A stretch of DNA of 49,537 nt, taken from assembly GCA_024698585.1 (NCBI GenBank), contig JAILRB010000039.1:1-49537 (forward strand), in the 5' to 3' direction. Below the pieces are notes generated by a model. It was not told the origin of the DNA, searched no databases, and saw only the letters and a program-made list of their open reading frames with translations. Each line of letters starts with the position of its first letter. Position 1 is the stretch's first letter. This DNA is from Eubacterium sp. Lineage in GTDB: Bacteria > Bacillota > Clostridia > Lachnospirales > Lachnospiraceae. A program made the translations under genes and the position numbers. Shown here in pieces: positions 1-49,537 of the stretch.

Positions 1-34
1 CTTTCGCTACTTCATTATCATTCAATAGCGAAAG
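1..34. other. Inverted repeat at the left window edge
   Basis: CTTTCGCTA at 1-9 is perfectly complementary to TAGCGAAAG at 26-34, with a 16-nt loop. No T-run follows on the plus strand. It may be the end of a terminator or of a repeat cut by the window boundary. The meaning cannot be decided from this window. Confidence 0.4.
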
Positions 35-77
35 CGGCCGCACAATTTTGAATTTCTGTCAACCTTTTTTTGAAAAA

Positions 78-112
78 AAGACCCCAGTATTATTTCTAAT
101 ACTGAGATCTTA
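78..112 (-). terminator. Rho-independent terminator after the aquaporin gene
   Basis: Read on the minus strand, CAGTATTA and its complement form a stem with a three-base loop, followed by GGGGTC and a run of seven T. It lies about 70 bases past the aquaporin stop and is the natural end of that single-gene transcript. Confidence 0.7.
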
Positions 113-123
113 ATTTTGTCATC

Positions 124-141
124 TTAACTTAATGACATTGC
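124..141. repeat. 18-base motif repeated inverted at the right window end
   Basis: The plus-strand bases 124-141 (TTAACTTAATGACATTGC) are the exact reverse complement of 49397-49414. Here the motif lies just after the aquaporin stop, inside its transcript. A dispersed intergenic repeat is possible; two copies in one window do not prove it. Confidence 0.45.
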
Positions 142-177
142 TTTCCTGGCATCCTCTTTCTTTTTTTAACGCATCTT

Positions 178-846
178 CTACTGTGCATCACTGTGTAAGA
201 ACTTAAATAAGTAAGCTGCAGCTGCTGCCCCTGCGATTGGAGCAACGATGAATAACCATACCTGAGCTAATGCATCTGTTCCACTGAAAAGTGCTGCCCC
301 GATACTTCTTGCAGGGTTAACGCTGGTACCTGTTAAACGAATACCAACAATGTGAACAAATGTTAATGTTAAACCAATGATGATTCCTGCAATGTTTGAA
401 TATTCAGGCTTTGAAGTAACTGATAAAATCACATATACAAAGATACATGTTAAGATTACTTCTACGATTAAAGCTCCACCTGCATTCAATTTCATTGCTG
501 ACATCTTATCGTATCCATTTGCTCCGATATTATCAAAAGCTCCACTAATGTCAGTCATGGCACCTATTACCTTTAATGTGGCACCTGCAATAATTGCACC
601 TGCGATTTGTGCAATCACATAAAAAATCAAGTCATCCTGACTTAACTTTTTATTCAGGAACATTGCAAAAGACACTGCCGGGTTAATGTGACAACCTGAA
701 ATATTTCCGATGGAATAAGCCATCGCTACGATTGATAAACCAAATGCAGCAGCAATGGTAAATACGTCACCAGCGAAAATAGCAGCTCCACATCCCATAA
801 ATGTGAGTACAAAAGTTCCAATGAATTCAGCGATATACTTCTTCAT
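178..846 (-). CDS. Aquaporin, AqpZ-like water channel
   Basis: This is a 222-residue MIP-family channel of the cytoplasmic membrane with about six membrane helices. The two pore half-helices carry HINPAVS near residue 58 and SVNPARS near residue 175. Glycerol facilitators have NPARD after the second NPA; here serine follows, as in orthodox water channels, so water rather than glycerol is the likelier substrate (inference from family knowledge). I chose the start at the methionine of MKKYIAEF, because the ATG four codons upstream directly abuts the AAAGG and could not use it. The gene stands alone, with a terminator at 78-112 and the rubrerythrin terminator behind it. Confidence 0.88.
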   Translation of the reverse strand: MKKYIAEFIGTFVLTFMGCGAAIFAGDVFTIAAAFGLSIVAMAYSIGNISGCHINPAVSFAMFLNKKLSQDDLIFYVIAQIAGAIIAGATLKVIGAMTDISGAFDNIGANGYDKMSAMKLNAGGALIVEVILTCIFVYVILSVTSKPEYSNIAGIIIGLTLTFVHIVGIRLTGTSVNPARSIGAALFSGTDALAQVWLFIVAPIAGAAAAAYLFKFLHSDAQ

Positions 847-913
847 AAACACGCCCATCCTTTCTTACTTTACTTCTTTACCATACTAACATATTTGCCA
901 TTTTTTTACAAAC

Positions 914-942
914 GAAAAAAACTGACAGTGACTGCCAGTTTT
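914..942 (-). terminator. Terminator after rubrerythrin
   Basis: The minus strand reads AACTGGCAG, a short loop, CTGTCAGTT, then a T-run, eight bases past the rubrerythrin stop. The stem has one mismatch. The A-tract on the other side would let it work in both directions. Confidence 0.7.
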
Positions 943-949
943 TTGCTCA

Positions 950-1609
950 TTAGTAGTTTTCTGCATGTACTTCAAAGTAGCTCTGTGGATGTGCACAAAC
1001 CGGGCAAATTTCCGGTGCCTTTGTTCCTACTACAATGTGTCCACAGTTTCTACATTCCCAAACCTTTACTTCGCTCTTTTCAAATACCTGAGCGGTTTCG
1101 ATATTCTTTAACAATGCACGATATCTTTCTTCGTGATGTTTTTCAATTTCACCAACAGCACGGAATTTTGCTGCAAGTTCCGGGAACCCTTCTGCTTCTG
1201 CTGTCTTAGCGAAATCTTCATACATGTCTGTCCATTCAAAGTTTTCTCCATCAGCTGCTGCATTCAGGTTTTCTGTAGTTGTTCCAATTCCTTTTAATTC
1301 TTTAAACCACATCTTTGCATGTTCTTTTTCGTTGTTTGCTGTCTGAAGGAACAATGCTGAAATCTGTTCATATCCTTCTTTTTTTGCTACGGATGCAAAA
1401 TATGTATATTTATTTCTCGCCTGTGATTCCCCTGCAAATGCTGCCTCTAAGTTCTTTTCTGTCTGTGTTCCTGAATACGGATTACTCATGTTTTTTCCTC
1501 CTTCAATCAATTCCAAATTTTCACCTTCTGCTTTACACAATGGACATACCGGAGTTTCCCCTTCCGGAACCTCAAATTCATGTCCACAAATCTTACATTT
1601 GTACTTCAT
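950..1609 (-). CDS. Rubrerythrin with an additional N-terminal rubredoxin-like domain
   Basis: Rubrerythrins reduce hydrogen peroxide in the cytoplasm of anaerobes, with electrons passed through a rubredoxin centre to a di-iron site. The 219-residue protein has an N-terminal CxxC pair at 5/8 and another at 22/25 (a desulforedoxin/rubredoxin-like knuckle). A ferritin-like di-iron domain follows from about residue 45 ([31 protein letters not shown]), then a C-terminal rubredoxin (CRNCGH ... CPVC). Classical rubrerythrin has only the C-terminal rubredoxin, so this one has metal-binding knuckles at both ends. The first start has AAGGAG ten bases upstream. A second strong ribosome site (AAGGAGG) sits inside the gene before Met41, which would give a canonical 179-residue rubrerythrin. 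Confidence 0.92.
1489..1506 (-). promoter_or_regulatory. Internal ribosome binding site and alternative start in rubrerythrin
   Basis: On the minus strand AAGGAGGAAAAAACATG lies in frame within the linker between the N-terminal knuckle and the rubrerythrin core, placing ATG (codon 41) at 1489. Its quality equals or exceeds that of the upstream site, so two products, of 219 and 179 residues, are plausible. Confidence 0.55.
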
Positions 1610-1765
1610 ATTTCAGTCTCCTTTCCTCGCTCCATACTTATATAAAAGTTTACTTGAAATGCCGAAAAAAAGCAAGAAAAAAGAACGGCAAAAACCATTC
1701 TTTTCTCTCTGACATTATGGAACAGAGCAGGGGGATTAAACCTGCTCTGCCATATTAGGAGATTA

Positions 1766-2425
1766 TTAATATACAAAAAGTTGTGACCAATAGTTTTTTC
1801 CATTCCAATCCTGATAAAAACCAACACCGATTTTTGTAAAACTGCCATTCAGAATATTCGCTCTGTGACCGGGACTATTCATCCATCCATTCATTACTTC
1901 TTCCGGTGTTTTCTGTCCCCAGGCAATGTTTTCTCCTGCTCCCCGATAAGAAATACTGTACTCCTGTAAAACTGTACTAAAGGCAGTTCCATTGGGTCTG
2001 GTATGAGAAAAAGATACTGCAGACTCCTTTGCCCTAAGCTGTGCCGCATTATTCAAAGTCTCATTCAGTGTTACCTTTCCCAGACCTGCTTTTGCCCGCT
2101 CGTTATTTACCAGCTCAACCACGCGGTTCACATATTCCTGTTCTTTGGTTGTAACTGTTTTTTCCATAGTGTTTTCCCTTGTCTGGTTCGTAGTCTTTGT
2201 AACTGTCTTCTTTGTAGTCTTCTTACTTTTTTTCTTCTGCTTCTGTTTCTTTTTCGTTTTCTTCTTTTGTTTTATATTTGCTTTTTTATTACAATTGGCT
2301 TTAATGATTTTCACTGCTTTATTGCCACAGGTTTGCTTGACACCGGCTGCATCCACAGCACTTTGTGTCCCCATCAGTAAGATAGCCGACAAAACCAGTG
2401 CAAAGAGTTTCTTTCCTTTCTTCAT
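1766..2425 (-). CDS. Secreted CAP/SCP-domain protein
   Basis: This is a 219-residue exported protein with a signal peptide (MKKGKKLFALVLSAILLMG), a lysine/threonine-rich linker (about 45-85) and a C-terminal CAP domain (about 95-219). CAP hallmarks are visible: FSHTRP, GENIAWG and SPGHRANIL, giving the two histidines and the glutamate of the cavity. Clostridial homologues (YkwD type) are extracellular; their biochemical role is mostly unknown. I start at the ATG after AAAGGAG with an 11-base spacer; a TTG seven codons upstream overlaps that ribosome site and is unlikely. The very basic linker may bind anionic cell-wall polymers (inference). Confidence 0.85.
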   Translation of the reverse strand: MKKGKKLFALVLSAILLMGTQSAVDAAGVKQTCGNKAVKIIKANCNKKANIKQKKKTKKKQKQKKKSKKTTKKTVTKTTNQTRENTMEKTVTTKEQEYVNRVVELVNNERAKAGLGKVTLNETLNNAAQLRAKESAVSFSHTRPNGTAFSTVLQEYSISYRGAGENIAWGQKTPEEVMNGWMNSPGHRANILNGSFTKIGVGFYQDWNGKNYWSQLFVY

Positions 2426-2556
2426 AATGACTGTTACTCCTTTCAATGTTTCCTGCTTCCCGTCTGCCGGGATTTTTGTAACACTTCGAAGTTTTTGTTA
2501 CAATCACATCCTAACACACTGGTTTACATAAAACCACCAGTAACATTTGGCAAAAA

Positions 2557-2590
2557 AGGAAAAGACCGGTTTAACAACCGATCTTTTCCC
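2557..2590 (-). terminator. Terminator of the Ig-like secreted protein gene
   Basis: The arms at 2558-2571 and 2576-2589 pair with one mismatch and are followed on the minus strand by a T-run (CCTTTTTTG). It lies ten bases past the stop codon and ends the 8.1-2.6 kb side of the minus-strand block. Confidence 0.75.
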
Positions 2591-2599
2591 ATTCATTTT

Positions 2600-3850
2600 T
2601 TATTTTACAGTCACTGTAACTTTTGCAAAAATACCATTCTGTGCATAAGCATAGACAATGCATTTTCCTTTTTTCTTTCCGACAATCTTACCTTTTGCAG
2701 TTACTGTGGCAACCTTCGGGTTTCCTGACTCGAACAATACTTTACGACGCACCGAAACTTTTTTCTTCTTTGGTGCTATAGGCTTCGCTGTAATTGTAAC
2801 GCTCTTTTTCACCCGAACCACAACTTTTTTCTTTGAAACCTTGACTTTACTGTAATTTGAAAATGTCTTACTGCCACCGGTAATGCAATGAACCACCTTT
2901 GACACTGCTAACACTTTTTCATTACTGTTTTGTCCTTTTGCAACAGCAACAACTAAAAACTTGTAATTGGTTCCCTTTTTTAATTTTGTAACTTTATAAC
3001 GATTTCCTGAAATAAAGTCAAGTTCCTCATATTGGTCCTTCTTCCCACAGCCACTTTTGAAAACTACGTAGTTTGCCGCTCCCGGAACTTTCTTCCAGGT
3101 AAGCGTCACATCACTCTTTCCTACTTTCTTTGCACAGACACAAAGTGGTGAAAAACCGGACATTGGTGCTTCTTTATTTCCTGTCAATGTTCGAATGGTA
3201 GCGGCAAGTATTACACGCTGGGACTGTTCCTTTTTTTCAATTAATTTTGGAATCTTTATTGTTCTGGAATAGCCACAAACGGTACAAGTATCCTTTTGCA
3301 CGCCTTCTTTTGTTACAGACGGTGCCTGAACAATGACCGAAGAATATGTATGGTTGCCATACCCCATCTTCTGTTCATTCCTTCCGATATAGCAATGACT
3401 TTCCGTGCAATTTTTCCAGTGCGTCTGCTCATCCCACTGGTACTTGGTGTCCCACTGATGAACGTGTGGAAGAAAAGCGAAGGTTACTGTATTCGACTGT
3501 TCCGGTGGCTGTCCGTTTTGAAGTGCAACCACATAAGCCTGATAAAGCCCTTCCAGCGCTTCTCCCTTTTCCTGTAATTTTGCCATAACATCAAAACTGC
3601 AATTCTGGTGATCCACTTCCTCAAATGCATATGCGCTCTTTTGTTCCGAAGCAATAGATTTTCCTTCCATCGTCATGATGATTACCTGATACTGATTTGC
3701 CCCGGAGTAAACATTCCACTTAAGCAGCCCATCATCCACTCGGGCTTCAAGAACATTCTCCCCCTTAACGGAAGCCATTCCCCATCCTATGGGAATCATG
3801 GAACAAATCATAATCATTGTAATGATTCCGGCAATAATCTTCTTTCCCAT
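2600..3850 (-). CDS. Secreted protein with Fn3-like and bacterial Ig-like (Big2) domains
   Basis: The 416-residue protein starts with a signal peptide (MGKKIIAGIITMIMICSMIPIG). A central region carries two CxxC-like pairs and tryptophan/histidine-rich stretches (HVHQWDTKYQWDE, CTVCGYSRTIKIPKLI), resembling repeats found in many clostridial surface proteins. A fibronectin-III-like segment follows at about 255-330 (VTLTWKKVPGAANYVVFK). The C-terminus, after a lysine-rich linker, is a Big2-like module (GNPKVATVTAKGKIVGKKKGKC). No LPXTG motif or terminal anchor is seen, so it may be retained by charge. A good GGAG ribosome site precedes the ATG. It follows the DUF853 ATPase by 15 bases and is likely co-transcribed. 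No catalytic domain was recognised. Confidence 0.7.
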   Translation of the reverse strand: MGKKIIAGIITMIMICSMIPIGWGMASVKGENVLEARVDDGLLKWNVYSGANQYQVIIMTMEGKSIASEQKSAYAFEEVDHQNCSFDVMAKLQEKGEALEGLYQAYVVALQNGQPPEQSNTVTFAFLPHVHQWDTKYQWDEQTHWKNCTESHCYIGRNEQKMGYGNHTYSSVIVQAPSVTKEGVQKDTCTVCGYSRTIKIPKLIEKKEQSQRVILAATIRTLTGNKEAPMSGFSPLCVCAKKVGKSDVTLTWKKVPGAANYVVFKSGCGKKDQYEELDFISGNRYKVTKLKKGTNYKFLVVAVAKGQNSNEKVLAVSKVVHCITGGSKTFSNYSKVKVSKKKVVVRVKKSVTITAKPIAPKKKKVSVRRKVLFESGNPKVATVTAKGKIVGKKKGKCIVYAYAQNGIFAKVTVTVK

Positions 3851-3865
3851 TTCAATCTCTCCATC

Positions 3866-5527
3866 TTATTTCTTAAACAAGGTACTCAGTAATCCTCTTC
3901 CCAGACTGGCTCCAACATTTCCTCCTAAAGTCTTACCGAATTTTCCAAAGTTCTTTCCTACCTGCTTCCCAACTTCACGGCCTACAGTTCCTACCACGGA
4001 GTTTCCAACTGTTTTCATGGCCTGTTGTTTCGCTTTTCGTTCTTTTTCTTCCTGTTTTGCTTTTTCTTTTTCTGCTTTTTCAGCAGCCTTTGCTTTTTCC
4101 CGTTCTTCCCGTTCTGCCTTTTTCGCAGCTTCCTTGGCATCTTTTTCTGCCTGCTTTTCTGCTTCCTTGGCATCTTTTTCCGCTTGCTTTGCTTCCTCTT
4201 CTGCCTGCTTTGCTTCCTCTGCCGCCTGCTGATCTTCCAGTCCTTTTCGAACGAAAAACTCATAAGCAGATTCCGGGTCAAAGGAATTCGCATACTTACT
4301 GTATAACAAACTTTCTTTGATTTTCTGATCCCGTTCTGCATCCGACACGGTTCCCATGGAACACTGCGGCGGAAGAATCTTTACTTTCTGAGCAATTCCC
4401 GGAACACCATCTTCCTGAAGAAATGAAACCACGGCTTCGCCGGTTCCCAATTCCAACAGTGTCTGATAAGTATCAAAGTCCGGATTCACACGGAAGGAAT
4501 CTGCTGCCGCACGAACCGCTTTCTGATCAGCCGGTGTATAGGCACGAAGTCCATGTTCCACTTTATTTCCAAGTTGTGCCAAAACTCCATCCGGAATGTC
4601 TCTAGGATTCTGGGTGCAGAAATAAACACCTACGCCCTTAGAACGAATCAGTTTCACTACCTGTTCAATCTTATCCAATAATGCTTTTGGAATGTCTTCA
4701 AACAATAAATGTGCTTCATCAAAGAAGAACACCATTTTCGGTTTACTCATATCACCTACTTCCGGCAGGGTTTCAAAGAGTTCCGATAACATCCACAATA
4801 AAAAAGTGGAGTAAAGTTTTCCGTTATTAATCAGACTGGAGCTGTCCAGAATATTGATCATTCCACGACCGCCATCCAGCTGTAACCAGTCTGCAATATT
4901 CAATGCCGGTTCTCCAAAGAAAACATCTCCCCCCTCTGCCTCTAGTGCAACAACGGCTCTTGTGATAACCCCAATGGAAGCACTGCTCATCTTCCCGTAG
5001 TCTGCTACAAAGTCTTCGGCATTAGCATCCACATAAGCAAGAAGTGCCTTTAAATCCTTTGTATCAATCAACAATAGATTATTGTCATCCGCAATTTTAA
5101 AAATCACCGTCAAAATGTCGCTCTGCAAATCATTCAGATTCAGAATTCTTGCTAACAATAACGGTCCCATTTCCGATATGGTGGTTCGAAGCTGAATTCC
5201 TTTCTGTCCGAAAATATCCCAGAACGTAACCGGATATCCATGATAGGAAAAGCCGGCCTCTGCCAGACCAAACCGTTCGATACGCTTTTGCATATCCTCG
5301 CTATCTATTCCCGGATTCATCATTCCGGCGATATCGCCTTTCACGTCTGCCATAAAAACCGGTACTCCCATATCACTGAACGATTCAGCCATTACCTTCA
5401 ACGTCACTGTCTTTCCGGTACCGGTGGCTCCCGCTACCAATCCGTGTCGATTCGCCATCTTAGGAATGATGCAGATATTTTCTCCCTGCTCCGTATTTCC
5501 CATCCAAATTTGTTCCTCTTTAATCAT
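3866..5527 (-). CDS. HerA-like ATPase, DUF853 (YjgR) family
   Basis: This is a 553-residue cytoplasmic P-loop ATPase of the HerA/FtsK clade. Walker A is GATGTGKT at residues 33-40, and a Walker B (FFFDEAHLLF) lies near residue 265. An ESTQNPRD-like segment (FCTQNPRDIPDGVL) resembles sensor I of the family. The C-terminal fifth (about 440-525) is an extremely Lys/Glu/Ala-rich coiled coil of repeated AEKDAKEAEK-type units, then a Gly-rich tail with GxxxG spacing. Homologues are widespread and often called helicases, but their cellular role is not established. The start follows TTGGAGGAAG. It sits between the HD-domain gene and the Ig-like protein. Confidence 0.85.
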   Translation of the reverse strand: MIKEEQIWMGNTEQGENICIIPKMANRHGLVAGATGTGKTVTLKVMAESFSDMGVPVFMADVKGDIAGMMNPGIDSEDMQKRIERFGLAEAGFSYHGYPVTFWDIFGQKGIQLRTTISEMGPLLLARILNLNDLQSDILTVIFKIADDNNLLLIDTKDLKALLAYVDANAEDFVADYGKMSSASIGVITRAVVALEAEGGDVFFGEPALNIADWLQLDGGRGMINILDSSSLINNGKLYSTFLLWMLSELFETLPEVGDMSKPKMVFFFDEAHLLFEDIPKALLDKIEQVVKLIRSKGVGVYFCTQNPRDIPDGVLAQLGNKVEHGLRAYTPADQKAVRAAADSFRVNPDFDTYQTLLELGTGEAVVSFLQEDGVPGIAQKVKILPPQCSMGTVSDAERDQKIKESLLYSKYANSFDPESAYEFFVRKGLEDQQAAEEAKQAEEEAKQAEKDAKEAEKQAEKDAKEAAKKAEREEREKAKAAEKAEKEKAKQEEKERKAKQQAMKTVGNSVVGTVGREVGKQVGKNFGKFGKTLGGNVGASLGRGLLSTLFKK

Positions 5528-5608
5528 GTCCGCTTCCTCCAATGCATTTGATTTTTCTGTCTATTTTTATGCCAGTGCACCACCGACACCTTTTACGATT
5601 TTCATTGG

Positions 5609-6061
5609 CTACCTTTGAAACAAGGTTTCCTTAAGAGCACAATACTTGTCCGCCACACATAAAATCCACGCTTCCTTACTGGAAGGAATCTTCCGTAAAG
5701 TCAATGGCCACATATGACTTTCGATTGCTTTGCACTCCTGCTCACCTAAATCAAAATATTTCCTCGCATTTTCTGCTGCCTTTTTTGGATGAAAGAATCC
5801 ATGCAATCGATGATCCTCTGATGGTTCATGCCAGTCATACAAATAAAAATCATGTAACATCGCTGCAGATATTAATTGCTCTTCATCCGATTTCAAATGG
5901 AATCTTCGGTTAATGGAAAAACAGATTTCCGTTACCTGCATACAATGATCATATGTAGAGATGGAACCGTGCTGCACATACTCTTTCATGGACTGCACCA
6001 CTGGTTCCTCTGTATATTTTTTTACTAATTGCTCTAATTCTTCTCTATCCTTTTCCTTCAT
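5609..6061 (-). CDS. Small HD-domain phosphohydrolase
   Basis: The 150-residue protein has the HD metal-ligand set: STYDHCMQV (H), [14 protein letters not shown] (HD) and [10 protein letters not shown] (D). This is the layout of single-domain HD hydrolases that act on nucleotides or other phosphate esters; the substrate cannot be read from sequence. I chose ATG after AGGAAG rather than the in-frame GTG three codons earlier. It follows the HAD phosphatase by 12 bases and the two are probably co-translated, which fits but does not prove a shared housekeeping role. Confidence 0.78.
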
Positions 6062-6073
6062 TCCCCACACTTC

Positions 6074-6730
6074 CTAAGAAAGGAACTCTATAATGTCCAT
6101 TGGATTTTCAACAATCCATTTTGCTCCAGCCTGTTCCAATTCTTCCTGTTCTCCAAATCCGTACAAAACCCCTAAGGTATCAATTCCCAACTTTGCAGCT
6201 CCAAGAACATCAAACTTTCGGTCTCCCACCATCAGGATTTCTTCACTTCCCGGATTTCCCAACTGTTCCAATCCGTAATTCAAAACGGAGACCTTGTCAT
6301 CTCTCTTTCCTTCCAGGTCTCCACCGGCAATCACATCAAAATACTGTGCGATATCCAAATGGTCTGCAATTCTTCTGGCAAAAATTTCCGGTTTCGAAGT
6401 TCCCATCATAACCTGTTTTCCCTGCTGCTTTAATGTCTTTAACACCTCAGCAATACCATCGTAAATGGAAACTTCCAGGACACCTTTTTCCCGATAATAT
6501 TCCCGATAATAATCTACTGCCTTTTTGGAATCCTCATCATTCATTTTAAAAAAAGTTCGGAATGAGTCTCTCAGTGGCGGGCCGATAAAGGAATAAAGAG
6601 AGTCTCTCTCAACATCTTCTATCCCCATCTTATGTAACGCATACATTGCAGAATTCAGAATTCCCTGCGCCGAATCAATTATCGTCCCATCCAAATCAAA
6701 GATAATTGTCTGAAATCTTTCGTTATTCAT
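6074..6730 (-). CDS. HAD-superfamily hydrolase, phosphoglycolate phosphatase-like
   Basis: This 218-residue cytoplasmic phosphatase has the four HAD motifs in order: FDLDGTIIDS (nucleophile and acid/base Asp at about 11/13), MMGTSKP (motif II), the lysine of KRDDKVSVL (motif III) and MVGDRKFDVLGA (motif IV). The helical cap is of the C1 type found in Gph and PpaX enzymes and in some 5'-nucleotidases, so the exact substrate is open. GGAG stands nine bases before the ATG. It is first in a probable unit with the HD protein and DUF853 ATPase. Confidence 0.85.
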   Translation of the reverse strand: MNNERFQTIIFDLDGTIIDSAQGILNSAMYALHKMGIEDVERDSLYSFIGPPLRDSFRTFFKMNDEDSKKAVDYYREYYREKGVLEVSIYDGIAEVLKTLKQQGKQVMMGTSKPEIFARRIADHLDIAQYFDVIAGGDLEGKRDDKVSVLNYGLEQLGNPGSEEILMVGDRKFDVLGAAKLGIDTLGVLYGFGEQEELEQAGAKWIVENPMDIIEFLS

Positions 6731-6808
6731 TTTTCTCCGTTCCTCTCACTAACTTTTATTGTACCACAAATATACTACTTGTGTGTTTCTAAATAATTAC
6801 AAATTGCT

Positions 6809-8104
6809 TTATTCCTGACTTTTTTTTATCGCATCCACCAATGCAGTGTTTTCCTTTGACTCTCCCACCTTGGACCATGTTTCCTTAATGGTATCGTAGG
6901 AATCCTTTTCAATATCTACTTTCTTTAAGGAAATTCTTTCCACTCCCCAGTTTTCATTTTCCAATAAACATTTATATGACCAGATAGACCAGTTAAATCC
7001 CTTTTCATCCAGAAGTTTCAATCCCTCTGTCCAGGCATCCATATTGTTAAAATAGTTAAACTCTCCCATGTAGTTTGGAACGTCGTAGCTTGATAATTCC
7101 ACATTGTGGAGTTTTCGTTCCATACTGGTAATCTGCATATTGTTTTCATTTTCATAGTTGCTGTACTCATACTGATGATATTCGTACATTACATTTTCCC
7201 ACTGATAATCCTTTGGGTTCGGCAAATCCCAGGAATCCCAGGTTGCTTCCATAATAATGACATGATCCGGATCAATTTCTCTGATTTTGTCATATGCTTT
7301 ATCATAAACGTCCCATAAGAGTTTATGAATTTCATCATCACTCATTCCTGTATTATACCGGTAAGTACAGTACGGTTCGTTTAATAAATCGTATCCTGCC
7401 ACTGTCGGATTTCCCCTATAGTGTTCCGCAATTTTTTCCCACATTGCATAGTACTTTTCCTGATTTTTAGAAGCATTGTCTCCAAAGAAAAATTCGGAAG
7501 CCTTCATTTTTTCTTCTCTTCCGTCAATTCCAGAATGGTCACTACCGTTCTGAGAACCGAAAGCACCATGCATATCGAGAACCACATAAATATCTCTCTT
7601 TGCCGCTTCTTCCACAAACCAATCCACACGTTCAAAAGCATCTTCTTTCCAGTGGTTTTCTTCATCTGCAAAAGTTCCATACCAGAATGGTAAACGAATG
7701 CTGTTGAATCCCAGTTCCTTAATCTTGTCAAAATCCTTTTCCGTAAAGAAATTGTCCTGATAGATTTTAAGTAATTCCTCTGCCTTTTCTTTACCGAAGC
7801 GTTCTTCCAGTGTTTCTTCCATTTCCTTCTGGCATGTTACATGATCTGTATATTCTGTTGGATTCATCCAGAATTCCTGTACGAAATAACCACCAATGTT
7901 AATTCCCTTCAGAGACACGGAATCTCCTTTAGCATTTTTCAGCTCTTTTCCTTCTGCTTTCAAAAAAGCATCTTTTGGCATTTGCACGTTCTTTCCTGTG
8001 CTACTTTCTTTTGTCATCTTGTCACTCCTTAAATTCATCCATGCGACTCCTGAAACTGCTAAAACCAATACAATCGCTGAAATAATGATTACACCTTTCT
8101 TCAT
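6809..8104 (-). CDS. Membrane-anchored glycoside hydrolase family 5 (exo-beta-glucanase-like)
   Basis: The 431-residue protein has one N-terminal hydrophobic segment (residues 4-22) with no clear cleavage site and no lipobox, so it is probably tethered outside the membrane. The GH5 barrel carries R137 (SIRLPFW), H179 in LDMHGAFGSQNG, the acid/base E243 in LLNEPYC, H310 and the nucleophile E348 in MGEFNYF. LDMHGAFGSQNG closely resembles the signature of exo-1,3-glucanase-like GH5 members, so a beta-1,3- or mixed-linked glucan is a likely substrate (inference). Its ATG overlaps the TGA of the upstream 6-TM gene (ATGA), which implies translational coupling. Confidence 0.85.
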   Translation of the reverse strand: MKKGVIIISAIVLVLAVSGVAWMNLRSDKMTKESSTGKNVQMPKDAFLKAEGKELKNAKGDSVSLKGINIGGYFVQEFWMNPTEYTDHVTCQKEMEETLEERFGKEKAEELLKIYQDNFFTEKDFDKIKELGFNSIRLPFWYGTFADEENHWKEDAFERVDWFVEEAAKRDIYVVLDMHGAFGSQNGSDHSGIDGREEKMKASEFFFGDNASKNQEKYYAMWEKIAEHYRGNPTVAGYDLLNEPYCTYRYNTGMSDDEIHKLLWDVYDKAYDKIREIDPDHVIIMEATWDSWDLPNPKDYQWENVMYEYHQYEYSNYENENNMQITSMERKLHNVELSSYDVPNYMGEFNYFNNMDAWTEGLKLLDEKGFNWSIWSYKCLLENENWGVERISLKKVDIEKDSYDTIKETWSKVGESKENTALVDAIKKSQE

Positions 8105-8820
8105 TGTTCCAATTCCTCCCATAATTTTTTCTTGACATATACTCCTATGGCAATCGCCAGAATTGCAACTCCCCATAACAGGTTGTCATATTTCACTGTC
8201 ATTACCGGGAGAAAAGCATGCACCCAATCACTCCAGAACCAATCACCATGCCCCGGACCTTCCAGTAATTCTGTCACATAAGCAAAACTGAAAACACCCA
8301 GAATTTGAGAAGTGCCCAAAAAGCTCGTGCTGAAAATCTCTGCATACTTTAGTTTTGTTTGTTTGAAAACTACCACTGCAAATATGGCTCCCACAATGAG
8401 AGAAACAATCAGTAGATAATTATCCTCTTTTATTCCCCTCAGTTCATACGCACCATATTTCCTATCCAGATAAGCTCGATATCCCCAGACAAAAATCGGA
8501 TTTACCAAAATATAGGAACATTTGAACGCGAAAATAAAATTTATTAGAAATTTATCTCCATGAGGGACTACCTCTGTAACTACAATTCCAACAAGTATTC
8601 CTGCAACTGCTCCTGCAAAAACAATCCAAATATTTTCACATATAAGGAACCCTACAAGTCCTCCGAAAATAATTCCCCACTCTGCTCCGATAATTTTTGC
8701 AATTCGTTTTAAACTCCACTTTCCCGCAACAATGCATAACAGAAATCCCAAAACTGTTTGCACTCCTAAGAAAATTAGTGGAAAATGAAGTTGTTTTAAT
8801 AGTTTTATAACTTCCATCAT
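8101..8820 (-). CDS. Six-helix membrane protein of unknown function
   Basis: The 239-residue protein has about six hydrophobic helices separated by short loops, with paired basic residues after several of them. I do not recognise the family. No transporter signature, catalytic dyad or metal motif is obvious; a short loop contains LEGPGHGDWFWSDW. It is translationally coupled to the GH5 gene by a 4-base overlap. It could be a membrane partner of that enzyme or a glycan-linked transport component (inference). The start is supported by GAGGTGA just upstream, although the doubled ATG leaves one codon of uncertainty. Confidence 0.7.
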   Translation of the reverse strand: MMEVIKLLKQLHFPLIFLGVQTVLGFLLCIVAGKWSLKRIAKIIGAEWGIIFGGLVGFLICENIWIVFAGAVAGILVGIVVTEVVPHGDKFLINFIFAFKCSYILVNPIFVWGYRAYLDRKYGAYELRGIKEDNYLLIVSLIVGAIFAVVVFKQTKLKYAEIFSTSFLGTSQILGVFSFAYVTELLEGPGHGDWFWSDWVHAFLPVMTVKYDNLLWGVAILAIAIGVYVKKKLWEELEQ

Positions 8821-8838
8821 GATTCACCTCTAGAAAGC

Positions 8839-8847
8839 AGTATAGCA
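8839..8847 (-). promoter_or_regulatory. Extended -10 promoter for the 6-TM/GH5 unit
   Basis: The minus strand reads TGCTATACT, an extended -10 (TGnTATACT) 19 bases before the start codon of the 6-TM gene. No convincing -35 lies 17 bases further up, as is common for extended -10 sites. It shares the 135-base divergent spacer with the carB promoter. Confidence 0.45.
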
Positions 8848-8888
8848 TACATTAACATTTTTGTGTCGCGTGTCGGGGTTTTTTCTCA

Positions 8889-8917
8889 TAGACATTACCC
8901 TGCTTTTCAAGTATAAT
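8889..8917 (+). promoter_or_regulatory. Sigma-A type promoter of carB
   Basis: TAGACA at 8889-8894, a 17-base spacer and TATAAT at 8912-8917 match the housekeeping consensus with one mismatch. The leader before the ATG at 8956 is only about 30 bases, too short for a riboswitch or PyrR attenuator, so control, if any, must act at this promoter. Confidence 0.7.
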
Positions 8918-8955
8918 ATACTGTTGAAAACATATATAAGGAGAGATTAAGAACT

Positions 8956-11900
8956 ATGCCTAAGAGAACAGATATTAACAAAGTACTTATTATTGGTTCC
9001 GGTCCGATTATTATTGGTCAGGCGTGTGAATTTGACTACTCTGGTACACAGGCTTGTAAAGCTTTAAAGAAGCTTGGTTACGAGATTGTACTGGTAAATT
9101 CAAACCCTGCTACAATTATGACCGATCCGGAAACAGCAGATGTAACTTACATTGAACCATTGAACGTAGAGCGTTTGGAACAGATTATTGCAAAGGAACG
9201 TCCGGATGCAGTACTTCCAAACCTTGGTGGTCAGTCAGGATTAAACCTTTGTTCTGAATTGAACAAAGCCGGTATTCTTGATAAATACAATGTTCAGGTA
9301 ATTGGTGTTCAGGTTGACGCCATTGAACGTGGTGAAGATCGAATCGAATTTAAGAAAACCATGGATTCCCTTGGAATCGAAATGGCTCGTTCTGAAGTAG
9401 CATATACTGTTGACGAAGCATTAGCCATTGCTGATAAATTAGGTTATCCGGTTGTTCTTCGTCCAGCATACACTATGGGTGGAGCCGGCGGTGGACTGGT
9501 TTACAATAAAGAAGAATTAAAGACTGTTTGTGCAAGAGGTCTTCAGGCTAGTTTAGTTGGTCAGGTTCTTGTAGAAGAATCCATTCTTGGTTGGGAAGAA
9601 TTAGAATTAGAAGTTGTTCGTGATAGCGAAGGTAACATGATTACTGTCTGCTTCATCGAAAACATTGACCCATTGGGCGTTCATACAGGAGATTCTTTCT
9701 GTTCTGCCCCAATGCTTACCATTTCTGAAGAATGTCAGAAGAGATTACAGGAACAGGCTTATAAAATTGTAGATAAGGTTCAGGTAATTGGTGGTACAAA
9801 CGTACAGTTTGCACACGATCCTGTATCTGACAGAATTATCGTTATTGAAATTAATCCTCGTACATCCCGTTCTTCTGCACTTGCTTCTAAAGCGACAGGA
9901 TTCCCGATTGCTTTAGTTTCCGCAATGCTTGCAACAGGACTTACTTTAAAGGATATTCCATGTGGAAAGTATGGAACATTAGATCAGTATGTTCCGGACG
10001 GAGATTACGTTGTAATTAAGTTTGCTCGTTGGGCTTTCGAAAAGTTCAAGGGTGTAGAAGATAAACTTGGTACTCAGATGCGTGCCGTTGGTGAAGTTAT
10101 GAGTATCGGTAAAAACTATAAGGAAGCTTTCCAGAAAGCAATCCGTAGTTTGGAAACAGGACGTTATGGGCTGGGTCATGCAAAGAATTTTGATCAGTTA
10201 TCCAAAGAAGAATTATTACAGTTATTAATCACTCCATCTTCTGAACGTCACTTCATTATGTACGAGGCACTTCGTAAAGGTGCTACTGCTGATGAAATCT
10301 TTGAGATTACAAAAGTAAAACATTACTTCATTGAACAGATGAAGGAATTAGTAGATGAGGAAGAAGAAATCCTGAAGTCAAAAGGTTCTCTTCCAGCTGA
10401 TGAATTACTGATTCAGGCTAAGAAGGATGGTTTCTCTGATAAGTATTTAAGTCAGTTATTGGAAATTCCTGAAGAAGATATCAGAAATAAACGTATCAGC
10501 CTTGGTGTGGAAGAAGCTTGGGAAGGCGTTCATGTATCCGGTACAGAAGACAGCGCTTACTACTATTCTACATACAATGCTGAAGATAAGAACCCTACAT
10601 CAGATAATAAGAAGATTATGATTCTCGGTGGTGGTCCAAACAGAATCGGTCAGGGTATCGAATTCGATTATTGTTGCGTTCACGCTTCTCTTGCATTGAA
10701 GAAGTTAGGATTCGAGACAATCATCGTAAACTGTAACCCTGAAACAGTTTCCACAGACTACGATACATCCGATAAGTTATACTTCGAACCTCTTACCTTA
10801 GAAGATGTTCTTAGCATTTATAAGAAAGAAAAACCGCTGGGTGTCATTGCTCAGTTCGGTGGACAGACTCCTCTGAACCTTGCTGCTGATTTGGAAAAGA
10901 ACGGCGTGAAGATTCTTGGTACTTCTCCTTCTGTTATCGATTTAGCAGAAGACAGAGACCTGTTCCGTGAAATGATGGACAAGTTGGAAATCCCAATGCC
11001 AGAATCCGGTATGGCTACTACAGTAGAAGAAGCAACTAAGATTGCTAATGAAATCGGATATCCGGTTATGGTTCGTCCTTCCTACGTATTAGGCGGACGT
11101 GGAATGGAAGTCGTTTATGATGACGCTGCAATGGCTGACTATATGAAGGCTGCTGTTGGTGTTACTCCGGACCGTCCAATCTTAATTGATAGATTCTTAA
11201 ATAATGCTTTAGAGTGTGAATCTGATGCCATCAGTGATGGTACTCATGCTTATGTTCCTGCAGTTATGGAACATATCGAACTTGCTGGTGTTCACTCCGG
11301 TGACTCTGCTTGTATCATTCCTTCTGTTCACATTTCAGAAGAAAACGTTAAGACCATCAAGGAATACACTCGTAAGATTGCAGAAGAAATGCATGTTAAG
11401 GGTCTTATGAATATGCAGTATGCAATTGAAAATGGTAAGGTTTATGTATTAGAGGCAAATCCTCGTGCATCCCGTACAGTTCCTTTGGTTTCCAAGGTAT
11501 GTAACGTACGTATGGTACCAATTGCTACAGACATTATCACAAGCGAAATTACAGGAAGACCTTCTCCGGTTCCTGCATTAAAGGATCAGGAAATTCCATA
11601 TTATGGTGTTAAGGAAGCTGCCTTCCCATTCAATATGTTCCAAGAAGTTGACCCGGTTCTCGGACCTGAAATGCGTTCTACCGGTGAAGTCCTTGGATTG
11701 TCTAAATCTTATGGGGAAGCTTTCGTGAAGGCTCAGGAAGGAATTCAGTCTAAACTTCCAATGGAAGGAACTGTTCTGATTTCTGTAAATAAGAAAGATA
11801 AAGCGGAAGTTGTTTCTGTTGCAAAGAGTTTTGCAGATGATGGATTCAAGATTCTTGCTACCGGCGGAACTTGTGATTTAATCACAGAAGCAGGTATTCC

Positions 11901-12177
11901 GGCTGAAAAGATCAAGAAATTATATGAAGGTCGTCCAAATGTATTGGATGCCATCACAAACGGAGAAATTGATTTAATCATCAACTCCCCTGTTGGAAAA
12001 GACAGTGTACATGATGACAGTTACTTAAGAAAGGCTGCAATCAAGTCAAAAATTCCATACATTACAACGATTGCTGCTGCAAAAGCTACTGCAGAAGGAA
12101 TTGCTTACTTAAAGAAAAATCCATCTGCTGAAATCAAGTCATTACAGTCTTTGCATGGAGAAATTAAAGAAAAATAA
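8956..12177 (+). CDS. carB: Carbamoyl-phosphate synthase large subunit
   Basis: Full-length CarB (1073 residues) makes carbamoyl phosphate from ammonia, bicarbonate and two ATP for arginine and pyrimidine synthesis. Both homologous ATP-grasp halves are present: GSGPIIIGQACEFDYSGTQA opens the first, and GGGPNRIGQGIEFDYCCVHA the second at about residue 555. The C-terminal allosteric MGS-like domain (about 930-1060) contains ATGGTCDLI. AAGGAGAG precedes the ATG. The partner glutaminase gene carA, which normally lies directly upstream, is not in this window: the upstream neighbour is divergent and the downstream gene converges. Confidence 0.97.
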   Translation: MPKRTDINKVLIIGSGPIIIGQACEFDYSGTQACKALKKLGYEIVLVNSNPATIMTDPETADVTYIEPLNVERLEQIIAKERPDAVLPNLGGQSGLNLCSELNKAGILDKYNVQVIGVQVDAIERGEDRIEFKKTMDSLGIEMARSEVAYTVDEALAIADKLGYPVVLRPAYTMGGAGGGLVYNKEELKTVCARGLQASLVGQVLVEESILGWEELELEVVRDSEGNMITVCFIENIDPLGVHTGDSFCSAPMLTISEECQKRLQEQAYKIVDKVQVIGGTNVQFAHDPVSDRIIVIEINPRTSRSSALASKATGFPIALVSAMLATGLTLKDIPCGKYGTLDQYVPDGDYVVIKFARWAFEKFKGVEDKLGTQMRAVGEVMSIGKNYKEAFQKAIRSLETGRYGLGHAKNFDQLSKEELLQLLITPSSERHFIMYEALRKGATADEIFEITKVKHYFIEQMKELVDEEEEILKSKGSLPADELLIQAKKDGFSDKYLSQLLEIPEEDIRNKRISLGVEEAWEGVHVSGTEDSAYYYSTYNAEDKNPTSDNKKIMILGGGPNRIGQGIEFDYCCVHASLALKKLGFETIIVNCNPETVSTDYDTSDKLYFEPLTLEDVLSIYKKEKPLGVIAQFGGQTPLNLAADLEKNGVKILGTSPSVIDLAEDRDLFREMMDKLEIPMPESGMATTVEEATKIANEIGYPVMVRPSYVLGGRGMEVVYDDAAMADYMKAAVGVTPDRPILIDRFLNNALECESDAISDGTHAYVPAVMEHIELAGVHSGDSACIIPSVHISEENVKTIKEYTRKIAEEMHVKGLMNMQYAIENGKVYVLEANPRASRTVPLVSKVCNVRMVPIATDIITSEITGRPSPVPALKDQEIPYYGVKEAAFPFNMFQEVDPVLGPEMRSTGEVLGLSKSYGEAFVKAQEGIQSKLPMEGTVLISVNKKDKAEVVSVAKSFADDGFKILATGGTCDLITEAGIPAEKIKKLYEGRPNVLDAITNGEIDLIINSPVGKDSVHDDSYLRKAAIKSKIPYITTIAAAKATAEGIAYLKKNPSAEIKSLQSLHGEIKEK

Positions 12178-12189
12178 TAAAAAAATAAT

Positions 12190-12222
12190 TAACGGAGCTG
12201 TTGAAACAGCTCCGTTTTTTTA
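12190..12222. terminator. Bidirectional terminator between carB and the MATE gene
   Basis: ACGGAGCTGTT at 12192-12202 pairs perfectly with AACAGCTCCGT at 12205-12215 and is followed by a T7 run. On the other strand A/T-rich sequence follows. The T-run touches the stop codon of the converging MATE gene. Confidence 0.88.
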
Positions 12223-13578
12223 TAACTTCGATATAATGTTATCATAAATTTTTCTTTTAAATAAGTACACCGTTACAATCAATCCGGTCAGTTCCGCTGC
12301 CGGGAATGCCCACCATACATTGGTTACTTCTCCTGTTTTAGAAAGAAGCCATGCCACCGGAATTAAAACCACCAGCTGGCGCATAATCGAAACAATTAAC
12401 GAATAAGTACTCTTTGAAAATGCCTGAAACGTTGAAATCAATGCAATACAGACTGCTGCAATCGGGAAGTTGAAACTGATAATATTCAGTGCCGGAATTC
12501 CGATTTTCTTCATTGCATCGGAAGCATTAAAAATATCCAATAATTGTTCCGGGAATATTTTCATAATTAACATTCCTGTCACCATGACGCCCAGGGCTAA
12601 TACCAATGCAAATCGCAACGCTTCCTTGATTCGTTCCGGCTTTCTTGCTCCATAATTGTAGGCAAGTATCGGAATCAATCCATTGTTCAATCCAAACACC
12701 GGCATAAAGAAGAAACTCTGAAGTTTGAAGTAAATTCCAAAAACTGCCGTGGCGGTGGTTGAAAAACCAATCAAGATTTTGTTCATGGAATAAGTCATGA
12801 CAGAACCAATGGACATCATCAGAATTGACGGAACGCCCACAACATAGATTCGCTCCACGACCTTTCCGTCCGGCTTCATAATATCCTTAATGGATAACTC
12901 AATATCCTTATTCACTGTCTTATTCAAAATCAGGCTAAGAGTTCCTGCGCAACACTGTCCAATGACGGTTGCAAGTGCCGCACCGGACACCCCCATTTTC
13001 GGTAATCCAAACATACCAAAAATCATGATTGGGTCCAGAATAAGATTAATGATTGCACCGGTCAACTGAGACACCATACTGTAGATGGTTTTTCCAGTAG
13101 ACTGTAAGAGACGCTCACCCATAACCTGTAAGAACAAACCAATGGAACAACAGCAACAAATCTGTAAATAATCCACACCTAACTCAATGATATTTTTTAC
13201 ATCCGTCTGACTCTGAACGAACGCTCTGGTTCCCAGGAGTCCGAAAATCATTAAAGCCAGAAAGCTGAGTACACTTAAAAGCACCCCCGCATTGGCTGTC
13301 TTGTTTGCTGTTTTAAAGTTCTTTTCTCCCAAAGACTTTGACAACAACGCATTAACACCTACCGCCGTACCACTGGCAATGGCAATCATCAGGTTCTGCA
13401 CCGGAAAGGCAAGGGTTACCGCTGTCAAGGCATCCTCACTGATTTGTGCCACAAAGTAGCTGTCCACTACATTATATAATGCCTGTACCAACATGGAAAT
13501 CATCATTGGTAACGACATGGTCAATAACAATTTCTTTACGGGCATCACACCCATTTTGTTTTCGTTTCTTTCTTTCAT
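12220..13578 (-). CDS. MATE family efflux transporter
   Basis: The 452-residue inner-membrane protein has the 12-helix, two-lobe pattern of MATE exporters, which extrude cationic drugs or metabolites using sodium or proton gradients. The N-terminus (PVKKLLLTMSLPMMISMLVQALYNVVDSYFVAQ) is the usual MATE opening, and the second lobe begins near residue 230 (VGVPSILMMSIGSVMTYSMNKIL). The substrate cannot be predicted. It lies 14 bases after the GNAT gene, last in a larE-GNAT-MATE unit that ends at the terminator shared with carB. The ribosome site GAGGG is moderate. Confidence 0.9.
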   Translation of the reverse strand: MKERNENKMGVMPVKKLLLTMSLPMMISMLVQALYNVVDSYFVAQISEDALTAVTLAFPVQNLMIAIASGTAVGVNALLSKSLGEKNFKTANKTANAGVLLSVLSFLALMIFGLLGTRAFVQSQTDVKNIIELGVDYLQICCCCSIGLFLQVMGERLLQSTGKTIYSMVSQLTGAIINLILDPIMIFGMFGLPKMGVSGAALATVIGQCCAGTLSLILNKTVNKDIELSIKDIMKPDGKVVERIYVVGVPSILMMSIGSVMTYSMNKILIGFSTTATAVFGIYFKLQSFFFMPVFGLNNGLIPILAYNYGARKPERIKEALRFALVLALGVMVTGMLIMKIFPEQLLDIFNASDAMKKIGIPALNIISFNFPIAAVCIALISTFQAFSKSTYSLIVSIMRQLVVLIPVAWLLSKTGEVTNVWWAFPAAELTGLIVTVYLFKRKIYDNIISKL

Positions 13579-13592
13579 GTTTCCCTCTCACT

Positions 13593-14105
13593 TTAATGGA
13601 ATTTCTTAAGGTAAATTCTTCTTAAGAATCCACCGTATTTTTCTTTTATTTTTACGCACTGATAGCCATTCTTTTCAAAGGAACGGATACTGGCCACATT
13701 CTTTGGCGCAACGGTAGCCATCAAATACTGATAGTGATTCTTTTTCAGTACTTCTTCCGCTTTTTGCAACAGCTTCAACTGAATTCCCCGTCCTCGAAAA
13801 TCCGGATGAACTACCACCGATTCCATATGTGCTACATGACACAATTCTGATTCCGGTAATCCGATATCCCATCCTAAGTTATCCTCTTCCATCTGTGGGA
13901 AGCGAACCAGGAGACATCCTGCCAACTGTTCTCCGGAAGTTGCAACCAAGCCAAATCCTTTTTCGGAGAGATGTTCCTGAACAAACGCCAAATCATCGCA
14001 AACATACAAGGTCTGATCTTCCATTTGTTCATGGACCAGTTTCATTAAGGAATAAATTTCCATTGCTTCCTTTGTTTTTGCAATTCTATAAATTATCTCA
14101 TTCAT
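13593..14105 (-). CDS. GNAT family N-acetyltransferase
   Basis: The 170-residue GNAT-fold enzyme transfers acetyl from acetyl-CoA to an amine on an unknown substrate. The acetyl-CoA pyrophosphate loop is VVVHPDFRGRGIQLKLL (about residues 97-113), with the R-G-x-G-I signature. The C-terminal strand region includes ATVAPKNVASIRSFEKNGY, typical of motif B. Its start overlaps the end of larE by eight bases, which indicates coupling. No direct biochemical link between acetylation and LarE chemistry is apparent. Confidence 0.85.
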   Translation of the reverse strand: MNEIIYRIAKTKEAMEIYSLMKLVHEQMEDQTLYVCDDLAFVQEHLSEKGFGLVATSGEQLAGCLLVRFPQMEEDNLGWDIGLPESELCHVAHMESVVVHPDFRGRGIQLKLLQKAEEVLKKNHYQYLMATVAPKNVASIRSFEKNGYQCVKIKEKYGGFLRRIYLKKFH

Positions 14106-14952
14106 TGTTTTCCCCTACTGAGGTATCTTCTAAGGTTTCATTCATGCTTCCGGTTCGATACCCTAACAAATCCAGTGCCACATAATCAAACCCGATTTTC
14201 TTAAACGCCTCGTAGATATTCGTTCGAACCTCTTCCTTCATGATTCTTTCAAATTCTTCCGGAAGTAATTCGATTCTTGCGACCTTTCCATGAATGCGAA
14301 CTCTCATCTGATGAAAGCCTAAATCTAACAACATCTGCTCTGCCTGATCCACCATCTGCAGCTTTTCCTCATTAATAGTTTCTCCATAAGGAAAACGACT
14401 GGCCAGACATGCGAAGGATTGTTTTTTCCAGGTTGGAAGATTTTTTTCCTTTGAAAGCGTCCGAATTTCTTCTTTCGTAAATCCCACTTCCCGAAGCGGA
14501 CTACGAATGCCAAGTTCTGCAATGGCAATCAGTCCCGGACGATAGTCTCCATTGTCATCCAGATTGGATCCTTCCACGATTTCCCGGATTCCCTCCTCCT
14601 TTGCTATCTGAATCATTTTCTGAAACAGTTCTTTCTTACATAAGTAGCAACGATTCTTTGGATTTTTTGAAAATCCCTCGATTTTTAATTCTTCTGATTC
14701 CACGATGATATGACGAATTCCCTGACTCACGCAATAAGCTTTTGCTTCATTTAATTCCCTTTTCGGGAAGGAACAGGATGATGCTGTCACTGCAATAGCC
14801 TTTTCCCCTAATGCTTCCTTGGCTGCATGCAGTAAGAAGGTGGAATCCACACCACTGGAAAAAGCCACCGCTACACTTTCCATGGAAGAAAGGAGGTGAA
14901 TCAATTCTTCATATTTTTCGTTCAGTGTTTTTTTACTATTTAATGTATTCAT
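14098..14952 (-). CDS. larE: LarE-like ATP-dependent sulfur transferase (PP-loop)
   Basis: LarE adenylates and sulfurates a pyridinium bis-acid nucleotide while building the nickel-pincer cofactor of lactate racemase. The 284-residue protein has the PP-loop FSSGVDSTFLL (about 32-42), EGSNLDDNGDYRPG and SFACLASRFPYG. It has a CxxC (RCYLCKKELF) plus the cysteine of ACLASR. From memory, this three-cysteine set marks LarE homologues that carry an iron-sulfur cluster rather than sacrificing a cysteine; this should be checked by alignment. No larA, larB or larC is nearby, so the target enzyme is encoded elsewhere or the protein serves another pathway. GAGGG precedes the ATG. Confidence 0.85.
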   Translation of the reverse strand: MNTLNSKKTLNEKYEELIHLLSSMESVAVAFSSGVDSTFLLHAAKEALGEKAIAVTASSCSFPKRELNEAKAYCVSQGIRHIIVESEELKIEGFSKNPKNRCYLCKKELFQKMIQIAKEEGIREIVEGSNLDDNGDYRPGLIAIAELGIRSPLREVGFTKEEIRTLSKEKNLPTWKKQSFACLASRFPYGETINEEKLQMVDQAEQMLLDLGFHQMRVRIHGKVARIELLPEEFERIMKEEVRTNIYEAFKKIGFDYVALDLLGYRTGSMNETLEDTSVGENNE

Positions 14953-15099
14953 AAATAAACCCTCATAATTGTTTTATCATCGTTACATCCTCAAGTATTC
15001 TATCATAGAAGCCAGAAAAAGCAATCATTTCCATCTTTTCCTTTAAAGATGACGAAAGATGTGCTAAGGTGTTTACAGCAAGAAAACGAGGTGGAAGTC

Positions 15100-16221
15100 A
15101 TGAAGCAGATTAATCGGAAAACAATCATTCAATTTATGAAGCAGGAGTTCGTATTGTGCATTGCCACAATCCTTGCAGTAATCTCCTGTGCTTTTGTACC
15201 GGTTTCAAAGAACTATCTGGACTACATTGACTTTCGGGTTTTATCCCTTTTATTCTGTCTGATGCTGATTGTGGCAGGATTTCGTTCCATTGGTTTCTTT
15301 GACGTTCTTTCAGAAAAACTCTTTCACTTCACCCACTCCATTCGCTCCACGGCAATGGTTTTTCTTTTGCTATGCTTTTTCGGAAGCATGCTCATTACCA
15401 ATGATGTGGCCTTAATTCTGTTTGTTCCTTTTTCCATTTTCACATTGAAAAAGATTCTGAATCCTCATCAATTCATTCTTTTAATTGTATTGGAAACTCT
15501 GGCAGCAAATCTCGGCAGTATGTTTACGCCTATTGGAAATCCACAGAATCTCTATATTTTTAGTGCCTACGAAATGGAGTTACTTTCTGTTTTCAAAACC
15601 ATGTTTCCCTACACTGCTGTTTCGTTTCTTTTATTACTTGTCTCTGTTTTCTATTTTCCCAAAACCGCGATTTCAGAGCGACAGATTCAGCATCCGAAAA
15701 CAAATCTAAAAAAATATGCCTTCCGTTATGTGTGTTTTACTGCATTGTTTTTTATCACACTGACAACGGTACTGCGCATTACGCCTTTCTGGCTTACCCT
15801 GATTACCTGTATTTTTATAACCTTCTTTATCAACCGTAGTTTATTTGCAATGGTTGATTATTGTCTGCTGCTTACCTTTATTGCTCTCTTTATTTTTGTT
15901 GGCAATATGGGACAAATTCCACAGATTCAAAGCACCATGGGAACCCTTGTTTCCGGAAATGAAATTCCGGTTTCCATTGCCTTAAGTCAGGGAATCAGTA
16001 ACGTTCCCGCCACACTCCTTTTGTCTCAATTCACAGAGAACGGAGCCAAGTTGCTAATCGGCGTGAATCTGGGAGGTCTTGGAACGCTGATTGCTTCCAT
16101 GGCAAGTTTAATTTCCTACAAATTTTATGTAAAAGAAAAAGAAAGCAGGGGATTCACCTACTTTCTCTTCTTCACCTTATTAAACGTGGCTTTTCTTGCC
16201 ATCTTACTCCTCTTCTGTTAG
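15100..16221 (+). CDS. Ion transporter superfamily (SLC13/CitMHS/ArsB-like) permease
   Basis: The 373-residue membrane protein has about 10-11 helices. The pattern is that of the IT superfamily: FGSMLITNDVALILFVPFS in the first half, the hairpin region ANLGSMFTPIGNPQNLYIFS, and a second-half ISNVPATLLLSQF with its N-P turn. Such proteins move anions such as dicarboxylates, sulfate or arsenite, or act as sodium/proton exchangers; the substrate is not determined here. I start at the ATG after GAGGTGG (the methionine of MKQINRKT) rather than the ATG 17 codons earlier. Its last 18 bases overlap the end of the converging GGDEF gene, with no terminator between them. Confidence 0.82.
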   Translation: MKQINRKTIIQFMKQEFVLCIATILAVISCAFVPVSKNYLDYIDFRVLSLLFCLMLIVAGFRSIGFFDVLSEKLFHFTHSIRSTAMVFLLLCFFGSMLITNDVALILFVPFSIFTLKKILNPHQFILLIVLETLAANLGSMFTPIGNPQNLYIFSAYEMELLSVFKTMFPYTAVSFLLLLVSVFYFPKTAISERQIQHPKTNLKKYAFRYVCFTALFFITLTTVLRITPFWLTLITCIFITFFINRSLFAMVDYCLLLTFIALFIFVGNMGQIPQIQSTMGTLVSGNEIPVSIALSQGISNVPATLLLSQFTENGAKLLIGVNLGGLGTLIASMASLISYKFYVKEKESRGFTYFLFFTLLNVAFLAILLLFC

Positions 16222-17262
16222 GCCAGCCCGTTTCTTTTGGATTTTCTTATCTCGATACATTTTCTCGTCTGCTTCCTTTAATAAATTATCAATGGTCTTA
16301 TCTCCGTTTTGCAGGCTGACTCCCACGGCGCAGGGATATCCGATTTTCTGACATTCCAAGCGAATCCGGTCAGCCATCTGAACAATGGTTTCCTTGTCTT
16401 TTTTACTGAGAACCAGAAATTCATCGCCTCCGGTACGGTACAGTCGACTTCCCGGTTTCAAAAGATTCGTCACCGCTTTAACAATTAACACCAGAACTTC
16501 ATCCCCTTTGGCATGTCCATATTCATCGTTAATCAATTTGAAATTATTTATATCTAACAGAATCACTCCATTGATTTTACTTCCCACGGCTTCCACATCT
16601 GCATAAAAGGATTGTCTGTTAAACGCCCTGGTAAGAGGATCCACCTTTGAATTTTCATTATGGACATACAGCAGATAAAACATAATATTAATTATATAAA
16701 GTGGATTCAACAAAATTGTGTTATCCGTAATAATATCCAAAGCAATTGTAACGGAAATGTTCGCCAGTATGTACACCAACAATTTGGTTTCCCGAAACAG
16801 ACGCTGGTTAATATACTTCACGGCTTCCACGATTAAGATAATCAATAATACGGCCCGACAAAAATCCGGCACCAGACTGGATGCCCGAACCATCCTGTCA
16901 TCCTGAAAACCATAGGAACTGACAGAAAGAAAATATGCAATCGGGCTGATAACAATCATCGTCACAAACAGTTTACTGAATCGCTCCGAAAAAAGTCTGA
17001 TTAAAACAATGATTAACATTGGTTTCAGGCACAGATTGGTAAAGTTAAAAAACTTATAAAGCAATTCATGATCCTGATTGCCTTCTACCATTCCGCTTAA
17101 AAAATCAGTCAACGCAAGAATTGATAAGAAAAATATGGTCCGGTAGATTTTCTTCTTTGATATTTTGTCCGCAAGAAACATAGATCTTAATGCAATGGAA
17201 AGACCGCCTAAAACAATCAGATAGATATATGCCTGTTTTAAAAAATTTAAAAATAGAATCAT
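16204..17262 (-). CDS. Membrane-bound diguanylate cyclase (GGDEF)
   Basis: The 352-residue protein has about six membrane helices in residues 1-200, a sensor module I do not recognise, then a GGDEF domain (about 205-340). The signature is intact (TGGDEF, 278-282) and the metal aspartate is in LLDINNFKLIN (D237), so it should make cyclic di-GMP. The RxxD inhibitory site usually found five residues before GGDEF is not evident. It starts 17 bases after the EAL gene, with GAGGGG before the ATG, and is last in the XrtG unit. Its 3' end overlaps the opposing permease gene by 18 bases. Confidence 0.9.
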   Translation of the reverse strand: MILFLNFLKQAYIYLIVLGGLSIALRSMFLADKISKKKIYRTIFFLSILALTDFLSGMVEGNQDHELLYKFFNFTNLCLKPMLIIVLIRLFSERFSKLFVTMIVISPIAYFLSVSSYGFQDDRMVRASSLVPDFCRAVLLIILIVEAVKYINQRLFRETKLLVYILANISVTIALDIITDNTILLNPLYIINIMFYLLYVHNENSKVDPLTRAFNRQSFYADVEAVGSKINGVILLDINNFKLINDEYGHAKGDEVLVLIVKAVTNLLKPGSRLYRTGGDEFLVLSKKDKETIVQMADRIRLECQKIGYPCAVGVSLQNGDKTIDNLLKEADEKMYRDKKIQKKRAGLTEEE

Positions 17263-17279
17263 ACGCTACCCCTCACCAA

Positions 17280-18608
17280 CTATCGATACCCCTTTAATAA
17301 ACGTTCTTCAAACTGGTCTCTGGCCAAAGGTTTATCATATAGGTATCCCTGAACATAGTAACAACCAATTTCCCTCAGAAATTCTTTTTGCTCCTCTGTT
17401 TCAACGCCCTCTACAATCACGTTCATTCCCAGGTCTTTTGCCATATCAGCAATTCCTTTTACAATAATCCGACCTTTCTCCTGGAATAATGCCGCTGTAA
17501 TAAACGAGCGATCAATTTTAATTTCATCCATGGTAAAATCACGCAGCATGGACAATGACGCATAACCGGTTCCAAAGTCATCTACGGAAGTCCGTATGCC
17601 GTTCGCCCTCATCTTCTCCAGAAAATAGTGCATTTTTTCATTCATTTTCTGTGATACTGTTTCCGTGATTTCTACCGTTATTTTTTTCTTATCAATATGA
17701 TATTTTTCCACTACCGCATTAATCTTGTCTGCCAGCTCCTCATCTTTCAGATTCACTCTGGAGAAATTAACTGATAGTGGAACTAGTTCATTCCCTTTCT
17801 CCTGCCAGACAGACATAAACTTACACGCCCGCTCCAATACATAAAAGTCTAATTTATCAATCAATCCTGCCTGTTCTAAGACCGGAACGAATTCTCCCGG
17901 AAAATATTTACAGTCCGGTTCAATCCATCTTGCCAAAGCTTCCACGCCAATAATCTTGTCCGTACGAATGTCAATTTTGGGTTGAAGCCATAACTGAATA
18001 TATTCTTCCTTCAGTGCAGTAGGAAACATATCTTCGATTCGTCTTCTTGTTACCATCTGCTCGCAGATTTCCTCGGAGATGAAGACCACCCGTTCTCCAT
18101 TATTAACCCCATAAGAGAGTGCAAGTCTCGGTTCCACTACCAGTTTTTCCGTATTGGCCGTGGTGGCATCAATTGGCGCAACCCCTGCAAAGGTCCTGAT
18201 AATCATGTCTACTTGTTTTCCGTCCACATCCAGATGAACTTCAAAGTTGTCTAAAAGATTATTAATCTCATCATAACTTTTTTTCTTCACCAGTAATGCA
18301 AATTTATCATTGCCTCGATGCCCCACCAATTCTTCCTGATCACATCGACGGACTAATTCTTCTGCATACAGTTTGACAATTTTTTCCCCTTGCTCTTCGC
18401 CATACAACCGTTTCATGGCATCAAAATCTTTAATGGCAATAATCAATGCAAGATACTTATTATCCTGATATTTCTTTACAAACCCAATGGCTTTTTCGAT
18501 ATATTCTTCTCTGCCAAGTAACCCTTCCACCTCGGTATTCTTTTGCATTTTTTCAGCCAATATTATTCTTTTCTTCTTTGCCATTTCCTTTAAACTTTTC
18601 TCTCTCAT
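17280..18608 (-). CDS. Cyclic di-GMP phosphodiesterase, degenerate GGDEF plus EAL
   Basis: The 442-residue soluble protein has a degenerate GGDEF domain (about 30-180; the signature reads RGNDKF, so no cyclase activity is expected), followed by an EAL domain. The EAL catalytic set looks complete: GVEALARW (about 222-229), SVNFSRVN, EITET, VDDFGTGYASL, EIKIDRSF and VEGVETEEQ. It should hydrolyse c-di-GMP to pGpG, and the degenerate GGDEF may bind GTP as a regulator (known for related proteins, inferred here). The start is an ATG after AGGAGG with an eight-base spacer; an in-frame GTG two codons upstream is too close. It lies 18 bases after the PTPS-like gene, so it is probably in the XrtG transcript. 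Confidence 0.92.
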   Translation of the reverse strand: MREKSLKEMAKKKRIILAEKMQKNTEVEGLLGREEYIEKAIGFVKKYQDNKYLALIIAIKDFDAMKRLYGEEQGEKIVKLYAEELVRRCDQEELVGHRGNDKFALLVKKKSYDEINNLLDNFEVHLDVDGKQVDMIIRTFAGVAPIDATTANTEKLVVEPRLALSYGVNNGERVVFISEEICEQMVTRRRIEDMFPTALKEEYIQLWLQPKIDIRTDKIIGVEALARWIEPDCKYFPGEFVPVLEQAGLIDKLDFYVLERACKFMSVWQEKGNELVPLSVNFSRVNLKDEELADKINAVVEKYHIDKKKITVEITETVSQKMNEKMHYFLEKMRANGIRTSVDDFGTGYASLSMLRDFTMDEIKIDRSFITAALFQEKGRIIVKGIADMAKDLGMNVIVEGVETEEQKEFLREIGCYYVQGYLYDKPLARDQFEERLLKGYR

Positions 18609-18626
18609 AGGCACTTCCTCCTATCA

Positions 18627-18998
18627 TCACTTCTCTTGTAAGTAGTCAATGATATAAATTCGTGACGGTGTTTCTGCTACTTCAATCTGAATTAATATCC
18701 AGCCCTCCTGATTTAATCGTTCCCCAATTTTATCTCCCAGATATTTCGTTATATTTTCCAGTGTAGGATTCATCATATTAAATGGTTCCACTTCATTAAT
18801 GTACTGATCCTGATATGGAGCTAAAATTTCCTCCACTGCTTTTTCCACGTCGGAAAACAAAACGAAATCTTCCACGACCTTAATCACATCCAAAGAAATT
18901 TCCCAGGTATGAGGATGAATTTCCCCCATTAATTCATTGATTACAATAGAGTGATTGGCATTCAAATAAAATTTATATTTATACTGATTATATTTCAT
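18627..18998 (-). CDS. 6-pyruvoyl-tetrahydropterin synthase-related protein, exosortase G associated
   Basis: The 123-residue single-domain protein has the PTPS/QueD T-fold pattern. The three zinc-ligand histidines are at H16 (LNANHS) and H28/H30 (IHPHTWEI), NPTLEN is at 77-82 and the pterin-anchoring glutamate is E109 (AETPSR). The catalytic cysteine normally just before HGH is absent (MGEIHPH), and the Asp-His dyad reads DQ (64-65), so ordinary PTPS or QueD chemistry is unlikely. It matches what I recall of the TIGR03112 domain of exosortase G systems. Its start overlaps the YfhO gene by 11 bases. A sister copy is fused to the large membrane protein at the head of the locus. Confidence 0.85.
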   Translation of the reverse strand: MKYNQYKYKFYLNANHSIVINELMGEIHPHTWEISLDVIKVVEDFVLFSDVEKAVEEILAPYQDQYINEVEPFNMMNPTLENITKYLGDKIGERLNQEGWILIQIEVAETPSRIYIIDYLQEK

Positions 18999-21546
18999 TA
19001 TTATTTCCAGCCTTTCCTAAGTTATTCTTCCGTTTTCCTTTTCGCCATTGAATGAAAATCACTCCAATATAAATCAGGAAGAATCCCCCCGAAACTATGA
19101 GACATTTTTTCAAATGCATCGGTGTATATTGTAACGCAACCTTATGTGTTCCCTGTTTCACATTTTCAATCGTCAATAAACAATTCTGACTTTTTCCGGC
19201 GGTTACCGGTCTTCCATCCAGCTGAACCTCCCAATTCTCGCTGTATGGAATTGTCGTAATGATTCGACCATCCTGCTCCAGGGTAACCTCTGCATTCAGG
19301 TGCGAATCTGTCATTAAAGTCACTTTTCCCGATGACTTCTTTAAGCGTTTCGTATATTTCTGCAACACTGCATAATCTTCGGAGTAGAACAGCGGTTCCA
19401 TCATTTCACCTTCCCCTTTATACTCCACGCAAACATCTAAAACACTTCCGGCGTTAAAGGTGCCCAGAGGTACAACGCCCTTATTATACACGTCGTAGTA
19501 TTCTCCCAGGTCTTTCTTATTTACCTTGACTTCCATCAGTGAGATTGTCTTTCCTAATGGCATTGCCATATAAAGATATCGATGATTATCTACCCGGAAA
19601 CAATAGTGGATTTTCCGTTCTGATTCCACATATCGATCCACCGGTCCCATTCTCTGATAGATATCATCATCCAGTCCGGTATAACTCTTATAAATCCGGT
19701 TCTGGTAATCAAAAATATCACCTGTCGAGGCTGAATTTTCATCACCATATCCGGCGAAAACCAATCCTAAGGCATTATTGTTCTTATATACATTCAGATT
19801 TTCATAGGTCGCAATCAGAGATAATTTTTTATCCAGTTTTTTTCTGGACACAATATATTTTACTCCTAACAGGGAGTCTCCCCCCAAAGTGGATCCCTGA
19901 TTATAGTAGCACCAGAAATCCTGGTTTCTGGTATATCCCAGATTTTCCATAAACTCTAATACAAACGGATTATCAGACGAACTAAAATGAGATAATCCGT
20001 GATAATTCAATAACATGGAATCATTCAATGAATTGTAAAAAGTTTTTTCCACCCGGTAAAAATCATCATCACGTTCCTTAATATAATCAATACACGGCTC
20101 CATTTCCTTAACATAGCCACTAAGACTGTTGTCTGCAAAATCTGTAGCAACCAGTTTTTCATTACCCTGAAACAGGATACTTGCCACTACAATGAAAAGG
20201 AATGCAATCCTTACAATCGGAACCAGTACTTCTTCTGTTCTCTTTTGTCTCAACAACAAGAACACCGTTGCCAAAATCAATACCATATCCATGGAAAATG
20301 TAACTTTTCCCATTCCCTCTGATACCGTTAATGCAGTAACGACCAAAAGAATCATCATCAGCGTTCCCACTAGAATAATTTTCCATGATGCACTGATTCC
20401 CTCTAAATTCTCATAGCATCGCCACGCACTGAAAATGGCGATAAATATGAACAGGAATGTATAACGGAAATAGAACTGATTCGGACTGGCAAACCCATGC
20501 CAGATTGCATCTGCAGTGATGAACATAGTACTTAATACGAAGACCATGGTAATCAAAAACACCATCACTTTTTCCCGTACCTTAATTCGATTGTTAAAAT
20601 AAAATGCTAATGCTAAGTACAACAACGGAATGGTAAAAAATACATAAGGAAGATTTTTTTCCAGAGTATAACGTGTTCCATTGTATCCTAACAGACCATT
20701 GATAAATTCCATCGCCGTAATCTGACACTTGGTGGAGATTTCAAACTTTCCACCAATGGATCTGCTGGAATTCTGAGAGGCAATTGCCGGTACCAAGACC
20801 GCTACTGCCATACCCAGCCCAACCATTGTTGATAGACCAATGCTTAATAAATCTTTTCCTTTTTCACCAATCTTCTCACTCCCCGTAATCAGTCGATATC
20901 CCACATACATTGCCACAAAAACGCAAACCATATATCCGGTATAATAACAACTGACAATCAGCAAAAATAAACTTGTAATATAAACAACCGGCCCCTTTTT
21001 CGCAAAAATCCGTTCCACTCCTAAAACTACCAGCGGTGCCAGATAAACTGCGTCCATCCACATCAGGTTAAATGCGAAGGCAATGGTGTAACCGCTTAAT
21101 GCATAGGCTGTGGAGAAAATTACATTCCGGTAATAGCTTTGTTCTTTTTCTCCCAGCATCAGGAAATAGAAGCATCCGGCCAATCCGATTTTCGCCAAGG
21201 TTATAATCATTACCACCTGTGGTAAGTCACTCTTATCCACAAGAATGTAGATGATATTCAATGGGCTTAATAAATAGTACGCAGCCATCCCTGCCATATC
21301 TCCCCCCAAAGTTTTGGAGAAAGAATAAAACAATCCATTTTTTGAAAAGACAACGTCTTTTAAATATGCAAAGAAATTTACATACTGCCCGGATAAATCG
21401 GAGACTAAAACCGTCTTGGAATGATATGGGTAGATTCCCACCCCATAATATAAAAACAGCATCAGCAACACCGGTAGAATCAACGCTACCAATGCTTTTA
21501 CGCTTTTTTTACATAATACCAATTCTAATTCGCTTTTTTTCTCCAT
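18988..21546 (-). CDS. YfhO-family multipass membrane protein (GT-C-like)
   Basis: The 852-residue protein has an N-terminal region of about 12 membrane helices (20-465), a large extracytoplasmic part (470-820), and one final helix (about 825-842) with a lysine-rich tail. The loop after the first helix (VSDLSGQYVNFFAYLKDV) and LGGDMAGMAAYYLLSPLN are typical of YfhO proteins, which Gram-positives use to decorate teichoic acids or other glycans from lipid-linked sugars. The substrate is unknown. Position between the processive GT2 and the PTPS-like gene suggests a step in making or modifying the XrtG-associated glycan. The ribosome site (AGGGATGG) is modest. Confidence 0.85.
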   Translation of the reverse strand: MEKKSELELVLCKKSVKALVALILPVLLMLFLYYGVGIYPYHSKTVLVSDLSGQYVNFFAYLKDVVFSKNGLFYSFSKTLGGDMAGMAAYYLLSPLNIIYILVDKSDLPQVVMIITLAKIGLAGCFYFLMLGEKEQSYYRNVIFSTAYALSGYTIAFAFNLMWMDAVYLAPLVVLGVERIFAKKGPVVYITSLFLLIVSCYYTGYMVCVFVAMYVGYRLITGSEKIGEKGKDLLSIGLSTMVGLGMAVAVLVPAIASQNSSRSIGGKFEISTKCQITAMEFINGLLGYNGTRYTLEKNLPYVFFTIPLLYLALAFYFNNRIKVREKVMVFLITMVFVLSTMFITADAIWHGFASPNQFYFRYTFLFIFIAIFSAWRCYENLEGISASWKIILVGTLMMILLVVTALTVSEGMGKVTFSMDMVLILATVFLLLRQKRTEEVLVPIVRIAFLFIVVASILFQGNEKLVATDFADNSLSGYVKEMEPCIDYIKERDDDFYRVEKTFYNSLNDSMLLNYHGLSHFSSSDNPFVLEFMENLGYTRNQDFWCYYNQGSTLGGDSLLGVKYIVSRKKLDKKLSLIATYENLNVYKNNNALGLVFAGYGDENSASTGDIFDYQNRIYKSYTGLDDDIYQRMGPVDRYVESERKIHYCFRVDNHRYLYMAMPLGKTISLMEVKVNKKDLGEYYDVYNKGVVPLGTFNAGSVLDVCVEYKGEGEMMEPLFYSEDYAVLQKYTKRLKKSSGKVTLMTDSHLNAEVTLEQDGRIITTIPYSENWEVQLDGRPVTAGKSQNCLLTIENVKQGTHKVALQYTPMHLKKCLIVSGGFFLIYIGVIFIQWRKGKRKNNLGKAGNNNEI

Positions 21547-21566
21547 GACAACAATCCATCCCTATG

Positions 21567-22952
21567 TTACTGCTTTTCTTTTGTGATTCCGTTTACCTTT
21601 TCTTTCAGGCGATAGACAACTCTTGTAATAAACATGAAGTCATTTTTCACAACATCCTTAAAGGTATCACTTTCTTCGGTTAAGTTCTTTGTTCTCCAGG
21701 TTCCATTACTATTGATACTGTTAATGATTCCTGCAAAACGAATCCAAAACATAACAAAATTATACATTGGCAGAATCAGACATAAATACCATTTTCCTGC
21801 GTAATACCTTCGGATTTCCGGGAAATTCCTCAGAAACGTCAGAATATTAATAAAATACAATCCGCAAGAAATAATATAAAGAATATAAATCACTCCAATG
21901 GATCCTGCCACCAGTTTCATTGGGTAGTTCATAAATAACAAACAAATCAACGCAAAATACCAAATCATTCTTGGAAATGCGAAGGTATGATCAAAGACAA
22001 TCAGACGAATCATGAAATTGGAAAAGAATCCCTTCGTCAGATTCATATTATCCTTAAAAAACATATGGAATACTTCCAGTTCCCCTCGCTGCCAGCGTTG
22101 CCTCTGGGTATACATTTTATTCAAATCCTCAATAGGATCTACCATGAACAAAGCATCCTCACACATATATACTTTTTGTTTTAAATCCCTCTTAATCTGG
22201 AATGTAATCTGTGTATCTTCTCCCACGGTATCCGTATTATACAATCTCGTTTTCAAAATCGTGGATTTTCGAAATGCAGAAAAGGCACCGGATAAAGTGA
22301 AGATACTATCCAATTCTGCCTGATAATTTCGTCCCGCCAAAAACGCCTGTGCGTATTCAAAAAATTCAATTCTCCGGAAGATTTTCATATAAATGGAATC
22401 CGTCCGCTCAATGTCATCCGGATTAATCAGAATCGCTCCGGTCATACAATGAATGTTTCCATCACATTCGAACCGTTTTACCATATTCATGATGGCATTT
22501 TTTTCTAATGTTCCATCACTGTCAATATGAATGATGTACTTTCCATTGGCATTAAAGAGTGCCATGTTCAATGCCTTGGATTTTCCCTGCTTTGCATTCA
22601 TCCATTGCATTTTCAGTTCCGGATATTTCAGCTGGGATTCCTGAAATATTTCAAAACTGTTATCTTTCGATTTATTGTTTACCAGAAAAATATCTATCAA
22701 TTCCGATGGATAAGTCGATTCCGCTATGGAACGGATGCAGCCCGCCAACGTTGCCTCGCTGTTATAAATCGGAACAATGATTGTAATTTCCGGGAGTCTT
22801 CCATGAATTTCTATTTTCTTTTTATTCCGTCCCTTAAACAACAGAATGAAAAAGCCCAGAAACGCCGGGATGATTTCCATAATGATTGGAATGATAATCC
22901 AGGTCAACCAGAATATGAAGGATTTAGAAATCATTAAAATAAAATCACTCAT
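21567..22952 (-). CDS. Processive GT2 glycosyltransferase, exosortase G associated
   Basis: This is a 461-residue membrane glycosyltransferase of the cellulose/hyaluronan-synthase type, with one or two N-terminal helices and about four C-terminal helices around a cytoplasmic GT-A domain. Catalytic motifs are DSD (144-146), GEDTQ (244-248) and QRQRW (283-287), the QxxRW mark of processive polymerases. No PilZ domain follows, so direct c-di-GMP binding is not predicted. It matches my memory of TIGR03111, the glycosyltransferase that always accompanies XrtG. AAGGAGGAGG precedes the ATG, and the gene overlaps the end of xrtG by eight bases. Confidence 0.9.
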   Translation of the reverse strand: MSDFILMISKSFIFWLTWIIIPIIMEIIPAFLGFFILLFKGRNKKKIEIHGRLPEITIIVPIYNSEATLAGCIRSIAESTYPSELIDIFLVNNKSKDNSFEIFQESQLKYPELKMQWMNAKQGKSKALNMALFNANGKYIIHIDSDGTLEKNAIMNMVKRFECDGNIHCMTGAILINPDDIERTDSIYMKIFRRIEFFEYAQAFLAGRNYQAELDSIFTLSGAFSAFRKSTILKTRLYNTDTVGEDTQITFQIKRDLKQKVYMCEDALFMVDPIEDLNKMYTQRQRWQRGELEVFHMFFKDNMNLTKGFFSNFMIRLIVFDHTFAFPRMIWYFALICLLFMNYPMKLVAGSIGVIYILYIISCGLYFINILTFLRNFPEIRRYYAGKWYLCLILPMYNFVMFWIRFAGIINSINSNGTWRTKNLTEESDTFKDVVKNDFMFITRVVYRLKEKVNGITKEKQ

Positions 22953-23547
22953 CTTCCTCCTCCTTCTCGTAAGAAAACTGTCCAACCTTTTGACGCTTAA
23001 TATGTGGTTTCGTAAACACTGAGAAATACAAATAAATTGTCAGTGCGTAGAAAACAATTCTTCCGAAAATGGAATGTGCAAAATAAAACCAATCATTTCC
23101 TCCGAAATAGATAATGGTACAAATCGTAAAAATACGAATGACATTTGCAGCAAACACAAACAGTATTCCTAAGATGGAAATCTTTATTTTCTCCTTGGTC
23201 GTATATATTTCAAAAAACCAAAGCAATGCAAGAAACGCCATGATTTCAATCACACCGGAACATTCGAAGTCGACATACAATGAGATGGATGCCGTGTTTT
23301 TCGGAATAAACAGCATACAATACTGATAATAGGAATCATACATTCCTGTCACTTCTCCCACTGCTCCGGAAACAAATGCCACGCCTCGCATCATGGGTAC
23401 CACAATAAACTGTTCCACCCACAACAACATGAAAATAAACACACCAACAGACCCGATTAAATATCGGAAAAATTTTAAGTTTGCCCGTTTCAAAGTCCAA
23501 ACGATATAAAGCCATATCACAAATCCTAATATTTCCAACAATAACAT
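22945..23547 (-). CDS. xrtG: Exosortase family protein XrtG
   Basis: This is a 200-residue integral membrane transpeptidase of the exosortase/archaeosortase family, with about five to six helices. The catalytic triad is visible: C96 in FECSGVIEI, R138 in AANVIRIF and H158 in YFAHSIFGR, in the normal order and spacing. Exosortases cut C-terminal sorting tripartite signals (motif, helix, basic end) and are thought to attach the protein to another molecule. The Gram-positive G type is named from comparative genomics. It lies three bases after the gene of its apparent substrate and overlaps the GT2 gene. Its own ribosome site is weak, suggesting coupling to the upstream stop. Confidence 0.92.
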   Translation of the reverse strand: MLLLEILGFVIWLYIVWTLKRANLKFFRYLIGSVGVFIFMLLWVEQFIVVPMMRGVAFVSGAVGEVTGMYDSYYQYCMLFIPKNTASISLYVDFECSGVIEIMAFLALLWFFEIYTTKEKIKISILGILFVFAANVIRIFTICTIIYFGGNDWFYFAHSIFGRIVFYALTIYLYFSVFTKPHIKRQKVGQFSYEKEEEDE

Positions 23548-23550
23548 AGT

Positions 23551-24786
23551 CTATTTTTCTCTTTCTATTTTTTCATGTTTCATCCATCGTCTTCGATTCA
23601 AGAGTAACAACGCAATTCCTACACTTGCCAGACAAATAACAACGCCCAGATATGGGGCAGTCGATGTTGCGGAGCTACTAATTCCATGGTCAAACAAGTT
23701 TGGATTCGTCAGGGTAATTTCTTTCACATCATTAACTTCTATTCCATAAATTATCCTGAAGATTTCCTTCGGAATCATTACTTCTACCTCATCCGGTCCA
23801 TTAGAATAAACGACTAATTTTCCCTTTGCATCATCAATTAACGTTTCATCATCTAAGTGCGCACTTTTATTTTTATAATAGATTTTCAATTCATATTGAT
23901 TCGGTGACAGGTTGTATTGTGGAAGTGTTCTATGATCCGGCAATACCATATTCAGCGATACTCCGTAATCTCCCACGGATAACATATACTCATTTCCATT
24001 AAAAGGGTCGTTCCATCCTCCAATCATCTTTACATGGAAATAAATATTATCATCATCTACCGCAATGGAAAGAGAACGACAATTATTCGCATTTCTTTCA
24101 TTTTCCGGCATATTCCAGTTTGTCAGGAAAATATGTGGATAATTATCCCAATCTGAGAAATTTCCATCAATGGTTATTTTCCCATTGGAAGACGGTGCAA
24201 CGATTTCTTCCGGTGTTTCCTCCGGTGTCACATTTTCCGTGGTTCCAGCTTCCTGAGTTGTGGAATCATCATTGCCGGAAGACAATACCTGAATGGTCTG
24301 CGTACTACTATAATCCGTAAACAAACGAACTGACGCAACGTCTCCGAATTCATCCAATGGAATTGCCAATTCGTACAGATATGTTCTGCTCTTGTCTCGT
24401 TTTCCCACAGAACCGGACAGCACCTCGTAGCCACTTTGCTTTCTGACTCTCAGATTTGATTTATTTCCGGTAGAAGAAGTTTCCTCGATAATCAGGGCAT
24501 GTTCCTGACCGTTCTTCAGCATCAGCGTCGGAGCTGTATAGGAAAAGTATTTTTCCCAACTATTGGTAGAATTTTCCTTTGCATACATATACAGCATATT
24601 TCCCTTCTGGACAAAGGCAATATCCTGATAAAACGTGCTGGTCATGCTGGTTTTTTCCACGCTATCCCAATCACTGAATTTTCCATCGATCTCAATCTCT
24701 TTCGCTCCAACGGATACTGTAAAACAGATTGCAAGTAATAATCCCAAAAGCATATAAGAAAATGGTTTCATAACTTTTCTTTTCAT
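23551..24786 (-). CDS. Secreted Firmicu-CTERM protein, predicted XrtG substrate
   Basis: The 411-residue protein has a signal peptide (MKRKVMKPFS then a hydrophobic run to about 28). Two similar modules each begin with IDGxFSDWD (about 31-41 and 205-214), which resemble CBM9/DOMON-like sugar-binding folds, and a Thr/Glu-rich linker joins them (about 172-200). The C-terminus is a sorting tail: STAPYLGVV, a helix (379-396) and the basic cluster RRRW (398-401). This is the Firmicu-CTERM form recognised by XrtG (TIGR04145, from memory), and the gene sits directly before xrtG. There is no LPXTG, so a sortase is not the expected processor. The ATG follows AAGGAG with an eight-base spacer. Confidence 0.88.
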   Translation of the reverse strand: MKRKVMKPFSYMLLGLLLAICFTVSVGAKEIEIDGKFSDWDSVEKTSMTSTFYQDIAFVQKGNMLYMYAKENSTNSWEKYFSYTAPTLMLKNGQEHALIIEETSSTGNKSNLRVRKQSGYEVLSGSVGKRDKSRTYLYELAIPLDEFGDVASVRLFTDYSSTQTIQVLSSGNDDSTTQEAGTTENVTPEETPEEIVAPSSNGKITIDGNFSDWDNYPHIFLTNWNMPENERNANNCRSLSIAVDDDNIYFHVKMIGGWNDPFNGNEYMLSVGDYGVSLNMVLPDHRTLPQYNLSPNQYELKIYYKNKSAHLDDETLIDDAKGKLVVYSNGPDEVEVMIPKEIFRIIYGIEVNDVKEITLTNPNLFDHGISSSATSTAPYLGVVICLASVGIALLLLNRRRWMKHEKIEREK

Positions 24787-24815
24787 CCTATCATCTCCTT
24801 GCTTATTCAACTCTA

Positions 24816-27746
24816 TCACTTCTTGTTTCCTGATATCCGATGTCGGTAAACACCTACGCTTATCAGCATGATTAACATCATGAAAATACTGATTCCGACA
24901 CCGATTTTAAAATTATTGTAATCAAATGTTAATACGGTGGTTCCTTTTTGAACCATTAGCATATTGTTTACATTTCTTATTTTTTTACTTCCCTGAAAAA
25001 CTTTCTGGTAGGAAATCGGGACAATCATTTGATCATCTTTGCTCTTCACTACCACGCGGTCAAATTCATAAGAAATGTCCACATTTCTCAGTTTCCGCCT
25101 TGGACTGGTTCCTTCCTCTAACTGGAAGAAATCATCCAGAATGAACTGTATGGTTACATCATTCGCTTCAATCACATGATACAAAATATTTAATCCCATA
25201 AAATGTAAATGATCTGATTTCGTTCCGGCATATGGAAGAATTCTTCCTGCCATTTCACAATAGCCATCTACCTGGTCCATATTTTCCACATATACTGTGT
25301 TCCACTCATGATAATCCTTATAAAACTTCATCGGCACAATTTTTCTGTCTTTGTAAGTAAATTCCGGGAAGTTATTTTTAAAGGAAATGGTCTGCGCCGT
25401 TACTCCCAGGAATTTCTGACGGTTGGTCAGTGGATCTGCCGGAATGGAATCCATATCAATATAGATGTCGATTCCCTGCTGCTCTAATTGCAGAACTTTG
25501 TTTTCTGCATCCTTTAAGATTTTATAAGTAAATCCTGATAAATATATTTTTTTATAGTGAGATAACTCTTCCACAGAGTAATCATCCAGATTGTTACTTT
25601 CTCCATTTTCAAAATATGGATAAATCAACGAAACATTTCTGGAGGATTTTCCAATGGCAATTCCCTCATATTCCGTAATGTTTCCCATATTCCGATTGAT
25701 ATCTTTATGGTAAATGAGATATTTTTGTTTAAGACTTCCATCCATCAGTTTAAAGCCATACTTTTCACTTGCCTGCTCCAACTTCTGTCGGTCCTGCTGT
25801 GAAATAATCAGACCTTTTAAATTAAACAAAATGCTGTCGCATCCCATTTCGATGCTTCGGTCAAAAATATAGTCAAATCGTTTCGTATAAACCGCATATT
25901 TCAGCATCTGGATATTATCCGTAATCACATTGTATTTCATAGAAGATTTATTGGAGAAAATAATGTCCTTCCCCTGACTTACCATGTAATATCCCGGATA
26001 GGTTGCCTCCTGGTCAATGTCCAGATACAGCAGGTTATCATTTGTGACTGATTCTGCCTGAATTACTGCACCCTTGATTCGTTCGTTCTCCTCAAACAGG
26101 GAAGTATCCCTGGTATGCAGAACAGCCTGCATTCGGTAAACATTACTAAAGCCTAAAATCACAAGCAGCGCTATCAAAATCTTTCGGTTACACTTTTTCC
26201 ATTCCAGAAGAATAAAGGCAACGGAAAGATACATGATAATGACAGCCACCGGCAACTGATATAGAGCAAACACACCTGCCACGATACCGATTATCGCGTA
26301 CATTCGAATCTGTTTATATGCAAAAAACAGACATGCTGCCAAAATAATAAATATGGTAATTCCCACATAAAATCCATTATTATTCGTATAGAATTCCGGA
26401 ATACTGCCATTCTTATATGCGCTATACAGCCATCCTGCGGAAAGTCCCAATGCCATGATCATGCACCCTGCAGTCATGATTAGTTTCTTGTCTTCCTTGA
26501 TATAAAAAACCTTTACGGTAAAGATAATGAAAATTCCAATAAATGCAATAATGGCAATGGACAAATCTGCCAGAACCATCAACCACATGGAAACAATAAT
26601 CTTCAGTGCCATGAATCTTCCCCGGTTCTGAAAATACTTCGCAATATAAGCAAAGCAAAACGGAAGGAAGGATAATGCCACCAGAACTTTAATGTCTCCG
26701 GTAATCAGATAATGTCTGCTAATTTCCGGCATAGTGAACCATAAAACACCACTGAGAAAACCAATCTGTGCCTTATCGTACACTCTTCCCAGAAAAGTAA
26801 ATCCACAAACTGTCACGCAGAACACGATGGACAATGTAGCAACATAGCTGGCAATCATATTCGATCCGAATAAAAATCCCATCAGTGCCAGAATATAATA
26901 GGTTAACGGCTCACTGTGCATAAACATCATATAGCCGTCATACCAGGATTTCATGTAAATCGGACTGATAATCCCCTGTTTTAACTGACTCAGCAGATAT
27001 CGTGCCTTTCCCAAATGGATATAGACTTCTTCGGTATTCCGGAACAATTCTGTCCGTTGCAGTACGAAGAATATCCCGGTTGACAAAAGGATTGTCGCCA
27101 AAATATATAAAAAGATTTCCAACTTATTCACGCCGATTTTCTTAATATATCCATATTGGTCTAAATCGTAAACTGCTCTGTGGTGTTCCGAGCTGTATTC
27201 TTTGTCAATGTACTGCGGCTCTTCGTATATGGTTTCCTGCGACAGTTTTTCTTCAATACTCCGCTCTTCTTCCTGTCTTTTCTGTTCCTGCTTTTCCCGG
27301 TATTTTTCCAGAACCGCTTCTTTATATGTTTCTATATATTCATTCAGATTTTTTTCATAGTCACTGGAAAACTCATTGATTTTTCCTGTAATAAGAAAAT
27401 CTGAAACAAGGTATTTTCTCGATGGTGTTTCCCCGACGGCAATGCTTTCCATCTGAAAATCCGGATTATCCAGTTCCTGTTTTAACTCCTGAAAGAATAC
27501 TTCTCCCATATCTTCAATGGTCGCCTGTGTTCCCCGGAAGTTCTCCAAGTCATTGATGTACTGGCCTTCAAATTGTTTGAAATAGTTTTCGATTGTCTTT
27601 TCATTATCATTGAACAATGCGAATACTTTTTGATGATCGCGAATCAGAATTTCTATATCCAATGTATGATTATGGATTGGATTTTTCCCCATGGAATGCA
27701 AAATATTCAGTTTTGTCCGATATTTATAATAATATTCCCGATTCAA
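24816..27746 (-). CDS. PTPS-like domain fused to a large GT-C-like membrane protein
   Basis: The 976-residue protein has three parts. Residues 1-118 are a second PTPS-like domain with metal-type histidines H17, H25 and H27 and the glutamate E106 of GETPSR; the catalytic cysteine and Asp-His dyad are missing (GQ at 61-62). A Glu/Lys/Gln coiled coil fills 130-172. From 208 come about 12 helices, a large extracytoplasmic domain (about 550-940) and a last helix with a basic tail, like GT-C or YfhO-type proteins. I chose a TTG start at 27746 because GAGGG stands eight bases before it and the first residues then align with the free-standing copy; the TTG five codons earlier lacks a ribosome site. 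It heads the XrtG unit. Confidence 0.85.
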   Translation of the reverse strand: MNREYYYKYRTKLNILHSMGKNPIHNHTLDIEILIRDHQKVFALFNDNEKTIENYFKQFEGQYINDLENFRGTQATIEDMGEVFFQELKQELDNPDFQMESIAVGETPSRKYLVSDFLITGKINEFSSDYEKNLNEYIETYKEAVLEKYREKQEQKRQEEERSIEEKLSQETIYEEPQYIDKEYSSEHHRAVYDLDQYGYIKKIGVNKLEIFLYILATILLSTGIFFVLQRTELFRNTEEVYIHLGKARYLLSQLKQGIISPIYMKSWYDGYMMFMHSEPLTYYILALMGFLFGSNMIASYVATLSIVFCVTVCGFTFLGRVYDKAQIGFLSGVLWFTMPEISRHYLITGDIKVLVALSFLPFCFAYIAKYFQNRGRFMALKIIVSMWLMVLADLSIAIIAFIGIFIIFTVKVFYIKEDKKLIMTAGCMIMALGLSAGWLYSAYKNGSIPEFYTNNNGFYVGITIFIILAACLFFAYKQIRMYAIIGIVAGVFALYQLPVAVIIMYLSVAFILLEWKKCNRKILIALLVILGFSNVYRMQAVLHTRDTSLFEENERIKGAVIQAESVTNDNLLYLDIDQEATYPGYYMVSQGKDIIFSNKSSMKYNVITDNIQMLKYAVYTKRFDYIFDRSIEMGCDSILFNLKGLIISQQDRQKLEQASEKYGFKLMDGSLKQKYLIYHKDINRNMGNITEYEGIAIGKSSRNVSLIYPYFENGESNNLDDYSVEELSHYKKIYLSGFTYKILKDAENKVLQLEQQGIDIYIDMDSIPADPLTNRQKFLGVTAQTISFKNNFPEFTYKDRKIVPMKFYKDYHEWNTVYVENMDQVDGYCEMAGRILPYAGTKSDHLHFMGLNILYHVIEANDVTIQFILDDFFQLEEGTSPRRKLRNVDISYEFDRVVVKSKDDQMIVPISYQKVFQGSKKIRNVNNMLMVQKGTTVLTFDYNNFKIGVGISIFMMLIMLISVGVYRHRISGNKK

Positions 27747-27787
27747 CGATTCAGCCCTCAATTCTTAAAAATGCATACAACTACACA

Positions 27788-27793
27788 ATTATA
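27788..27793 (-). promoter_or_regulatory. Possible -10 of the XrtG operon
   Basis: The minus strand has a perfect TATAAT 41 bases before the TTG start of the PTPS-fusion gene. The hexamer 17 bases upstream (AAAAGG) is not a -35 match, so an activator or another sigma factor may be needed. The rest of 27794-27925 is AT-rich without obvious structure. Confidence 0.3.
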
Positions 27794-27925
27794 TTTTAAT
27801 ACAATATCTGCCTTTTTAAAACTGATTTCGACAAATCTCTTGCCTTTTTGCGCCTTTTTTTTCCCCATATTTCACAATACTCATTTTTTCATCACGACAT
27901 TCCATACAATCGCTTTTTAATGTAT

Positions 27926-27967
27926 AAAAAAAGTGTCCGAAGTTTCCATTTACTTCAGACACTTTTC
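27926..27967 (-). terminator. Terminator after the DUF2142-like gene
   Basis: Arms at 27931-27943 and 27952-27964 pair with one mismatch (AAGTGTCTGAAGT against ACTTCGGACACTT) and are followed on the minus strand by T7. It separates the rlmD-GT2-DUF2142 unit from the XrtG unit, so the two are probably transcribed independently. Confidence 0.85.
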
Positions 27968-27985
27968 AGCTCCTATTTTTCGTCT

Positions 27986-29332
27986 TTATAACATATATCT
28001 CATTGTAATCACAGAACGAGCCAGCAGAGCCAACCAAATCACAATAAAAATGTAATCCGGTGTAAACAGCCTGTTCCGTAAATTACCATCATCGGTTCTC
28101 CCGTTGATGCTCAATCTCAATTCCAGATGTTCCATTGCATATGCAAACATATAACTCATGAAAAAGAGAATGGAAATAATATAGCGTCCCTGCGGTTCAT
28201 AATCTCTATAATATGATTGAATAAAATGCAACAGAAAAGTTGCCAAAGATGAACAAAACATCAATCCCATCAGGTATCGATGCTTCCCCTCCGGTTTTCG
28301 ATTTAAGACAACCATAAGGCATCCCAGGATTCCCGCCAGAATTATTGCATAATAGATTCCATACATCTCAGCCGGATTAAGAATATCCATATTTCCAAAC
28401 ACACCGATTACACTCATAAATGTGATTCGAAGCCAATAGAATTCTTTTTCCGTAAGAAATGTAATCAGGGAAACTCCTTCTTTCCACGGAGAATAATATG
28501 TATGATCCTTATTCCCATTCGCAATTACTGCCTCCCAAATCTTCCACTCTGTTGCAGTTCCTAAGAAATCTCCGTTATGATAAATTGCATTTCTAATAAA
28601 AAACCAGCCCGCCAGCAACATACAGATTGCCGCAATCAACGACAGTCTTTTTAGTACTTCTGCCTTGGACAGTTCCTTATCTCTGAGTAATGAAATAAGA
28701 ACCAAGATTCCACACATTAAAATCCATGCATAAATTGTGTAATAAGACAGCAATGCAATGGAAAGTCCCACTGCCAGTCCAGCACAGTTTTTATAACTCC
28801 AATGACTTTCATAACCTTGCCAAAAATAGTACAAAATGATTGCCACAGAAGCCAATGCAATGGAATCATTGTTCTGATACATTCCAAGAAACAGTACCTG
28901 TGGCATAAGGCAAATAAACATTGCAAAAATCAAAGGTAAGTTTTTCTTTCGAAATAATTTATGCCCGAGTTTGATGCAGAAAACACTGCATACCGTTATG
29001 GAACAAACACTGCACATTCTGGATGCAATCATCAGGGCCGAAGGTGCATTGGTAAACAATGACACAATTTTCATAAAAAGGGCACTGACAATTGCAGACA
29101 AATATGGCCTAAGCGCATAGGAAAAACCATATGATTGAATGATTGTTTCCGGTTCGTTTCCTGTCGGAAGAGTTCCGGTCTTAAAAATCCAATTGGATAA
29201 CAGTTGTCTTGCTCCTTCATCCGGACATGGTTTCAATGGCAAAATCATTGCCCCTGCAAAGCAAATTCCGAAAACAGCTATGATTAACGCTATTTCTTTT
29301 TTTGTAAATTCTTTCCAAAAACCAGCTTTCAC
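27986..29332 (-). CDS. Multipass membrane protein, DUF2142/GT-C-like
   Basis: The 448-residue protein has about 11 helices. The first extracytoplasmic loop has the acidic motif KPCPDEGARQ (about 33-42), and a late helix starts with EPQGRYIISIL, both typical of DUF2142 and related GT-C glycosyltransferases that use lipid-linked sugars. Donor and acceptor are unknown. It follows the double GT2 by only 11 bases and ends at a clear terminator, so the pair probably builds one surface glycan. Its nearness to the XrtG locus suggests a shared polymer, but the terminator argues that it is a separate operon. Confidence 0.75.
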   Translation of the reverse strand: MKAGFWKEFTKKEIALIIAVFGICFAGAMILPLKPCPDEGARQLLSNWIFKTGTLPTGNEPETIIQSYGFSYALRPYLSAIVSALFMKIVSLFTNAPSALMIASRMCSVCSITVCSVFCIKLGHKLFRKKNLPLIFAMFICLMPQVLFLGMYQNNDSIALASVAIILYYFWQGYESHWSYKNCAGLAVGLSIALLSYYTIYAWILMCGILVLISLLRDKELSKAEVLKRLSLIAAICMLLAGWFFIRNAIYHNGDFLGTATEWKIWEAVIANGNKDHTYYSPWKEGVSLITFLTEKEFYWLRITFMSVIGVFGNMDILNPAEMYGIYYAIILAGILGCLMVVLNRKPEGKHRYLMGLMFCSSLATFLLHFIQSYYRDYEPQGRYIISILFFMSYMFAYAMEHLELRLSINGRTDDGNLRNRLFTPDYIFIVIWLALLARSVITMRYML

Positions 29333-29343
29333 TTTACCCCTCT

Positions 29344-31251
29344 CTATCTCGCTTTTCGCTGTTCTACCACGGGAAGAATTTGGAAATCTTCCCGGTCCAA
29401 AGAAAAGTTAGGATTATAATAAGGATCTCCCAACTCCAACTCTTTCATCCAGCGCTGCTGAAAATCCGTTGCTTCCGCAACCAAACATTTTTGTTTTTTC
29501 AATGTATCATCCGTACCACGGCTTTTCGATTCATAATGATATAATTCCGCAAACGGAGTCCATACAATCAGGTATCCTGCCTTTCTGACACGCATACAAA
29601 GATCCACATCATTGAATGAAACTGCAAACGTTTCATCCAGACCACTGACTTCGTCCCAGACATCCCGTCTCATCATAATGCAGGCACCGGTTACCGCACT
29701 TAGATTCTGAGCATATAATAGTCTTCCCATATATCCGATATGGGCACGGTCAACACCACGGAAGAAATGTCCAGCAACGCCTAAAAGACCTATTCCCAGA
29801 CCTGCATGCTGTATTGTGTCATCCGAATAGTATAATTTCGCTCCCACAATCCCTACATCTTCTCGCTGTGCAAACATTAACATTTCCTGAATCCAATCAG
29901 CAGCGATGACTTCCGTATCATTGTTCAGTAAAATCAGATACTCTCCGGAACAGTATTCTGCTCCAAAATTATTAATTGCAGAATAATTAAACGGTCCTTC
30001 CCATACGACCACCTTTACATTTTCCTGTTGTTCCAATGTCTGATAGTATTCAAAAATCTCCGGATCTGTACTATTATTTTCCACAATCACGATTTCATAG
30101 TTCTGATAACTACTCTTCTCAAAAATTGAATCCAGACATTTTTTTAAATCTTCCAAATGATTGTAATTCGGAATCAGGATGGAAACCTTCGGCTTTCCCT
30201 GAATCTTATATTTCACACGATATATTGTCAGACCTTCCGCTACCGTGCTGACTTCTCCTTCCTTTCCCATGCGTTCGACACGCCTCTCGATTGCCTTGAT
30301 TCCTGCTTCCACCACATATGGTTTTACCCCAATCTCTTCTGCAACAGAACCCGGATGTGCCCTCCAATAATAGAGAATTTCCGGAATATGTGCCACACGT
30401 TTTGCTTTTTCTGTCAGACGCAGCACAAAATCGTGATCCTGAGAACCGTCACAGGACGGATCAAATTTTCCAACTTCATCCATAAGTGTTCTTTTAAACA
30501 CTGTAAAATGACAAATATAGTTATTTCCACAAAGAGTATCCGGCGCAAAATCCGGCTTAAAATGTGGGTTAAATGCATCTTTCGGGGTGACATGAAAAGT
30601 CGTTTCATCGGTATAGACAAAATCGGCTCCGGTCTCCATAATGGTTTTCGTCACCTCATATAACGCTGCCGGGTGTAAGAGATCATCGTGGTCAAAAAGC
30701 CCGATGTAATCCCCCGTAGCCATATCCAGACATTCATTGGTATTCCCGGAAATCCCATAATTCTTATCAAGTTTTTTATACTTGATTCGGGAATCTTTTT
30801 CGGCATATTCCGAACAAATCGTTCCCACATTTCCATGCTCAGAGTCACTGCCATCTGCCATGCAAAGTTCAAGATTTGAATATGTTTGATGGAGTACCGA
30901 TTCTATCATTTCTCTCAAAAACTTTTCAGGTGTATTATACAACGGAACGATAATACTATATTTGATTTTTTTCTCGAAGGTATGCTTCCTTTGCTGTTCC
31001 AATTCTGCATCCGTAAATAACGGTGTTTTCGCAATTAGTTTCGATGCATTCATGCCTCGAAGTTTATGTCCGATTCTCTGACGCGTTGTGCGAAATCCAA
31101 ACATTTTATAACTCTTTACTGTTTTACGAATTAAAGAACTAAATCTGTTTCTTTTGAAAAACCAATTTGCCTCAAGCTTCAGCAGACGGATTGGCTTTTT
31201 TACCTTCCATATCAATGCTTTTTTTTCTTCGTTCTTGTGATTCTGTTCCAT
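29344..31251 (-). CDS. Bifunctional glycosyltransferase with two GT2 domains
   Basis: The 635-residue cytoplasmic protein has two GT-A modules in tandem. The first (about 95-330) has SIIVPLYNTPEKFL and FDHDDLLHPAAL, with the DxD-like DHDD. The second (about 350-610) has SILIPNYNHLEDL, EIVIVENNSTD, LLNNDTEVI and a SFNDVDLCMRVRKAGY segment, as in rhamnosyltransferase-like GT2 proteins. It likely adds two sugars in sequence to a lipid- or cell-wall-linked glycan; the sugars are unknown. No membrane helix is seen, only a basic N-terminus (about 80 residues). TAGGAG precedes the ATG. It lies between rlmD (17 bases upstream) and the DUF2142-like gene. Confidence 0.88.
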   Translation of the reverse strand: MEQNHKNEEKKALIWKVKKPIRLLKLEANWFFKRNRFSSLIRKTVKSYKMFGFRTTRQRIGHKLRGMNASKLIAKTPLFTDAELEQQRKHTFEKKIKYSIIVPLYNTPEKFLREMIESVLHQTYSNLELCMADGSDSEHGNVGTICSEYAEKDSRIKYKKLDKNYGISGNTNECLDMATGDYIGLFDHDDLLHPAALYEVTKTIMETGADFVYTDETTFHVTPKDAFNPHFKPDFAPDTLCGNNYICHFTVFKRTLMDEVGKFDPSCDGSQDHDFVLRLTEKAKRVAHIPEILYYWRAHPGSVAEEIGVKPYVVEAGIKAIERRVERMGKEGEVSTVAEGLTIYRVKYKIQGKPKVSILIPNYNHLEDLKKCLDSIFEKSSYQNYEIVIVENNSTDPEIFEYYQTLEQQENVKVVVWEGPFNYSAINNFGAEYCSGEYLILLNNDTEVIAADWIQEMLMFAQREDVGIVGAKLYYSDDTIQHAGLGIGLLGVAGHFFRGVDRAHIGYMGRLLYAQNLSAVTGACIMMRRDVWDEVSGLDETFAVSFNDVDLCMRVRKAGYLIVWTPFAELYHYESKSRGTDDTLKKQKCLVAEATDFQQRWMKELELGDPYYNPNFSLDREDFQILPVVEQRKAR

Positions 31252-31268
31252 TTTGGTCTCCTAGTGTT

Positions 31269-32642
31269 TCATTTTTTTGCAAGACAGCAGATAGTCTCCA
31301 CATGGCTGGTGCACGGAAATTGATCTACTGCACATGCCTTTTCAACCTGATAGCCTTGTTCCTGAAGCATTTCCAAATCTCTTGCAAGACTGGTTGGTTT
31401 ACAACTGATATATACCAGGCGATCCACACCGAAATTGATAATCTTCTGTAGTGCCTTCGGATTAATTCCATCTCTTGGCGGATCAACAATGATCAAATCC
31501 GGCTGTTCCTTAATTTCATCAACGCACTTCAGCACATCTCCTGCATGGAATTCACAGTTTGTCAAACCATTTAACGCTGCATTTTCTCTAGCCGCCACCA
31601 CAGCTTCTTCAACAATCTCTACCCCGATGACTTTCTTTGCCACCGGTGCAATAATCTGCGCAATGGTTCCTGTTCCACTATATAAATCAAAAATCAGTTT
31701 ATCCTTCGTGGTTCCAATATATTCTCTTGCCTTTGTGTAAAGCACTTCTGCTCCAAGAGAATTCGTCTGAAAAAAGGAGAACACTGAAATCTTAAATTTC
31801 AAATCCAACAAATCTTCATAAATGAATTCATCACCATATAACACTCTGGTTTCATCACTTTGCACCACATCAGCAATTCCATCATTGATAATATGCATCA
31901 CCCCGCAAAGCTTCGCTGTTAAATCTAAATTCTTCAATGCCGCAACCAGTTCCGTAAGTTTCGCCTGTTCCTCGTAGTTCGAATCCGATGTTGTTACCAG
32001 TCCAATCAGAACCTGCTCTGTTTTCGTTGTACGGCGCACCAGCAAATGTCTCAAATACCCATCATGACGCATCTTATGATAGAATGGCAATTCCTTCTCT
32101 ATGCAATAATCCAAGACACAACGAAGGATTTTTCTGTAGTCTTCATGAACAATCTGACACTGATCAACAGTCACAATATCATGAAAGCTGTTCTTCTTAT
32201 GCATTCCCAATGCCAGTGGTCCGTCTTTAAATTCATCTCCAAACGAGAATTCCATTTTATTTCGGTAGTCCCACTGCACCGGACTTCCTACAATCCCTTC
32301 AAAGGTATACTCTGTGCGAATCGCCTGATCAAGAATAGTTTTTACCATTTCACATTTCAGTTTTGTCTGATTCTCATAACTCAGTGTCTGATAGCTACAA
32401 CCACCACACTCGCCAAAATGCGGACACTTTGGCTGCACATCTTCAATCTCAGATTTTTCCAACACTTCTCTTAGGCGTCCCATTGCCTTTCCGGAACGCT
32501 TCTTGGATACTACGAACTGAACCTTCTGTCCTGGGAGAACTCCTTTAACAGTAGCAATTCCATCTTCACCGCAATCCACTTCTCCCTTATTTGGGAAAGA
32601 TAATTTTGTTACTATTCCTGTATATTCAACGCCTTTTTTCAT
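31269..32642 (-). CDS. rlmD: 23S rRNA (uracil-5-)-methyltransferase RlmD/RlmCD
   Basis: The 457-residue TrmA-family enzyme methylates C5 of uracil in 23S rRNA. It has an N-terminal TRAM domain (to about 60), an iron-sulfur cysteine set (CPHFGECGGCSYQ plus a later DQC), a SAM-binding region (FDLYSGTGTIAQIIAP), VDPPRDGINPKAL and the nucleophile loop YISCKPTSLARDL. In Gram-positives one such enzyme (RlmCD) can modify both U747 and U1939, so RlmD versus RlmCD is open. I start at the ATG after GAGGAG with a ten-base spacer. It is first in the unit with the GT2 and DUF2142-like genes, an association that looks positional rather than functional. Confidence 0.9.
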   Translation of the reverse strand: MKKGVEYTGIVTKLSFPNKGEVDCGEDGIATVKGVLPGQKVQFVVSKKRSGKAMGRLREVLEKSEIEDVQPKCPHFGECGGCSYQTLSYENQTKLKCEMVKTILDQAIRTEYTFEGIVGSPVQWDYRNKMEFSFGDEFKDGPLALGMHKKNSFHDIVTVDQCQIVHEDYRKILRCVLDYCIEKELPFYHKMRHDGYLRHLLVRRTTKTEQVLIGLVTTSDSNYEEQAKLTELVAALKNLDLTAKLCGVMHIINDGIADVVQSDETRVLYGDEFIYEDLLDLKFKISVFSFFQTNSLGAEVLYTKAREYIGTTKDKLIFDLYSGTGTIAQIIAPVAKKVIGVEIVEEAVVAARENAALNGLTNCEFHAGDVLKCVDEIKEQPDLIIVDPPRDGINPKALQKIINFGVDRLVYISCKPTSLARDLEMLQEQGYQVEKACAVDQFPCTSHVETICCLAKK

Positions 32643-32673
32643 TTTGTTTGGACTCCTCTTCCATTTCAATAAA

Positions 32674-32704
32674 AGAGCAGTTCACTTTTTTTGTGAACTG
32701 CCTT
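32674..32704 (-). terminator. Terminator after the ribbon-helix-helix gene
   Basis: GCAGTTCAC and GTGAACTGC form a perfect nine-base-pair stem around a T-rich loop. On the minus strand TCTTTTATT follows. It lies between the RHH gene stop and the start of rlmD. Confidence 0.65.
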
Positions 32705-32767
32705 CACTATATCTTTACTTGATATCTTTATATTAGCATATTATCCTATAGTTGTGTAAAAAAACAT

Positions 32768-32956
32768 TTACTTTTGTTTTCTTGCCTTTTCTTGATCTAA
32801 TTCATCCAACACATATTCACAAGATTGTATAACAAATCCGGAAAATGATACTTCTTTCTCTTGCATTATTACATCTATCCTTTTGAGAAGTTCAACTGGA
32901 AATCGAATTGTTTTATTCTCTGTTTCTTTCTTATCTGACCTTATTTGTATTGCCAT
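32768..32956 (-). CDS. Orphan ribbon-helix-helix DNA-binding protein
   Basis: The 62-residue protein has a polar N-terminus, a short strand (NKTIRFPVE) and two helices (LLKRIDVIMQEK and FSGFVIQSCEYVLDEL), the pattern of MetJ/Arc/CopG regulators, which bind palindromic operators as dimers. The start is fixed by GGGAGGTGA seven bases before ATG at 32956; a longer reading frame upstream lacks such a site. No toxin gene adjoins it, so a toxin-antitoxin role is not supported. A near-palindrome overlaps the -10 of its own promoter, consistent with autorepression (inference). Confidence 0.78.
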   Translation of the reverse strand: MAIQIRSDKKETENKTIRFPVELLKRIDVIMQEKEVSFSGFVIQSCEYVLDELDQEKARKQK

Positions 32957-32979
32957 TGCAATCACCTCCCGTACGCTAA

Positions 32980-33010
32980 TCGTATTACAATTACGAGGTG
33001 TTTTCAGCAA
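32980..33010 (-). promoter_or_regulatory. RHH gene promoter with overlapping palindromic operator candidate
   Basis: On the minus strand TTGCTG (33005-33010), a 17-base spacer and TAATAC (32982-32987) form a good sigma-A promoter. The 17-base near-palindrome at 32980-32996 (TCGTA and TACGA arms with AT-rich centre) covers the -10 completely, so a bound dimer would block RNA polymerase. Confidence 0.6.
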
Positions 33011-33139
33011 CTCAATTAAAATGCATGCGTATTGCATTTGTATTGCTTTTTCTGTTGTATTATGCTATATTTAATATAAGTTTTTTGCACGGAATTATTC
33101 AACTTGTATTTACGAAAAGGATAGCAATAATAATCAAAA

Positions 33140-33607
33140 ATGATCCAGCGATTTTTACACTTAAAATTATCAAGGCAAGTTTTCAATTCAATTATCAAAA
33201 AAAAGGACGACCATATTTTTTTGATAGTTAATATCCTCTTTCCAATTCTCTTGGGTTTGATTATCTATTATTTGCTTTGTCCTAATGTGGTATTCGTCAA
33301 AAGGATTGATACGATTACAAATCTGAACATCCACTTTATTGTTCAATTTGACAGCCATCCCATTTTAAAATTTATCAGATACTATATGTTAGATATGTTA
33401 TGGGCTTATTCATTAACAATTTCCCTGGCATATCTTTTAAGGAAAGAGGCAACTATTCTCTTTATTTTGATTCTTTTTTCTTTCTTTATAGAATCTTTAC
33501 AATATATAAATTTTGCAATGGGTAGTTTTGATTTATTTGATGTTTTTTTCGAAATCATAACCGGAATAATTGCCATTATTATTTTCAAAAGGAGGATTAT
33601 GCTATGA
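33140..33607 (+). CDS. VanZ-like membrane protein
   Basis: The 155-residue protein has about four helices with the VanZ pattern: a polar acidic helix end (MLDMLWAYSLT), SFFIESLQYIN and GSFDLFDVFFEIITG. VanZ itself gives low-level teicoplanin resistance by an unknown mechanism; most homologues have no assigned role. The ribosome site is poor (AAAGGAT lies about 20 bases upstream), so translation may be weak or the start misplaced. Its TGA overlaps the ATG of the next gene, which implies a two-gene unit. Base composition here is distinctly AT-rich, in keeping with an accessory patch. Confidence 0.7.
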   Translation: MIQRFLHLKLSRQVFNSIIKKKDDHIFLIVNILFPILLGLIIYYLLCPNVVFVKRIDTITNLNIHFIVQFDSHPILKFIRYYMLDMLWAYSLTISLAYLLRKEATILFILILFSFFIESLQYINFAMGSFDLFDVFFEIITGIIAIIIFKRRIML

Positions 33608-34194
33608 AAAAAACGAAATTATTAATTGTTATTATGGTGTTACTACTGTTTAGTTCTTTTGCAATCGGAAGTGCGGAATCTGACGAAGGAAAGATCACAA
33701 ATAAGAGTTCTTCTACAAAAGAAGATAAAAACTCTAATTCAAAGAAGAAATCCAAGAAGAAAAAGAAAAAAGAAAATGATAATACAGATGATGTTTTAAA
33801 AAAGGGAGGATCATACGAAAAAGATGGTTTAAAACTTACCTTTGTTGATTGTATTACAAATTACACACCATCAGACGATGAATATGGATTATATAAACCT
33901 TCCAAAGGAAAGAAATTTATTGCATGCACATTTGAATTTGAAAACAATGGTGATTCCGATGAATATGTAAGCATCTATGATTTCAACTGCTATGCTGATA
34001 ACAAGGCATGTAATCAGGAATTTATTTCAACAGAGGATTTTGAAGACAACGATAATATCAACGACAGTCTTTCCCCTGGAAGAACAATTACTTTCACAAC
34101 ATTCTATGCAGTTCCAAAGAAAGCAAAAGATATCCAGTTAGAATATGAGCCAAGTTTTTGGTCTGATGAAAAACTTATTATACAAGTAAAGTAA
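33604..34194 (+). CDS. Secreted DUF4352-like protein
   Basis: The 196-residue protein has a signal sequence (MKKTKLLIVIMVLLLFSSFAIG), a low-complexity Lys/Ser/Asn/Asp linker (about 30-68), and an immunoglobulin-like domain of the DUF4352/telokin-like type (about 72-196; LKLTFVDCITNY, KKFIACTFEFENNGDSDEYVSIYDF). No lipobox cysteine follows the hydrophobic segment, so it is secreted or membrane-tethered. Function of the family is unknown; many members are cell-surface proteins in clostridia. AAGGAGGATTATGCT provides a strong start, four bases overlapping the VanZ-like gene. Confidence 0.75.
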   Translation: MKKTKLLIVIMVLLLFSSFAIGSAESDEGKITNKSSSTKEDKNSNSKKKSKKKKKKENDNTDDVLKKGGSYEKDGLKLTFVDCITNYTPSDDEYGLYKPSKGKKFIACTFEFENNGDSDEYVSIYDFNCYADNKACNQEFISTEDFEDNDNINDSLSPGRTITFTTFYAVPKKAKDIQLEYEPSFWSDEKLIIQVK

Positions 34195-34204
34195 GTTGCG
34201 ATTG

Positions 34205-34300
34205 GTACGCACTTTGTGTTCGTGCTCGCGACAGTCGTCAAATAAAAAGAAAGACGCTTCCTCTTGTACAAGAACAAGGAAGCGTCTTTCTTTATTTATC
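34205..34300 (+). repeat. Left copy of the hairpin repeat flanking the Rpn-like gene
   Basis: A GC-rich segment (GCACTTTGTGTTCGTGCTCGCGACAG) followed by an A-rich stretch and the hairpin with GACGCTTCCT arms matches, in the same order and orientation, the block at about 35450-35550 on the other side of the Rpn-like gene. It is diverged and lacks the outer inverted ends. Confidence 0.65.
34247..34296. terminator. Bidirectional terminator between the DUF4352 and Rpn-like genes
   Basis: AAAGACGCTTCCT at 34250-34262 pairs perfectly with AGGAAGCGTCTTT at 34277-34289, with T-rich sequence on one side and A-rich on the other. The genes converge here, so it serves both. Confidence 0.85.
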
Positions 34301-35152
34301 ACCCATAATTTTTTGATATTCTGTCAATAATTTTTCATCCACTTCATATTTCGAAATGATTTCTTCCATTGATTCGCCATTTTTTAAAGCTTCTATCGCT
34401 TTAAGGATTCGTTCCTGTCCGACAAGAATGCCTTCCTCTCTGCCTTCCTCTCTGCCTTCCTCTCTGCCTTCCTCACGACCTTCTTTAACCCCTCTCTGGT
34501 ACTGTTCTAATAATTCCAAACCAAGCGTCATATACTCCCTCCGAAATTCACCATTTTCCTTTATCTTATCATATTCTGCTTTAATTGTGTTAGAAAAATC
34601 ACTATTCGAAAAGATTCCATCTACAGCCGCAAGAAATGTTTTCAGATCAGAACTGATGCATCCCCTCTCCCCCTTCGTATTCAGTATAATCTTTGTGGTC
34701 AAATCTCCATATTCCAAATCTTTCACTTCATGACATCTATTGGTAAATGTATATCTATACTCTCCCAACTCATAAAAATCAAAAGAACAAATAAAAATAA
34801 CATAGCTTTGACACAATTCCCCATATTCTTTTCCTTTTTCCAACAAGTCTAAATCTATAAGATCCTGATAGTACCGCCCTCTCTGCGGAAGATAAGCATA
34901 AGAAATATTTTGCATTTCGATATTATAAATTTCATCCTCTCCTTCTACATACAAATCTAAGCGAATTGCTTTTGAGTCATAACGAATATCAATCGTCTTT
35001 TCGTAATCCGGGTATACAATTTTCTCAATTTTCTTGTTTAATATTTCTCCCAATATTTTTTTGCACATTTCTTCATTTCTCATAAATTTTTGAAAAATAA
35101 AATTGTCTGCTAATGTTAAGTCTTCCCAGCGTTTTGTTGTGTTTTCTTTCAT
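34292..35152 (-). CDS. Rpn-type PD-(D/E)XK nuclease (putative transposase family)
   Basis: The 286-residue protein belongs to the recombination-promoting nuclease/transposase_31-like group. The PD-(D/E)XK core is visible as RLDLYV (D66) and YNIEMQ (E79, Q81) after a typical opening (WEDLTLADNFIFQKFM). The C-terminal part contains four direct repeats of GREE (about 218-233), encoded by a 12-base tandem repeat, then a helical tail. Related E. coli Rpn proteins cleave DNA and raise RecA-independent recombination; insertion activity of clostridial members is not shown. GGAGGAG precedes the ATG. Copies of one hairpin repeat flank the gene on both sides. Confidence 0.85.
   Translation of the reverse strand: MKENTTKRWEDLTLADNFIFQKFMRNEEMCKKILGEILNKKIEKIVYPDYEKTIDIRYDSKAIRLDLYVEGEDEIYNIEMQNISYAYLPQRGRYYQDLIDLDLLEKGKEYGELCQSYVIFICSFDFYELGEYRYTFTNRCHEVKDLEYGDLTTKIILNTKGERGCISSDLKTFLAAVDGIFSNSDFSNTIKAEYDKIKENGEFRREYMTLGLELLEQYQRGVKEGREEGREEGREEGREEGILVGQERILKAIEALKNGESMEEIISKYEVDEKLLTEYQKIMGDK
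34431..34476 (-). repeat. 12-base tandem repeat inside the Rpn-like gene
   Basis: The unit CCTTCCTCTCTG occurs nearly four times (starts at 34431, 34443, 34455 and 34467; the last is diverged). It encodes Gly-Arg-Glu-Glu. Because the unit is a multiple of three, slippage would change linker length without a frameshift. Confidence 0.85.
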
Positions 35153-35273
35153 TTACACTCCTCCACCAAATCATTTCCCTGAGTCAATGCATCACATTTT
35201 GATTGTATCACAATTTATTGTTCTTGTCACTTATTGTATGAAGTTTTTTATGTTCTCAAAAATTTTAAGAAGG

Positions 35274-35571
35274 AAGAATAGCCGTGTACAACGAGTCCCG
35301 AGCTCTACGCACTTCGTGCTCGCGCTCGCGACACTCTCGGCAAACAGTCATAGCCGTGTACAACGAGTCCCGGGCTCTTCGCACTTCGTGCTCGCGCTCG
35401 CGACAGTCGTCGACAAACAGTCATAGCCGTGTACAACGAGTCCGAGCTCTTCGCACTTCGTGCTCGCGCTCGCGACACTCGTCGAATAAAAAAAGAAAGA
35501 CGCTTCCTTTTGTGCAAGCACAAGGAAACGTCTTTCTTTTTTTATTCGACTCGTTGTACACGGCTATTCTT
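35274..35571. mobile_element. MITE-like element with terminal inverted repeats and internal tandem copies
   Basis: This fills most of the 411-base gene-free stretch 35153-35563. The outer 24 bases at 35274-35297 and 35548-35571 are inverted copies (core ATAGCCGTGTACAACGAGTC). Three direct copies of a 72-73-base unit start at 35278, 35350 and 35423, each with the inverted-repeat sequence followed by a GC-rich block (GCACTTCGTGCTCGCGCTCG). After them comes a long A/T-flanked hairpin. No protein is encoded. The right end supplies the stop codon of the 80-residue neighbour. No clear target duplication was found. It could also be a non-mobile structured repeat or terminator. Confidence 0.55.
35481..35550. 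terminator. Very long hairpin terminator within the repeat element
   Basis: GTCGAATAAA with the following purine tract and GACGCTTCC pairs over more than 30 bases with the segment ending ATTCGAC at 35550, with a four-base loop and one or two mismatches. It has T-runs in both directions and would end the minus-strand transcript of the 80-residue gene. Confidence 0.75.
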
Positions 35572-35806
35572 TAACGAAGTCATCCTCATCGTCATATTCG
35601 TCATCGTAGAAAAGATCATCATAATCATCTTCGAAATCATCATAGAAGTCTCTGTTTACGAATCTGTAAATTCCGTATGCAAGTCCTGCTACTGCAGCGA
35701 TGATTGCGATTACTCCTGCAACGATTGCGATGATTTTTACTGTGTCATTCTTTTCTTCTTTTGTGATGAGTTTACCAATTTTCACGCCTCTGATTAATTC
35801 GTCCAT
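35564..35806 (-). CDS. Small single-helix membrane protein with acidic tail
   Basis: The 80-residue protein has a short N-terminal cytoplasmic part, a hydrophobic helix (about 24-47, IIAIVAGVIAIIAAVAGLAYG) and a strikingly acidic tail of Asp, Tyr and Glu (about 54-80). I do not recognise a characterised family. The start is well supported by AGAGGTGA. Its TAG stop lies in the terminal inverted repeat of the adjacent repeat element, so the last residues could be set by that insertion. It is a stand-alone gene with its own promoter and a strong terminator. Confidence 0.65.
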   Translation of the reverse strand: MDELIRGVKIGKLITKEEKNDTVKIIAIVAGVIAIIAAVAGLAYGIYRFVNRDFYDDFEDDYDDLFYDDEYDDEDDFVKE

Positions 35807-35834
35807 ACTGTCACCTCTCTTTAAAGATTTTAAT

Positions 35835-35851
35835 AGTGTTATTATAACACT
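35835..35851 (-). promoter_or_regulatory. Extended -10 promoter inside a small dyad, for the 80-residue gene
   Basis: The minus strand reads TGTTATAAT (extended -10) and lies within the inverted repeat AGTGTTA-TAA-TAACACT at 35835-35851, about 35 bases before the start codon. The dyad could be an operator or a weak hairpin at the end of pcrA transcripts. Confidence 0.45.
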
Positions 35852-35866
35852 CCTATGGCTTTTTTA

Positions 35867-38212
35867 CTACAATTTTTTCAATTTTGCAAAGGATGCCATC
35901 ATCATTTTCTGACCTACCGTGTCGAACTGAACAGTAACCTGATAGTCTCTTGGTCCATCCTCGATTCCCAGAACTGTTCCCTCACCAAATTTTGCATGCT
36001 CTACACGATCTCCAACCCCATAATCGATTTCTGCTTTCGATACTGAAAATTCCTTTCCAAAGGATGGTTTCGTGGATGGATTTCCATAAGCCGGTTTCTT
36101 TGCCATTGCCTTAAACGCACCTTTGTGCTCATTGGTTGCAAAATTACGATTTCCACCATACGTTCTTCCGGAACCCATATATCCGGACCCTCCCGAATGG
36201 GAAAGGCTTCCTTCGTATCCACCGAAATTGCTGAATGCCGGCTTGGTTCGTTCCATTCCTGCTGCAATCCGGTCTGTCACATTTTTACTATTTACAATAT
36301 TCTGCGGAATTTCCTTTACAAATCGGGAAATAATGTTGTACTGTGTTTCTCCGCGAAGCATTCTTCTCTTGGCATAACTAATCGTTAAATGCTTCATGGC
36401 ACGGGTTATCGCCACATAACATAATCGTCGTTCTTCTTCAATTTCTTCCTTGCTGTCAGACATGATGCTCATATACCCCGGAAACAGACCGTCTTCCATT
36501 CCGCAGAGGAATACATAAGGAAATTCCAATCCTTTTGCACTATGTACCGTCATCAATACCACATAACTGCTGTCTTCATCCAGATTATCGATTTCAGAAA
36601 CCAAAGCGACTTCTTCTAAAAATTCAGATAACGAAGGTTCTTCTGCATTGTTTTCATATTCTGTCACTTTACTTACCAATTCGTCGATATTTTCAATTCT
36701 TCCATTGGCTTCATCCGTATTCTCCGCCGCAAGTTCCACCACATATCCTGTTTCTTCCAAGACCTTGTTCACCAGTTCCTTTAACGAAACAGAATTCATT
36801 TCATCTCTTAACTCTTCAATTAAATCTGTAAATTTCTGAATCTTAGATGCTGCTCTACTCAGTTCCGGAATATTTTCCACTTCCAGCAATGCCTCATAAA
36901 GATTCATGTCATAATTAACTGCAAACGCCTTTGCCTTATCAATGGACGTGGCACCGATGCCTCGCTTTGGCACATTGATAATTCGCTCCACTGCAATATC
37001 ATCTGTAGCATTTGCAATCAATCGTAAATATGCTAAAACATCCTTGATTTCTTTTCGCTGATAAAAGTTCTGTCCGCCAATAATCTTATATGGGATATTC
37101 TTCATCATCAGTTTTTCTTCCAAGGCTCGAGACTGGGCATTAGTTCGATATAAAATTGCATAATCACTATAATCCGCCTTGCCAAAGTCAACAGCTTCCT
37201 TAATGGACTGAGCAACCATGTCTGCCTCGGCATATCCATCCTCAGCCTGATATAAATCAATTTTCTCACCCTGATCGTTGTCGCACCATAAGGTCTTGTC
37301 TTTTCTTCCAACATTATTGTGAATCACTGCATTTGCCGCATCCAAAATGTTCTTGGTGGAACGATAATTCTGTTCCAGTTTTACCACTCTGGCATTCGGG
37401 AAATACTTTTCAAACTGAAGGATATTCGTGATATCTGCTCCACGGAATTTATAAATAGACTGGTCATCATCTCCAACCACACAAAGATTCTGATACTTTC
37501 CTGCCAACAATCTGATTAAAGCAAATTGGGCTGCATTGGTATCCTGATACTCATCCACCATAATGTATTTCAGTCGTTCCTGATAGTTTTCCAGAACATC
37601 CGGACAATGTGTAAACAATTTCACGGTTTCCATGATTAAATCATCAAAATCCAGGGCATTATTCTTTTTCAATGCTTCCTGATAATCTTCATAGATATTT
37701 GCAATATTTACCTGGCGAAAATCTCTACGCGACATGTCTCTCACATCTGCCACAGTCATCAGTTTATTTTTAAAATCTGATATTTTTCCAAGCACTGCAT
37801 TTTCCTTGTACATCTTAGAATCCAGATTCAGTCGCTTTATGACTTCCTTTAACAACTTCTTTTGATCTTCTGTATCGTAAATTACAAAGTCATTCTGATA
37901 GCCAAGCAGATCGATATGCCGACGAAGAATTCGCACACAGGCAGAATGGAAGGTACTGACCCAGACTTCACCGGCACGACCTTTCACGATTTTATTTACA
38001 CGATTTCTCATTTCACCTGCTGCCTTATTAGTAAATGTAATCGCCATAATGTTATAAGGCTGCACATTTTTTTCTTCAATTAAATAGGCAATTCGATGTG
38101 TTAACACGCGGGTTTTTCCGGATCCCGCTCCCGCCAAAATCAACAGCGGTCCATCCGTATGATACACTGCCAATTGCTGCATATCATTTAATGTATCAAA
38201 TATTGTATTCAT
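35867..38212 (-). CDS. pcrA: UvrD/Rep-family ATP-dependent DNA helicase PcrA
   Basis: This is a 781-residue superfamily 1 3'-5' helicase for repair and replication restart. Motifs in order: LNDMQQLAVYH (Q motif), LAGAGSGKT (Walker A), VDEYQDTN (Walker B), VVGDDDQSIYKFRGA (III), QNYRST (IV), MTVHSAKGLEFPYVF (V) and YVAITRAMK (VI). The C-terminal Gly-rich linker and final small domain (VGDRVEHAKFGEGTVLGIE), which contacts RNA polymerase in PcrA, are present. I start at the internal ATG (MNTIFDTL) because AGGAAG stands seven bases before it, while the ATG 14 codons upstream has no ribosome site. Confidence 0.95.
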   Translation of the reverse strand: MNTIFDTLNDMQQLAVYHTDGPLLILAGAGSGKTRVLTHRIAYLIEEKNVQPYNIMAITFTNKAAGEMRNRVNKIVKGRAGEVWVSTFHSACVRILRRHIDLLGYQNDFVIYDTEDQKKLLKEVIKRLNLDSKMYKENAVLGKISDFKNKLMTVADVRDMSRRDFRQVNIANIYEDYQEALKKNNALDFDDLIMETVKLFTHCPDVLENYQERLKYIMVDEYQDTNAAQFALIRLLAGKYQNLCVVGDDDQSIYKFRGADITNILQFEKYFPNARVVKLEQNYRSTKNILDAANAVIHNNVGRKDKTLWCDNDQGEKIDLYQAEDGYAEADMVAQSIKEAVDFGKADYSDYAILYRTNAQSRALEEKLMMKNIPYKIIGGQNFYQRKEIKDVLAYLRLIANATDDIAVERIINVPKRGIGATSIDKAKAFAVNYDMNLYEALLEVENIPELSRAASKIQKFTDLIEELRDEMNSVSLKELVNKVLEETGYVVELAAENTDEANGRIENIDELVSKVTEYENNAEEPSLSEFLEEVALVSEIDNLDEDSSYVVLMTVHSAKGLEFPYVFLCGMEDGLFPGYMSIMSDSKEEIEEERRLCYVAITRAMKHLTISYAKRRMLRGETQYNIISRFVKEIPQNIVNSKNVTDRIAAGMERTKPAFSNFGGYEGSLSHSGGSGYMGSGRTYGGNRNFATNEHKGAFKAMAKKPAYGNPSTKPSFGKEFSVSKAEIDYGVGDRVEHAKFGEGTVLGIEDGPRDYQVTVQFDTVGQKMMMASFAKLKKL

Positions 38213-38346
38213 GCTTTCTTCCTTTTTTCTTTTTTTACCCAAAATCTTTTTCATTATACTATTTTTTCATTCTTTTGAACACAGCAAAACCTTTTCTTTT
38301 TATAATTCGTCTTCAAAAATATCCTGCAGCAGTCTAAGTCTTTCCC

Positions 38347-38375
38347 TTGTGGTTTTCATTACTGCGTGATATGAT
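38347..38375 (+). promoter_or_regulatory. Promoter of the DUF1836 gene
   Basis: TTGTGG at 38347-38352, a 17-base spacer and TATGAT at 38370-38375 form a plausible sigma-A site about 42 bases before the ATG. The divergent pcrA promoter must lie in the same spacer but was not resolved. Confidence 0.55.
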
Positions 38376-38417
38376 TATGGATAATAGTTGATAAATATTT
38401 TTAGTTTAGGAGTAATT

Positions 38418-39017
38418 ATGAATATCGAAGAATTATATACGGAAGTGTTTCACGATGTACAGAATTTTAATATCGATGACATTCCCGGAATCGACTTATA
38501 TATGGATCAGGTAACCACATACCTCAATGATAAATTAAAAATGGCTCAGCGCCACGACGACGATAAGTTGTTGACGAAAACGATGATTAACAATTACGTA
38601 AAGAGTCATTTAATGCCACCACCGGAAAAGAAAAAATATTCCAAGGATCACTTGATTGCCTTAATTCTGATTTTCTTTTTCAAAAACGTGGTTTCCATCA
38701 ATGATGTTAATTCTATTTTAAATCCAATCATGTCAAACCAGTTTGCTGATAAGGATGACTCCTTGGAAAAAGCATTTAATGTTTATCTGGAGCACATTCA
38801 GAGTTCAGAAACCATTGCACCGATTGTGAAATCCTATGAGGATTCCCAGAAAATGTTAGAAAAGCTCAATTCCACAAGTGATGAGTTAGCTGTTCTTTCT
38901 TTTATTTCTGTGCTGAATTATGACATTTTTCTTCGCAAACTGATTATCGAGAAAATCATTGATTCCGCAAATCAGGAAGCAAACCACACTGAGACAAAGG
39001 AAGCCAAAAAGAAATAA
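38418..39017 (+). CDS. DUF1836 domain protein, MerR-like
   Basis: The 199-residue cytoplasmic protein has the DUF1836 layout. An N-terminal winged-helix-like region contains MINNYVKSHLMPPPEKKKYSKDHL (residues about 54-77 including TKT), as in MerR-type recognition segments. A helical C-terminal half and a charged tail follow. DUF1836 proteins are common in clostridia and presumed to bind DNA; no target or ligand is known. TTTAGGAG precedes the ATG at 38418; an earlier in-frame ATG has no ribosome site. It is monocistronic, ending in a bidirectional hairpin shared with the converging YerC-like gene. Confidence 0.82.
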   Translation: MNIEELYTEVFHDVQNFNIDDIPGIDLYMDQVTTYLNDKLKMAQRHDDDKLLTKTMINNYVKSHLMPPPEKKKYSKDHLIALILIFFFKNVVSINDVNSILNPIMSNQFADKDDSLEKAFNVYLEHIQSSETIAPIVKSYEDSQKMLEKLNSTSDELAVLSFISVLNYDIFLRKLIIEKIIDSANQEANHTETKEAKKK

Positions 39018-39029
39018 TGATTAATTCCA

Positions 39030-39075
39030 TAAAAAAATCCGGAGCGAAACCTTCATTTCACTCCGGATTTTTTAT
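39030..39075. terminator. Bidirectional terminator between DUF1836 and YerC-like genes
   Basis: AATCCGGAG at 39036-39044 pairs with CTCCGGATT at 39061-39069, and the stem extends inward through GCGAAA/TTTCA with a bulge. T-runs lie on both sides. Confidence 0.85.
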
Positions 39076-39365
39076 TATTTATCTTTTACACGTTCTAATA
39101 CCATATCATATCCGTCATTCCCATAATTCAGAGAACGGTTTACCCTACTGATTGTCGCCGTGGAGGCACCGGTAGCATTTGCAATTTCCAGATAAGTATG
39201 TCCTTCTCTCAGCATCTTTGCTACTTCATATCTTTGAGAAATAGACAACAATTCATTTACAGTACAAACATCTTCAAAAAAGATATAGCATTCTTCTTTA
39301 TCTTTCAAAGTCAAAATGGCATCAAATAAATGATCCACTTCCGGATTCCTTAATTTTTTACTCAT
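39075..39365 (-). CDS. YerC/YecD family TrpR-related regulator
   Basis: The 96-residue protein of the TrpR-like superfamily is helical throughout, with a clear helix-turn-helix (REGHTYLEIANATGASTATISRVNRSL, about residues 55-81; quoted region longer than its core TYLEIANATGASTATISRV). The family is widespread in Firmicutes and DNA binding is presumed; the ligand and targets are not established for this branch, and it is not a proven tryptophan repressor. AGGAGGAAGACAA puts the start at the ATG of MSKKLRN, 12 codons inside the longest frame. It is a single gene with the bidirectional hairpin at its end. Confidence 0.87.
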   Translation of the reverse strand: MSKKLRNPEVDHLFDAILTLKDKEECYIFFEDVCTVNELLSISQRYEVAKMLREGHTYLEIANATGASTATISRVNRSLNYGNDGYDMVLERVKDK

Positions 39366-39417
39366 TTGTCTTCCTCCTATATTCATACCAAGTATTAACA
39401 TTTTAACACTCTAAAGT

Positions 39418-39455
39418 TTGAAAGTCCAGTAAAATTTACTTTTACCGGACTTTCA
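39418..39455 (-). terminator. Hairpin after the sortase-partner gene
   Basis: GAAAGTCCAGTAAAA at 39420-39434 pairs with the segment ending 39454 with one mismatch. The trailing T-tract on the minus strand is weak (CAAACTTT), so termination efficiency is uncertain. Confidence 0.55.
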
Positions 39456-39471
39456 CTAAACTTATTTTCTT

Positions 39472-40404
39472 TTAAACTCTTCCTCGGAATTTCAGTCTTG
39501 CAATTGCGTAAACCAGAATAACGCCTAATACAAGCATCACGATTCCCGAGAATACCTGCATTAACATTTCATGTCCCAGCAGGAATGTAAAGAATCTTCT
39601 CACATATGCATTGGAAATATTCAAACGGTAAATAGCCCCATCCGAAATCATGGCAGCACATACTGTGGTCAGTGTTGCACCTGCTCCAAGAATTCCGTAT
39701 GCAACGAAACGAAGCCCTCTGTATGTCGCAGTTCTCATGGACATAATCAGGAATATACTCAGCACGGTGGTCAAAATACTAATTGGAATTGCAAACCATA
39801 TTACCTTCGAAGCAAGCTGAATTCCTTTAACAAGAAGCCAGGATGTTGGAAATGGTATTTTTGTTTTATACAATTCCATCAACTGTGCTGTGTATGCCTC
39901 AAGAGATTTTTCCTCTTCCGGGGTAAGCTGCTTCTTTTCTTTTTTCACAGCATCGTACAATCTCTTTTCCATTTTATCTGTATGAATTTCATAGCTTTTC
40001 CCATCAACCTGTGCCTTCAAATAGTTTTCGACATCATTCTGAATTTCATCTACAGAAAAAACTTTATCTAAAAATATAATTCCTTCAATTTCCACATTAT
40101 TCTTTGTAACCTGTTTTGCTTCTGTTGTTTCCTCAGTCGCACTGCTTTGATCATTCTTTGTTTTCAAAACTTCATCCAATCCAAATGGAATCGCCATGTC
40201 ATAAGCCTGCTGCATCAATTCACTTTTCAGATAATCATAATAGTCCACTCTTTCAGCACTATGGGTCACCCCATGAATGCTAAACATACTATAGGTTCCT
40301 AACGATGCAATCGATAAAACAATCAGAGAATTCATCAGAATAAAGGAAAGAAAGTAACAAATAATATCTTTTTTTAGTTTACGTCTATTATGTCTTCTGC
40401 TCAT
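39472..40404 (-). CDS. Membrane protein of unknown function, sortase partner
   Basis: The 310-residue protein has one helix near the N-terminus after a very basic start (SRRHNRRKLKK), a charged extracytoplasmic segment of about 130 residues, then three helices (about 200, 235 and 280). The layout of one helix, an outer domain and three more helices resembles small sensor or permease-like partners, but I recognise no family. It begins ten bases after the sortase gene with a strong TAGGAGG site and ends at a hairpin, so the two are co-expressed. A role as cofactor or substrate of the sortase is possible (inference). Confidence 0.72.
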   Translation of the reverse strand: MSRRHNRRKLKKDIICYFLSFILMNSLIVLSIASLGTYSMFSIHGVTHSAERVDYYDYLKSELMQQAYDMAIPFGLDEVLKTKNDQSSATEETTEAKQVTKNNVEIEGIIFLDKVFSVDEIQNDVENYLKAQVDGKSYEIHTDKMEKRLYDAVKKEKKQLTPEEEKSLEAYTAQLMELYKTKIPFPTSWLLVKGIQLASKVIWFAIPISILTTVLSIFLIMSMRTATYRGLRFVAYGILGAGATLTTVCAAMISDGAIYRLNISNAYVRRFFTFLLGHEMLMQVFSGIVMLVLGVILVYAIARLKFRGRV

Positions 40405-40414
40405 AATATTCCTC

Positions 40415-41716
40415 CTACTTCTTTATGCTTGGTCCGCTGACACGGTCAAGGTACACAAACATTCTCTGATTTTTTGTTCCATTCAAAGTCCCATATGGAT
40501 AACAGGTATACAAAACAAGTTGTTCCTTATCTGCTGTCAAATCATATGCCTTATCAAAATCTTTATCGACAATTTTCGTATCGACAACTTTATAACGAAA
40601 GATTCCATAAGTTGTCGTAAACTTAAATTCATCCCCTGTCTTAACTTTTTCCAGGTTTGCAAAATAAGTTGTATTATGAGCACCAATAAGAATTGTCTTT
40701 CCATATCCCGGCAGGAAACTTCCAATGTAATGTCCAGCTCCCTTTGCAAGCTGTTCCGGACGGTCGCCCCAATAAACCGGTGCATCCAGTTTCAAATCCT
40801 TACAAGCCAACTCGCCATAACGCTGGCTGAATTTAGGAATTGTAATTCCATGTAATCTTAATTCTTCTCTCTGACTCTTTTCGTCTCCTTTAAAAGGTTG
40901 TGCCTCCGAATCATTTGTAAGATAGATGGGCTGCGTGTTCAGGAAGTTTTTGCTGGCACTTCCCCACATTTCCGATGTTGACAGAAAGGCTGCGTAACCA
41001 ATTCCAATCACAATCAATCCCATGATAATCGGAACATAAAAATATTTTAAGATTTCCTTGAAATTTACATAAGTAAAAGTCTGTCTACGGGCTCTTCTGG
41101 TCTTTCTGCTGGCAACCTCTAATTCATCATCTTCCTCATCATCATATTCCTTCTGATGCTTTGAACGAAGCTTTCTGCTCCAGCGTCTGAAGTTTGCCAA
41201 TAATCCGATAACACAAAGTCCTACTGCGATTGCAAAAAAGATCTCCACGGAAAAATTCCATTCTTTTTCGGCAACTTTTTCTTCTCCCGTGTTTTTGATT
41301 GGATTCACAGTATCAATCACAATGTACCCTTCGGAATCCAACGCATAAAATTTTCCAACCGAACTATCATATTCTAAAATCAAATGCAAAAGACTGCCCG
41401 CCTTTTCTGCATTGATATACATTTTCTTAAAATTATCGATAGACTTATTTTGTTTATAGGCCTTCTGCGCTAACAATGCTTCACGCAAATATGACACGAC
41501 ATCTTCCACGTCTTCCTTTGCGACAGAAACATCGTCCCGAATCAAATAATTTTCCAGCTGATTCAAATATCTGTTTTCAATTTTCACCGGAAAGTTTTTA
41601 TTTGTTAATTGGTTCAATACTTCTTTTTCATTTTTGTCCAATTCTCCGGCACTTACCATCACCGTCATGCTGAACATCATGAGTGCCGTAATGAGTGTAA
41701 TAATTATTCGTTTCAA
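40415..41716 (-). CDS. Sortase with an N-terminal extracytoplasmic domain
   Basis: The 433-residue protein joins several parts: a signal peptide (MKRIIITLITALMMFSMTVM), an extracytoplasmic helical domain (25-150), a membrane helix (157-175), a charged cytoplasmic loop (176-218, with DDEEDDELE and RKTRRARR), a second helix (227-245) and an external sortase domain (about 255-428). The catalytic triad is H347 (IGAHNTTYF), C405 (LYTCYP) and R418 (NQRMFVY). Sortases join LPXTG-type proteins to the cell wall or pilins. Most are 200-280 residues, so this is unusually long. The start is TTG, eight bases after GGGAGG. No LPXTG substrate lies in the window. Confidence 0.88.
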   Translation of the reverse strand: MKRIIITLITALMMFSMTVMVSAGELDKNEKEVLNQLTNKNFPVKIENRYLNQLENYLIRDDVSVAKEDVEDVVSYLREALLAQKAYKQNKSIDNFKKMYINAEKAGSLLHLILEYDSSVGKFYALDSEGYIVIDTVNPIKNTGEEKVAEKEWNFSVEIFFAIAVGLCVIGLLANFRRWSRKLRSKHQKEYDDEEDDELEVASRKTRRARRQTFTYVNFKEILKYFYVPIIMGLIVIGIGYAAFLSTSEMWGSASKNFLNTQPIYLTNDSEAQPFKGDEKSQREELRLHGITIPKFSQRYGELACKDLKLDAPVYWGDRPEQLAKGAGHYIGSFLPGYGKTILIGAHNTTYFANLEKVKTGDEFKFTTTYGIFRYKVVDTKIVDKDFDKAYDLTADKEQLVLYTCYPYGTLNGTKNQRMFVYLDRVSGPSIKK

Positions 41717-41794
41717 AAGTATTTCCTCCCATACGTATATTCAACCTCTCTATCATACCACATTTCATACAATTATTACAGTGTGTATACAGAA

Positions 41795-41825
41795 AAAAGG
41801 GAATGGTCAAAAAGGCCATTCCCCT
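41795..41825 (-). terminator. Terminator after the GH16 gene
   Basis: GGGAATGG at 41799-41806 pairs with CCATTCCC at 41816-41823, and the minus strand continues with a T6 run. It lies about ten bases past the GH16 stop. Confidence 0.85.
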
Positions 41826-41833
41826 TTAAATAT

Positions 41834-43681
41834 TTACTTAATTTTAACTTTCTTTGTAACAGACCATTTTTTGCTGAAAATAGTCTTCTTTCCAATTTTT
41901 TTGTAGCCACGAACACGAAGGAATAATACTTTCTTATTTCTCAATTTCTTATTTGAAATGTTGAAAGTCCTCTTGTTCGTCTTTGTCTTTGCTTTCACAA
42001 AAACTTTCTTATTTTTTCTGGCATTCTTGCGTGTCTTGTACACACGGATTTCATAACCGTCTGCAACCTGTAACGCCTTCTTTAAGGTAATCTTAATTTT
42101 CTTCGCTGATTTCTTCTTCACTGAAATTTTAATCTTTGCGGTTCCACATTTCTTTTGGAATTCTTCAATTTGTTTTACTTCTTCAGCGGCCTGTCCCTCT
42201 CCTACGGTTGAACCTGAAGCAGTTGTAGTACTATTCGTTGCAGAAGACGAAGTAGTTGCATTGTTATTCGTTGTAGTCTGTCCACCAGCCGTAGAGGGTG
42301 TTGTTGGCGACTGTGTCACAGGATCTTTCACAATAACTTCATAATAAACTTTATGTGTTTCCATTTTCGTATTTGAAATAGAAATTGTGAACGGTGTATT
42401 TTCCGGTAAGTTTTCTCCCTCTTCGCCATAATTTCCGTATCCGTAATCCAATTTTAAGAATCCTTCAAAATCACTTGGAATCACTACCGTTTCAGAAAGA
42501 GTCTGTGGCACATTTGCCTTTAAGTTTAAGGTCTTGTCCATAAAGATATAGGAATCAGAATCATTTCCTCTCACCTTAATACGCACTTTTTTGTCAATGG
42601 ATGATTGTACCGTTGTGGTAAGGCTATAAGTATTTCCTGCTAAACCTTCTAATTCAGAAGAATGTGCCTGAAGTCCCCAGATATTATTTCCAACTTTCGA
42701 AACATTAACTGTTCCTCCGTCTACGGTCATACTCTGACTAGTAATTACCGCTGAACCAGCCCATCCGGAGTTTTCGCCTGCCTGATATGTGGTAAATAAT
42801 TTATTTGCATCCTCAACTACATCAATGTCGCTTTCAGAAAGGTATCGTGTTTCTGTTTCTGCTTCTTTTTTCTGATATACACGAACATAATCCACTTCCA
42901 TTGTTGATCTATCTGGGAAAGCAGTATCGTCAATATTATTTCCCGGCCAGTTTCCTCCAATAGCAAGATTTAATATAATAAACTGCTTTCTTCTGAATTC
43001 TTCCATCTGCGCTTCATCACTAATCACATATGTCTGGAAATATGTGTTATCGACATAGAATTTTACTATTTTTTCATTCCACTCCATGCCATAGACATGT
43101 GCCTGTGTTCTATCTGTTACGTTATATGCGGTTCCATTAGTATCTGCCTGATTTCCGTTGTAGGACCAATGAAGATTAGAATAAACATTGTTTTCACTAT
43201 TGATTGCTTCCATAATATCCATTTCACCACATGCCGGCCAACCTTCACCACTGATGCTTTCTCCTAACATCCAAAACGCCGGCCAAGCACCATTAAATCG
43301 AGGTAATTTGATTTTGGCCTCAATTTTTCCATACTTAAAAGATCTTTTCCCCTGTGTTGTAATACGCCCTGAAGTATATTTTTTTCCATTATAGGATTCT
43401 TTCAAGGCATGAATTTTAAGCCATCCATCTTTCACTTCAATATTCTCTTTTCTATTTGTATAATACTGAAGTTCGTTATTTCCGCCGCCATTTCCATTCA
43501 CTTCGATATTCCAATTTTCTGTTTTCAGACTATTTCCGTCAAATTCATCTGACCAAACAAGCTCCCATTCTCCAACCTGTGCAGCGTTTGCATCCTTGTT
43601 CTCCTTTGCCTGATAACTAATTCCCGTGAAAGCTACAACGAGAGCCAATCCCAATGCAACTTTTTTTGTAAATTTTTTCAT
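41834..43681 (-). CDS. Secreted glycoside hydrolase family 16 beta-glucanase with accessory domains
   Basis: The 615-residue exported enzyme has a signal peptide (1-25) and a GH16 domain (about 38-275) with the catalytic signature GEMDIMEAI; E153 and E158 are the nucleophile and acid/base and D155 the assisting residue. The insertion of one residue (M) in E-x-D-x-x-E marks the laminarinase-type (beta-1,3) branch. A middle beta-rich module (about 290-460) may bind sugar, a Ser/Thr/Asn linker follows (about 465-505), and the C-terminus is a very basic Fn3-like domain (about 515-615) that may hold it on anionic wall polymers. AAGGAGGAG fixes the start at 43681. It is monocistronic with its own promoter. 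Confidence 0.92.
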   Translation of the reverse strand: MKKFTKKVALGLALVVAFTGISYQAKENKDANAAQVGEWELVWSDEFDGNSLKTENWNIEVNGNGGGNNELQYYTNRKENIEVKDGWLKIHALKESYNGKKYTSGRITTQGKRSFKYGKIEAKIKLPRFNGAWPAFWMLGESISGEGWPACGEMDIMEAINSENNVYSNLHWSYNGNQADTNGTAYNVTDRTQAHVYGMEWNEKIVKFYVDNTYFQTYVISDEAQMEEFRRKQFIILNLAIGGNWPGNNIDDTAFPDRSTMEVDYVRVYQKKEAETETRYLSESDIDVVEDANKLFTTYQAGENSGWAGSAVITSQSMTVDGGTVNVSKVGNNIWGLQAHSSELEGLAGNTYSLTTTVQSSIDKKVRIKVRGNDSDSYIFMDKTLNLKANVPQTLSETVVIPSDFEGFLKLDYGYGNYGEEGENLPENTPFTISISNTKMETHKVYYEVIVKDPVTQSPTTPSTAGGQTTTNNNATTSSSATNSTTTASGSTVGEGQAAEEVKQIEEFQKKCGTAKIKISVKKKSAKKIKITLKKALQVADGYEIRVYKTRKNARKNKKVFVKAKTKTNKRTFNISNKKLRNKKVLFLRVRGYKKIGKKTIFSKKWSVTKKVKIK

Positions 43682-43742
43682 GTTCTCCTCCTTTTTAAAA
43701 AAAATATTCAATTCTCTGTCCGTCCATGTTACCGTTATCATC

Positions 43743-43771
43743 AATATACAAGACTTAAAACGTTTTTACAA
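43743..43771 (-). promoter_or_regulatory. Promoter of the GH16 gene
   Basis: On the minus strand TTGTAA (43766-43771), a 17-base spacer and TATATT (43743-43748) match sigma-A well, about 62 bases before the ATG. No obvious catabolite-control box was recognised around it. Confidence 0.6.
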
Positions 43772-43810
43772 CCATTTTTTTAATAAAAACTGTTTTATTT
43801 TTTCACAGAA

Positions 43811-43850
43811 AAAATCTTCCGCGATTCTACTCACGGAAGATTTTACATTA
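43811..43850 (-). terminator. Terminator after the oxidoreductase gene
   Basis: AAAATCTTCCG at 43811-43821 pairs perfectly with CGGAAGATTTT at 43834-43844. A T-run continues on the minus strand, ending the methyltransferase-hslO-oxidoreductase unit. Confidence 0.85.
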
Positions 43851-43856
43851 CTCTCA

Positions 43857-44852
43857 TCATTCAAAAGGATATCTTACCCCTAACTGTCTTCGAATTTCAT
43901 CCATTAATTCCATCATCTTCTTTGTCTGGGATAATGGCATTTCCCGAAACTCTGTCTTTCCGGCTTCGATTGCTTTCACACAAGCCAAAACCTCATATTC
44001 ATATCCGGTCAATCCCTGTTCTGCTTCATAAGTCGCTACATCTTCAGCTTTCAGATCCATAATCAGATTCCAGGAATGATCCCAGACCTTCATCGCCCGC
44101 GGGCAATTCGTTCCTTCCACGGTGATTATCCCACCGGTTCCGTTAATTACTGCATTTCCATCGCTAAAGGCACACATCCCGGAATTCAAGTCAGCCATTT
44201 TCCCGTCCTTATAAATCAGGGTGTACTGTCCCATTAAGTCCACACCTGATTCGCTAAGCACTCCTGTGGCAACGACCTTTTCAATATCGTCTCCCATCAC
44301 AATTGATGCCATGGTTAACGGGTAAATTCCAACATCCAACAACGCACCTCCGGCTAGTTCCGGCTTCACCAATCGTTCCTTGTGAAGCATCGGAAAGTTG
44401 AGATTTGCTGTCATGGACAACACATCGCCAATGGTTTTCTTCTCTATGATTTCCTTTAACTTTTGAATCAACGGCATAAATCGGGTCCACATCGCTTCTC
44501 CTAAGAAAAGACCCTTCTGCTTCGCCAACTGAATTAACTGTTCTGTTTGTTCTGCATTGGCCGTAAAGGCTTTTTCGCAGAGCACATGTTTTCCATGTTT
44601 CAGACATAACTTTGCCTGTTCAAAATGGAAGGAATGTGGTGTTGCAATATAAACCACATCGATAGCTTCGTCCTGTACCATTTCTTCGTAAGATCCATAT
44701 GCTTTTTTTAATTGATACTGTTCCCGATACGCTTCCGCCTTTTCCAAACTTCTGGAAGCCACTCCATAAGCCTCTGCTTCCTTCATATGAGACAGTGTAG
44801 TAAGCATTGCGTGAGCGATACTCCCTGCCCCCATAATTCCAAATCTTATCAT
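43857..44852 (-). CDS. Gfo/Idh/MocA family oxidoreductase
   Basis: The 331-residue cytoplasmic NAD(P)-dependent dehydrogenase has an N-terminal Rossmann fold (IRFGIMGAGSIAHAM, with GxGxxA), a conserved EKAFTANAEQ segment with the catalytic lysine of the family, and a C-terminal alpha/beta domain with GGALLDVGIYPL, the usual D..Y.. site. Members oxidise or reduce sugars, inositols or trans-dihydrodiols; the substrate is not predictable here. Its ATG overlaps the TGA of hslO (ATGA), so the two are coupled. A terminator follows 13 bases after the stop. Confidence 0.9.
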   Translation of the reverse strand: MIRFGIMGAGSIAHAMLTTLSHMKEAEAYGVASRSLEKAEAYREQYQLKKAYGSYEEMVQDEAIDVVYIATPHSFHFEQAKLCLKHGKHVLCEKAFTANAEQTEQLIQLAKQKGLFLGEAMWTRFMPLIQKLKEIIEKKTIGDVLSMTANLNFPMLHKERLVKPELAGGALLDVGIYPLTMASIVMGDDIEKVVATGVLSESGVDLMGQYTLIYKDGKMADLNSGMCAFSDGNAVINGTGGIITVEGTNCPRAMKVWDHSWNLIMDLKAEDVATYEAEQGLTGYEYEVLACVKAIEAGKTEFREMPLSQTKKMMELMDEIRRQLGVRYPFE

Positions 44853-45718
44853 TTATTTCCTAACCTCTTTAATTCCTGAATGGAAAACTGATACTTTGTG
44901 TTACAGAAATCACATTTTACTTCGATTTCTTCTCCATCGTTAATCAAATCATTCAAATCCTTTTTGCTGAGACTCGCTAACGCTTTCGATACTTTTTCCT
45001 TACTACAGTTACACTCAAACTGTGTTGCAATCTTATCATTGATTTCAACACCTAAGTCTCCTAGCACTTCCATCAGAATTTCTTCCGGTGTCAATCCTTT
45101 TTCCAACAAATCCGTAACGGATGTAATCTTTGCAATTTTCTCTTCCAGATAGCTAATGGTTTCCTCACTGGCAAATGGCATCAGCTGAATGATAAATCCG
45201 CCTGCCTGCTTTACAGTATTGTCTTTTGACATCAACACACCTAGTGCCACTGCAGAAGGCACCTGCTCACTGGATGCAAAATAGTAGGTTAAGTCCTCTG
45301 CCACTTCACTGGTTCCCAACGGCACTTGGCTGGCATAAGGTTCTTTCAAGCCCATATCCTTGATTACAGTTAACGTTCCATATCCGATTGCTGCTCCAAC
45401 ATCTAACTTTCCTGCGTAGTTTGCCGGAATCAGCACATTCGGATTTCCCACATATCCTTTCACATTTCCCTTGGAATCTGCAGTAACCGTAACACCATTG
45501 ATTGGGCCATCCCCTTTCATCATCAATGTCAGTTTATCATTTTCACCCTTCATCATCACACCCATCATGGCTCCTCCGGTGAGAAGTCTTCCTAATGCTG
45601 CTGTTGCAACCGGGCTAGTATTGTGATGCTGTCTGGCAGTCTCCACTAAATCTCTTGATGTAATTGCAAATGCTCGGATCTGATTTCCTGCTGCCGTTGC
45701 TCTAATAATATAATCCAT
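44849..45718 (-). CDS. hslO: Redox-regulated chaperone Hsp33
   Basis: This 289-residue cytoplasmic holdase is activated by oxidation, protecting proteins from hypochlorous acid and peroxide. The C-terminal zinc switch is intact, with CNCSK and CDFCN giving the CxC...CxxC ligand set. The N-terminal core has GAxMGVMMKGENDKLTLMMKGDGP-like sequence typical of the family (about residues 48-72; core GDGPINGVTV). I start at MDYIIRAT, where GAGGT precedes the ATG and the length fits the family; the longer frame has no support. It lies four bases after the methyltransferase gene and overlaps the oxidoreductase gene. Confidence 0.95.
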   Translation of the reverse strand: MDYIIRATAAGNQIRAFAITSRDLVETARQHHNTSPVATAALGRLLTGGAMMGVMMKGENDKLTLMMKGDGPINGVTVTADSKGNVKGYVGNPNVLIPANYAGKLDVGAAIGYGTLTVIKDMGLKEPYASQVPLGTSEVAEDLTYYFASSEQVPSAVALGVLMSKDNTVKQAGGFIIQLMPFASEETISYLEEKIAKITSVTDLLEKGLTPEEILMEVLGDLGVEINDKIATQFECNCSKEKVSKALASLSKKDLNDLINDGEEIEVKCDFCNTKYQFSIQELKRLGNK

Positions 45719-45722
45719 TTCG

Positions 45723-46490
45723 TTACCTCTTTTTTCCTTTTTCTCTTGCAATAATATATAACCGGTCATCTTCTGCTCCCGGTTCTTCTTTCGTAAAAGC
45801 TCCATAAGCCCGGACGAATTCCATTCCAGCTTCTGTTAATGCACTTTTTATTTCGTCCAGGGAATATACCCGTTGAAAATGTTCTTCAACATACTTATCA
45901 TAACGGTCATCTTCTCCTCGAACAAATAAAGATAATTGATACTCATTTACCTTCTCTTCTTCATCATAATAGTTGTCCCAGATGAAACTACATTCTTCCC
46001 GGTCCTCAGCTATAACGCATTCCCCAATCCCTTTATAGTAATGTTCTGTCTTTAAGTCAAAGATAAACACGCCTCCCGGATCCAGGTAATTATTTACTAG
46101 TCGAAACACATCCACCAGGTCCTGTGTTTCCATGAGATAGTTCATGGAATCGCACAAACTTACCACTGCTGCAACAGTTCCATACAGTTCAAATCCCCTC
46201 ATATCCTGCATCAGATAAAGAATGTCTCCCGGATTTTTTTTCATTGCCACACTCAGCATTTCCTGTGAGACATCCAGGCCAATCATATCAAACCCTGCCT
46301 TTGCCAAACGTTCCGTGACATTTCCCGTACCACATCCCAGTTCCAACACAATTCGATTTTCATAGGAATTCCCTTGAGGAACCACGCCGTATTCTTTTAA
46401 CAATTCCATTAAATAAGAACACCATCCGTCATAATCAATATTATCCATAAATTGATCATAGACTTCTGCAAATCCTGTATATGCTTCCAT
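45723..46490 (-). CDS. Class I SAM-dependent methyltransferase
   Basis: The 255-residue enzyme has a classical Rossmann methyltransferase core: VLELGCGTGNVTERLA (motif I), MIGLDVSQEMLSVA (II) and ALCDSMNY-like VVSLCDSMNYL (about 105-115), with FDLKTEHYYK later. The opening YTGFAEVYDQFMDNIDYDGW is common to a clostridial family of unknown substrate. I favour the ATG of MEAYTGFA because the family starts there, but its ribosome site (GGTGA) is weak and two ATGs up to ten codons upstream remain possible. First in a unit with hslO and the oxidoreductase. Confidence 0.85.
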   Translation of the reverse strand: MEAYTGFAEVYDQFMDNIDYDGWCSYLMELLKEYGVVPQGNSYENRIVLELGCGTGNVTERLAKAGFDMIGLDVSQEMLSVAMKKNPGDILYLMQDMRGFELYGTVAAVVSLCDSMNYLMETQDLVDVFRLVNNYLDPGGVFIFDLKTEHYYKGIGECVIAEDREECSFIWDNYYDEEEKVNEYQLSLFVRGEDDRYDKYVEEHFQRVYSLDEIKSALTEAGMEFVRAYGAFTKEEPGAEDDRLYIIAREKGKKR

Positions 46491-46559
46491 TGATTCACCA
46501 TTCTTTCCCATATTACCCATCAATTCTATCAAGAATCCCCTGGCATGGCAATACGTCAC

Positions 46560-46588
46560 TTGATTTAAAAATAAGACTCCATTATACT
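46560..46588 (+). promoter_or_regulatory. Promoter of the 46.6 kb membrane-protein gene
   Basis: TTGATT at 46560-46565, a 17-base spacer and TATACT at 46583-46588 form a good sigma-A promoter; TTGGAGG follows just before the ATG at 46623. Confidence 0.65.
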
Positions 46589-46622
46589 ACTAACAGTGTA
46601 TTAACAAATCTTTGGAGGCACC

Positions 46623-47579
46623 ATGATACAAATTCATAAGAAAATCAAATCCGTCTGCCTGACATCTTTGCGTCTGCCGGTGGTTATGATTCTATTGTGC
46701 TTGATTGTATTGTTTACAGTTCCTTTTATCAATGTATTTCATCCGAAAACATTGACACAGTTAAAGCCCATTGATTTAAAGGAGCCTTATGTAACTTTTC
46801 AAGCGAAACAATTGACTTATTCCGGTTATGACCTTGTGGGTTTTGCGGGAAAACATTACGGATATTATTATTCTTTGGAAAAGGGAAAATGCACTTTCTT
46901 CCTTGTTCCAATTTCGGATAACCCGAAGAAAGAGCTTAAGAATTATTGGATTAAAGCGAAAATCACAGAACATGATTCTTCCTTCGATGAGATGACTGAG
47001 TCCTTTGCTCAGGATTTAAACTGGGACAAAGAATCTTTATTGGAAGCAACCACTCCATATTTGATTAGTAATGAAGCATATCATCCTATTATTTACATGC
47101 TTTTATTCTGGATTATTCTTATCATCTTCCTTGTGAGTACAAAGAAATTCATCCAGTCATTCGTTGGATTCTTTAACCCAAATCTGTACCCGGTCTGCTC
47201 GTTCCTTGGAAAAACCGTTCAGCAGGAAATTTTGACAGAAGCTCAGGAAGAGTTAGAGCAGGGAACTTATATTCAGATTAATGATATGTTTATCACAGAA
47301 AATTACTTTATCGATTTAGGAAAAAAACGTGTAAGCGTCATTCCTTTAAGAGATATTATCTGGTGTTATCGTTTGGGTAATTTCCCATTGAATCCGCTGA
47401 ATCAGAATCATAATTATTCCATTAACTATATGATTCGTAACGGTTCCATGATATCCATTGGAAATAAGACCAGTGACGAAGCATTGGAAATCATCAATGC
47501 GATTCGCGCTACGGAGTATGACATCATTATCGGTCACTCTGATGCAAAACGAAAGTTAGCAAAAAAACGTTGTGAATAA
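46623..47579 (+). CDS. Two-helix membrane protein of unknown function
   Basis: The 318-residue protein has a first helix at about 18-37, an extracytoplasmic domain of about 120 residues (TFQAKQLTYSGYDLVGFAGKHYGYYYSLEKG region), a second helix at about 158-175, and a cytoplasmic C-terminal domain (180-318) with a beta-rich pattern (YIQINDMFITENYFIDLGKK, SVIPLRDIIWCYRL). The latter resembles small PH-like or DUF6709-type modules, but I cannot confirm a family. TTGGAGG lies four bases before the ATG and a bidirectional terminator follows the stop directly. Single gene; function unknown. Confidence 0.72.
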   Translation: MIQIHKKIKSVCLTSLRLPVVMILLCLIVLFTVPFINVFHPKTLTQLKPIDLKEPYVTFQAKQLTYSGYDLVGFAGKHYGYYYSLEKGKCTFFLVPISDNPKKELKNYWIKAKITEHDSSFDEMTESFAQDLNWDKESLLEATTPYLISNEAYHPIIYMLLFWIILIIFLVSTKKFIQSFVGFFNPNLYPVCSFLGKTVQQEILTEAQEELEQGTYIQINDMFITENYFIDLGKKRVSVIPLRDIIWCYRLGNFPLNPLNQNHNYSINYMIRNGSMISIGNKTSDEALEIINAIRATEYDIIIGHSDAKRKLAKKRCE

Positions 47580-47581
47580 AA

Positions 47582-47612
47582 AACGAGAGACAAAACCGTC
47601 TCTCGTCTTTTT
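47582..47612. terminator. Bidirectional terminator between the membrane-protein and SEC-C genes
   Basis: ACGAGAGAC at 47583-47591 pairs perfectly with GTCTCTCGT at 47598-47606, followed by CTTTTTT; on the other strand an A/T tract lies beyond. Both converging genes end within 15 bases. Confidence 0.88.
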
Positions 47613-47616
47613 TATG

Positions 47617-48138
47617 CTATCTTCCACAACACTTTTTATATTTCTTACCGCTTCCGCAAGGGCAAGGATCGTTTCTTCCAACCTTTTCGCCTTTAATTAC
47701 TGTACCGGACATCTTTTCTTCCTTGTACAATTCTTTTCTACGATCCTTCGGAATAATATCATCCCATTCTTTTAAGTTATATAACCATTCTGCTCTGGCA
47801 GCAACCATGTTCTTATAAAGTAATTCCGGTTCAAATCCTAAATTTACTTCTGTATCAGCAGTCATGGTTTCAATTGGATTCGGATTCTTTAAACTATCAT
47901 TAATTCCATCTAAAAATCCTACCATTACAAGAAGCTGGAAATCATATTTATCAGCCAATTCCTGTACAGTTCCTGTAACAACTTCATCTGGATTTGACAA
48001 AAGTTCCTTATAGACTCTCTTTTCTTCTACAAAGTATCCAGCCCAAAATTCATTGTACTGTCTTTTTGTCTGTTCCTGATTATATGCAATCTCTCTCCAT
48101 GTTTGTAATAAGCTTTTTTCTTCTTTCTTTTCTTCCAT
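47617..48138 (-). CDS. SEC-C motif protein
   Basis: The 173-residue cytoplasmic protein is helical and acidic/basic for about 145 residues and ends with the zinc-binding SEC-C motif [21 protein letters not shown]-like tail ([13 protein letters not shown]), as at the end of SecA. SEC-C proteins bind SecB, ribosomes or other partners; this one has no ATPase or nuclease part. GGAGGAT five bases before the ATG of MEEKKEEK fixes the start at 48138, 33 codons inside the longest frame. The N-terminal region matches no family I know. Single gene. Confidence 0.85.
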
Positions 48139-48292
48139 TTTATCCTCCGACATTTTGTCACTAAGATCAATGACATTTTTTCTTACTTGCCTATTATACA
48201 AAGTCAAAACAGGAATTGCAATAATAGTTTTCTTCATTTATACTATAAACGTCTCTTTTATAGACAATAACATGTACGAAATGGAGATAGAT

Positions 48293-48538
48293 ATGACAGA
48301 TCCGAAAAAAATAGAACGTACCAGAAGAATCCTTGCTTTATCTGCAGTTGTAATTATGATTTTATGTGCAATTCTAACCTTAGTCTTTGCATTTTTAAAA
48401 TTCTTTACAGGCTCAGCATTTTATGCATCCGCATGGAAGGCCAGTGCCTGGTCAATGTTTGTGATTCCGCTGGTTCTTTATGGAATGATTTTAATTCACA
48501 ACATTGTGACTAAAAACGAAAAAGAAGGAAAGAACTAA
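48293..48538 (+). CDS. Small two-helix membrane protein
   Basis: The 81-residue protein has a basic N-terminus (MTDPKKIERTRRIL), two hydrophobic helices (about 14-38 and 53-72) and a charged tail. No known family was recognised. GGAGAT four bases before the ATG at 48293 supports this start rather than the long upstream frame. The transcript terminator overlaps the 3' end of the gene, with the TAA in its loop. It converges on the nitroreductase gene. Confidence 0.68.
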   Translation: MTDPKKIERTRRILALSAVVIMILCAILTLVFAFLKFFTGSAFYASAWKASAWSMFVIPLVLYGMILIHNIVTKNEKEGKN

Positions 48539-48553
48539 TCCTTTCCTTCTTTT
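48522..48553. terminator. Terminator whose loop contains the stop codon
   Basis: AAGAAGGAAAG at 48522-48532 pairs perfectly with CTTTCCTTCTT at 48541-48551, followed by a T-run; the TAA at 48536-48538 of the small membrane protein lies in the eight-base loop. The other strand is A-rich, so it also serves the nitroreductase gene. Confidence 0.8.
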
Positions 48554-48554
48554 T

Positions 48555-49142
48555 TTATGGAATCATTGTCACTTCATTCCCTGTTCTCTTCAGTGGTTCT
48601 CGAACCGGAAGACCATCTACAGTATCCGCATATCCTACTGCCAGAGCTCCATACACTCGTTCATTCTCCTTCATTCCAAGCTGATACATATATTCCAGGA
48701 TAACCGGATTTTCATTTAACCACTTTAATTGATTAATCCAACAACTTCCCAAATCTAAATGATTGGCCATCAGCATCATGTTCTCCAATGCACAAGAACA
48801 ATCTGCAATATTATTTCCATAATCCTTCAGGTTTGCCGTAACAATTAACACTGGTGCGTTATAATGAAAAACGTATCCTCCCCTTTTTGATGCATTAATG
48901 GAATTTACCAATGAACGATATAATCCCGGCGTAATTTCCATTTTAGCAAACTCTTGCTCAACCATTTTCGCCAGTTCACCCAGAATCTTCTGATCCTTTA
49001 TCACAATAAAATGTGTGGACTGACTATTTCCACCGCTTGGAGCATATCTTCCGGCTTCAATAACCTGTTCCAATTTTTCTCTCTCAACTTCTTTATCCTT
49101 ATACTTTCTTGTACTTCTTCGACTCTTAATAAACTCTAACAT
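48555..49142 (-). CDS. Nitroreductase family protein
   Basis: The 195-residue flavoprotein has the FMN-site opening FIKSRRSTRKYKDKEVE and APSGGNSQ (about 36-43), SCALENMMLMANHLDLGSCWI (about 116-136; core LGSCWI) and a late PLKRTGNEV. Family members reduce nitro groups, quinones or flavins with NAD(P)H, and some are redox maturation enzymes; the physiological substrate is unknown. Its start overlaps the end of an 84-residue frame by seven bases; GGGAGG sits some 14 bases upstream, rather far, so coupling to that gene is plausible. Confidence 0.9.
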   Translation of the reverse strand: MLEFIKSRRSTRKYKDKEVEREKLEQVIEAGRYAPSGGNSQSTHFIVIKDQKILGELAKMVEQEFAKMEITPGLYRSLVNSINASKRGGYVFHYNAPVLIVTANLKDYGNNIADCSCALENMMLMANHLDLGSCWINQLKWLNENPVILEYMYQLGMKENERVYGALAVGYADTVDGLPVREPLKRTGNEVTMIP

Positions 49143-49390
49143 TTTTCTTCCATTGCCTCCCTTATTTTCTGAACTTCATCTACTGATACTTTTAACTTGG
49201 AAGCCACCTTACGATAATAAACTTCAGTTCCAAAATTGACAACTAAAGTAATTACTTGCTTGATTTTATCACATTTCAAAAACCCCAACAAGAACTCGTC
49301 CCCCTTTTTTGTATTCAGATTATTTTTCGTTTTAATCGCAAATATATACTTTACATTGCTTTTATAGAGGGGGATAAAAAAGCACCCCAT
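49136..49390 (-). CDS. Small hypothetical protein coupled to the nitroreductase
   Basis: The longest frame is 84 residues. I recognise no family. The C-terminal half (about 45-84: QVITLVVNFGTEVYYRKVASKL, then KVSVDEVQKIREAM) looks like a small helical or winged module. The ATG at 49390 has no ribosome site; a TTG about 35 codons in, at about 49287, follows AGGGGG at good spacing, so the true product may be only about 50 residues. The seven-base overlap with the nitroreductase start suggests the frame is real. Confidence 0.45.
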   Translation of the reverse strand: MGCFFIPLYKSNVKYIFAIKTKNNLNTKKGDEFLLGFLKCDKIKQVITLVVNFGTEVYYRKVASKLKVSVDEVQKIREAMEEKC

Positions 49391-49396
49391 TTCAAG

Positions 49397-49414
49397 GCAA
49401 TGTCATTAAGTTAA
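49397..49414. repeat. 18-base motif, inverted copy of the one at 124-141
   Basis: GCAATGTCATTAAGTTAA here is the exact reverse complement of 124-141. It lies just upstream of the 84-residue frame, opposite in strand to the left copy. Confidence 0.45.
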
Positions 49415-49445
49415 CGTTGCAATTAAGGTAGCTAAAAAGATATAT

Positions 49446-49476
49446 AGCAGGAAAGTGTTTGCTTTCCTGCTTTTTC
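49446..49476 (+). terminator. Terminator-like hairpin near the right window edge
   Basis: AGCAGGAAAG at 49446-49455 pairs perfectly with CTTTCCTGCT at 49462-49471, followed by T5. No plus-strand gene precedes it; on the minus strand a T6 run lies a few bases past the stem, so it may end a gene beyond the window. The rest of 49415-49537 shows nothing else. Confidence 0.6.
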
Positions 49477-49537
49477 TATATTTGATGACATGCAAATAAG
49501 ACAGATTAACATCTGCCTAAAACACTTATACTTTTTA

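Follow-up and report, generated by a model that had tools for sequence, protein, structure and literature searches.

A putative exosortase G surface-polysaccharide operon with adjoining c-di-GMP enzyme genes, and a degenerate-GGDEF membrane sensor family in related clostridial loci

The cellulose synthase BcsA is a GT2 glycosyltransferase that carries a QxxRW motif and is linked to c-di-GMP. In PelD and BcsE, as described in the available portions of PMC8461298, a degenerate GGDEF domain regulates an exopolysaccharide machine; both proteins bind c-di-GMP via the I-site, and PelD also possesses membrane helices and, by prediction, a coiled coil. The Pss operon of Listeria, according to the excerpted text of PMC4125290, encodes the GT2 PssC and the BcsB-like PssD, and its last gene specifies PssE, a degenerate-GGDEF protein that is a tested c-di-GMP receptor; the dgc and pde genes of Listeria are located in a separate operon with a glycosidase. 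In the gts operon of Lactobacillus acidophilus, a BcsA/PgaC-like GT2 is found near a degenerate EAL receptor (PdeB) and dgcA-pdeA, and DgcA raises exopolysaccharide and co-aggregation (PMC6123363, in part); the word exosortase is absent from the main text of that paper. Exosortase G (XrtG) itself has a family model and a set of listed neighbours; the open-licence literature surveyed yielded no demonstrated product or role. The portions of that literature consulted yielded expression data only and no functional wet-lab data: XrtG expression is noted in L. plantarum (PMC12854382, in part), and the XrtG system appears for Levilactobacillus brevis in one row of a table (PMC8951740, in part).

The window analysed here is the whole 49,537-nucleotide stretch of a Eubacterium sp. 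(contig JAILRB010000039.1), and its ORF list contains the eight minus-strand genes described in the initial annotation (Table 1). When starts with a good ribosome-binding site are used (ATG 22952 for the GT2 gene, ATG 24786 for the CTERM gene), neighbouring genes are separated by gaps of 17, 12, 20, 3 and 29 bases or overlap by 11 and 8 bases, which reproduces the close spacing claimed for the run (gaps of 3-29 bases, overlaps of 8-11). Where the 981-residue protein starts is uncertain: the ribosome site at TTG 27761 is poor, and the first Met codon after it lies at 27692. The order CTERM-xrtG-GT2 also occurs in the annotated records of Lachnospira eligens and Lactococcus lactis. At the far end, the GGDEF gene overlaps by 18 bases the 3' end of a convergent plus-strand gene (15049-16221), and a terminator-like hairpin (16170-16136) lies directly past it. 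A second such hairpin (21496-21458) falls inside the YfhO gene, in its 5' part. Terminator-like sites number 14 against 9.4 in shuffles, and promoter-like sites (40 versus 46.3) are not commoner than in shuffles. Control by a c-di-GMP riboswitch was rejected for the window, where the sole Rfam match is a Clostridiales-1 RNA (35434-35556). The loci of seven relatives that were scanned also contain no c-di-GMP riboswitch, their two matches being Clostridiales-1 (L002) and GA-cis (L041).

Table 1. Genes of the putative XrtG operon in the window
Feature	Coordinates	Strand	Basis and remarks
981-residue membrane protein, PTPS-like N-terminus (TIGR03112) and PTPS_related GT-C-type membrane domain (PF10131)	24816..27761	-	NCBIfam, Pfam
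Firmicu-CTERM protein, likely dedicated XrtG substrate	23551..24786	-	NCBIfam, motifs; longest ORF from 24819
xrtG, exosortase G	22945..23547	-	TIGR03110; Cys96, Arg138, His158
Processive-type GT2, TIGR03111	21567..22952	-	DxD, GED, QxxRW; without PilZ; longest ORF from 22985
YfhO-family membrane protein	18988..21546	-	PF09586, 519.6 bits
Small PTPS-like protein, TIGR03112	18627..18998	-	Zinc His triad present, catalytic Cys missing
Candidate c-di-GMP phosphodiesterase, degenerate N-terminal GGDEF and EAL	17280..18614	-	Pfam; eight catalytic residues
Candidate diguanylate cyclase, GGDEF with RTGGDEF	16204..17262	-	Pfam; N-terminal region without Pfam match

The gene families first assigned from the sequence were borne out by HMM search, in which all four NCBIfam models exceeded their curated cut-offs: TIGR03110 for XrtG (196.7 bits against 102.75), TIGR03111 for the GT2 (678.1 against 363.95), TIGR04145 for the CTERM protein (136.2 against 50) and TIGR03112 for both the small PTPS-like protein and the N-terminal domain of the 981-residue protein (153.3 and 79.8 against 69.35). 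The names YfhO, EAL and GGDEF are clear in Pfam, as is the PTPS/GT-C fusion from TIGR03112 together with PF10131 (PTPS_related, 249.5 bits). In addition to its score, the 200-residue protein proposed as an exosortase possesses the Cys, Arg and His that are the catalytic residues of exosortases. Arg and His are kept in 57 of 57 XrtG sequences, a set that leaves out the weak XrtG match L112, and Cys in 53, the exceptions being L103, L104, L106 and L107.

The CTERM protein ends with an ATSTAPYLG motif, a hydrophobic stretch and a basic tail, NRRRWMK. It is the one TIGR04145 protein found in the window's genome, and across 40 XrtG-positive genomes the TIGR04145 matches fall inside the XrtG locus, with the exception of two weak ones (G066, E 1.1e-9; G372, E 3.5e-5). 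The protein also contains two IDGxxxDW repeats, which we take to be a CBM9/DOMON-like carbohydrate-binding motif, and is perhaps carbohydrate-binding. This remains a weak lead because Pfam recognises only AMPK1_CBM in the family (3 of 18 members, best E 0.0033) and a PDB search returned no match.

Throughout the alignment of GT2 proteins from XrtG loci, the DxD, GED and QxxRW motifs characteristic of processive-type enzymes are retained (53 of 53 rows). After TIGR03111 the next-nearest named NCBIfam model of the window's GT2 is PgaC/IcaA, and CelA/BcsA models match weakly. The comparison with cellulose-type systems made at the outset is thus apt for a PgaC/BcsA-like GT2 and fails for PilZ control: Pfam finds no PilZ domain in the GT2, as had been observed, and there are 0 PilZ matches in the window's genome (G000, 93% complete). 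In L049, L054 and L082 the GT2 is fused to a Sulfatase-fold domain, which in L054, the only one scanned with NCBIfam, matches phosphoglycerol-transferase models below their cut-offs; these phosphoglycerol-transferase-like fusions point to an exported, decorated polymer. The stand-alone PTPS-like proteins keep the zinc His triad (45, 44 and 45 of 45), and none of the 37 with the searched HxH motif has the catalytic Cys ahead of the HxH pair. The YfhO family is presumably of GT-C type.

The EAL protein scores 220.6 bits against Pfam EAL, with all eight aligned catalytic residues present, and has a weak N-terminal GGDEF match (30.9 bits). The GGDEF protein (86.2 bits) has an intact RTGGDEF motif and lacks the RxxD I-site, which is not obligatory, with KPGS at that place. 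Two of the five GGDEF matches and one of the two EAL matches in the window's genome belong to the operon. A conserved EAL/GGDEF neighbourhood, as anticipated in the initial annotation, exists in the window's clade and does not extend to XrtG loci in general. More specifically, an EAL gene comes after the cluster in each of the four readable loci of the clade (window, L002, L003 and L005; L004 is cut off and was left out), and the GGDEF gene is found in three of them. L003, which is not cut off, contains GH5 cellulase (by Pfam) and ABC-transporter (by eye) genes where the GGDEF gene would be. The nearest sister of the window's locus, L010, has neither c-di-GMP enzymes nor the sensor described below within the 10 kb read.

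Among the 40 XrtG-positive genomes, a GGDEF/EAL gene occurs in nine XrtG stretches (G611 counted through L084) against 4.5-6.3 expected, and ordinary GGDEF/EAL genes were rejected as general XrtG neighbours on this count. The first labels came from home-made whole-protein models, which are loose; proteins relied on were rescanned with Pfam, and for five of the nine (L052, L073, L074, L076, L090) the label rests on the home-made models. Immediate same-strand neighbours of this kind number three where roughly 0.49 would be expected (P about 0.013), assuming 1050 bases per gene and a same-strand share of 0.6. In all, XrtG loci are paired with c-di-GMP genes five times, each time in a different region of the GT2 tree. 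Besides that of the window, the settings are the Lactococcus lactis plasmid pBV60, where DGC, EAL, CTERM, xrtG, GT2, PTPS and TIGR03766 GT genes form one run; a sensor-GGDEF-HD-GYP protein; a run of REC-HD-GYP, Hpt and GGDEF genes; and a GGDEF gene standing alone. These pairings were computed directly, as were the gene orders and identities, the conserved active-site residues, the single TIGR04145 protein of the genome and the relatives' degenerate GGDEF domain.

The wider link between XrtG and the GGDEF family, missed initially, is a degenerate-GGDEF membrane protein. This family of sensors of about 360 residues, new here, is present in 31 of 42 readable clostridial XrtG loci and lies directly after the GT2 gene in 29. 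The 42 derive from 46 loci, from which duplicates L050, L083 and L084 (of L010, L006 and L007) had been left out, by removal of L004, L006, L008 and L085, which are cut off before the sensor position. Because single-sequence scans of the sensors were weak in Pfam (of 24, GGDEF in 3, best E 0.013; GGDEF_2 in 1, E 0.0026; and, among further weak families, DUF6377 in 7) and gave nothing of use in the PDB, a profile comparison was needed. Aligned by hhalign with 39 GGDEF domains (the EAL domain L188 left out), the sensor C-terminal domain scored 39.3 (Prob 90.4, E 1.4e-6), as against 14.7 for the reversed control and at most 14.3 for 50 column shuffles; PTPS, XrtG, CTERM, GT2 and YfhO were counted as valid negative controls. 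By this profile evidence the domain is a degenerate GGDEF domain. The RxxD site occurs in 0 of 24 sensors, and the GGDEF signature is also gone. With RxxD missing here and KPGS in its place in the window's GGDEF protein, the EAL active site is therefore the only known c-di-GMP-binding site found in the operon.

Strong sensor matches (E < 1e-11, a line set after the gap to the next best, 4e-8, was seen) occur in 23 of 29 XrtG-positive family genomes and in 0 of 368 XrtG-negative ones. Because this threshold is post hoc and the sensor alignment was built from XrtG loci, the informative half is the absence from the 368 genomes. Within the 23, the match covers the N-terminal part only in G177, G180 and G383 and the C-terminal part only in G265. 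The 15 weak sensor matches were checked for GGDEF with our own 39-sequence profile in place of Pfam. The window's own genome is one of the six XrtG-positive genomes without a strong match, and the window has EAL and GGDEF genes instead of the sensor. Family members in L007 and L009 are sensor-GGDEF-HD-GYP proteins (PF00990, 65-71 bits; PF13487, 118-140 bits) with an HHExxxGTGYP motif in the HD-GYP part, and in L041, L048 and L078 (3 of the 31 loci) the sensor region forms a fusion with a PTPS domain and the GGDEF-like part is missing.

We lean toward reading the operon as a surface-polysaccharide system of the exosortase-G type that carries a c-di-GMP switch of its own. The earlier idea of a c-di-GMP-tuned surface-glycan system holds up, and the initial interpretation is partly supported, the EAL/GGDEF neighbourhood not being general. 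In the proposed model, of which the product, the XrtG reaction, c-di-GMP binding and a single transcript are inferred steps, the membrane GT2 would polymerise a polysaccharide and extrude the polymer, and XrtG would act on one dedicated CTERM protein, cleaving its C-terminal signal and transferring the protein to an envelope acceptor, where it would anchor or organise the polymer. Sugars would be added from lipid carriers by the two GT-C-type proteins, PTPS_related and YfhO, aided by the PTPS-like subunits. Turning the complex on and off would fall to the GGDEF and EAL enzymes, which would make and destroy c-di-GMP beside it; the membrane sensor would take over this role in most related clostridial loci, where it usually has a degenerate GGDEF domain and is usually encoded right after the GT2 gene. 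Clostan, a polysaccharide of C. acetobutylicum, was considered as a possible product and set aside. A degenerate signal enzyme in many relatives' clusters, combined with the c-di-GMP genes here, suggests that the exosortase-G system is probably signal-controlled. A broader generalisation is offered tentatively, as a doubtful one: XrtG loci may constitute a new class of Gram-positive envelope-polysaccharide machines, regulated in Clostridia, as a rule, by a membrane sensor whose GGDEF-derived domain no longer has the c-di-GMP I-site and reads another ligand or a partner; active GGDEF, EAL and HD-GYP enzymes would have been recruited to these machines on some five occasions, one of them on a plasmid of Lactococcus that types as conjugative.

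The c-di-GMP genes might be accidental neighbours: in one rumen clade, EAL and GGDEF would have been inserted behind the cluster, and they would act on global c-di-GMP and not on XrtG. The marginal enrichment over 40 genomes would suit such an insertion, and the differing content of L003, which retains EAL and has other genes at the GGDEF place, indicates that the region past the cluster is changeable; moreover, no c-di-GMP receptor was identified in the operon, given the absence of RxxD from the sensors and of PilZ from the genome. We nevertheless consider this improbable, since the gaps are only 12 and 17 bases, EAL is kept in every readable locus of the clade, c-di-GMP genes are paired with XrtG in four other settings elsewhere on the tree, the sensor family is tied to XrtG, and a genome with two EAL matches in all has one of them in the operon. 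An unlikely reading, too, is one of protein glycosylation, in which the CTERM protein receives sugars from the GT2 and GT-C enzymes and is then anchored by XrtG as a glycoprotein, with no free polysaccharide. Against it stand the invariant QxxRW of processive membrane enzymes, the proximity of the GT2 to PgaC/IcaA, and the Sulfatase-fold fusions of three loci, which suit exported polymers better. In its favour, membrane proteins of PF10131 and PF09586 adjoin the substrate gene, the nearest NCBIfam models of YfhO are PgfM1/PgfM2 (far below cut-offs), and six loci (L006, L007, L009, L042, L080, L081) encode an extra GT2 of 254-259 residues; of the three that were scanned, one resembles PgaC and the other two AglJ, PgfS or PpgS, in each case by a weak match under the cut-off.

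It is quite possible, if not what we would expect, that the degenerate GGDEF domain binds no nucleotide and is a dimerisation or signalling module of an envelope-reading sensor, so that the link would be one of GGDEF-fold sensing and not of c-di-GMP. The loss of RxxD (24 of 24) and of the GGDEF signature is consistent with this, as are the three PTPS-fused sensors without a GGDEF-like part. The recognisable GGDEF and HD-GYP domains of the L007 and L009 members argue for c-di-GMP, as does the replacement or accompaniment of the sensor by real c-di-GMP enzymes in the window, L079, L082 and pBV60 loci.

Under the favoured reading of a switched polysaccharide system, the GGDEF-derived sensor tied to XrtG and the repeated pairing with c-di-GMP enzymes provide a concrete handle on the role of XrtG, and the system becomes a candidate c-di-GMP target in Lachnospiraceae, the window's genome being without a PilZ match. 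The locus resembles the XrtG/Firmicu-CTERM system in having all four models above cut-off and the CTERM-xrtG-GT2 order, and differs in that its operon adds YfhO, EAL and GGDEF genes. Its GT2 shares with BcsA the QxxRW motif and a link to c-di-GMP, whereas PilZ is absent from both the GT2 and the genome. The sensors of relatives, like PssE and PelD, present a degenerate GGDEF domain in a polysaccharide-type locus. As far as the excerpted accounts extend, they resemble PelD and BcsE in the degenerate GGDEF domain, and PelD also in having membrane helices together with a predicted coiled coil, and differ in lacking the I-site. Listeria Pss and the XrtG loci both combine a GT2 operon with a degenerate-GGDEF protein, although the XrtG-locus sensors are without RxxD, Pss includes the BcsB-like PssD, and the excerpted Pss text does not mention XrtG or a CTERM protein. 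In the portions of the L. acidophilus gts description drawn on here, as in the window, a GT2 is found beside both a DGC and a PDE.

The eight-gene observation is confirmed. All eight minus-strand genes described in the initial annotation were found in the window, and the gaps and overlaps claimed between them are correct with two alternative starts that have strong ribosome-binding sites. The assigned family names also held in a profile scan, in which TIGR03110 (XrtG), TIGR03111 (GT2), TIGR03112 (PTPS-like, twice) and TIGR04145 (Firmicu-CTERM) all scored above curated cut-offs; Pfam recognized GGDEF, EAL, YfhO and PTPS_related in the operon proteins. The window is part of contig C7 of a 2.51 Mb genome that is 93% complete, in which five GGDEF matches (two in the operon) and two EAL matches (one in the operon) but no PilZ match were found. 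The CTERM protein is the sole TIGR04145 protein found in this genome, both matches falling inside it. Two genes upstream on the same strand are placed outside the conserved unit because in L002, a relative with 97% identical XrtG, the membrane protein has no visible counterpart and the double GT2 protein is only a fragment.

Positions of features in the window and in loci of relatives
Record	Position	Strand	Feature
Window	16204-27746	minus	Eight-gene XrtG operon
Window	27986-29332	minus	Membrane protein, no Pfam match above cut-off
Window	29344-31251	minus	Double GT2 protein
Window	35434-35556	minus	Clostridiales-1 RNA (RF01699), 60.6 bits
L003	12387-13385		GH5 cellulase gene, immediately 3' of the XrtG cluster's EAL gene
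L049	8514-11453		GT2 fused to Sulfatase-fold domain
L054	8535-11411		GT2 fused to Sulfatase-fold domain
L082	8517-11417		GT2 fused to Sulfatase-fold domain
L077	9635-11386		GT2 ORF running on in frame into DUF1810 domain

Within the family, 29 of 397 genomes contain XrtG, as do 13 of 391 in a class draw and 13 of 398 in a phylum draw (9 of these 13 above cut-off); the draws overlap in G000, the window's genome, and G180. Gene maps covered 46 different clostridial loci including the window, with three duplicates left out. Nine named relatives are metagenome-assembled: L002-L005, with XrtG 84-97% identical to that of the window, are labelled Lachnospiraceae or Eubacterium, L010 Lachnospira, and L006-L009 Bacillota, Clostridia or Eubacteriales. 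The expectation that EAL and GGDEF genes accompany XrtG loci is clearly borne out in the window clade, where the window and L002, L003 and L005 have EAL and all of these but L003 have GGDEF, but it holds only weakly in general. Of 40 genomes, nine (G000, G143, G300, G305, G307, G330, G611, G679 and G723) carry an ordinary GGDEF or EAL gene in the retrieved stretch, versus 4.5-6.3 expected; in three (G000, G330 and G611) it is an immediate same-strand neighbor, versus a rough expectation of 0.49 (P ~0.013). The association is nonetheless clear in further single settings, namely loci L007, L009, L082 and L079 (a c-di-GMP gene on the same strand, some 160 bases upstream) and the Lactococcus lactis plasmid pBV60. 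The latter, typed as conjugative, carries in one run a DGC, EAL, CTERM, xrtG, GT2, PTPS and a TIGR03766 glycosyltransferase; the XrtG locus of Lachnospira eligens ATCC 27750 is carried on a plasmid record (627 kb). G679 belongs to another family and has just one GGDEF match in its genome, which is part of a same-strand run behind the XrtG cluster: a REC-HD-GYP gene begins 139 bases after the cluster and is followed by Hpt and then GGDEF.

The new point of this analysis is that most clostridial XrtG loci possess a GGDEF-derived sensor; the window represents the variant of the locus that bears enzymes. The L. eligens record lists the sensor as a 360-residue 'hypothetical protein' between GT2 and PTPS. 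The family is present in 31 of 46 loci, or 31 of 42 without four cut-off loci, and its gene lies directly 3' of GT2 or of a second GT2 in 29 loci; L007 and L009 have it behind the GT-C gene instead. In four loci flagged by the position script (L058, L059, L082 and L088), the chosen ORF ends overlap, leave 186 bases or start late; no other labelled gene lies between GT2 and sensor in any of them. As read from its sequence, two membrane helices would flank an extracytoplasmic domain and be followed by a coiled coil and the C-terminal domain. Variants include the longer member in L007 and L009, in which Pfam scores GGDEF and the HD-GYP-type HD_5, a whole sensor followed by PTPS in L052, and fusions of a sensor part to PTPS, the GGDEF-like part being absent, in L041, L048 and L078.

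Single-sequence Pfam scans left the C-terminal domain unnamed, with GGDEF appearing in 3 of 24 sensors (best E 0.013). Profile comparison with 39 GGDEF domains gave a probability of 90.4, an E-value of 1.4e-6 for the one comparison and a score of 39.3, versus 14.7 for the reversed alignment, 14.3 for the best of 50 column shuffles and 10.5 for the N-terminal part; a smaller GGDEF set gave 65.4 and 5.9e-5. The sensor search of the 397 genomes also returned 15 weak matches extending past profile position 256, in 14 XrtG-negative genomes. The check covered the matches that extend past this position: all 15 proteins contain a GGDEF domain by a purpose-built profile, in every case but L196 chiefly in the matched region, which is independent support for the GGDEF nature of the sensor domain.

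Of the 397 family genomes, 23 have a strong sensor match (E < 1e-11, a line set after the gap was seen, with an alignment built from XrtG loci), and every one of these is among the 29 XrtG-positive genomes (Fisher P 4e-32), although four match one half of the model only. The XrtG-positive genomes without a strong match are G000, G078, G143, G174, G266 and G349. A GT2 tree with 53 rows unites the window with L002, L003 and L005 (100/100). The sister of this group is L010, which has YfhO but no sensor, and L046, with both sensor and YfhO, comes next. On the simplest reading, the window lineage would have acquired YfhO and lost the sensor before it acquired EAL and GGDEF. L007/L009, L079, L082 and L. 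lactis are placed elsewhere, suggesting that c-di-GMP genes were recruited to XrtG loci about five times, with gain and loss not firmly separable. The placement of L. lactis and L090, both long branches, is unsure, and L006 and L008, scored 'neither' in this tree, are cut-off loci.

The GT2 motifs DxD, GED and QxxRW are retained in 53 of 53 proteins, all eight aligned catalytic residues are present in the window EAL domain, and the Lactococcus EAL protein has Asp at one Glu position and a Lys that is not alignable. Among 57 aligned XrtG proteins, Arg and His are kept in every one and the catalytic Cys in 53. The other four (L103, L104, L106 and L107; families f101 and f145) are XrtG-like ORFs twice as long as usual, at about 400 residues, with Asn at the place of the Cys (IENSG), and are perhaps no longer proteases. 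The zinc His triad is retained in stand-alone PTPS-like proteins (45, 44 and 45 of 45), yet none of the 37 with the searched motif has a Cys within the nine positions preceding the HxH pair, which makes them unlikely to be QueD-type enzymes.

The interpretation in the initial annotation, a c-di-GMP-tuned XrtG surface-glycan system, is partly supported. Besides TIGR03111, the nearest model to the GT2 is PgaC/IcaA. NCBIfam was run on one Sulfatase-fold fusion, that of L054, which matches phosphoglycerol transferase I and membrane-oligosaccharide glycerophosphotransferase below cut-offs; phosphoglycerol-transferase-type enzymes modify exported glucans. Together with the GT2 fusions and the cellulase gene in L003, these resemblances favor an exported, decorated polysaccharide over simple protein glycosylation.

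Searches confined to open-licence literature listed no paper whose entry links XrtG to c-di-GMP; papers touching on the XrtG system include PMC12854382 and PMC8951740. Degenerate-GGDEF regulators of polysaccharide machines are described for PssE of Listeria, PelD and BcsE (PMC4125290, PMC8461298), and in the L. acidophilus gts operon a BcsA-like GT2 is paired with a degenerate EAL receptor (PMC6123363). Because the RxxD motif (the c-di-GMP I-site) is missing in 24 of 24 sensors, the XrtG sensor is not classed as a c-di-GMP receptor of the PssE/PelD/BcsE type. In place and design, however, it resembles PssE, PelD, BcsE and the gts system.
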